Below are positions 1 through 37,601 of a stretch of DNA of 37,601 bases, in pieces (positions within the stretch are counted from its first letter, which is position 1; each line of letters opens with the position of its first letter). The DNA lies in contig CALCJK010000002.1 in assembly GCA_937967455.1 (NCBI GenBank), positions 1 to 37,601 on the forward strand. Reading direction: 5' to 3'. The stretch is from an uncultured bacterium. GTDB lineage: Bacteria > Bacteroidota > Ignavibacteria > UBA10030 > BY39. The position numbers were made by a program, and so were the translations under genes. Below the pieces are notes generated by a model. The model had not been told where the DNA came from. It was given only the letters and a program-made list of their open reading frames with translations, and made no database searches.

Positions 1-4
1 CTTG

Positions 5-79
5 TCGGGGTGAGAGGATTCGAACCTCCGACTTCTTGGTCCCAAACCAAGCGCTCTAGCCGGGCTGAGCTACACCCCG
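5..79 (-). tRNA. tRNA-Pro (anticodon TGG)
   Basis: On the minus strand the sequence folds as a full cloverleaf. The acceptor arms CGGGGTG (73-79) and CACCCCG (6-12) pair, the anticodon stem is CTTGG/CCAAG with a loop giving anticodon TGG, and a T loop TTCGAAT is present. The discriminator base is A at position 5. The CCA end is not encoded (the next bases read CAA), so it would be added by nucleotidyltransferase. It reads proline CCA codons and, by wobble, other CCN codons. Confidence 0.96.
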
Positions 80-98
80 TTTTATTTAACTGCTAGTA

Positions 99-127
99 AA
101 TATACAAAACTCACTGAAAATTTGCAA
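99..127 (-). promoter_or_regulatory. sigma70-type promoter for tRNA-Pro
   Basis: On the minus strand TTGCAA (122-127) and TATATT (99-104) are separated by exactly 17 bases. The expected transcription start lies around position 92, about 12 bases before the mature tRNA 5' end. The match is by inspection only. Confidence 0.55.
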
Positions 128-128
128 T

Positions 129-156
129 TTGTCTAAAATAAATTTAATTTTATAGG
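129..156 (+). promoter_or_regulatory. possible promoter for the response-regulator operon
   Basis: TTGTCT (129-134) and TATAGG (151-156) are separated by 16 bases, with the start codon 36 bases downstream. In such AT-rich sequence this could be chance. It overlaps the back of the divergent tRNA promoter. Confidence 0.3.
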
Positions 157-191
157 AAATTTAACATTTATTATAACAATTTCTTTGATTA

Positions 192-563
192 ATGAAGACA
201 ATTTCTGTATTATTTGTGGACGACGATGATGAACTCAGAAAAGCTTTAACAGACGGCTTAAAAGAAAAAGGTTTTAAAGTAATTCCGGCTGAAAGCGGTC
301 CAGTTGCCCTGAATATCCTAAAAACTTTTATTCCAGATATTATAATTACAGATCTGAGAATGGAACCAATGAATGGATTTGAGTTTTATCAAAATGTTAA
401 AAAAATACCAGATTTATGTAATTTACCCTTCATTTTTTTAACTGCTATTAACGATACTCTTGCAGAAAAATATAGCAAAAGCTTAGGAGTAAATTCCTAT
501 GTAATAAAACCAATTGATATTGATAAATTGGCACTGATAATAAAATTTAATTTACATCTATGA
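192..563 (+). CDS. single-domain response regulator (CheY-like receiver)
   Basis: This 123-residue protein is one receiver domain with no output domain. The acidic pocket is D10-D12, the expected phosphoacceptor is D54 in the segment ITDLRMEP, the switch threonine is T84 (FLTA) and the conserved lysine is K106 (IKP). It would therefore signal by protein-protein contact or phosphotransfer rather than by binding DNA itself. Its stop codon overlaps the start of the next gene (ATGA at 560-563), implying translational coupling with a membrane protein that resembles a histidine-kinase dimerisation module. The partner and output cannot be read from the sequence. Confidence 0.93.
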   Translation: MKTISVLFVDDDDELRKALTDGLKEKGFKVIPAESGPVALNILKTFIPDIIITDLRMEPMNGFEFYQNVKKIPDLCNLPFIFLTAINDTLAEKYSKSLGVNSYVIKPIDIDKLALIIKFNLHL

Positions 564-1102
564 ATTCATTTCCCAAAAATGTATTTTCCAATATTAAAAA
601 TCTTTTTGAAAAATATCCAATTGTTATTGCTGCACTAATTATTTATTTATACTACCTTCTAACATCATATAACTTCTTTGCTCATTATAAAGAGAAACAA
701 ACTTTTCTCGATTATTTAATGCAGTTTGATTCCCTGATTTTTTTATGGCTTGCAATAGCTGCTTATTTCCAGCTCAGAAAAATTAAAAAGGATCGCATTA
801 GTGAAGCTATTAAAAGAATGGAAGTAGAAAAACAACTCGAAGTACAAAAAATTCATGCAAAAGTTATAAATGAAATTACCGAGTTATTACAGGATAGCGT
901 CAATAATCCGCTTGCAGTTATTTCTCTTGGAACAAAAGAAATAAGAAAAAAATTTGAAGCTGATCCTGAAATTATCGCCTGGCTAGATAGAATTGATTCA
1001 GCTATGAAAAAAATCCACAACACAATTCGAGATATACAACTTTATGAAACTCAAAAAATTTTAGAAGAAACAAATCCACATTTTCAAGAACCAAAAAAAT
1101 AA
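560..1102 (+). CDS. membrane protein with degenerate histidine-kinase DHp-like helix pair
   Basis: The 180-residue product has two predicted membrane helices (about 21-40 and 57-72), then a charged coiled-coil stretch (73-105) and a helical pair resembling a histidine-kinase DHp domain (about 100-165). The segment DSVNNPLAVI (112-121) matches the kinase H-box HELRNPLAAI, but the phosphorylatable histidine position is D112. No HATPase domain follows, and the protein ends 60 residues later. It overlaps the upstream response-regulator gene by four bases. It could be a non-catalytic docking or dimerisation partner for that receiver. The DHp resemblance is from motif reading and needs a profile search. 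Confidence 0.6.
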   Translation: MNSFPKNVFSNIKNLFEKYPIVIAALIIYLYYLLTSYNFFAHYKEKQTFLDYLMQFDSLIFLWLAIAAYFQLRKIKKDRISEAIKRMEVEKQLEVQKIHAKVINEITELLQDSVNNPLAVISLGTKEIRKKFEADPEIIAWLDRIDSAMKKIHNTIRDIQLYETQKILEETNPHFQEPKK

Positions 1103-1124
1103 TATCATATATAAAAAAGGGAAA

Positions 1125-3827
1125 GTGAGAAGATTCTTATATTTTGTTCTACTAATATTTATTACTGGATTTCTTTATTCACAGGAAAAATTGATTATAA
1201 AACCAGATAAGATTGATCTGGATTTTGAAAATATTTATACAAAGAACTTAGAGAAGAAACCTAAAATAGGACTTGTACTGAGTGGTGGAGGAGCAAGAGG
1301 ATTTGCGCAAATTGGAGTTTTAAAAGTTTTTGAAAAATATAATATCCAGCCCGAATTGATTGTTGGTAACAGCATTGGCGCAATAATTGGAGGTTTATAT
1401 TGTTCTGGTTATTCTGCTGCACAACTGGAAAGTATTGCTATAAATACTAAATGGGATGAATTGCTTTCTTTGCGAGATGAAACTAAACGCACAGACCTTT
1501 TTCTTGATCAGAAACAAGCACGGGAAAGAGGGTTTTTAATAATTCGTTTTGATGGTCTAAATCCAATTATCCCTTCGTCTATTTCAAGTGGACAGGAAGT
1601 ACTTAACTTTCTTAATAATTTGACACTACAAGCATTATATCACCCAATCTCGAGTTTTAATGATTTGAAAATTCCTTTCAGAGCTGTTGCTGCTGATATA
1701 ACATCAGGACAAAGATTTGTATTTGATCGTGGTTCTCTTACAGAAGCATTAAGAGCAAGCTCGGGTATACCTCTGCTTTTTACACCTCTTGAAAAAGATT
1801 CGGCTTCATTGATTGATGGTGGAATTATTTCTAATATTCCAGTAGATGTTGCTAAAAATGAAAATTGTGATTTAATCATTGCTGTAAATTCAACAAGCGA
1901 CATAAATAAGCTACCAGAAAATGCTGCTCCATGGGAATTCGCCGACCAGCTAATGACAATAATGATGCAACAACCAAATAATTATCAGCTCTCATTGGCA
2001 GATATCGTTATAAAACCTAATCTAAATAATCACCTGGCATCCGATTTTTCACAAATCGAATATCTTATCAAGGCTGGCGAAAAATCAGCTTATGAAAAAA
2101 TAGATTCAATAATTTCAAAGATTAATCAAAAGAAGAATAAAAATATTCCAATTGAAGATTTAGAATTACAATTTTCAAGCATTCAATTTTCAGGCGATTC
2201 CATCTCCATAGAACTAAAAAATTTAATCCTCAACTCTATAAATAAAAATACGCTCTCAAAAACTGAACTTAAACAAATCGTTAATGAGATATATTCTACT
2301 GGAAATTATGAAGATGTCTACGCTGAGCTATCTGGTGAAATTTTAAATTTTTATTTCAAGCTGTTTCCTTTGATAAATAAAATTAAAGTTACTGGCAATC
2401 ATGTAATAGCAAACACGGAGTTCGAAAAAATACTTGATACACTGATTAATCAGAGGTTTAACATTAAACAAATTACAGATGCTTTAGAAGATATTATTGC
2501 AATTTATCGTACAAGAGGATATAGTCTTGCTCGTACTAAATTAATTAAATTTGATCGACCAACAGGTGAATTGTTAATAGAAATTGAGGAAGGTACTATA
2601 CACACAGTAAAATTTGAGGGTAATAATAAAACTGCTGAATATGTTGTTAGAAGGGAATTTCCGTTGAAGAAAGGAGATATTTTTGAAATACATAAAGCAC
2701 AGAAAGGAATTTCAAATATCAAAAGTCTGGGATTGTTTGAATATGTCCTTATTGAAATTCAAAGCGATAAAAAATCTGACATTATAATAAATGTAAAAAT
2801 GAAAGAAAGGTACACTGATATACTTCGATTAGGCTTAGGTGCAAATAATGAGCGAGGTTTTATAATGAATGTCGAAGTTCGAGATGCAAACTTCCGTGGT
2901 CACGGCGAAGAATTAGGATTATCAGCTTTTGCAGGGAATAGAGATAAAGGTATAGTATTTGACTATAGAATCAGAAGGATATTCCATACTTACTTTACAC
3001 TAAATCTGATAACATATTATCGAATGCACGATATTTACACATATAAGAATGAATCCTCATTTTCAGATAGACACTGGAGAAGAATTCAAGATGGAGAGTA
3101 TAGATTGACACGATATGGTGGCTTGGTTGGATTCGGAACTCATATGGAACGACTTGGCAATATTATGGTTGAGTATCGATATGAACAACAAGATATAAAG
3201 CAATTGATTGAAGGTGGGTATATTCCTGATAAATATCCAATAGCAATTCTAAAAGTAGGTAGTATCATTGATACTAAAAATTCTGCTAATTTCCCAACTT
3301 CAGGAATGTTTTTATCGATTATGTATGAGAACGGTATTAAAAAACTGGGAAGTAATGTGTCTTTTACAAAGTTAAGCATTTCTTATGAAAATTATCTGAC
3401 ATTTTTTGAGGACCATACGCTTGGATTAAAGGTTAATTTTGGTGCTGCTGATGCCACCCTACCATTAGCTGAACAATTCTCTTTAGGAGGAATCAATTCT
3501 TTCTTTGGCCTTCGACAATATGATAGTCGTGGCAGACAGACATTACAACTTGGTGGTGAATATCGTGTAAGGTTACCTTTCAGTATTATCTATCCAACTT
3601 TTGCCTCTATAAAATATAATTTTGGTACGATATCAAGTACACCACAGGAGTTAAAGTTGGTTGATATGAGACATGGTTTTGGTTTTCAAATAGGCATTGA
3701 TTCTCCACTTGGTGCTGTGAACGCAGCAATTGGGCGAAGTTTTTTCCTGCCCAAAAAAGTTAAAACACCACCATCAATTGGCCCCTGGTTATTTTATTTC
3801 TCAATTGGTTATGATTTAGATTATTAA
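1125..3827 (+). CDS. patatin-like phospholipase fused to POTRA/Omp85 barrel (type Vd-like)
   Basis: The 900-residue protein starts at GTG just after an AAGGGA ribosome site and has a signal peptide (about 1-19). A patatin domain (about 47-330) carries the oxyanion loop GGGARG (54-59), the nucleophile elbow GNSIG (S83) and the partner motif DGG (D231), so the Ser-Asp dyad is complete. POTRA-like segments follow (about 412-570), then an Omp85 barrel with conserved RGHGEE and a terminal aromatic strand. Patatin-POTRA-barrel proteins such as Pseudomonas PlpD are type Vd secretion proteins that place a lipase at the surface. Substrate is unknown. It is longer than PlpD, mainly in the linker and barrel. 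Confidence 0.92.
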   Translation: MRRFLYFVLLIFITGFLYSQEKLIIKPDKIDLDFENIYTKNLEKKPKIGLVLSGGGARGFAQIGVLKVFEKYNIQPELIVGNSIGAIIGGLYCSGYSAAQLESIAINTKWDELLSLRDETKRTDLFLDQKQARERGFLIIRFDGLNPIIPSSISSGQEVLNFLNNLTLQALYHPISSFNDLKIPFRAVAADITSGQRFVFDRGSLTEALRASSGIPLLFTPLEKDSASLIDGGIISNIPVDVAKNENCDLIIAVNSTSDINKLPENAAPWEFADQLMTIMMQQPNNYQLSLADIVIKPNLNNHLASDFSQIEYLIKAGEKSAYEKIDSIISKINQKKNKNIPIEDLELQFSSIQFSGDSISIELKNLILNSINKNTLSKTELKQIVNEIYSTGNYEDVYAELSGEILNFYFKLFPLINKIKVTGNHVIANTEFEKILDTLINQRFNIKQITDALEDIIAIYRTRGYSLARTKLIKFDRPTGELLIEIEEGTIHTVKFEGNNKTAEYVVRREFPLKKGDIFEIHKAQKGISNIKSLGLFEYVLIEIQSDKKSDIIINVKMKERYTDILRLGLGANNERGFIMNVEVRDANFRGHGEELGLSAFAGNRDKGIVFDYRIRRIFHTYFTLNLITYYRMHDIYTYKNESSFSDRHWRRIQDGEYRLTRYGGLVGFGTHMERLGNIMVEYRYEQQDIKQLIEGGYIPDKYPIAILKVGSIIDTKNSANFPTSGMFLSIMYENGIKKLGSNVSFTKLSISYENYLTFFEDHTLGLKVNFGAADATLPLAEQFSLGGINSFFGLRQYDSRGRQTLQLGGEYRVRLPFSIIYPTFASIKYNFGTISSTPQELKLVDMRHGFGFQIGIDSPLGAVNAAIGRSFFLPKKVKTPPSIGPWLFYFSIGYDLDY

Positions 3828-3847
3828 TTATCTTTAAAATTAAGATT

Positions 3848-5953
3848 ATGACTTTCTTAAATCCATTAGCACTATTAGGTTTGATTGCAGCAGCCTTACC
3901 TGTGATAATTCACTTACTGAATCTGAGAAAATTAAAAACTATAGAATTCAGTACATTAAATTTTCTTAAAGAATTACAACAGTCGAAGATACGTAAATTG
4001 AAACTTAGGCAAGTTTTGCTTTTAATCATTCGCACTTTAATAGTAATTTTTATTGTGCTTGCATTTTCCCGGCCAGCATTGAAAGGTACAATTCCTGGTA
4101 AGGTTGCTCAGCATGCAGCATCTACAATTATACTGATCTTTGATGATTCATTCAGTATGAGTGCTCAGGATGAAAATGGTGAATACTTCAAACAAGCAAA
4201 AGATTTTGCCCTTTCGGTAATTGACCTTGCTAATGTTGGTGATGAAATGTTTTTTTTGAAACTATCGGAGGCGGAGAATTCTGAATTTTCGCCTATCAGT
4301 GATAAAAATATTTTAAAACAAGCAATAATTGAGAGTAAGATTTCAGAGGTTTATCAACCAATAGATAATGCGCTTGGTATTGCTGCCCGGCTAATGAGCA
4401 GTTCAAAAAATGCTAATAAAGAAATTTACTTAATCAGCGATTTTCAAAAAAGTTGTTTTGATTTAATGAGTAAAAATAAAACAGAGATTTTTGGTAGTGA
4501 TGTAAAATTTTTTCTGGTCAATATAGGGGAGAAAGAAGTGCCTAATACCAGTGTAGATAGTGTTGATATTAAGACCAAAATTTTTGAAATCGATAAACCA
4601 GTTGTTATTAACACTGATATAAAAAATTTTGGGAATCAGAATTTGACAAATCTTGTTGCAAGTTTGTATTTAAATGGTGTACGCTCAGCCCAAAGAAGCA
4701 TAGATATTAGTTCATGGTCAGGAAATTCAGTAGAACTTGTTGCTGTACCAAAAAAATTTGGGTTTAATACAGGATATATAGAAATTGAGAGTGATGCGGT
4801 TGATATGGATAATCGCAGGTATTTTTCGTTTTATGTACCTGAAAGAATTTCAATATTAATTGTTTCATCAAAAGAAGAAAATTCAAAATATATTAAACTT
4901 GCTTTGTCGACAAATAGTTTGTTTCAATATAGGGAAGTTATTTCTGAAAAGTTTTTTTCTGAAAACTTGGCTAATTACGATGTAATTGTAATACTCGAAT
5001 TTGATAAAATGACAAGAGAAAAAATTATAAGTATAAAAAATTTTGTAGATGCAGGAGGTGGTCTAATCATCTTTCCAGATAACGATTCAGATTTAAGACA
5101 GTTTAACGATTTTATTACTGAACTTGGATTAAAGCCAGCAGATGGATTTTTAAAAACTGCTTATCCATCGAGTTTTACTTTTTACAAGGTCGACTTCCAA
5201 CATCCAATTTTTAGTGGTGTTTTTATCGAAGATACTAAAGAGGGCGAGAGGACAATTAATTCTCCGTTGATTAATTTATCTTTGAAACTTAAACCCACAG
5301 AAAATGAAACGCCAATTATAACTCTTGGTACCGGATATCCATTTTTATTTGAAAAGAGATTGGGTGAAGGTAAAATTTTAATTTTTTCAGTTGCAGCAAA
5401 TTTAAACTGGTCTGACTTTCCAATCAAAGGAATCTTTGCACCATTAATTTATAGGGGAATAAATTATGCCGCAACAAGTACTTTACAAAATGAATCGAAG
5501 TTGACAGGCGAAAATGTACAAATAAAATTATTAAAGAAATCATTTGTAACACCGCGTCTAAAGTTAATTTATCCTGATGGTAATGAGGAAATAGTAAAAA
5601 CTACGGAAACTGAACAAAAGGAAGTTAAATCTAATATTTTACATATCGGTAAATTGAAAAGTTCTGGGATTTATGAATTGAGAGATGAGAAAAAAACTTT
5701 TTCTTTGATAAGTGTTAACACAAACAGGTTAGAATCGGATCTTAGGAAAATTTCGGAGGATGATTTGTATGAATATTTTAGTAAATTAGGTGTAATGAAA
5801 AATCAATTAGAATTGCTGAATTCTCGTACAGATATTAAAGCAATGATACTAACCTCCCGTTATGGAGCTGAATTGTGGAAATTAGCACTTATAATTGTTT
5901 TAATACTTGCTTTTCTGGAAATGCTTATTGCTTTAGATAGAAAAAAATCCTAA
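3848..5953 (+). CDS. BatA-domain / VWA-domain membrane protein
   Basis: The 701-residue protein opens with a BatA-type N-terminal region: FLNPLALLG, a first membrane helix (8-24), a basic segment, and a second helix (55-73). A von Willebrand A domain follows with the MIDAS motif D99-x-S101-x-S103. The middle of the protein (about 230-540) has CARDB-like and glutamine-amidotransferase-like character. A single membrane helix near the C-terminus (about 674-694) places it in the inner membrane with the bulk in the periplasm. Related proteins occur in Bacteroidota with MoxR ATPases, but no MoxR gene is nearby. It starts 20 bases after the patatin gene and ends three bases before hflX. Confidence 0.85.
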   Translation: MTFLNPLALLGLIAAALPVIIHLLNLRKLKTIEFSTLNFLKELQQSKIRKLKLRQVLLLIIRTLIVIFIVLAFSRPALKGTIPGKVAQHAASTIILIFDDSFSMSAQDENGEYFKQAKDFALSVIDLANVGDEMFFLKLSEAENSEFSPISDKNILKQAIIESKISEVYQPIDNALGIAARLMSSSKNANKEIYLISDFQKSCFDLMSKNKTEIFGSDVKFFLVNIGEKEVPNTSVDSVDIKTKIFEIDKPVVINTDIKNFGNQNLTNLVASLYLNGVRSAQRSIDISSWSGNSVELVAVPKKFGFNTGYIEIESDAVDMDNRRYFSFYVPERISILIVSSKEENSKYIKLALSTNSLFQYREVISEKFFSENLANYDVIVILEFDKMTREKIISIKNFVDAGGGLIIFPDNDSDLRQFNDFITELGLKPADGFLKTAYPSSFTFYKVDFQHPIFSGVFIEDTKEGERTINSPLINLSLKLKPTENETPIITLGTGYPFLFEKRLGEGKILIFSVAANLNWSDFPIKGIFAPLIYRGINYAATSTLQNESKLTGENVQIKLLKKSFVTPRLKLIYPDGNEEIVKTTETEQKEVKSNILHIGKLKSSGIYELRDEKKTFSLISVNTNRLESDLRKISEDDLYEYFSKLGVMKNQLELLNSRTDIKAMILTSRYGAELWKLALIIVLILAFLEMLIALDRKKS

Positions 5954-5956
5954 TAT

Positions 5957-7210
5957 ATGGAAAAAGAAAAAGCAATAGTTGTTGGATTAAAATTGCCACA
6001 TATTAGTGACGAGCAACTCAAAGATTATCTTGATGAACTTGAATTGCTCGCTTACACTGCTGGTTGCGAAGTATTACAAAGGATAGTGCAGGAGCGACAG
6101 AGGATTGAAGCAGCGACTTTTATTGGTAAAGGAAAAGCAGAGGAAATTTCTAGGATAGTTGAAGAAAAAAGTATTCAGCTTGTTATTTTCGATGATGATC
6201 TTACAGCAGTACAAGTGCGTAATCTTGAAAGAATTATAAAATGTAAAATTGTTGATAGAAGTGGCTTAATACTGGATATATTTGCCAAGAGAGCAAAGAG
6301 CAAAGAAGCAATGACTCAGGTTGAACTTGCACAACTTCAATATATGTTGCCGCGACTTACAAAAATGTGGACTCACCTTTCCAAGCAATATGGTGGAATT
6401 GGAACAAAAGGTCCTGGTGAAACACAGATTGAAACAGATCGTCGTGTAATCCGTAGAAGGATAAAAATTTTAAAAGAAAAATTGAAAGATATAGAACAAG
6501 AACGAAATATTCAGAGGAAAAGTCGACAAGATTTCGTTAGAGCAGCTCTGGTAGGATACACCAATGCAGGTAAATCAACATTGATGAATACGCTTGTTGA
6601 TGCTGATGTTTTTGTTGAAGATAGGTTGTTTGCCACGCTTGATACCACTGTTCGGTCAATGAAACTATCTAACACACAAAAAATATTAATTTCCGATACA
6701 GTTGGGTTCATAAGAAAACTACCACCTAATTTAATTGCATCTTTTAAAAGCACTCTTGCCGAAGTTGTTGAGTCTGATATATTAATACATGTTGTAGATG
6801 TATCTCATCCTCTGTTCGAGGAGCATATTCAGGTTGTGAATGATACAATTCAGGAAATTGGTGCTGGAGCTAAACAAACTATACTTGTATTTAATAAAAT
6901 TGATCTCCTTAAGGATAGAACAATGCTTTCTGAGTTATCAAAAAAGTATAAAGACTCGGTTGCAATTTCGGCTAAAAGAAACATTAATATATCAGCTTTA
7001 AAAAATAAAATATTGAGCCTGATATCAAGCGAGTTTATTGAAAAAGTTGTTGAGACAAGCCATACCAATTATGATGTCATTTCTAAACTATACCAGATTG
7101 GCGAGGTATTAGATAAAAAGTTTAAAAATAAAAAAGTTTACCTAAAAGTTCGTCTAAATAAAAAACAATTAGGGAATTTTATGAAAATTTTATCAACAAT
7201 GGATAAATAA
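5957..7210 (+). CDS. hflX: GTPase HflX
   Basis: The 417-residue protein has the HflX N-terminal domain (about 5-130), the linker signature GGIGTKGPGE (146-155), a coiled-coil and a G domain. Visible nucleotide motifs are G1 GYTNAGKS (200-207), G3 DTVG (247-250), G4 NKID (313-316) and a SAK G5-like motif. HflX binds the 50S subunit and acts in ribosome splitting and rescue under stress. Length is typical. It sits only three bases after the BatA-like gene and two bases before the M28 peptidase gene, so it is almost certainly cotranscribed with envelope genes. Confidence 0.96.
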   Translation: MEKEKAIVVGLKLPHISDEQLKDYLDELELLAYTAGCEVLQRIVQERQRIEAATFIGKGKAEEISRIVEEKSIQLVIFDDDLTAVQVRNLERIIKCKIVDRSGLILDIFAKRAKSKEAMTQVELAQLQYMLPRLTKMWTHLSKQYGGIGTKGPGETQIETDRRVIRRRIKILKEKLKDIEQERNIQRKSRQDFVRAALVGYTNAGKSTLMNTLVDADVFVEDRLFATLDTTVRSMKLSNTQKILISDTVGFIRKLPPNLIASFKSTLAEVVESDILIHVVDVSHPLFEEHIQVVNDTIQEIGAGAKQTILVFNKIDLLKDRTMLSELSKKYKDSVAISAKRNINISALKNKILSLISSEFIEKVVETSHTNYDVISKLYQIGEVLDKKFKNKKVYLKVRLNKKQLGNFMKILSTMDK

Positions 7211-7212
7211 GA

Positions 7213-8778
7213 ATGATAACTTATCTTAAAAGAATCTTTATTTTTTTCATATTTGTATTTTTTGCTGGTTGCGGAATTTTAAATTTTGAGAGTCAAAATC
7301 ATTACGATGCTAATCTCATAATACCTGATAATATTTCAAAATATTTATACTTTCTTGCATCAGATTCACTTAAAGGTAGAAATACGCCAAGTGAAGGACT
7401 GGATATTGCAGCGGAATATATTGCAAACAACTTCAAAAACTTTGGTCTTAAACCTGTTGGTGAAAACTATTATCAAAATTTTAGTTTGATTATAACAAAT
7501 CTTGGTAGTGAAAACCACCTGAAAATTTTAAAAAATGGTAATATAAATGATTTTCAGATAAAGCAAGATTTTACACCTTTTGAAATGACAGCCAATGCAG
7601 AGGTAAATGCACCATTGGTTTTTGCAGGTTATGGTATCAAATCAAAAGAACATAATTATAACGATTATCAAAACGTAAATGTAAAAGATAAAATTGTACT
7701 AGTTCTCAGACATGAGCCAGGGGAGGAAGACTCAACTTCTATTTTTGATGGGAAAAAACCAACTGAGTATTCAAATGTTTCACAAAAAGTGAAAACCGCA
7801 ATCGAAGAAGGAGCAATAGGTGTTCTTGTAGTTACTGATCCACTGAATCATTCAAATTTAACACCGCGTGGTTTTCCCTGGCCTTCATTGTCTAAAACAA
7901 TTCCTGTTGAATCATTACCAATAACGCTGAATTTACACGAACCAAAAGTTCCTGTGGTGCAAGTTGGAGAGAGTATTATACAATTAATATTTGGAAGTGT
8001 AGATTCACTAAAAAATATACAAGCTCATATAGATTCAACTCTTCAGCCAAATTCTTTTGAGTTTCAGAACATAGAAGTAAATTTGAAAACAAGTACAATT
8101 TTAACAGAGAAAAATACAAAAAATGTCGCGGCTTATGTCGAAGGTGCTGACAAAGAGCTACGGAATGAAGTTGTTATTATTGGAGCTCATTATGATCATG
8201 TTGGTTACAAAAGAAATGCTGAAGTAGATACAGATTCCATTTTTAATGGTGCAGATGATAATGCATCTGGAACAAGTGGTATGCTAGCTATAGCAAAGGC
8301 TTTTTCTGAAATGAAAAATAAACCCAAAAGGACTGTTTTGTTCCTGGCTTTTGCTGGAGAAGAAAAAGGTTTGTTGGGTTCAAAGTACTATGTAAATTTT
8401 CCACTATTTCCAATCGAAAAAACTGTTGCGATGCTAAACCTGGATATGATTGGAAGAAATCATATAGATTCTGTTTTTATTTTAGGAGCCTCTCATTCGC
8501 CTGATCTGTTTAAAATAGTTGAAGAAGAAAATAAAAATATTAATTTTCATCTTATTACTTCGGATGGATATTTTGTTGGTGGAAGTGATCATGCCAGTTT
8601 TTATCGTCGAAACATTCCCGTTATATTTTTCTTCACCGGTGAACACAGTGATTATCATAAAGTATCCGATCATGCAGAATTAATCGATATAAAAAAACTT
8701 ACAAAAGTATCAAGATTGGCATTTAGAACTGCCTGGAGAATAGCAAATGATAATAAATATTATAAACTAATTAAATAA
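7213..8778 (+). CDS. M28 family zinc aminopeptidase lipoprotein with PA domain
   Basis: A 521-residue exported protein with a lipobox (F17-A-G-C20), so it is probably anchored in a membrane. A PA (protease-associated) insert lies about residues 120-300. The M28 catalytic core shows all expected zinc ligands and the catalytic acid: H326 (GAHYDH), D348 (GADDNASG), E383/E384 (GEE), D411 (NLDMIGR) and H460 (GSDH). It should remove N-terminal residues from peptides in the periplasm or at the surface. The start is two bases after the hflX stop codon. Specificity cannot be read from the sequence. Confidence 0.92.
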   Translation: MITYLKRIFIFFIFVFFAGCGILNFESQNHYDANLIIPDNISKYLYFLASDSLKGRNTPSEGLDIAAEYIANNFKNFGLKPVGENYYQNFSLIITNLGSENHLKILKNGNINDFQIKQDFTPFEMTANAEVNAPLVFAGYGIKSKEHNYNDYQNVNVKDKIVLVLRHEPGEEDSTSIFDGKKPTEYSNVSQKVKTAIEEGAIGVLVVTDPLNHSNLTPRGFPWPSLSKTIPVESLPITLNLHEPKVPVVQVGESIIQLIFGSVDSLKNIQAHIDSTLQPNSFEFQNIEVNLKTSTILTEKNTKNVAAYVEGADKELRNEVVIIGAHYDHVGYKRNAEVDTDSIFNGADDNASGTSGMLAIAKAFSEMKNKPKRTVLFLAFAGEEKGLLGSKYYVNFPLFPIEKTVAMLNLDMIGRNHIDSVFILGASHSPDLFKIVEEENKNINFHLITSDGYFVGGSDHASFYRRNIPVIFFFTGEHSDYHKVSDHAELIDIKKLTKVSRLAFRTAWRIANDNKYYKLIK

Positions 8779-8798
8779 TTAATATTAAGGAGAACAAA

Positions 8799-9638
8799 AT
8801 GAGAAACAAACCTTTTATAACACTGGTTATTTTATTAACATTCTTATTGAACTTAGTTTACGCACAGGAGAAAATTAAGCTCGCGTACAACTTTGAAAAG
8901 GGCAAAACTTATTTTTATAAAGATACAACAATTGGAGATATGACACAGGAAATGATGGGCAGAGAAATGAAAATGAAGAACGAGAGTCAGAGCTTAATTC
9001 GTATAGTTGTTAATGATGTAGATAAAAAAAAGAGTGCAACACTTATTGTTTCAGCTGATACGGTTTTAGTTCATAGTTCAATGCCAATGCGCGATACTAC
9101 GATGTCGATAAAAGAAATTGAGGGTAAACGTACAAAAGTTGTAGTAACAAATCTTGGAAAAATTCTAAGCAGGGAAACAATCGATTCTGTTAAAGTTAGT
9201 GGTAGAATGTCCTCAATGGCAAATAGAGAAGCTATTAACTTCCCACAACTTTCTGATAAAGCTCTTGCATTCGGAGAAAAGTGGAAAAGTACGGAAATTG
9301 ATACTACAAGTCCAGATAATAGCGGTCAGTTAATTGTAACAAGAGACATAGAATATACTTTAGTCAGTAAGGAGAAGAAGAAAAATTACGATTGTTATAA
9401 AGTAACTTTTACTGGTACAAGTTCCACAGAGGGTAAGTTTAATATGCAAGGAATGGAATTCTATATTGAGGGTAGTGGAAAAATAAATGGTTCATTTTAT
9501 TTTGCTGAAAAAATAGGAATGATCATTGAATCTGAAAGTCAAACCGAAAGCGAAATGACCTATGCTTCGGTTGGTGAAAATCCAATGACGATACCAATAA
9601 CTCAAAAAATTGTTTCAAAGAGATCACTGGTTAAATAA
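8799..9638 (+). CDS. secreted protein of unknown function (possibly DUF6263-like)
   Basis: A 279-residue protein with a clear Sec signal peptide (about 1-22, cleavage after VYA) and a good Shine-Dalgarno site (AAGGAG) eight bases before its ATG. The mature part is rich in beta strands, with an early YNFEKGKTYFY segment and Met-rich stretches (QEMMGREMKMK). No catalytic motif or membrane helix is visible. The layout resembles DUF6263-type secreted proteins of Bacteroidota, but this is a weak impression. It lies between two exported peptidase genes and may share their transcript. Confidence 0.8.
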   Translation: MRNKPFITLVILLTFLLNLVYAQEKIKLAYNFEKGKTYFYKDTTIGDMTQEMMGREMKMKNESQSLIRIVVNDVDKKKSATLIVSADTVLVHSSMPMRDTTMSIKEIEGKRTKVVVTNLGKILSRETIDSVKVSGRMSSMANREAINFPQLSDKALAFGEKWKSTEIDTTSPDNSGQLIVTRDIEYTLVSKEKKKNYDCYKVTFTGTSSTEGKFNMQGMEFYIEGSGKINGSFYFAEKIGMIIESESQTESEMTYASVGENPMTIPITQKIVSKRSLVK

Positions 9639-9658
9639 TATTTCTAGTAAAAAATCAA

Positions 9659-10960
9659 ATGAAAAATAAATTCATCATATTTTTATTTTCATTTTTTTGT
9701 TTATTTTCCTATTCGAAAGAGAACTTAAGTTCCAAATTTTTTAATACTGAGTATAAAATCAGGCGCAGTAATTTGATGCAGCTTCTGGATTCAAATTCTG
9801 TGGCTGTTTTGAGAACAGCTGAACCCAAAATCAGATCAAATGATGTATATTTTCCATTTAGGCAGGAGAACAATTTCTTCTATCTTACTGGTATAGATGA
9901 GCCTGATTACTTTTTGATTATTGCGCCTCGAAAAGTTGAATTTAATAATGGTATGTTTTCCTCTCTGCTTTTTGCACCTTTTAAGAAATATGATACGTTA
10001 TTTATAAGTGAAGAAGAAATTATTCTAGATAAGACAAAGTTTTATGAGATATTCACTCAATTGCTGAAGAATACACAGATAATTTATATTTCTGCGCCTG
10101 AGTATAAAAATATTAATGATTGGTTAAACAATAAAATTTACTTATCAGAAAAAGTTGCAAAGAATACATTACGGGAAAAGTTTCCAAACCTTCAGATTAA
10201 AAATGTTGCAACTTTAGTTTCAAGATTAAGGGAGGTAAAATCTCAGAATGAAATAGCAAATTTGCAAAAAGCAATTGAAATTACTGGTGATGGGATAATT
10301 CGAGCAATAAAAAAATGCAAACCAGATATGTATGAATATGAAATACAAGCTGAAATTGAATATGAATTCACAAAGCAGGGTTCTACTGGCACAGGATATT
10401 TGTCAATTATTGCTTCAGGTGAAAATTCTTTAATTCTGCATTACAACAAGAATAATAGAAAAATGCAAGCTGGCGATATACTTTTAATAGATGTTGGCGC
10501 AGAATACAACTGGTATTCTGCCGATATAACTCGTTCCATACCGGTCTCCGGCAAATTTACTGAGGCTCAGAAAAAAGTATACTCGACTGTTTTAAAAGCT
10601 CAGAAGGAAGCAATCAACATTATTAAACCGGGAGTTACATTTCAAGAACTTAATAATAAAGCAAAACAGGTTATAGAAGAAGCTGGTTTTGGAAAATATA
10701 TTCAGCACTCTGTTTCACATTGTATCGGATTAGATGTACACGACATCTCCTCGTCTGATACACTCAAAGCAGGAATGGTAATTACAGTAGAACCAGGAAT
10801 TTATATCCCTAAAATTACTGAGGATTTACCGCTTGAATTTTGTGGTTTTGGAATAAGAATAGAAGATGATGTATTGGTGACGGAAAATGGATTTAGAATT
10901 CTTTCTGATGAAATACCTAAGGAGATAGAAGAGATTGAAAATTTGATGAAGAAGTACTAA
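9659..10960 (+). CDS. exported Xaa-Pro aminopeptidase (M24B)
   Basis: The 433-residue protein has a signal peptide (about 1-19), an aminopeptidase P N-terminal domain with the typical FRQENNFFYLTG segment (67-78), and an M24 pita-bread catalytic domain from about residue 195. The five metal ligands are visible: D278, D289, H354, E378 and E402. It should cleave an N-terminal residue preceding proline, probably in the periplasm given the signal peptide (classical PepP is cytoplasmic). Its stop codon overlaps the stop codon of the convergent downstream gene in the four bases CTAA. Confidence 0.92.
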   Translation: MKNKFIIFLFSFFCLFSYSKENLSSKFFNTEYKIRRSNLMQLLDSNSVAVLRTAEPKIRSNDVYFPFRQENNFFYLTGIDEPDYFLIIAPRKVEFNNGMFSSLLFAPFKKYDTLFISEEEIILDKTKFYEIFTQLLKNTQIIYISAPEYKNINDWLNNKIYLSEKVAKNTLREKFPNLQIKNVATLVSRLREVKSQNEIANLQKAIEITGDGIIRAIKKCKPDMYEYEIQAEIEYEFTKQGSTGTGYLSIIASGENSLILHYNKNNRKMQAGDILLIDVGAEYNWYSADITRSIPVSGKFTEAQKKVYSTVLKAQKEAINIIKPGVTFQELNNKAKQVIEEAGFGKYIQHSVSHCIGLDVHDISSSDTLKAGMVITVEPGIYIPKITEDLPLEFCGFGIRIEDDVLVTENGFRILSDEIPKEIEEIENLMKKY

Positions 10961-11682
10961 TCTTGTTTATGTTTTAATGAATTAAAAATGAATGAGACGG
11001 TTGCTAATATTAATATGATAAGACCTAATATAAAAAACTCCCAGTTGAAGCGCGATGGTATAAAATTTAAAAATATTTCCTGAATTTCAGAGTTGTATCG
11101 AATTTCATATAATCGTGTTAACAAATCGTTTTTGATTATTAAACTTGCATAGTCGTAAATAAAAGTGACAAAAATTGTAAACGATCCCACCAAGAGAAGT
11201 ATCCATTCAAATATTTTGAATTTGACCGGATAGTTTCTGTTTTGTAATTCAATAATAAAAACTCCAATTGCTATCATAAGAATTGAACAAAGTATAGGTG
11301 CGAGTACAGGTCCAATCCAGGTTATTGGTATTAAAAAGAGGACATCCCATGTTAATAAGTCCTGTGGCCAGTTCAAAAAAAGTTTTAACCATATATAGTA
11401 AAATATATCCCACACACCAAAGGATATCAGGAAGTAACCTAACCGACTGTAAAAATTTATACCAGATAAATGTGCCACAGTAGCGATGACTAAGATAGTG
11501 GCGAATTCTCGTATTATCTCTATTATATATATTGAAGGTTTAAAAAATTTTAGAGGGAAGTTGAAACCCTCAGGAAAATATATTTCTCGTAGGTATACCA
11601 CAACTGTTGATTCGATTAAGGCAAATCCAGCTGCAAATATTAAAATGAAAATATATTTTTCATATTTCGATATACTAAACAT
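10957..11682 (-). CDS. polytopic membrane protein of unknown function
   Basis: The likely start is the ATG at 11682, which overlaps the end of the upstream gene by eight bases; reading further upstream would put the N-terminus inside that gene. The 241-residue product (first residues MFSISKYEKY) has about six predicted membrane helices and a short charged tail. It carries no motif I recognise. The overlap suggests translational coupling with the GNAT-like gene. Its stop overlaps that of the convergent aminopeptidase gene. Confidence 0.75.
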   Translation of the reverse strand: MFSISKYEKYIFILIFAAGFALIESTVVVYLREIYFPEGFNFPLKFFKPSIYIIEIIREFATILVIATVAHLSGINFYSRLGYFLISFGVWDIFYYIWLKLFLNWPQDLLTWDVLFLIPITWIGPVLAPILCSILMIAIGVFIIELQNRNYPVKFKIFEWILLLVGSFTIFVTFIYDYASLIIKNDLLTRLYEIRYNSEIQEIFLNFIPSRFNWEFFILGLIILILATVSFIFNSLKHKQD

Positions 11683-12808
11683 TTTGAATAAAATTTTTCT
11701 TGTAGCATCTGCGACGCTTATGCTGGCGTGCTTCAAAATATTTCCAGTGCGCCTGAACTTTATAATTTTCTTCAAGCTCAGGATTTGACTCCGCCGAGAT
11801 TATTCCTTTTTCGATAGCAGTTTTTGCAAGCTCAGTTATTAACAATGCATCCGCACCTTTACCTTGTAAATCAGGGCGAACTGCACCTAAGTATAAATCT
11901 AAGTACTTGTGTTTTTTTAAAGCTTTTAGTATATGAATAAATCCAAATGGAAATAATTTTCCTTTAGCTCTTTGCATTGCCACTGAAAGTGAAGGCATCC
12001 CAATTACAAATCCTGCTACCCTGTCTTCTTTATCAAGGAGAATTTTAACATAATCCGATATAATAAATGAAAAGTATTTCTTTACATATAACTTAATTTG
12101 CTTTTCTGTTAATGGAACAAAGGCGTAAAGATTTGTAAATGATTGATTTAAAACATGAAATAATTCTTCTGCATAAGGTAAAAGGTCTTTGGATTTTTTT
12201 ACCTGTAAAACTCTTATACCTTTTCTTTCTAAAACTAAGTTTGCGACTTTCAGTGCTTTATCTGGAATTGATTCAGGAACTTTAATCTGAAATTCCAACC
12301 AGTCAACATCTTTTTCGTAACCTAATTTTTCTAAATGTTTCGGATAGTAAGGGTAATTATATATAGTGGCAAGAGTTCCCAATTCTTCAAACCCTTCTAA
12401 GAGCATCCCTTCATGATCCATATCTGTAAATCCAAGTGGTCCGTGTGTGCCTGATAAATTTTTAGATTTTGCCCAGTCTTCAAATGTCTCAAATAATTTT
12501 TTTGAAACTTCAAAGTCGTCGATGAAATCTACCCATCCAAATCTTGCATATTTGTTTCCCCAAATTTCAATATATCTATAATTAATTATACCAGCTATTC
12601 TCCCAACTATATCGTTGTCCTTATAAGCTATCCACAATTTTGATTCACAGTATTCGTAAGCAGGATTTTTCTTTGGATTGAATGTTTCAAATTCATCACT
12701 AATTAAAGGAGGTATCCAATATTTTGAATTTTTATATAGTTTAAATGGAAACAAAACAAAATTTTTTAAATCTTTCTTTGTTTGAACCTCTTTAATTTTA
12801 ATAGCCAT
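11675..12808 (-). CDS. GNAT-like acyltransferase (YghO-type)
   Basis: The 377-residue protein has the look of the YghO-type GNAT family. An N-terminal segment with YWIPPL and NPAYEY leads into a conserved core (GPLGFTDMDHEGML), and a C-terminal acetyl-CoA-loop-like motif (DLQGKGADALL) lies near residue 335. Members are cytoplasmic proteins whose substrates are mostly unknown. It belongs to a leftward gene run: 47 bases separate it from the Ppx/GppA gene, and it overlaps the next membrane protein gene. Confidence 0.78.
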   Translation of the reverse strand: MAIKIKEVQTKKDLKNFVLFPFKLYKNSKYWIPPLISDEFETFNPKKNPAYEYCESKLWIAYKDNDIVGRIAGIINYRYIEIWGNKYARFGWVDFIDDFEVSKKLFETFEDWAKSKNLSGTHGPLGFTDMDHEGMLLEGFEELGTLATIYNYPYYPKHLEKLGYEKDVDWLEFQIKVPESIPDKALKVANLVLERKGIRVLQVKKSKDLLPYAEELFHVLNQSFTNLYAFVPLTEKQIKLYVKKYFSFIISDYVKILLDKEDRVAGFVIGMPSLSVAMQRAKGKLFPFGFIHILKALKKHKYLDLYLGAVRPDLQGKGADALLITELAKTAIEKGIISAESNPELEENYKVQAHWKYFEARQHKRRRCYKKNFIQNV

Positions 12809-12855
12809 AGTTTTTGTGATTATTGGGAATTTAATATTTTACAGTGGAATTTAAT

Positions 12856-13776
12856 TCAACTCTTGATCTTTTCCCATTCTCGAAGAGCTATACCATACCT
12901 TACACCTCTTTCACTTACAATTATTTCTTTAAATTTACCATACTTCATAAACTCCAGTAATATAAGTGTACCTGCTGTAATTATATCGGCTCTACCCTCA
13001 GTTGTATTCGATAGTTCTCGAATTTCATCAGCTTTCATTTTACACAATTTTTTGAATATTTCTTCTATTCTTTCAATTTTTAAATGATGTCCGCTGATTT
13101 TATTTATATCAAAATCCTTTAATCCTAAGTCGATCGAAGCTAGAGTTGTAGGTGTTCCAGCAACTCCAATTAATTTTTCATTTGTAAATTTACATTCTCC
13201 TAATTTCTCTATTGCAGTTTTTATAAATTCGGTTGCTAAAATAATTTCTGCTTGAGTTGGTGGGTTGTTTTTAAAAAATCTTTCCGTCATTCTTACTGCT
13301 CCAACATTGATGGAATTAGTACATCTTACTTCCGTAAGGGTTCCTTCTGAGATTTCTGTGCTTCCTCCTCCTATGTCTATTACTACAATGTTACCATTTG
13401 ATTTTAAACTGCTTACAGCACCGCGATAACTCCAGTAAGCTTCTTCATTGCTGGTTAAGATTTCTATGTCAAATCCAGTTTCACTCTTTATGAATGATAA
13501 AAATTCTTCTTTATTCAATACTTCTCTTAAAACACTCGTCCCAAAAGTTATAATTTTATCAGGGTTGTGTTCCTCTATTATTTTTTTGTATTCTTTTAAA
13601 ACTTCTAACACGCGTGCAAAAGCAGGTTTCCCAATAATACCTTCAGCATCTATATTTTTACCTAATCTAGGTGTGCGTTGTTCATGCGCTAATGTTTCAA
13701 TAATGCCATCTGTAATTTTAGCTATTAACAATAAAACTGTATTTGTTCCTATATCTATTACTGCTATTTTCATCAT
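12856..13776 (-). CDS. Ppx/GppA family exopolyphosphatase / pppGpp phosphohydrolase
   Basis: The 306-residue protein is a two-lobed ASKHA-fold phosphatase. It shows the first phosphate-binding loop DIGTNT (8-13), the catalytic region TFGTSVLREV and the second loop DIGGGSTE. It lacks the C-terminal HD-like domain of long Ppx proteins, so it is of the short type. It should hydrolyse polyphosphate and/or pppGpp; the two cannot be separated here. Two ATG codons stand in tandem at 13776 and 13773, and the GAGGTG ribosome site is better placed for the second. Confidence 0.92.
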   Translation of the reverse strand: MMKIAVIDIGTNTVLLLIAKITDGIIETLAHEQRTPRLGKNIDAEGIIGKPAFARVLEVLKEYKKIIEEHNPDKIITFGTSVLREVLNKEEFLSFIKSETGFDIEILTSNEEAYWSYRGAVSSLKSNGNIVVIDIGGGSTEISEGTLTEVRCTNSINVGAVRMTERFFKNNPPTQAEIILATEFIKTAIEKLGECKFTNEKLIGVAGTPTTLASIDLGLKDFDINKISGHHLKIERIEEIFKKLCKMKADEIRELSNTTEGRADIITAGTLILLEFMKYGKFKEIIVSERGVRYGIALREWEKIKS

Positions 13777-13788
13777 GCACCTCGTTTG

Positions 13789-14640
13789 TTAATAAGATTT
13801 TTGAGCGGCAAGAGCTAACCACTCGTTTTCTGAAACTTTCTCTAAGATTTTTATTTTATGTTTTTTAATTGCCTCTATAAACTTTTCTTCATCTTCAAGT
13901 AGTAATCCCGAAAATAATATTATACCCTCCTGTTTAATTTTCTTTTCTATTTCTGGTAACATCTCGATAATTGTTGTAAGCATTATATTTGCAGTAATCA
14001 AATCAAAGTTTTCATCTATATTGGATAAACTATGATTTGATATCCTGATTTGGTCTTGTAGTTTGTTTGCGAGTATGTTCTCAATTGCATTCTCTAATGC
14101 CCATTCATCATTATCAATCCCAATTGCATAAATTGCACCCAATTTTATTGCTGCAATTGCGAGTATACCAGTTCCAGTTCCAATGTCTAATACTTTATAT
14201 CCAGTTTTTATATACTTTTCGAGAAGTTGTAATGTAAGTCTAGTGCTCTCGTGGTAGCCTGTACCAAACGACATCTTAGGATCGATTTGGATAATAATCT
14301 TATTGTCTTTGTTTTCGTACTCTCTCCAGGAAGGTTTTATGACCAATCTTTTACCAACTTCTATCGGATTGATAGTTTTCTCCCATTCTTTGTTCCAGTT
14401 TATTTCCTGAATTTCCTTAATTTTTATTATTGAATTTGAGCTGAGGGTTTGCAATAGTTTTTTTAAGTCTGATTTTAATTTATTATATTTTTCCTCACTC
14501 CAGAAAGATTTATCAATATAGCAAAGTAATTCGTTATCTTTTTCCTCAAAACCGTGACAGCCTATCTCAATCATTGTAGGTATAAGCAATTCTTGCTGTA
14601 TTTTATTCGCACTTATAGTTATTTCAATATAAGTTTTCAT
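13789..14640 (-). CDS. prmA: ribosomal protein L11 methyltransferase
   Basis: The 283-residue protein has a small N-terminal domain for L11 recognition, the PrmA-specific segment FGTGYHESTRL (125-135), SAM-binding motif I DIGTGTG (152-158), acidic motif II (IGIDND), and TANIM in place of the usual ANIL/NPPY-type motif. PrmA trimethylates ribosomal protein L11. The gene lies 12 bases upstream of the Ppx/GppA gene and 13 bases downstream of the glutaminyl cyclase-like gene, suggesting one operon. Confidence 0.93.
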   Translation of the reverse strand: MKTYIEITISANKIQQELLIPTMIEIGCHGFEEKDNELLCYIDKSFWSEEKYNKLKSDLKKLLQTLSSNSIIKIKEIQEINWNKEWEKTINPIEVGKRLVIKPSWREYENKDNKIIIQIDPKMSFGTGYHESTRLTLQLLEKYIKTGYKVLDIGTGTGILAIAAIKLGAIYAIGIDNDEWALENAIENILANKLQDQIRISNHSLSNIDENFDLITANIMLTTIIEMLPEIEKKIKQEGIILFSGLLLEDEEKFIEAIKKHKIKILEKVSENEWLALAAQKSY

Positions 14641-14653
14641 TGTTAGAAAAATT

Positions 14654-15598
14654 TTAATAGTTGCGATAGATTAGATGAAGTAAAACAGTTCCAACGACTT
14701 TGAGACTATTTGGCGAGCATTTATCTGGAGTATCTTCAAGTGTATGCCAGTATCGATTTGTTTCGTCTGGATAATTAAAATCAATCAGATTAATAGTTTT
14801 AATTCCAACTTCGTTTAGTGGAAGGTGGTCATCAATAATTTCGATACCTTCCTGATTTGAAAATTCGATGTAATTTAATTCTGAAGCAATATTCCAGACA
14901 AGTTGAACAATATCTGGTGCATAACGAATTGAATATCCCTCTTTGAGAATTTCAAGTTGTGCGTCGCCAATCATATCGAGCAATATTCCGAACATTGGGT
15001 TGTAATCAGATGGTTTGTTTCGGGCAAAGTATTTTGAACCTCTTAAATATCCAGATATATCTGAGGGTTTAGCATAATCTTCACCATCGAAGAGTACAAT
15101 ATCGACTCCTATTTCTGGTGGGTGGGATTTTAGAATTCTTGCAATTTCAAGCAGAACAGCTACACCACTTGCACCGTCATTTGCTCCAGGTATAGGTAAA
15201 TTGCGATTGTTTGGGTTAATATCCTGATCAGCCCATGGATGTGTATCCCAGTGAGCGCAAAGTAAAATTCTTTGCTGTGCACTTTTATTGAAAGATGCAA
15301 TTATGTTTGAAAGGTATAAAATTTTACCATATGCATTATCTGAGAAATTTTGCAATTTTACTTCGTCCGCATATTTTGAAAGCTCGTTGAAAAGGAAATC
15401 TCTACATGCTTTATGCTCTAAAGTATTAGGCACACGAGGTCCAAAATCCACCTGTGCCTTTAAATACCTGAACGCATTTTCACCATCAAATGCTGGGATG
15501 GGAGTCTGTTGTTTTTTAATTCCCGAAACATTTTTGCCTGTCTGTTCAGCACATCCACAAAGCATTGAGGTTAACAATATTATAATAAAACACCTCAT
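14654..15598 (-). CDS. glutaminyl-peptide cyclotransferase-like M28 lipoprotein
   Basis: The 314-residue protein has a lipoprotein signal (LCGC, lipid Cys at 16). The M28-fold glutaminyl cyclase signature is clear: CAHWDTHPWAD, GANDGASG (D141), FDGEDY (E173) and a late RYWHTLEDTPDKCS segment (H285). D141, E173 and H285 correspond to the single-zinc ligands of animal-type glutaminyl cyclases. It should form N-terminal pyroglutamate on exported proteins or peptides, which in Bacteroidota is common after signal-peptide cleavage before Gln. A plain aminopeptidase role is less likely given the DGEDY motif. Confidence 0.88.
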   Translation of the reverse strand: MRCFIIILLTSMLCGCAEQTGKNVSGIKKQQTPIPAFDGENAFRYLKAQVDFGPRVPNTLEHKACRDFLFNELSKYADEVKLQNFSDNAYGKILYLSNIIASFNKSAQQRILLCAHWDTHPWADQDINPNNRNLPIPGANDGASGVAVLLEIARILKSHPPEIGVDIVLFDGEDYAKPSDISGYLRGSKYFARNKPSDYNPMFGILLDMIGDAQLEILKEGYSIRYAPDIVQLVWNIASELNYIEFSNQEGIEIIDDHLPLNEVGIKTINLIDFNYPDETNRYWHTLEDTPDKCSPNSLKVVGTVLLHLIYRNY

Positions 15599-15654
15599 AA
15601 TTTAATTGAAACTTACAAAAATATTTTTAAAGGTGCAAACCGGTATAAACTATT

Positions 15655-17115
15655 TCAATAATACTTTGCGATTATAGATAAAATTTCTTCTTCTATTGCT
15701 TTGTATTTATTGAAATTGTTTGGGTAATTATTCGGATAGTGGTTAATTATTATTGAAAAAAGTATAATGTTTCCTGATTTTCCCAGATAGAATCCCGTCA
15801 GGGAAGTAGCATCTGATTGTGTGCCAGTTTTTGCCAATATTTTCTTTTTCAAGTTTTTGAATCTGTTTTTTAGTGTACCATCTACTCCAGCCATACTCAA
15901 TGAATTAAACAAACGACTGAATTTTGTACTGTCTGTTTGATAAAAGTGTTTTAGAATTTTTGTTAATATTTCAGGTGAAACCAAATTATACCTGGAAACA
16001 CCCGATCCATCTGCAATCACGATTTTGTTTGTATCAATTTCAATTTTTGCAAGAAAACTTTTTATAATCGAAATACTTCCTTCGTTTGTTCCTTTGGTTT
16101 TTAATAATTCAGCAGATAGTGTTTTAAATAGATTCTCAGCCGATAAATTATCGCTGTTTTTGTTGATGAGATTTATTACACTTTCAATTTTATGAGTAAT
16201 TTCATAAAATAAATCGCCACGACTTAGTGTATCGATATATGACCTTCCAAGAATTTTTATACCATTTTTATCTAAATATTCGTTAAATAGTTTGATAAAA
16301 AATTCTTCTGGTCTATATATGCTTAATGAATATTCTTTTGCATTACTATTTATCGGAATCTTACCTGATAGAGTGAAAATATTTTCGGTTTTATTTCTAC
16401 TTACTTGAATGTCCAGTGTTTCTTTCTCAGATGTGGTGATTGTGTTGTTGATGATTTGTGTAAAATTATTTTCAGGAAATATTTTTATTATAGCTTTTTC
16501 GCCAATAATATTAGCTGGTGTAACTGTAATAATTATTGTATTGGAATTTATTGGAATCGGTGTTATATAAGGTACGAAAGCTTTGGGCTCATCATCCCAC
16601 ATCCAACCTTTTCCCCAGTATATATCATCAAAGTAAGAAACATCTCCAATTAAATTACCTGTTATAATTTTAATTTTTTTCTGTTTTAAAAAATTTAAAA
16701 TTGAATCCAGATCGCTTAATTGAAATAATGGATCTCCATAACCTTTTATATAAAGGTCTCCATTTAATACAGTGTCTTCAATTATTCCATTTATATATAT
16801 TTGAGTTTTAAAAACAAAATTTTCTGGCAGGTATTCGATTGCAGTTGCAGTTGTTATTAACTTCTGGTTTGATGCAGGCCTGAAAAGTTTGTTCTGATTT
16901 AATTGATATATAACTTTATTTGTTTTTAAGTTTTCAATCTTTATTCCTACAAAAACATCTTTTAATTCAGAGTTTATGATTTTATCTAGATTTCTTTTAA
17001 TTGCATCCTTTGGCGAAATTTTGGTTTTTTGCAGTTCTTCATTCGAGTAAACTGAAAATGTAAAAGTAATAAGTAAAGCGTAAAAGAAAATATTTTTTGA
17101 GAATTTTTTAATCAT
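15655..17115 (-). CDS. dacB: D-alanyl-D-alanine carboxypeptidase/endopeptidase (PBP4, S13)
   Basis: The 486-residue exported protein (signal peptide about 1-24) has the three penicillin-binding motifs of family S13: SxxK as S82-N-Q-K85, SxN as SDN in NKNSDNLSAENLF, and KTG in ILAKTGTQSDATS. A long insert between the first two motifs is typical of PBP4. It trims or cleaves peptidoglycan cross-links in the periplasm. Its start codon is 47 bases from the start of the divergent GH57 gene, so the promoters must lie within or between the two coding regions. Confidence 0.94.
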   Translation of the reverse strand: MIKKFSKNIFFYALLITFTFSVYSNEELQKTKISPKDAIKRNLDKIINSELKDVFVGIKIENLKTNKVIYQLNQNKLFRPASNQKLITTATAIEYLPENFVFKTQIYINGIIEDTVLNGDLYIKGYGDPLFQLSDLDSILNFLKQKKIKIITGNLIGDVSYFDDIYWGKGWMWDDEPKAFVPYITPIPINSNTIIITVTPANIIGEKAIIKIFPENNFTQIINNTITTSEKETLDIQVSRNKTENIFTLSGKIPINSNAKEYSLSIYRPEEFFIKLFNEYLDKNGIKILGRSYIDTLSRGDLFYEITHKIESVINLINKNSDNLSAENLFKTLSAELLKTKGTNEGSISIIKSFLAKIEIDTNKIVIADGSGVSRYNLVSPEILTKILKHFYQTDSTKFSRLFNSLSMAGVDGTLKNRFKNLKKKILAKTGTQSDATSLTGFYLGKSGNIILFSIIINHYPNNYPNNFNKYKAIEEEILSIIAKYY

Positions 17116-17161
17116 GCTTTTTTTCTTTATTTTAATAAAAATCAGTGATAAAGAAAAATTT

Positions 17162-20100
17162 ATGAAAAAAATATTTATTTTAATTTTTTCTCTTGTCCTA
17201 ACATTCGGTTTTAAAGAAAATGAAAAAAGATCTAAATCAAATCCTCCAATTTATATTGCATTTCTCTGGCATATGCACCAACCAATTTACTGGCCTTATG
17301 AAACAATTTTACAAACAGAAGCAAACAATAGGTATTCTTATTCAGTAGTTGATATACACAATCAAAGAGTGGGACCTTATACAATTTGGCCAAAAAATGC
17401 AGTTATAATGGGGATTAATGCAAATTTCCAACATTTTGGCGCACAGGTAAGTTTTAGTGGTTCACTAATCGAAAATTTAAATAATCTTGAAAATGGTGGA
17501 AATCAAAATTTTCAAAATTGGAAGAGTCATTGGAATTACATTAAAACTCAAACAACCTCTCTCGGTAATCCAAGATTAGATATGGTTGCATTTGGATATC
17601 ATCATCCACTCATGGGTTTGATTGATGATATAGATATTCGAAAACAAATTCAATATCATAAACAGATATTTTCACAAAATTTTTTGGGCAATTACTCGAA
17701 AGGCATATTTCCACCTGAGAATGCTTTTTCAACTCGAATGATTAAACCACTTGTTGAGGAAGGTATAAAATGGGTGCTTGTTGATAATATACATTTTGAA
17801 AGAGCCTGTGATGGATATCCGTTTAGTACAACTGGAAATATTTATGAACCGAATAAGTCGGATGTCAGGAATCCAAACCCGGGTGATTGGATTCAATTAA
17901 ATGGACTTTGGGCACCGACCAAAGTGTCGGCTCGCTGGGCGCGTCAACCGCATTTTGTGGAATACATAGATCCAAGCACCGGAGAGAAATCAAAAATAAT
18001 TGCAGTTCCAGCAGATCGTTATCTTGGCAACGAAGATGGTAGAGGTGGATTTACTGCATTGAATTACGAGGGAGTTATGAGTCAACTCGAAAGTTATAAT
18101 ACTGATCCTGCTCACCCAATTCTTATTGTGCTCGCACACGATGGAGATAATTATGGTGGTGGAAGCGAATCTTATTACAATAATAATTTTCAGAATTTTG
18201 TTAATTGGTTACTTGCTAATCCAACACGCTTTGTTTGTACAACAATAGAAGATTATCTTCAAATTTTTCCACCCGATTCAAATGATGTTATTCATGTAGA
18301 ACCGGGAAGCTGGAGTGGTGCTGATAATGGTGATCCAGAGTTTAAAAAATGGCTTGGTGATCCCGATGCGTCAGGTTACAGTCCTGATCGTAATAGTTGG
18401 GCAGTTGTTACTGCTACAAAGAATTTTGTTTATACTGCTAATCAAATTGATCCTTTAAATGCTAACACACAAAATGCGTGGAAATATTTATTAAATTCTC
18501 AATCAAGTGATTATTGGTACTGGGATGGTGCGCAAAATGGCGTTTGGGATTCGCATCCAACAAGAGCCTGTAATCAGGCTGTTACTTATGCACAAAATGT
18601 AATTGGTTCAGGCACCGACTTAACTCCACCTACAATTTTCCCTCCACAAAGGGAACCATATAATCCAGGCGGTACAGAATGGGGAATTCTTCAGTCATCA
18701 AATTTTAAAGTCTGGACTTATGTGTTTGATATTAGTGGGTTGAAATTGGTGAAATTGAAATACCGATTAGATTTAGATGGTTCAAATTCCTGGAATTCAA
18801 CTGATAACGAAACTTATGGAGGAGGTAGTGAAGTTACAGACTGGATCGAAATTCCGATGAATTCCCTAATCATACCTTCACAAACAGATCCACAACCATA
18901 TTTTAAAGCGAAAGAGTTTTTTGCTGAAATTAATGGTTTAAGTAATGTTTTGATTGATTATTTTGTAGAGGCAATCGACAGTAATAACAACTTAGCTCGT
19001 TCTCCAATTCAGCATGTATGGGTTGGATTGAATAATAGTGGTGGAGCTTACTCAGTAAGCTGGTCCCCTTCATCACCTATGAATCAGGATACAATTTTTA
19101 TTTCTGTTACAAATGTTTTTCAAGCTGCAAAACTTCACTGGGGAGTAAATAACTGGCAAACACCAAACTCAATTTATTGGCCAGAAGGAAGCTACTTGTA
19201 TAATGGAGTTGGACCTGCAATTGAATCACCGTTTCAAGGACCTGATAGTCAAAACAATATCAGAATTAAAATTGGGCCGTTTAACAAACCTATTCAAACA
19301 GTAACTAAGATGTCGTTTGTGATTCATTATGCGGATAATTCGTGGGATAATAATAATGGAGCTGATTACCAGATACATATTGGCTCATCCGGTGGTGGTA
19401 ATTTTGTTATGGATGGATTGATTGATAGTACGGCTCAACTTATGAGCGAGAACAATGGATTGAGTTTTTATTTAGGATGGAATGGGGCAGATTTATATCT
19501 TGCAACACAATCAGCACAAAGTCAGAATGCGGATATTTTCATATTTGTTTCCGATTCGCAGCGATCGTTGATCAATTCTCCCTGGGCAAAAGCTGGGAAA
19601 GTTGCTGGCTGGTCGGCTTATCTGGGCAATGAAAGTAGTAATAACTGGTGTGGATGGTTTGATAATTCGGGTACAGCTCAAAAATACGCTTCTGCATCAT
19701 ATCTAGAGGGAACTCTTAACTTATTATCTGAATTCGGGTATGTACCAGGCAGAGTGTTTGTTTCAATAGGTAAGTATCAAACACAGGATGGTGGTTCACT
19801 GATAAATCAGGTACCAGCTGGGAATGGTGATTTGAATATCGACTCATCAGAATTTTTTATCTACAATCTTAATCAAGTGCCAGGTGTACCAAACTTGATT
19901 CATCCTTCTGGTGAAATTCTTGATTCAAATAACACAATTACATTTACCTGGTATTCAGTGATTAATGCTGATGAATATATAATTCAGATTTCAGAATATA
20001 ATAATTTTTTGATAATGATTATTGACGATACTGTTGCAAATAATTTTTTCACAAGCTCTGAATTGAATTTTAACAAGAAATATTATTGGCGGGTTAAAGC

Positions 20101-20590
20101 AATAAACAATTTTGGAGGAAGCAATTTTTCTGAAGTCAAAAGTTTTACTCTATTAAAACTAATTAAGCCTGATGTTAACATATCGCCAGGTTGGAACTTA
20201 ATTTCGGTGCCGGTTAAATCGATTAATATGTTGAAGAATTATCTCTTTCCAACAAGCATTTCAAATGCATATTGTTTTGATAATGGATATAGAAAAGCTG
20301 ATACTTTGAAAAATGGTATGGGGTATTGGTTAAAGTTTAACACAGCAGAGATTATATCGTTTAATGGTGCAGAAATTTATAGCGATTCAATTAAAGTTAA
20401 TGCTGGTTGGAACTTGATAGGTTCAATTTCTCATGATTTTATTGTTAATTTAATCAGCACAGAACCTGAAAATATTATTGTTTCCGAATTTTATGAATAT
20501 ACAAATGGATACATTAAATCTGATACACTGAAATTAGGTAAAGCTTACTGGGTCAAGGTTAATCAGAGTGGGAAAATAATTTTAAAGTGA
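17162..20590 (+). CDS. large secreted glycoside hydrolase family 57 enzyme with C-terminal modules
   Basis: The ATG at 17162 gives 1142 residues starting directly with a signal peptide (MKKIFILIFSL); a more upstream ATG at 17114 would add 16 residues and bury the signal. The GH57 barrel spans about 28-400, with HMHQP (37-41), the probable nucleophile E186 (FPPEN) and the probable acid in HDGD (326-329). A helical region typical of GH57 follows, then a CBM9/DOMON-like beta domain (about 780-930) and a fibronectin-III-like domain (about 950-1030). The last 125 residues hold two copies of a GWNLI...GYWLK/AYWVK module. It probably acts on alpha-glucans outside the cytoplasm. Confidence 0.9.
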   Translation: MKKIFILIFSLVLTFGFKENEKRSKSNPPIYIAFLWHMHQPIYWPYETILQTEANNRYSYSVVDIHNQRVGPYTIWPKNAVIMGINANFQHFGAQVSFSGSLIENLNNLENGGNQNFQNWKSHWNYIKTQTTSLGNPRLDMVAFGYHHPLMGLIDDIDIRKQIQYHKQIFSQNFLGNYSKGIFPPENAFSTRMIKPLVEEGIKWVLVDNIHFERACDGYPFSTTGNIYEPNKSDVRNPNPGDWIQLNGLWAPTKVSARWARQPHFVEYIDPSTGEKSKIIAVPADRYLGNEDGRGGFTALNYEGVMSQLESYNTDPAHPILIVLAHDGDNYGGGSESYYNNNFQNFVNWLLANPTRFVCTTIEDYLQIFPPDSNDVIHVEPGSWSGADNGDPEFKKWLGDPDASGYSPDRNSWAVVTATKNFVYTANQIDPLNANTQNAWKYLLNSQSSDYWYWDGAQNGVWDSHPTRACNQAVTYAQNVIGSGTDLTPPTIFPPQREPYNPGGTEWGILQSSNFKVWTYVFDISGLKLVKLKYRLDLDGSNSWNSTDNETYGGGSEVTDWIEIPMNSLIIPSQTDPQPYFKAKEFFAEINGLSNVLIDYFVEAIDSNNNLARSPIQHVWVGLNNSGGAYSVSWSPSSPMNQDTIFISVTNVFQAAKLHWGVNNWQTPNSIYWPEGSYLYNGVGPAIESPFQGPDSQNNIRIKIGPFNKPIQTVTKMSFVIHYADNSWDNNNGADYQIHIGSSGGGNFVMDGLIDSTAQLMSENNGLSFYLGWNGADLYLATQSAQSQNADIFIFVSDSQRSLINSPWAKAGKVAGWSAYLGNESSNNWCGWFDNSGTAQKYASASYLEGTLNLLSEFGYVPGRVFVSIGKYQTQDGGSLINQVPAGNGDLNIDSSEFFIYNLNQVPGVPNLIHPSGEILDSNNTITFTWYSVINADEYIIQISEYNNFLIMIIDDTVANNFFTSSELNFNKKYYWRVKAINNFGGSNFSEVKSFTLLKLIKPDVNISPGWNLISVPVKSINMLKNYLFPTSISNAYCFDNGYRKADTLKNGMGYWLKFNTAEIISFNGAEIYSDSIKVNAGWNLIGSISHDFIVNLISTEPENIIVSEFYEYTNGYIKSDTLKLGKAYWVKVNQSGKIILK

Positions 20591-20618
20591 AAAAAAATGC
20601 TTAATAATTTCTTGGGAG

Positions 20619-20693
20619 ATAGTACGAGTCTGTGGTAAATCTCATAATTTTTATTTACATAATGCTCTTTATATTTTTTTAAATAGTACGAGT
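20619..20693. repeat. 11-bp direct repeat in convergent intergenic gap
   Basis: The 11-mer ATAGTACGAGT occurs at 20619-20629 and again at 20683-20693 in the gap between the ends of the GH57 and RND genes. Its meaning is unknown. No clear hairpin terminator is seen in this gap. Confidence 0.5.
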
Positions 20694-20702
20694 TATATCT
20701 GC

Positions 20703-23700
20703 TTATAAAAATGATTGGTTGTTTTTATTGGAAGATTGGTTTCGGGATATTAAGGCATATATTACCGGTACTATAAAAAGCACAAGCAGTGTTGTCGAAG
20801 TTAAACCGCCAATTGTTCCAATCCCCAGGGAATACCAAAAGCTGGTATTTGTTTCTTCGAGTACTAATGGCAATATACCAGCTATAGTTGTTAGACTTGT
20901 TATCAATATTGGACGTAGCCTTAAAGAAGCGCCTTCAATGATGGACTCAATAAAATTGCTACCGTGAATTTTTGAAAGTCTGTCAACTAGTAGTATCGAT
21001 ATGTTAACAGATATTCCGGTTAATAAGAGTATTGATGCGTAACCACCTCTATCGAATGTGGTATCGGTGAAATAAAAAGCTAAGAAAACTCCGATCAGTG
21101 ATAACGGAACTGAAATAATTATTATAATAGGTTTTATAAAAGATTCAAACAAAGCAGCCGTTACCATATAAACAATTAGAATTGCAAGAAAGATTATAAA
21201 TCCAAGTTCTACCTCCTTCTCTTGGGTGAGCATAAAAAACATCTGCGATTGTTCTACAGAATAACCAGGTGGCAAACCGTTTCTGATCTGACTGACGACT
21301 GACTCAGTCCATATTTGTCCGTATTTATAAGGACCTTTATACTCGAAAGATACGAAGCGCTGATACTGCTGGTTTTCGCGAACGATTCTTGAGAGAACTT
21401 TCCTATCCTGAATATTTATCACATCTTTTAATTTTATACTTCGCCCTTCTTGTGATTTGATAACAACATTAAGCAAATCTTTTATAGAAAAATTCTCATA
21501 ACCAGAGAATTTAATCGTTAAATTAATTTCTTCACCTGCGATTTTTATACGCGCTGTCTGAACAGTTCCTCGAGTTAATAATCTAATTCGGTGCATCAAA
21601 TCAGCAACGCTTATCCCGTAATGCTCAACTAATTTCCTGTTTGCTACTAATGCAATCTCATACAAATCGCCGCTATACAGGTACGATTTATCGATATCAA
21701 CATTGGCAACACGCCGATTAATGATTAACTTTTGCCGAATTTGTTCAGCAATATCTTTTACTTTTTCATAGTTATATCCAAGAATTTTAATGTTATAATT
21801 TGGTAATGCAGATGAGCCGGTGAAAAAACCTGGACCAAACCCAAAAACACCTACATTAGCTCCACCAATATTACTCATAAGCGATGTAATCTGTGCTTTC
21901 ATTACGTAAGGAAATGAACTTTTTGCAGCATCGTCAGAAAATGTAATCGTAATGCTTCCAATTTCATTGTTGTAAATATTAGTAACATAATTGTCCAGTT
22001 TATCTTTGTACTTGCTTAGTTCAAATTCGATCTTTTTAATTGCTTCGTTAAGTTGTTCAAGCTCAGTGCCAGCCGGCTTACGGACTGTAACTAAAAGATA
22101 TGTTTCAGAACCCCAGCTCCATATTTCACCACGATTTACATATTTGAAAAATAGATGTATACTTCCCCCTAAAATGTGGTCGGTGTAAGGTTTAATAGAA
22201 GAATAAAATTTACTTCCAAAAATTGAATTGTAAACCGGCGAAATCACCGGTGTTTCAATTTTGTCTGGTAACAACCATGTAGGTATCCCAAAAATCCAAA
22301 TTATAAGAATGACAGTTGTTTTTTTGAACTTGATTAATTTGGCAAGTATCAGCTCGTATAATTTTGTAAAATGCCGTTGTAAATTTACTAGTAGTGATTC
22401 AGGATTTTCAGCTCGAAGGAGTTTGTAACAAGTTAATGGAACAAAACTGTAAGCTACGATTAAAGAAAAGAAAAGTGCCAGAGTTACTGTAATCGCAAAT
22501 TGCTCAAATATCAGTCGTAACTCGGGTGATAGAAAATAAACAGGCACTAATGCACCTACTGTTGTTATAGTAGCCGCAAATATTGGTAAAGCTACATCTT
22601 TTACCGCTGAACGCACAGCTGAATTTTTATCCCTATCTAAAAAATTGTATCTCGAAATATTTTCTACAACGACTATCGAATTATCGACTATCAGCCCGAA
22701 TGCAAGGGTAAGCCCCGCTAAAGTTATTATGTTAATACTTAATTTCAATAAGCTCATAACAATGAAAGTCAGCAGCACAGAAAATAGAATGGATGAGATT
22801 ACTACGACGGGTGCTCTTATGGTGTGCAGAGTTGCAACTAAAACAATGAATATAAATATTAAAGAATAAATTGACCGGTTAGTAATTTTATTTATATCCT
22901 TCCGTATGTTCTGGCTTTTGTCGATCTCTTTTATTATGCTGAAGTTGTTAGGGAGTCTTTTTTCCAACTCTGCAATTTTTTTAATAACACGGTCGGCAGT
23001 TTTTATAATATTTGCGTGCGGTTCTTTATCAATTTGCAATGTTACAGCCGATTTTCCATTTATGCGGTAGTAACTATATACATCCTCGAATCCATCATAA
23101 ACATATCCGACTTCTTCCAGAAAAATTACTCTGTTGTCCTTTAGAATTTTTACAGGAATTTTTTTTATTTGTTCAATACTTTTTTCTGGAGTTTCAAATC
23201 CTTTATTATCGATTCTAAGATTTATTTTTTTCCCATTCGATATTAAATTTCCTACTATTTTGAATGAGCCGAATCCTTGAATCTTATCTTGAATCTCAGT
23301 ACTGCTAATCTGGTAAAGGTCTAATTTTTTATAATCGAGCTCAATTTTTATTTCTCTTCTGGTACCACCGTGAATAGTAACATTTGAGATTCCATCAACT
23401 GACATTAACTCGTTAAGCATATTTTGCTCTATAACTTTTCTAATCTCTGAACTTTGTAAGGGAGCAAAAATTGAATAGCTAAGAAATCCTTGAAGTTTTT
23501 CAAAATCTTCTGGAATATATTTTTGTACCCGCGGAGGTGTTGCATCATATGGAAGCGTTTCTGATAAACGTGCCAATTTCTCGTTCAAATCAAGAACTGC
23601 AAAGTTCATTTTAACTTTATTACCAAACTCTACTGTTACACGACTGAGTCCTTCCTGGGTTATGGATGTAACTCTTTTAACTCCTGCGACCGTATTTGCA

Positions 23701-23912
23701 ATTTCCTCTATTGGCGCTGTAATTATTGATTCCATTATCTCTGGTGAGGTGTTACCCCAGGATGTTGATATGGTTACTCGCGGAAAATCAATCTCCGGCG
23801 AAAGTTCAATAGGAAGCTGTACTGCTGTTATTATTCCGATTAACAAGATGGCACTATAAACCATGGTAAAGAGCAAGGGACGGTTGATGAGTATGTTTAA
23901 ATACTTATCCAA
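20703..23912 (-). CDS. RND efflux permease (HAE1/AcrB-like), second of pair
   Basis: The 1069-residue protein has the RND layout: an N-terminal amphipathic helix and membrane helix, a large periplasmic loop, six helices, a second large loop and six more. The TM4 signature GLIVDNSIVVVEN carries the conserved Asp, and the TM10 region reads GISVNISILLVD. The start is TTG at 23912, two bases from the stop of the upstream permease; the next ATG would delete the conserved N-terminal helix. It probably works with the neighbouring permease and a periplasmic adaptor. Substrate is unknown. Confidence 0.93.
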   Translation of the reverse strand: MDKYLNILINRPLLFTMVYSAILLIGIITAVQLPIELSPEIDFPRVTISTSWGNTSPEIMESIITAPIEEIANTVAGVKRVTSITQEGLSRVTVEFGNKVKMNFAVLDLNEKLARLSETLPYDATPPRVQKYIPEDFEKLQGFLSYSIFAPLQSSEIRKVIEQNMLNELMSVDGISNVTIHGGTRREIKIELDYKKLDLYQISSTEIQDKIQGFGSFKIVGNLISNGKKINLRIDNKGFETPEKSIEQIKKIPVKILKDNRVIFLEEVGYVYDGFEDVYSYYRINGKSAVTLQIDKEPHANIIKTADRVIKKIAELEKRLPNNFSIIKEIDKSQNIRKDINKITNRSIYSLIFIFIVLVATLHTIRAPVVVISSILFSVLLTFIVMSLLKLSINIITLAGLTLAFGLIVDNSIVVVENISRYNFLDRDKNSAVRSAVKDVALPIFAATITTVGALVPVYFLSPELRLIFEQFAITVTLALFFSLIVAYSFVPLTCYKLLRAENPESLLVNLQRHFTKLYELILAKLIKFKKTTVILIIWIFGIPTWLLPDKIETPVISPVYNSIFGSKFYSSIKPYTDHILGGSIHLFFKYVNRGEIWSWGSETYLLVTVRKPAGTELEQLNEAIKKIEFELSKYKDKLDNYVTNIYNNEIGSITITFSDDAAKSSFPYVMKAQITSLMSNIGGANVGVFGFGPGFFTGSSALPNYNIKILGYNYEKVKDIAEQIRQKLIINRRVANVDIDKSYLYSGDLYEIALVANRKLVEHYGISVADLMHRIRLLTRGTVQTARIKIAGEEINLTIKFSGYENFSIKDLLNVVIKSQEGRSIKLKDVINIQDRKVLSRIVRENQQYQRFVSFEYKGPYKYGQIWTESVVSQIRNGLPPGYSVEQSQMFFMLTQEKEVELGFIIFLAILIVYMVTAALFESFIKPIIIIISVPLSLIGVFLAFYFTDTTFDRGGYASILLLTGISVNISILLVDRLSKIHGSNFIESIIEGASLRLRPILITSLTTIAGILPLVLEETNTSFWYSLGIGTIGGLTSTTLLVLFIVPVIYALISRNQSSNKNNQSFL

Positions 23913-23913
23913 A

Positions 23914-26900
23914 TTACTTTATCGTGGAGTCTTTATCAAAAAATGTGTAGACTATTGGAACTACAACCAAAGTTAGAAAAGTGGATGATAACAATCCACC
24001 CACTATTGCGATCGATAGTGCTACTTGTAATTGTGATCCAGAGCCAGTGCTTAACATCATTGGTATGAGTGCAAAAACAACGGTTAGTGTATTCATGACA
24101 ATTGGGCGAAAGCGTTGCTTGCCAGCTTCTATGATTGAATCCCTTACAGATAGATTTTCACGCCGCATTCGAAGTATAAAATCAATTTTAACGACGGCGT
24201 CATTATCTGCAATTCCGACGAGTATAATTAAGCCTACTAACGATATCACACTTAAACTTTGTCCTGTGATAAACAATAATACTATTGCACCAACTATTGC
24301 TAAAGGGATCGAAAAAATAATTATAAACGGATAACGAAGTGATTCAAACTCCGCAGCTAAGATCATATACATCAAGATGACCGAAAGTAAGAGCGATATT
24401 ATTAATCCTTTAAGTGCGATTTGCATTTCTTCGCTAATTCCGCCCACTTCAATACTATAACCGGGTGGCAGTTTTATGTGCTTTAATTTCTCTTTGACCA
24501 TATTGATTACTTTGTTTATGCTCGCATCTTTATATCCAGCTAGTAGACTAATTTGACGATGATTATTTTCTCGATTAATTTCTAAAAAGCCTTCCGAGTA
24601 ACTATATTTTATTAAATCGCGAAGGTAGACTGAGCCATTTTTAGTAACTATAGAGCTGTTCATCAAATCATATGTATCATTTCTATCTTTTTCGGTTGCA
24701 CGCACTAAGATTGTAACTTTTTTATCAAAATCGCTCACAGTTGTAGCTTCAAGCCCACTAAAAATGGTACTGATATAATTTGTGATGTCCTTTACTGTTA
24801 AGCCATACATTGCTGCTTTGGTTCTATCTATCTCTATTGAATATTCAGGAATACCTTTTTCATAACCCGATCTTAAATCTGTCAATTCTGGAATTTGATT
24901 TAAGTGTGGAATTAATTCGTTTGCTATCTTTACAGATGTATTTAAATCATTTCCCACCACTTTAATTTGGATATTGTTTTCTGCCGGGTTCAGAATTTTT
25001 TCGAAAGTGGATTTCGGTTTGTGAAAAGCGAAGCTTACATTCTTGAACTTTCCTAACTTATTTCTTATTTCTTCCCTCACTTTCGAAGGAACATATTGCT
25101 TTTTGATTTTTATAAACATTTCGGCTCTGTCTACCGAACCCCGAGTAACGCTAAGAATATCGTGTTCATCCACTATACCGATATTCGTGAGTAAGTATTC
25201 TATTTGGTGCGACGAGATGAGTTCACTTTCGATCGAATTTACAAGCTGTAATGTTCCGGACAATGATGTACCACGGGGTAGTTTAACTTCTAAGATGAAA
25301 TCATGCTGTTCAACATATGGAATAAACTCTTTCGGCATTATTACTATAAGAACAACTGTAACTGCAAATAAGATAAATGTAAATACAAGAACCGTTATTC
25401 TATTGTCGAGAGCATAAAGTAAAAGCTTTTCATATTTATTAAATAATAATCCGATAAATTTAGATATAGTTTTGAAAAGTGGAGATGATAATTTTTCGAT
25501 TAAAGATAAACTTTTTTTACCGATTAGATGGTAGATCTTAGAAGTATTATGCCTTGAAGCCAACATCGGGATTAGCGACATAGCTACGAGTAGAGATGCC
25601 AATAGAGAAATCGTGATACTCAGCGATTGGTCGCGGAATAGTTCTGCGGTAATTCCTTTTATGTAAATTAGCGGAAAGAAAACCGCAACTGTTGTAAGTG
25701 TCGAAGCAGTTATAGCCAATCCAATTTCTGATGCGCCAATAGTGGCTGCCTCGATTAAACTTTTGCCAGCTTGGCGGTGGCGCGAAATGTTTTCGAGCAC
25801 TACGATAGAGTTATCCAAGAGCATACCAACACCAACAGCCAAGCCTCCCATCGAGATAATGTTTAAATTAATGCCGAAAAGGTACATAAGCAAAAATGTT
25901 GCAAACAACGAGGTTGGTATAGTAATACCTATGATGAGAGGATCTTTGATATTATATAAGAATAAGAACAAAATCAGGAAAGCTAATATGCCACCGTATA
26001 GAACTTCCTGTTCCACATTTGTTATTGCATCATTAATAAAGTCAGCTTGGCTAAAAACAGCTGAAACATTGAAGTCTTTGTACTCTTCGTTTAGTTGTTC
26101 GATTACCTTTTTTATTTTATGAGTTGTTTTTACTGTGTTTGAGCCGATTTCTTTTTTTACTAAAATCGAAATTGTTTCGTTACCGTTCAAACTTGAAATA
26201 CCCTGCCGCTCCTTAAAATCGTCTATTACTTCCGCAATATCTTTAATTCTGACAATTTTTTTCTTTCCCTGGGTTGAACTAAGTTTATCTTTGTTGTCTA
26301 TTATTATGGTATTTTTAATTTCGTCAATAGTTTGTAGTTCACCTAATATCCTGAGTGGAAATCGGAACCAGCCACTTTTAATATCCCCGCCGGGTAAATT
26401 TACATTTGCTGCTGATATTGATGTTACAACATCGTTGAGTGAAAGGTTAAATGTATTCAGCAGTTGCATATTTACATTAACTTGTATTTCGCGCTCTAAG
26501 CCACCCAAAATGGACGCCTGTGCTACTCCGTCGATTTGTTCGAGCCGGCGCTTTACGACTAAACGCGAGTACTCTTTTAGATTTACGAGATACTCTTTTT
26601 GTTGCGGAGTTATTTCGTGAATATTTAATTTTGTACTTGCTAAGTCAAACATTTGCCTTTTACCTGTAACCACGAGTGTCATTATAGGGAAGGTGGATGG
26701 ATCTATGCGTATAATAGTTGGTCTGCCTGATTCTTTTGGTAGCAGATAGCGCAGTTGGTCTAACTTTTCACGCACATGCAAGACAGCGAAGTCCATTTCA
26801 GTGCCCCAAATAAATTCGACCTCCACCAAAGATAATCCCTCACGAGATGTAGAGGACACTTTTTTTACTCCAGTGATTGTTCCTACTGTAGATTCGATTG

Positions 26901-27096
26901 GTTCAGTAATTGAAGCCTCAACCTCTTCAGGCGATGCATTCGGATAAATCGTTTGTATTGTAATTTTTGGTATATCGATTTGGGGAAGCAGGTCGATGCT
27001 GAGCTGATGATACGAGTAAATACCGAAGAGTGCAATGGCTAAAAAAAACATTAAAGTTGTAACAGGACGTTTTATTGAAGTGCGCTGTATCCACAT
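23914..27096 (-). CDS. RND efflux permease (HAE1/AcrB-like), first of pair
   Basis: The 1060-residue RND permease opens with MWIQRTSIKRPVTTLMFFL and has the conserved porter-domain segment SPEEVEASITEPIE and the TM4 signature GVGMLLDNSIVVLEN. The TM10 region GIADNDAVVKID is more acidic than the usual GIVVNNAIVLVD. It is translated just before a second, different RND permease, an arrangement that recalls heteromeric MdtBC-type pumps or tandem paralogues. No adaptor or outer-membrane factor is directly upstream; a same-strand adaptor lies beyond the accessory island at 35370-36590. Confidence 0.93.
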   Translation of the reverse strand: MWIQRTSIKRPVTTLMFFLAIALFGIYSYHQLSIDLLPQIDIPKITIQTIYPNASPEEVEASITEPIESTVGTITGVKKVSSTSREGLSLVEVEFIWGTEMDFAVLHVREKLDQLRYLLPKESGRPTIIRIDPSTFPIMTLVVTGKRQMFDLASTKLNIHEITPQQKEYLVNLKEYSRLVVKRRLEQIDGVAQASILGGLEREIQVNVNMQLLNTFNLSLNDVVTSISAANVNLPGGDIKSGWFRFPLRILGELQTIDEIKNTIIIDNKDKLSSTQGKKKIVRIKDIAEVIDDFKERQGISSLNGNETISILVKKEIGSNTVKTTHKIKKVIEQLNEEYKDFNVSAVFSQADFINDAITNVEQEVLYGGILAFLILFLFLYNIKDPLIIGITIPTSLFATFLLMYLFGINLNIISMGGLAVGVGMLLDNSIVVLENISRHRQAGKSLIEAATIGASEIGLAITASTLTTVAVFFPLIYIKGITAELFRDQSLSITISLLASLLVAMSLIPMLASRHNTSKIYHLIGKKSLSLIEKLSSPLFKTISKFIGLLFNKYEKLLLYALDNRITVLVFTFILFAVTVVLIVIMPKEFIPYVEQHDFILEVKLPRGTSLSGTLQLVNSIESELISSHQIEYLLTNIGIVDEHDILSVTRGSVDRAEMFIKIKKQYVPSKVREEIRNKLGKFKNVSFAFHKPKSTFEKILNPAENNIQIKVVGNDLNTSVKIANELIPHLNQIPELTDLRSGYEKGIPEYSIEIDRTKAAMYGLTVKDITNYISTIFSGLEATTVSDFDKKVTILVRATEKDRNDTYDLMNSSIVTKNGSVYLRDLIKYSYSEGFLEINRENNHRQISLLAGYKDASINKVINMVKEKLKHIKLPPGYSIEVGGISEEMQIALKGLIISLLLSVILMYMILAAEFESLRYPFIIIFSIPLAIVGAIVLLFITGQSLSVISLVGLIILVGIADNDAVVKIDFILRMRRENLSVRDSIIEAGKQRFRPIVMNTLTVVFALIPMMLSTGSGSQLQVALSIAIVGGLLSSTFLTLVVVPIVYTFFDKDSTIK

Positions 27097-27466
27097 AAGA
27101 TGTAGCTATTTTGATCTTCGTAATTTTAGAATAAATATAACTAACACAAAACTAATTATCAATTGTTCTGTGTTTATTAAAATCTTATTTAAGTTTATAT
27201 TTTTCTAATATCCTGTTACCAGGTTTGTCACTAAGCTCAATGTATATAATACAATTTTCATATACATCCTTTATTCCTCCACCTTTATCAAGAACAACAA
27301 TAGGTTTTACTCGATATGTATCATAAACTCGCTCATTAACATATTAAGATATTATCACTAAATATTTCTATACTCATTTTTCGTATTGTTTAGATAAGCT
27401 ATTTTAGTTCTTGCTTTTACAACGCGTAACCTCAATAAGTGGTCACCTTATCTTTGGAAAATTTTA
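27097..27466. other. non-coding gap at left edge of accessory island
   Basis: This stretch is strongly AT-rich and holds no intact gene. It contains one open remnant on the minus strand (listed separately). No convincing promoter for the RND genes is visible, though one must lie here or upstream. The minus-strand frame of the CxxC protein could continue past its stop if the run of seven T just before it had one fewer base. Confidence 0.6.
27185..27343 (-). pseudogene. C-terminal remnant of an unidentified protein
   Basis: A 52-residue minus-strand reading without a start codon begins YVNERVYDTYRVKP and ends LEKYKLK before a TAA. It contains an ordered beta-like segment (IVVLDKGGGIKDVYEN) that looks like coding sequence rather than chance. 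It may be the tail of another island gene cut by deletion. I do not recognise the family. Confidence 0.35.
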
Positions 27467-27856
27467 TTAAAAAAAGATGTTTTTAGCTTTACTTAAGGGA
27501 AATTCTTCGCAATCAATTACTTCTTCATTAGAATTTAGAATTACGATTGAATTATTTTTTATTATATAATTATCAAATACAGTGTCAGAAACTACTTCAA
27601 CAGGAAAAGATATTGAATTTGCTTTTGCCCATCCCTTGATTACTTTTTGAGCAATTTTTTTATTACTGTAATTGTTTAAAATGAATGCTACAATATTGTG
27701 GATATAATTTTCATTGTAGTACTTGTTAACTGAATCGATAAAAGCCATTATATTTTCCATACACGGGGTACAACTAAAATCTTTGAAGTTGATAAATAAT
27801 ATTACTTGTGAGCCCGATTGGTTAAGGCTCGAATTTTTGTGTTGCACTCCATTCAT
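27467..27856 (-). CDS. thioredoxin-like CxxC protein, probably 5'-damaged
   Basis: The 129-residue reading has a thioredoxin-like start: a hydrophobic strand (VILFINF), then FSCTPCMEN with C29 and C32. The first ATG (27856) leaves no export signal, but the same frame upstream reads a hydrophobic segment (FILLLCLLNYNFV) without an ATG, suggesting that the original membrane anchor or lipoprotein signal has lost its start. It follows the broken ABC permease. It is the counterpart of the CxxC proteins in the two other cassette copies. Whether it is still expressed is doubtful. Confidence 0.5.
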   Translation of the reverse strand: MNGVQHKNSSLNQSGSQVILFINFKDFSCTPCMENIMAFIDSVNKYYNENYIHNIVAFILNNYSNKKIAQKVIKGWAKANSISFPVEVVSDTVFDNYIIKNNSIVILNSNEEVIDCEEFPLSKAKNIFF

Positions 27857-27870
27857 TACAAAATTATAGT

Positions 27871-28635
27871 TCAGCAGACAGAGTAATAAAATAAAGCAGA
27901 ATAGATGAAGGAGTTAGCATTAATATTTTCGTTGAATAAGAGTTTGGTTATGTTTAATTTTAATTCGGCTACTTGGGGAACAATGTAGTATAATAAGTCA
28001 ATAAATTTATGAATTAGTTCGTTATCGAATAAGGGATATAAAATTTTCTTCCTAGCATGTAATAATATTGGTAATATTATAGTGTATACCCAAGTTAATA
28101 TTAATGACAGAAGTGAATTATTGCTGAACATTGAGATCAGAAAATAATAACACAAAATTATAAGTGCTATAAATAAAGAAGTGAGTATAGCTAATAAAAT
28201 ACCGTTAAAAATAAATTGAAATCTTAGTCCCCATATTATCGCTATTGATGATAATAAATATATAAGACCTATGGAAAATCCAATTAAAGAAGTTACAAAC
28301 ATCGAGGGAAAAATGCCGATACGGGAAAGTGGTTTTGAATGAAGTAATTCTATTCTACCTTTTTGAGTAGTATTTGGGGTAATCCATACAATAGTTTAAA
28401 CTCCCATAAATAATTGTATTAAAATACCAAAAGATAAAATATCGATCCAGTCTTGTTGTGAACTTTCCAATCCTGTTATAATAATTTGTTTTATAATGCC
28501 ATTACTATGAATTATGTTAGTGGCAATAGACAAGTACCATATAAAAATAGAAGCAATCAATATCGAAATATAAATTAACCTATGTACAAACAGTTCATAA
28601 AGTAATAGTCTTATCAAAGCTAATGTAGTTGCCAT
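27871..28635 (-). pseudogene. ABC-2 type transporter permease, interrupted by in-frame TAA
   Basis: Two pieces (28396-28635 and 27871-28302) lie in the same frame and are joined by 31 open codons, with the only interruption a TAA at 28396-28398. Read through, they give a permease of about 254 residues with roughly six membrane helices. The segment after the stop, KGRIELLHSKPLSRIGIF, matches the conserved ABC-2 segment normally read as RGTIDLLLSKPISR. The start follows the end of the ATPase pseudogene within a few bases, a normal operon arrangement. A single nonsense change makes the gene inactive unless read through. Confidence 0.75.
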
Positions 28636-28636
28636 A

Positions 28637-29429
28637 TTATTGTTTATTAATCAATTCTATGAAAATTTCTTCTAGTGTATTTTGATATTTTTCAATTGTA
28701 TAAATATTAATATTTACTTTTCGAAGTTCGTCTATAAATAAATTCAATTTATTAATATCGTCGATAGATACATTAATGTAATTCTCGTTTATTTCCCAGT
28801 TGTAAGTTTTTAAAATATTTTTGATATTCTCTGGTAATGGTGTACTTACTTTAATTCTGTATTTTAAAGGTCTCTATCATTTCCCTTCTGTTTATAGGGT
28901 CGAGTCCTTCAGTTGGTTAATCTAACAGGATTAGCGCAGGATCATTAATTAATGAATGAGCAATTCCAAGCTGTTGTTTCATACCTTTTGAATAATTTCT
29001 GATCTTTTTATTTTCATAGTCTTTTATATTAAATTTTTCAAGAATAAAATTAATCCTTTTTTCCAAAGCGGACCTATCTTGTAAGCACATACTAACATAA
29101 TAAGTAAGGAACTGTTTCCCTGTTAAAAAATCAGGATAAATTAAATTTTCAGGTAAGTAACCAATCTTTTTCTTAATTGATGGATTATTTATATCTTGAC
29201 CAAAGAGTTTTACACTTCCACCATTTGGTAAAACAATACCAAGTAAAGTTTTAATAAAAGTGCTTTTACCAGCTCCATTCGGGCCAGAGAGGCCAAATAT
29301 CTCACCTTTCTCTACTTCTATTGATATATCGTCCAAGGCAGTTATATATTCTTTTCTATTATGCTTATATACTTTTATTTTTATCTGATGCAATAGTACG
29401 TGTTGGTTCAGTAAAAATATATATACCAT
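28637..29429 (-). pseudogene. ABC transporter ATP-binding protein, nonsense plus internal deletion
   Basis: The N-terminal 170 residues show Walker A GPNGAGKST, a Q-loop region (GYLPENL) and the signature YSKGMKQQLGIA. Walker B reads LILLD and then TAA, followed in frame by PTEGLDP, so the catalytic glutamate codon GAA has become a stop. A few codons later (RREMIE) the H-loop region is missing, and a shifted frame resumes with the C-terminal domain ending FIELINKQ just before the permease start. The translation start is uncertain (ATG 29429 or TTG 29393), as it overlaps the tail of a propeller remnant. Confidence 0.8.
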
Positions 29430-29820
29430 CTAAGTTAAAAATGTAAAGATCTTTTTTATCCATTCCTGTAACATTTCCACCTAATATTAAAAGGTTTTTT
29501 CCACTTATCTCTAATTTTCTGATAATTGCATCAGGCGATTCATTTTTATTTTTGGTTTTGAATTGTTTATATATTTGAGGTATCGAAAAACTTTTAATAA
29601 AATTTCCATTTTTGTCATATTTTTCAATTACATTTAAAAATATATATCCTACATATAAATTATCTAAATGATCAATAGCAATATTGATAGAATTTAAATA
29701 TTTGTATATCTGGTCTTTTAATATCTATGGCTATTAAGGTATCCTTATAAATTGCAATTGTTGCGGGTGATTGAAATTCTCCAGGTCCAAATCCCCCTTC
29801 TTCCAACTTTATTAATTAAT
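29365..29820 (-). pseudogene. 6-bladed beta-propeller protein remnant
   Basis: Two minus-strand frames match the intact propeller protein nearby. The first reads GFGPGEFQSPATIAIYKD, like GAGPGEFISPSSFEVFKD of the intact copy. The second reads INIAIDHLDNLYVGY and then runs open to a stop at 29365. The N-terminal third, including any lipoprotein signal, is missing, and the remnant begins directly after a cassette leader palindrome and degraded ribosome site. A frameshift and an internal deletion separate the two pieces. Confidence 0.7.
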
Positions 29821-29831
29821 TTCCCTTTTTA

Positions 29832-29845
29832 CCGTCAATTGACGG
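29832..29845 (-). promoter_or_regulatory. leader palindrome, degenerate cassette copy
   Basis: The perfect palindrome CCGTCAATTGACGG is followed on the minus strand by TAAAAAGGGAA, the same layout as the two leaders at 32276-32289 and 34783-34796. The preceding bases AATTAACTGAACAA match AATTAACAGAACAA before the 32276 copy. The 79-bp promoter repeat is not present here. Confidence 0.6.
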
Positions 29846-29961
29846 GTTGTAAATTGTTCAGTTAATTTGATGTTATATATAAATTTCTCTGAATTAAGCT
29901 ATGAATAACTATAACCATCTGAATCTAAAAGTTTTGAATTATAAATTTATTAAGTTTATAA

Positions 29962-30366
29962 TTATTCCTCGTCTGTAAATATATTTGCAGTGTTAGAGAT
30001 TTTATGTATGAACTTTATTTCACCTGGGAACATACTACCCGATCTTTTTTGATTTATATCAGTTGTGGTTATATCATATCCTAGTATTTTTCCCTCATAA
30101 AATGAAAAATCATTGTTATAAAATATTTTGAAAGCATATGGAGTTGCATCTTGATCAGATTTATAATAAAAAATTACCTTCTCTATGGGTTTTGATTTAT
30201 AATTTGGATAAGTTTTAACTTGGCATTCGTTCCCTTTATAATCCAGGTAGATAATTAGAATCGAGCACTTTTTGAAAATTACTTTATCCACTTTGAGGTT
30301 TGAGGATGAATGACAAGTAATATATATCGTTAATACAAAACCAATCAATAAATATATTGTTTTCAT
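29962..30366 (-). CDS. small putative lipoprotein of unknown function
   Basis: The 134-residue product begins with a hydrophobic segment (MKTIYLLIGFVLT) ending in a lipobox-like ITC (C18). The mature part is beta-rich with several Tyr and Lys residues (KVIFYYKSDQDATPY) and no motif I recognise. Its start lies five bases after the stop of the CxxC protein gene, so it is the last gene of the four-gene intact cassette. The sequence after it leads into the degenerate third leader. Confidence 0.7.
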   Translation of the reverse strand: MKTIYLLIGFVLTIYITCHSSSNLKVDKVIFKKCSILIIYLDYKGNECQVKTYPNYKSKPIEKVIFYYKSDQDATPYAFKIFYNNDFSFYEGKILGYDITTTDINQKRSGSMFPGEIKFIHKISNTANIFTDEE

Positions 30367-30371
30367 AATAT

Positions 30372-30980
30372 TTAATTCCTTTCGAGTAATATTTTTATTT
30401 GTTTTCCAAGATTATCTATTCTATTGTTAAAACGATGATCAGCACAAAATGCTAAAATAGGAGAAAGATGATTATTAGTTACAATAATGAAAGGTGTTTG
30501 AATATCATTTAGGTTAGAATAAATATTTGAATATGTTTCGATTATTGTAGGTATTGAGGAATAATACTTTTTATCAATAGTTGTTTGAACGCCACTGTCT
30601 TTAATTATTTTAACGCCAATAATCTTTTTAGTTTTTGTTGTATAAAATGAATTAACCTCATCTAAAAAAGCTATAAGTGGCGACAAGCATAAGATGCAGT
30701 CATTTTCGCTAAAGAATAAAAATATATTTACATCGGCTAGGTATTCTACTTCAGCAGAACTTGTATCCGTTATTTTCTTAATAAAAGAATAATTTAAATT
30801 CCTTAATATTAATTCATCATCAATTAGCTTTTTCTCAGATTTTAAGATATTATTTTCGCTTTCAATTAATTCAAACTGATTTAATAGAGTCTTATATTTG
30901 TTTAATGCATAAATATTTAATACAATCATAATAATTACAAATATCGAAATCACTATTTTTGAGAGAATCGTCATCTCCAA
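30372..30980 (-). CDS. membrane-anchored thioredoxin-like CxxC protein
   Basis: The 202-residue protein has an N-terminal membrane anchor (about 7-26), a predicted coiled coil (about 28-58) and a thioredoxin-like domain with the strand NIFLFF followed by ENDCILC (C95, C98), with a further cysteine near residue 178. It should face the periplasm and could reduce, oxidise or isomerise disulfides. It starts seven bases after the propeller gene; either TTG 30980 or ATG 30974 is used. The cysteine-rich peptide three genes of context upstream is an obvious candidate substrate, but that is inference. Confidence 0.72.
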   Translation of the reverse strand: MEMTILSKIVISIFVIIMIVLNIYALNKYKTLLNQFELIESENNILKSEKKLIDDELILRNLNYSFIKKITDTSSAEVEYLADVNIFLFFSENDCILCLSPLIAFLDEVNSFYTTKTKKIIGVKIIKDSGVQTTIDKKYYSSIPTIIETYSNIYSNLNDIQTPFIIVTNNHLSPILAFCADHRFNNRIDNLGKQIKILLERN

Positions 30981-30987
30981 ATGTATT

Positions 30988-31989
30988 TTAATTTTCCATA
31001 TGAAATTTTACAACACGACCTTCGGTTTTGTCTGACAAATAGATTATTCCCGTTTTATCTACTGCGAGATTACCATAGTTATGCAATGAATCGATGTGAA
31101 TATCGCCTTTAGATATTCTAAATATTTTTTTTAATTCTCCATCTTGGCTGAAAGCATATACAGTATTACCGTAAGGCACTACACCTTGAAATAGAATATA
31201 CAAAAAAGGTGATTGATAATAAATATCTTTGCTTAAATAAAATAAATTGTACTTCTGCTCTGGGTTATTTTCTCTCTTCTTTACAATGAAATCGTGCATC
31301 TGTTTAATCTCATTATATTTACTCAAATCTTTTTCCCATAATAAATTTTTATTTTTATCATATTTTCGTAGAATTGGAAGCATAACAAAGGATGCATATA
31401 TATTATCGTGTTCATCAATAGCAACAAATACATTGTTCATTGATATTTTTAGATATGGATCTGGATTTTCAATAATATTTCCAAAGCTTTCAATTACTTC
31501 TCCATATTCATCATATACTGTTATTAAATTGTTTCCCAAAGGATGATTAATAAATAATTTTCCTAACGAATTGATACAAAATGACGATTTTGCAAATAAT
31601 TGATATTTTGGTCGGAAGCTGCGAAGATATTCGCCATCTAATGTTATTACGTCAATTCTAAACTTTGAAGCATCGTAAACATAGAGAATATCTTTAAATA
31701 CTTCAAATGATGAAGGTGAAATAAATTCCCCAGGGCCAGCTCCTTTACGTCCTATTTGATTTAGGTAGTTAAAATCCTTATCGAAAATGACAATTCTTTG
31801 GTTGCTCCCATCAAGGACAAATATTTTGTTCTCTTTTATTATTAGTTTTTCCGGCTTACTGAAAAAAGGGATGGAATCTGCTGGGAAATTACTAACATCT
31901 TTAGTTTCTACAAGATAATGTATATCTGTTTGTTCAGAACAGGCACTAATTAGAAATATGATTATAATTAGAAAATTTATTTTATTCAT
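30988..31989 (-). CDS. 6-bladed beta-propeller lipoprotein
   Basis: The 333-residue protein has a lipoprotein signal (LISAC, lipid Cys 17) and repeated propeller blades with NHL/TolB-like signatures: KIFVLDGSNQRIVIFDKD, GRKGAGPGEF, ILYVYDASKFRIDV and a final AVDKTGIIYLSDKTEGRVV. It resembles the DUF5128/6-bladed propeller proteins of Bacteroidota that are often encoded beside small exported peptides. The gene starts 19 bases after the cysteine-rich peptide gene and precedes the CxxC gene by seven bases. It probably binds a peptide or polysaccharide in the periplasm or at the outer membrane. Confidence 0.85.
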   Translation of the reverse strand: MNKINFLIIIIFLISACSEQTDIHYLVETKDVSNFPADSIPFFSKPEKLIIKENKIFVLDGSNQRIVIFDKDFNYLNQIGRKGAGPGEFISPSSFEVFKDILYVYDASKFRIDVITLDGEYLRSFRPKYQLFAKSSFCINSLGKLFINHPLGNNLITVYDEYGEVIESFGNIIENPDPYLKISMNNVFVAIDEHDNIYASFVMLPILRKYDKNKNLLWEKDLSKYNEIKQMHDFIVKKRENNPEQKYNLFYLSKDIYYQSPFLYILFQGVVPYGNTVYAFSQDGELKKIFRISKGDIHIDSLHNYGNLAVDKTGIIYLSDKTEGRVVKFHMEN

Positions 31990-32008
31990 TACTTTATAAC
32001 TGGGTTAA

Positions 32009-32263
32009 TTATATATTATTAGGCACACATCCACAGCTGGAATCACCTTCCCACCATGGACAGTCGCATTTGCATCCCTCGAATGGATGACCTTCGCAGT
32101 TACATGGTCCTCTGTTGCAGGCGCAAAAACAGAATCCAGTACCACACCCAACCCGAATTGAGCACTTGTATGTTGTTGTTGGACTTAATGAAAATGTCTG
32201 AGAATTATGTATAATTAATATTAGTAATACTAGCACTACTATACTTAATAATAAATCTTTCAT
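32009..32263 (-). CDS. exported cysteine-rich 84-residue peptide
   Basis: The peptide has a hydrophobic export signal or anchor (about 4-19) followed by a segment with 12 cysteines in 46 residues: positions 34, 40, 45, 47, 49, 54, 56, 64, 66, 68, 77 and 79. The spacing is mostly CxC pairs with Gly, Pro and Asn between, a dense disulfide or metal-binding layout. A strong ribosome site (AAGGAGAG) precedes the ATG by a few bases, and the gene is first in a four-gene operon with its own promoter and palindromic leader. I recognise no family; it broadly recalls the small peptides encoded next to propeller proteins in Bacteroidota (NVEALA type). Confidence 0.8.
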   Translation of the reverse strand: MKDLLLSIVVLVLLILIIHNSQTFSLSPTTTYKCSIRVGCGTGFCFCACNRGPCNCEGHPFEGCKCDCPWWEGDSSCGCVPNNI

Positions 32264-32275
32264 ATCTCTCCTTTC

Positions 32276-32289
32276 CCATCAATCGACAG
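32276..32289 (-). promoter_or_regulatory. leader palindrome before cysteine-rich peptide gene
   Basis: On the minus strand CTGTCGATTGATGG lies just upstream of the ribosome site GAAAGGAGAG. It is an imperfect version of the perfect palindromes at 29832 and 34783. It could be an operator or an RNA hairpin that controls access to the ribosome site. Confidence 0.55.
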
Positions 32290-32304
32290 ATTTTTATTTG
32301 TTCT

Positions 32305-32383
32305 GTTAATTGCACCTACAATTTACAAGTTACCATAATAAAAGTCAAGAAAAAAATTATACCAATTTGTTATATCATTTTGT
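32305..32383. repeat. 79-bp perfect direct repeat, copy 1
   Basis: All 79 bases are identical to 34819-34897 in the same orientation. The flanks differ immediately on the promoter-distal side and are related but diverged on the leader side. It carries the promoter of the cysteine-rich peptide operon. Confidence 0.95.
32320..32348 (-). promoter_or_regulatory. promoter of the cysteine-rich peptide operon
   Basis: TTGACT (32343-32348) and TAAATT (32320-32325) are separated by 17 bases on the minus strand, inside the 79-bp repeat. The expected start of transcription near 32312 gives a leader of about 50 bases containing the palindrome. Confidence 0.55.
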
Positions 32384-32524
32384 AAGATATTTTTTGAACC
32401 GTAGATACGATATCGAGAGTATGACTAGATTTTTCCCGTAATGCTTGTCTAAAAGTAAGTGAGTGTGTTATAAATAAACTTAATAATTTCAGTAAGAATA
32501 AAATCGTTCAAAGGCTTGTTACGG

Positions 32525-32545
32525 TGTGTAATCTAAGTTTACACA
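32525..32545. terminator. possible hairpin after the right cassette copy
   Basis: TGTGTAA (32525-32531) and TTACACA (32539-32545) form a perfect 7-bp inverted repeat with a 7-base loop, just past the stop codon of the CxxC gene at 32554. It has no T run on the leftward side, so it is a weak terminator candidate for that gene. Confidence 0.25.
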
Positions 32546-32553
32546 AAACTTTT

Positions 32554-33135
32554 TTATTGATAGTTAATATTCTGAATCTGATTATCAATTCGTGTAATTA
32601 ACTCATGATGTCTTTCTGGATTAGGCTGAGCTGATTGAATAAAAATTACATCGCCATTATTTGCTACTAATAATTTTGAGGGAGTAGCGTCTATATTAAA
32701 TTTATTTTTAATCAACTCTGTTACTTTCTTATCCTTATCTACCAGAATCGTAAAACTTAGATTGGAATTTATAATCCACGATTTTAATTCTATCTCATCA
32801 CCATGAAATACAATCCCTACAACACTTACCTTTTTACTCTTATGTATTTCTTCCCATATATTTTTTTCCATCAAGCATGAAGGGCAATCGGTTAATGTAA
32901 ATAAAATAAAGAGTGTATAATTGTTTTCTGAAACAATACTCGACGATGTATATACATTTCCTTCGACATCTTTCAAAGCAAAGTATAGTAATTTACCCCC
33001 TTTTTTAATTTCTACATCATCGCTAATACGATCACCATTTTTCAACTTATAGTTTTGATATAACAAGGTTGCATTTAGAATTACTAGTAAAATAATAATA
33101 GTAGCTAAAATGATTTTTTTAAAATAATTTTTCAT
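32554..33135 (-). CDS. membrane-anchored TlpA-like thioredoxin (CPSC)
   Basis: The 193-residue protein has an N-terminal membrane helix (about 7-26) and a thioredoxin fold with LTDCPSC (C84, C87) and a later cis-proline type segment (DATPSKLLV), as in TlpA/ResA proteins. It should act on periplasmic thiols. Its ATG overlaps the stop of the propeller remnant (ATGA, 33132-33135), a coupling expected from a once intact peptide-propeller-CxxC operon. This gene itself looks intact, but its translation would be affected by the frameshifts upstream. Confidence 0.82.
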   Translation of the reverse strand: MKNYFKKIILATIIILLVILNATLLYQNYKLKNGDRISDDVEIKKGGKLLYFALKDVEGNVYTSSSIVSENNYTLFILFTLTDCPSCLMEKNIWEEIHKSKKVSVVGIVFHGDEIELKSWIINSNLSFTILVDKDKKVTELIKNKFNIDATPSKLLVANNGDVIFIQSAQPNPERHHELITRIDNQIQNINYQ

Positions 33136-33800
33136 CTCAATGATAACTTATATTTTCCAATTTTATAAATAGGCGGTGAGGGATCGCGTTCCTCATATTC
33201 AGTTAGAAAGTATAAGTAATATTCTTTATCCTTACAAAGTAATTTGTAATTAGTTGCAATATTTCCAGCTACATAGTAGCCATTACACTTGTATATTTCT
33301 AACATATACTCCCCCCATCGGCCCTTAATTTTTCAGGAATTCTACAGGATATAAGAACATACTCATTATTCATCAATATTAATTTCTCAACCGGAGTAAA
33401 TGAATTAAAGAATTCTTCGTTTTCTTTTTGTGATTTATTCATAAAAGATTTTAAATCGCGAATGGGTGGGGGGCGTTTAAAATAACTCGGTTGATTCCCG
33501 AATGAGCGTTTTAACATACCGTTCGTATCTAAAACATTTATATAAAATTCACAGCTTTGAATCGCATATATATTGCCATTATCATCCATATCAAAAAGCA
33601 TTGTGAAAAATAGCCTAAATTATTCTCTCTTGCCCATTTTGATACTGGGTAAAATGAATTTAAATATTTACCTTTTTCTGAATATGCAATAATGTAATCA
33701 CCAACCCCGGGGATGTTCTTTTCCCAATTTTCTTTATATGCATTCATATAAATTTTATTATTAAAATTTCCATGCAAAGCTTCGAGGTTTTTTATTAAAT
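33132..33800 (-). pseudogene. beta-propeller protein remnant with two frameshifts
   Basis: Three overlapping frames form one propeller-like reading. The first part (IIAYSEKGKYLNSFYPVSKW) shifts near 33600 at a T5 run into FDMDDNGNIYAIQS and VLDTNGMLKRSFG. It shifts again at a C6 run at 33311-33316 into YKCNGYYVAG, ending KIGKYKLSLR. One added T in the first run would restore the frame as GYFFTMLFDMD. The N-terminal part and lipoprotein signal are absent. Each shift sits in a homopolymer, so sequencing error and true decay are both possible. Confidence 0.65.
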
Positions 33801-33801
33801 T

Positions 33802-33972
33802 CTACAGCCAATTGATTTTTTTTAGAAAATATAAAGCGGGTACGCTTATAATAGGTACAATAATTAATTGGATAATACTTAGTTTTGATCCACCTATAAG
33901 ATGACCTACAAAAAGTCCAATGTAAATTGCTATAGTGAATGATATATAGGGTTTTATTCTTTGAAAATTCAT
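33802..33972 (-). CDS. 56-residue two-helix membrane protein (immunity-like)
   Basis: The ATG at 33972 follows the upstream gene's stop codon by two bases. The peptide has a short basic N-terminus (MNFQRIK), two hydrophobic helices (about 9-27 and 32-49) and a basic end (FLKKINWL). Small two-helix proteins directly after a toxin-like gene often act as immunity proteins, but no family motif is visible here, so the role is inferred from size and position only. A reading frame beginning further upstream (34050) would overlap the neighbour and is less likely. Confidence 0.55.
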   Translation of the reverse strand: MNFQRIKPYISFTIAIYIGLFVGHLIGGSKLSIIQLIIVPIISVPALYFLKKINWL

Positions 33973-33974
33973 AT

Positions 33975-34595
33975 TCACCACCATCCAATTTTTTTGAAAA
34001 AGCTGGCTCCAGCCGCTCCCGCCACCATTCCACCTAATAACCCACCCCAACTAAATTGACAATTGGAATCAAGTAAGCATTGTCCAGCATAAATGCCCCC
34101 TGCCACAACACCTCCAGCAATATCAGCTTTAGCTAGAATTGGAACTGTTACTTTATTAATTTTACTCAACCCTCTACCACTCCACCACTCATAGCTCGAA
34201 CGGTATATAGATTCTATAGCATATATCATTGTTCTTGTTGTATCATCAATCGATTCAGTCAAGTTATTGCAATAATCAGCTAATTTTTCACGTGCATCAC
34301 TATAACTGTCGATAATCCTCCCTATTTCTATCAAATTTATTTTTGTTTTTTCACTTATCAAGTTTTTATTGAATAAATGGGAAACAATTTCTTCCAAACT
34401 CATTTCACGCTTACTATTCTCTATTGAATCCGGAAAACCAGGAAAACTAATTTTCATAAGCTCATCTGTTTTATCGAGTATGCGACTGTTCTCGAATTCA
34501 TTATACTCCATGCCTTTAATACGCATAAACTGTTTTGTTAATTCAAAAGAGTTCTCTAATGAAAATTCTACCTCTTTGCTATTGAATTTATCCAT
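33975..34595 (-). CDS. 206-residue protein with glycine-zipper C-terminus
   Basis: The ATG at 34595 overlaps the stop codon of the 57-residue peptide gene (TAATG). Residues 1-140 are soluble, charged and mostly helical (MDKFNSKEVEF onward). The last 55 residues are hydrophobic and glycine-rich, with AGGVVAGGIYAG, a Cys pair (CLLDSNC) and GGLLGGMVAGAAGASFF before a terminal KKIGWW. Glycine-zipper tails of this kind occur in membrane-inserting bacteriocins and some phage tape or holin proteins. No signal peptide is present. The function is unknown; a toxin-like role is suggested by this tail and its small neighbours. Confidence 0.65.
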   Translation of the reverse strand: MDKFNSKEVEFSLENSFELTKQFMRIKGMEYNEFENSRILDKTDELMKISFPGFPDSIENSKREMSLEEIVSHLFNKNLISEKTKINLIEIGRIIDSYSDAREKLADYCNNLTESIDDTTRTMIYAIESIYRSSYEWWSGRGLSKINKVTVPILAKADIAGGVVAGGIYAGQCLLDSNCQFSWGGLLGGMVAGAAGASFFKKIGWW

Positions 34596-34768
34596 TATCC
34601 ACAATTATGTCCTTCACCCACCCAAGTATACGGATTATTAAAAGTTGTTTTATTTGTTTGCTTCAAAAAATCATCTGGTTGGTTTCCGTAATTACATTTG
34701 TGGAATGTGAATGATATCAACAGGGATACAATTACTATCCCAAGCGAAATAATTACTAACTTTTTCAT
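34595..34768 (-). CDS. 57-residue exported peptide at head of right cassette
   Basis: This short gene runs from ATG 34768 to TAA 34595-34597, with a strong ribosome site (AAAGGAGAG) ten bases upstream and the palindromic leader before it. The peptide has a hydrophobic signal or anchor (about 4-22) and a short polar tail with two cysteines (C25 and C56), ending WVGEGHNCG. Promoter, leader and position correspond to those of the cysteine-rich peptide gene at 32009-32263, although the mature sequences differ. Its stop overlaps the next gene's start. Confidence 0.7.
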   Translation of the reverse strand: MKKLVIISLGIVIVSLLISFTFHKCNYGNQPDDFLKQTNKTTFNNPYTWVGEGHNCG

Positions 34769-34782
34769 CTTTCTCTCCTTTT

Positions 34783-34796
34783 CCGTCAGTTGACGG
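34783..34796 (-). promoter_or_regulatory. leader palindrome before the 57-residue peptide gene
   Basis: On the minus strand CCGTCAACTGACGG has arms CCGTCA/TGACGG and lies a few bases before the ribosome site GGAAAAGGAGAG. The arrangement is shared with the copies at 32276 and 29832. Confidence 0.6.
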
Positions 34797-34818
34797 ATTG
34801 TTAATTTTTAATTGTTAA

Positions 34819-34897
34819 GTTAATTGCACCTACAATTTACAAGTTACCATAATAAAAGTCAAGAAAAAAATTATACCAATTTGTTATATCATTTTGT
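34819..34897. repeat. 79-bp perfect direct repeat, copy 2
   Basis: Identical over 79 bases to 32305-32383 in the same orientation, 2514 bases apart. It lies just upstream of the leader of the 57-residue peptide gene. Confidence 0.95.
34834..34862 (-). promoter_or_regulatory. promoter of the 57-residue peptide operon
   Basis: TTGACT (34857-34862) and TAAATT (34834-34839) are separated by 17 bases on the minus strand, identical to the promoter at 32320-32348 because both lie in the 79-bp repeat. Confidence 0.55.
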
Positions 34898-34959
34898 TAC
34901 CTTTTTTGTTAACTGATATATTTGATTTTAAATAAAATTTGCAATATTCACATTTAAAC

Positions 34960-35343
34960 TCATTTTTGCCAAATTGTTTTCTTGAGCTTGAGGGTGGTGC
35001 TGGGTTGGGGGGGGAAATTTTTCTTCAATTCATTTAATGTTATACCAAAATTTTTTCTTACCCATCGATAAAGTTGAAACTCATTCTTAAATCCAATTTT
35101 TATTCCTATTGTATATGCCTTCTCATGTTTATTTTCTTTAAGAATTTCTTTTAACATTTCAATTCTAAGCATGTTAATATATTCACGTATTGAAAAACCT
35201 GTTCGTTCCCTGAAAATTACATATAAATATTGGCGGCTTATTTTGTAAATTTGAGAAAATGTATTAATACGAAAACCGTTATTAAAATTTTCTTTGATAT
35301 AATCAATTAATTTTTCAACCAATAACTCTCGTTTAATATTCAT
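34960..35343 (-). CDS. AraC-type DNA-binding protein without sensor domain
   Basis: The 127-residue protein is essentially one AraC double helix-turn-helix domain (about 8-110): INTFSQIYKISRQYLYVIFRE as the first helix pair and a conserved IGIKIGFKNEFQLYRWVRK second half. There is no ligand-binding domain. A strong ribosome site (AAGGAGG) precedes the ATG. A run of eight C (35007-35014) encodes the NFPPQP region near the C-terminus, so slippage there would only change the tail. It lies 26 bases after the adaptor gene and about 60 bases before the promoter repeat of the island, so it could regulate either. Confidence 0.85.
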   Translation of the reverse strand: MNIKRELLVEKLIDYIKENFNNGFRINTFSQIYKISRQYLYVIFRERTGFSIREYINMLRIEMLKEILKENKHEKAYTIGIKIGFKNEFQLYRWVRKNFGITLNELKKNFPPQPSTTLKLKKTIWQK

Positions 35344-35369
35344 TTTGCCTCCTTAAAAAATTAATTATT

Positions 35370-36590
35370 TTAATTAATTTTTATTTTTGCATCGTGAGCC
35401 AACGAATAGTGACCATTTATTAAAACCGTATCTCCAGGAGTTATACCGTTTTTTATTTCAACAAATTTCTCATTCTCAGCTCCAGTTTCAACATAACACC
35501 ATTTAGCTAAACCATCTGATGCAATAAAAACCAACTTACGTTGATCTCGAATTAATATTGCTTCTTTAGGAACTATCAAGCGGTTTTCAAATATTGCAGT
35601 TTCGATTCTAACCTCCGCATACATTCCCGGTTTAATTATTCCCTCATTATTTTCTAACTCGATGATTACTTTACAGGTTTTTGTTTGTGCATCTATAACT
35701 GGTGATATATTTTTAATTTTACCATTAAATACCTTTCCAGGGTACGATGGTATTGTAACTTCTGCACTGTTTCCTTTTTTTATTAACTTTATTTCAGATT
35801 CAAGTACACCAACCTCAACTTTAATTCTTGAAATATCAACAATTTGCAGTAGCTTTTCACCAGCTTTGACATTCTGTCCAATGTTAATGTTTACATCGGC
35901 TGCATATCCACTTATAGGCGATCGTATTTCAGTATGTGCTAAATTTAATTTTATCCTCTCTAAGTTTACTATTGCTTGGTTAAGTCCGCACTTTTGGGCA
36001 ATGACATCGTCTCGAACATCTGGGCTATAAACTAAAGCTGCTTCATAATTGCGCTTTGCCTTATTGTACTGCTTTTCATCAATTTGTTTCGACTTATAAG
36101 CTTTCTCGGCTTCTTTATAATTACAAATTGCTTCGGATAATAAACTATTTCCAGAATAAATTTCAATTCTTTCCATAGTTGTTCCGTAGCGCATAAGGTT
36201 ATACTCGATTTGAGTTTCTAATAATTTCGACTCTGCTTCTTTTAATGCTAATAATATTTCTGAATCATCAAGCTTTAATAATAGTTCACCCTTATCAACC
36301 TTGCTCCCTTCATCAACAAAGTATTGCTGTACTATTCCGTTTATACTCGAAGAAATTTCTACCTGATATATAGGTTTTGCATTTCCTGATGTTAGAATGC
36401 TTTGTACTAGGTTACCTACTCTTGCTACAACAGCTGAGACATCAAAAACAATATCTGAATTAATCGTTGGGATTTCTTTGTTTTTATTGCTCTCCTCTTT
36501 TTTTTCTGATTTTGTGAAGATGTAGACCGAAAGTATAAAAATTATTAAAGGTAGTAATAAACCAATAATTATTTTATTCTTTAAACCCAT
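35370..36590 (-). CDS. RND periplasmic adaptor (membrane fusion protein, HlyD/AcrA-like)
   Basis: From ATG 36590 the product is 406 residues (MGLKNKIIIGLLL...); a TTG at 36623 could extend it by 11. It has an N-terminal membrane anchor (about 5-22), a lipoyl-like half motif (GIVQQYFVDEGSKVDKGELLLKLDD region), a helical hairpin (about 110-200), the returning lipoyl half (LAHTEIRSPISGYAADVN) and beta-barrel and membrane-proximal domains. It should link RND permeases to an outer-membrane channel. It lies upstream, on the same strand, of two RND permeases 8.3 kb away, and is probably their adaptor. No TolC-type gene is in the window. Confidence 0.9.
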   Translation of the reverse strand: MGLKNKIIIGLLLPLIIFILSVYIFTKSEKKEESNKNKEIPTINSDIVFDVSAVVARVGNLVQSILTSGNAKPIYQVEISSSINGIVQQYFVDEGSKVDKGELLLKLDDSEILLALKEAESKLLETQIEYNLMRYGTTMERIEIYSGNSLLSEAICNYKEAEKAYKSKQIDEKQYNKAKRNYEAALVYSPDVRDDVIAQKCGLNQAIVNLERIKLNLAHTEIRSPISGYAADVNINIGQNVKAGEKLLQIVDISRIKVEVGVLESEIKLIKKGNSAEVTIPSYPGKVFNGKIKNISPVIDAQTKTCKVIIELENNEGIIKPGMYAEVRIETAIFENRLIVPKEAILIRDQRKLVFIASDGLAKWCYVETGAENEKFVEIKNGITPGDTVLINGHYSLAHDAKIKIN

Positions 36591-36622
36591 ATATATCAAT
36601 ATTTTACATTTTATGTCTGGCA

Positions 36623-36646
36623 AAGATTTTTTTTAGAAAAAATCTT
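36623..36646. repeat. AT-rich perfect inverted repeat upstream of adaptor gene
   Basis: AAGATTTTTT (36623-36632) and AAAAAATCTT (36637-36646) are perfect inverted repeats with a 4-base spacer, about 33 bases before the adaptor start. It could be an operator or a weak hairpin. Confidence 0.45.
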
Positions 36647-36892
36647 CAAACTGTTTAATGAGGATTATAAATAGTATTGTTTTTATGATATATGCGTAGC
36701 CACCGATAACAACTTTAATATTTTGATTAACGGTAGTATTTTTAATACCTCAACAAAATATACTTATATATTTACTTATTGGCAAACATTTTCTTTTACA
36801 ATTGCTTAAATCAAACACTCAATTTTCAAATAGAGCGGGGTTTTTTTAAAATTCTGCTCAAATGAACTGTTTTTAAGGATTTTTTTAATCAC

Positions 36893-36921
36893 TTGACTTT
36901 CATTATTTTGTTTGTTATAGT
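36893..36921 (+). promoter_or_regulatory. sigma70-type promoter for the rightward lipoprotein gene
   Basis: TTGACT (36893-36898) and TATAGT (36916-36921) are spaced by 17 bases. The first bases after the -35 box (TTCATTAT) resemble those of the 79-bp repeat promoter (TTTATTAT). It would give a leader of about 180 bases before the lipoprotein gene at 37107; the rest of the gap 36647-37106 shows no gene. Confidence 0.55.
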
Positions 36922-37106
36922 TACATCAGATAAATAACATTACACAAAAAAATTAATAGAGGCTTAAAAAGTGTGTAAGAAAATAGATGTCGCGCCCCCT
37001 CCAAAAAATTTCTGTGCAAAGATTATTGTATCCCAAACTCGTACTGAGCGAATGCGAACCATCCTAAATCGCAATGCGCCGATCGCAAATCTTAAATCCC
37101 AAGCTC

Positions 37107-37601
37107 ATGCTGATCAAAAAAAACCATCACCAATATCTTATCACTAATCACTTATCCCATATTACTCTTCATATTATTTATTTTCATTTCCTGTCGCGAG
37201 CGGGTAACACCACCTGATCTGCCGCGATATATATCACCGATAATTCTTGCAGTTGAAGATACCTCCTGTACAGATGCTTTTATAAGGATAAAGACAACAA
37301 AAGCTTTTGAGAGTGGAGTTATACAACTTAGACGAGAAGGTTCTACAAGGATTGAGATAAGTAATATAAGCTCGCAACTCGACCCATTAGTTATTGATGA
37401 AGGACTTTTACCAAGGCGTGAATATAGATACAGAGCATACCGTTTAGATGGAGGTTTGGAAGTAGACTCGAGTTCGGAGTTAAGAGTAACTACGATGGAC
37501 ACAACGAGTCATGAATTTAGCTGGGAGATAACATATTTGGGAGATGAGGGTATCAATAGGCTTTTAGATGTAGCGATAATAAATGATACACTTGCATATG
37601 C
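37107..37601 (+). CDS. lipoprotein with FnIII-like domain, 3' end beyond window, start frameshifted
   Basis: A plus-strand frame is open from 37114 to the window end and reads a hydrophobic stretch ending in a lipobox (FIFISC), then beta-rich FnIII-like sequence (ILAVEDTSCTDAFIRIK, LLPRREYRYRAYRLDGG). It has no ATG, GTG or TTG before the signal. The ATG at 37107 is one frame off, but if the A8 run at 37116-37123 had seven A the product would start MLIKKTITNILSLITYPILL, a classic lipoprotein signal. The gene is therefore either slippage-dependent, damaged, or affected by a base-call error. Confidence 0.6.

What the first reader, a model, noticed from the sequence alone, without database searches (positions are those of the whole stretch)
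29962..32348. Intact operon: 12-cysteine exported peptide, propeller lipoprotein, CxxC membrane protein and small lipoprotein
Seen: four closely spaced leftward genes behind one promoter, beginning with an 84-residue peptide whose 12 cysteines are packed into its last 51 residues, followed by a 6-bladed propeller lipoprotein, a membrane-anchored thioredoxin-like CxxC protein and a small lipoprotein. Known: in Bacteroidota, propeller lipoproteins are often encoded beside short exported peptides. Inferred: the CxxC protein handles disulfides of the peptide and the propeller binds it. The cysteine-rich peptide is not a family I recognise, and the grouping may be an undescribed secreted-peptide system.
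Basis: partly seen in the sequence, partly recalled or inferred. Interest (0 to 1): 0.82.

Follow-up and report, generated by a model that had tools for sequence, protein, structure and literature searches.

The report
Cysteine-rich peptide, propeller and pump locus
The window holds an intact copy of a recurring gene set in which a small, cysteine-packed exported peptide is encoded with a propeller lipoprotein, thioredoxin-like proteins and a dedicated RND efflux pump; the peptides are in no family library searched, and their function has not been shown.

Summary
The operon is real. An 84-aa peptide with 12 Cys in its last 51 residues is followed, 19, 7 and 5 bp apart, by a DUF5128-type propeller lipoprotein, a membrane-anchored CILC protein and a 134-aa putative lipoprotein. 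The peptide sequence itself is an orphan, but its arrangement is not. Of 41 propeller loci (window included), 20 hold 31 comparable peptides (hydrophobic leader, at least 4 Cys). All lie on the propeller's strand, 30 of 31 within 400 bp. Twenty control regions (340 kb) held one antisense artefact. These RND proteins form two clades apart from 14 other RNDs of the same class. Some paralogous peptides keep one leader but have unrelated cores. Bacteroides-type NVEALA/propeller loci look like an analogue without detectable sequence homology. Best reading: a secreted, oxidatively folded, diversifying peptide with a propeller partner and a dedicated RND pump. Export by the pump, and whether the peptide is a weapon or a signal, are inferred. 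The fourth gene was not found elsewhere. Neighbouring modules in the window are decayed.

The parts
32009..32263 (-). 84-aa exported Cys-rich peptide (12 Cys)
   Evidence: no family match
30988..31989 (-). six-bladed propeller lipoprotein (DUF5128/TolB-like)
   Evidence: homologues in 47 of 294 class genomes
30372..30980 (-). membrane-anchored thioredoxin-like protein, CILC motif
   Evidence: matches a CQSC protein in L079; low-confidence model resembles thioredoxins
29962..30366 (-). 134-aa putative lipoprotein; not part of the recurring set
32554..33135 (-). TlpA/ResA-like thiol-disulfide protein (CPSC) of the neighbouring module, 62% identical to its L079 counterpart
33135..33762 (-). decayed propeller of the neighbouring module, in three frames, N-terminus missing
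   Evidence: tblastn with the intact L079 propeller
34960..35343 (-). AraC-type HTH protein, found at 6 of 20 peptide loci
35370..36623 (-). HlyD/RND periplasmic adaptor
   Evidence: TIGR01730 208 bits vs 94.9 cut-off; present at 12 of 20 peptide loci
23914..27096 (-). RND permease A (module clade)
20703..23912 (-). RND permease B (module clade)
29596..29848 (-). remnant of a further propeller
27188..27283 (-). C-terminal remnant of a propeller, 69% identical to L079 propeller residues 346-377

Best explanation
An accessory, diversifying secreted-peptide module. The peptide enters the periplasm by its N-terminal hydrophobic leader. Its many cysteines are oxidised there with the help of the membrane-anchored thioredoxin-like proteins (and MauE-type partners where present). 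The folded peptide is bound by the propeller lipoprotein, and the dedicated two-permease RND pump with its HlyD adaptor moves the mature peptide out of the cell, or clears it from the envelope. The variable cores on constant leaders suggest a role at the cell surface under diversifying pressure, most likely antagonism of or signalling to neighbours, with the propeller as chaperone, presenter or self-protection. Shown here: gene content, strand, spacing, recurrence, the RND clades, leader/core divergence. Inferred: disulfide formation, binding, export, biological role.
For: Recurrence: 31 leader plus at-least-4-Cys peptides in 20 of 41 propeller loci, from 34 raw hits with 3 antisense artefacts removed by eye; 1 antisense artefact in 340 kb of control DNA from the same genomes. 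With L136 added, 32 of 32 are on the propeller's strand and 31 of 32 within 400 bp. Partners over the 20 loci: propeller 20 (by selection), TlpA/MauE 15, RND 15, adaptor 12, AraC HTH 6. Peptide present at 15 of 17 RND+ loci and 5 of 24 RND- loci, Fisher p 2.5e-5. Tests not anchored on propellers: the related RND of G006 (43%) stands beside two propellers and a peptide, whereas 13 regions around more distant RNDs have no module; of 9 further RND-A loci, 3 have peptides and propellers. Module RNDs fall in two clades apart from 14 others. Paralogous peptides of L041 share 39-42 of 41-45 leader residues but only 7-13 of 28-38 core residues.
Against: Nothing shows that the peptide is made, oxidised, bound or exported. 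RND pumps are not established exporters of small ribosomal peptides (own knowledge). Three of 9 independent RND-A loci (L154, L155, L157) have no module. L045 and L159 paralogues conserve the core about as much as the leader, or more, so core diversification is not universal. The window peptide lacks a clear signal peptidase site. Loci were chosen through propellers and some come from one genome, so counts are not independent. The peptide rule uses thresholds that I set.
Confidence: 0.5

Rival explanations
1. Metal-binding (metallothionein-like) periplasmic peptide that works with the RND pump in metal detoxification; the CxC motifs bind metal rather than form disulfides.
For: Window peptide has CFCAC, CNC, CKCDC and CGC; RND permease A scores 489 bits against CusA/CzcA TIGR00914.
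Against: That score is below the family's 701-bit cut-off and below the multidrug model (634 bits). Many sister peptides have only 4 Cys, and the partners are thiol-disulfide proteins.
Confidence: 0.15
2. The peptide is a small redox-active or quinone-bearing subunit of a propeller enzyme, built like methylamine dehydrogenase (propeller large subunit, 12-Cys small subunit, MauE, MauD).
For: Propeller plus Cys-rich small protein plus MauE and TlpA-like genes; the parallel itself is from my own knowledge of the mau cluster.
Against: No Pfam match of the peptide; Cys number behind the leader runs from 4 to 12 and cores vary, unlike a catalytic subunit.
Confidence: 0.08
3. The peptide is not a pump substrate but an envelope-stress or pump-regulating peptide; pump, propeller and peptide together sense and remove toxic compounds.
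For: AraC-type regulator, adaptor and permeases at the locus.
Against: Leader-constant, core-variable paralogues and several peptides per locus fit a secreted effector better than a fixed regulator.
Confidence: 0.2

Closest known systems
NVEALA peptides (PF14055) with propeller lipoproteins in Bacteroides-type genomes
   Same: Short exported peptides with Cys-containing variable cores and constant leaders, beside propeller lipoproteins; RND genes near them in two of three genomes viewed
   Different: No detectable sequence homology of leaders (hhalign probability 2.4%); no match over the NVEALA cut-off in 149 genomes of the window's class
DUF5128 (PF17170) / TolB_like (PF15869) propellers
   Same: The window propeller is over the DUF5128 cut-off
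   Different: It is just under the TolB_like cut-off (27.5 vs 29.2 bits); the families say nothing of a peptide or pump
MauD/MauE biogenesis of methylamine dehydrogenase
   Same: MauE and TlpA-like genes beside a Cys-rich small protein
   Different: No match of the peptide to any Pfam family; cores vary
Multidrug RND pumps with two permeases (such as MdtBC)
   Same: Two RND permeases and an HlyD adaptor
   Different: Separate clades tied to peptide loci; scores far below the equivalog cut-offs

Membership tests
NVEALA (PF14055) | match to the Pfam profile above 27 bits | tested here: not met
   no hit for the window peptide or 9 sister peptides; none over cut-off in 149 class genomes
DUF5128 propeller (PF17170) | match to the Pfam profile above 22.9 bits | tested here: met
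   48.5 bits
TolB_like propeller (PF15869) | match above 29.2 bits | tested here: not met
   27.5 bits
thioredoxin/TlpA superfamily (202-aa CILC protein) | thioredoxin fold with CxxC active site | tested here: inconclusive
   CILC present; homologue in L079 matches AhpC-TSA; own model pLDDT 46.9, Foldseek best hits thioredoxins at E 0.01
AhpC-TSA/Redoxin (193-aa CPSC protein) | match above Pfam cut-off | tested here: met
   35.5 vs 26.6 (Redoxin) and 32.9 vs 26 (AhpC-TSA) bits
heavy-metal RND (CusA/CzcA) | TIGR00914 above 701 bits | tested here: not met
   489 and 260 bits
methylamine dehydrogenase light chain | match to its Pfam family | tested here: not met
   no Pfam hit
disulfide-bonded secreted peptide | cysteines oxidised in the mature peptide | not testable with these tools
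   needs mass spectrometry

The most novel reading that the evidence does not exclude
A widespread system in Bacteroidota in which hypervariable, disulfide-rich ribosomal peptides are folded by dedicated thiol-disulfide proteins, held by a cognate propeller lipoprotein and exported by their own two-permease RND pump: a peptide secretion route not described so far.
Probability: 0.27. Interest if true: 0.88.

Novelty: new variant of a known kind. Interest (0 to 1): 0.64.

Why it matters
It ties unnamed Cys-rich peptides, a large family of propeller lipoproteins of unknown function and a separate RND clade into one testable unit. If the pump exports the peptides, it would be a new route for secreting folded ribosomal peptides and a source of new disulfide-rich scaffolds. 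It would also suggest what Bacteroides NVEALA/propeller pairs are for.

Tried and rejected
Homologues of the window peptide: none in its own family of genomes beyond itself (one chance hit), none convincing in plasmids, none in PDB, Pfam, NCBIfam or PHROGs. A scan of genome contigs with the CxxC protein gave no relative; one with RND permease A gave L162, a 71041-base contig titled Bacteroidota bacterium that appears to be G004's, and distant gammaproteobacterial RNDs. NVEALA homology of the long leaders: rejected. Structure of the peptide alone: pLDDT 60.5, not interpretable beyond the N-terminal helix. Literature: nothing on NVEALA, DUF5128 or DUF4934 in this sense, within open-licence papers only; PMC10434189 only lists a B. 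thetaiotaomicron propeller gene in a table. Promoter claim: not distinguishable from chance.

Full report
Observation. The 84-aa ORF has a hydrophobic N-terminus, then 12 Cys from residue 34 on. Shuffled sequence does not give such ORFs. Gaps of 19, 7 and 5 bp make one transcript likely, but the promoter match is not better than chance. The propeller is a DUF5128 member. The 202-aa CILC protein has no Pfam match of its own; it matches a CQSC protein of L079 that is AhpC-TSA-like. The 134-aa protein has a poor lipobox and no relative in the loci compared.

Surroundings. Upstream lies a second module: a TlpA-like CPSC protein (32554-33135) and a propeller broken into three frames (33135-33762), both matched by intact neighbours in L079, a locus of another genome of the same GTDB family (G004). 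Downstream are two more propeller remnants (27188-27283, 29596-29848). The whole is framed by two RND permeases (20703-27096), an HlyD adaptor (35370-36623) and an AraC-type HTH protein (34960-35343). L079 has the same frame with two Cys peptides (4 Cys each), four propellers of which one is the broken one's counterpart, a MauE-TlpA fusion and CxxC proteins. The propeller and CxxC searches found no match in the genome of the same genus, G001, and its nearest RND is only 34% identical with no module beside it, so the set looks accessory.

Recurrence. Propeller hits in 47 of 294 class genomes led to 40 regions. A fixed rule (45-140 aa, leader hydropathy, at least 4 Cys behind it, little overlap with larger ORFs) found 34 ORFs in 20 of 41 loci including the window; 3 look antisense or spurious and were dropped by eye. 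Twenty control regions of the same genomes gave 1, also judged spurious. All peptides share the strand of the nearest propeller. Clustering the proteins of the 20 loci gave propeller 20, TlpA/MauE 15, RND 15, adaptor 12, AraC HTH 6.

The pump. RND+ loci have peptides in 15 of 17 cases, RND- loci in 5 of 24. In a quick tree of 41 RND proteins, the module permeases fall in two clades (A 12 rows, B 13 rows), with 14 RNDs from other loci elsewhere; the members of A and B not labelled 'module' come from a truncated contig (L135) or from propeller loci without a detected peptide (L044, L066). Anchored on RND-A instead, G006 has two propellers and a peptide, while 13 regions around more distant RNDs show no module (one weak propeller fragment in L147, one unconvincing ORF in L140). 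Of 9 more RND-A loci, L153, L159 and L161 have peptides and propellers, L158 has a propeller and a shortened peptide, L160 a propeller on a short contig, L156 is a 4.8-kb contig, and L154, L155 and L157 have no module. So the link is strong, not absolute.

The peptides. Nine of the sister peptides have no Pfam or NCBIfam match above cut-off. In L041 three paralogues share a leader almost letter for letter and have unrelated cores; Bacteroides-type NVEALA paralogues (L117, L148) do the same; L045 and L159 do not. Several leaders end in an AxA-like site before the Cys-rich core; the window peptide has no clear one (sequence).

Relation to known families. NVEALA peptides sit beside propellers in G474 and G512, with RND genes nearby, but neither the Pfam model nor profile comparison shows homology. 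I file this as analogous, not as a member. In the RND tree the two NVEALA-locus permeases join clade A with support 96 on long branches, which I do not rely on.

Mechanism and limits. The gene set fits export by a leader, oxidation by Trx-like proteins, binding by the propeller and removal or secretion by the RND pump. Only gene content and arrangement are shown.

Noticed in passing
window 33135-33762: Propeller gene broken into three frames and lacking its N-terminus; an intact counterpart exists in L079 (11494-12552).
   Followed up: yes
window 27467-29429: Short ORFs: an ABC ATPase that stops at its Walker B region, two membrane ORFs (the one scanned has no family match), and a Trx-like piece; looks like a decayed ABC/Trx module.
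   Followed up: partly
window 33975-34604: 209-aa ORF (TTG start) with a glycine-rich, GxxxG-like C-terminus and no convincing family match.
   Followed up: partly
L041 6800-7057, 8407-8715, 10535-10864: Three paralogous peptides with nearly identical leaders and unrelated Cys-rich cores.
   Followed up: yes
L117, L118, L148: NVEALA peptides beside propellers with an RND permease nearby in two Bacteroides-type genomes.
   Followed up: partly
L154, L155, L157: RND-A loci without any propeller or Cys-rich peptide found.
   Followed up: no
window 17114-20590: 1158-aa protein with a GH57 domain and an Ig-like domain, outside the module.
   Followed up: no
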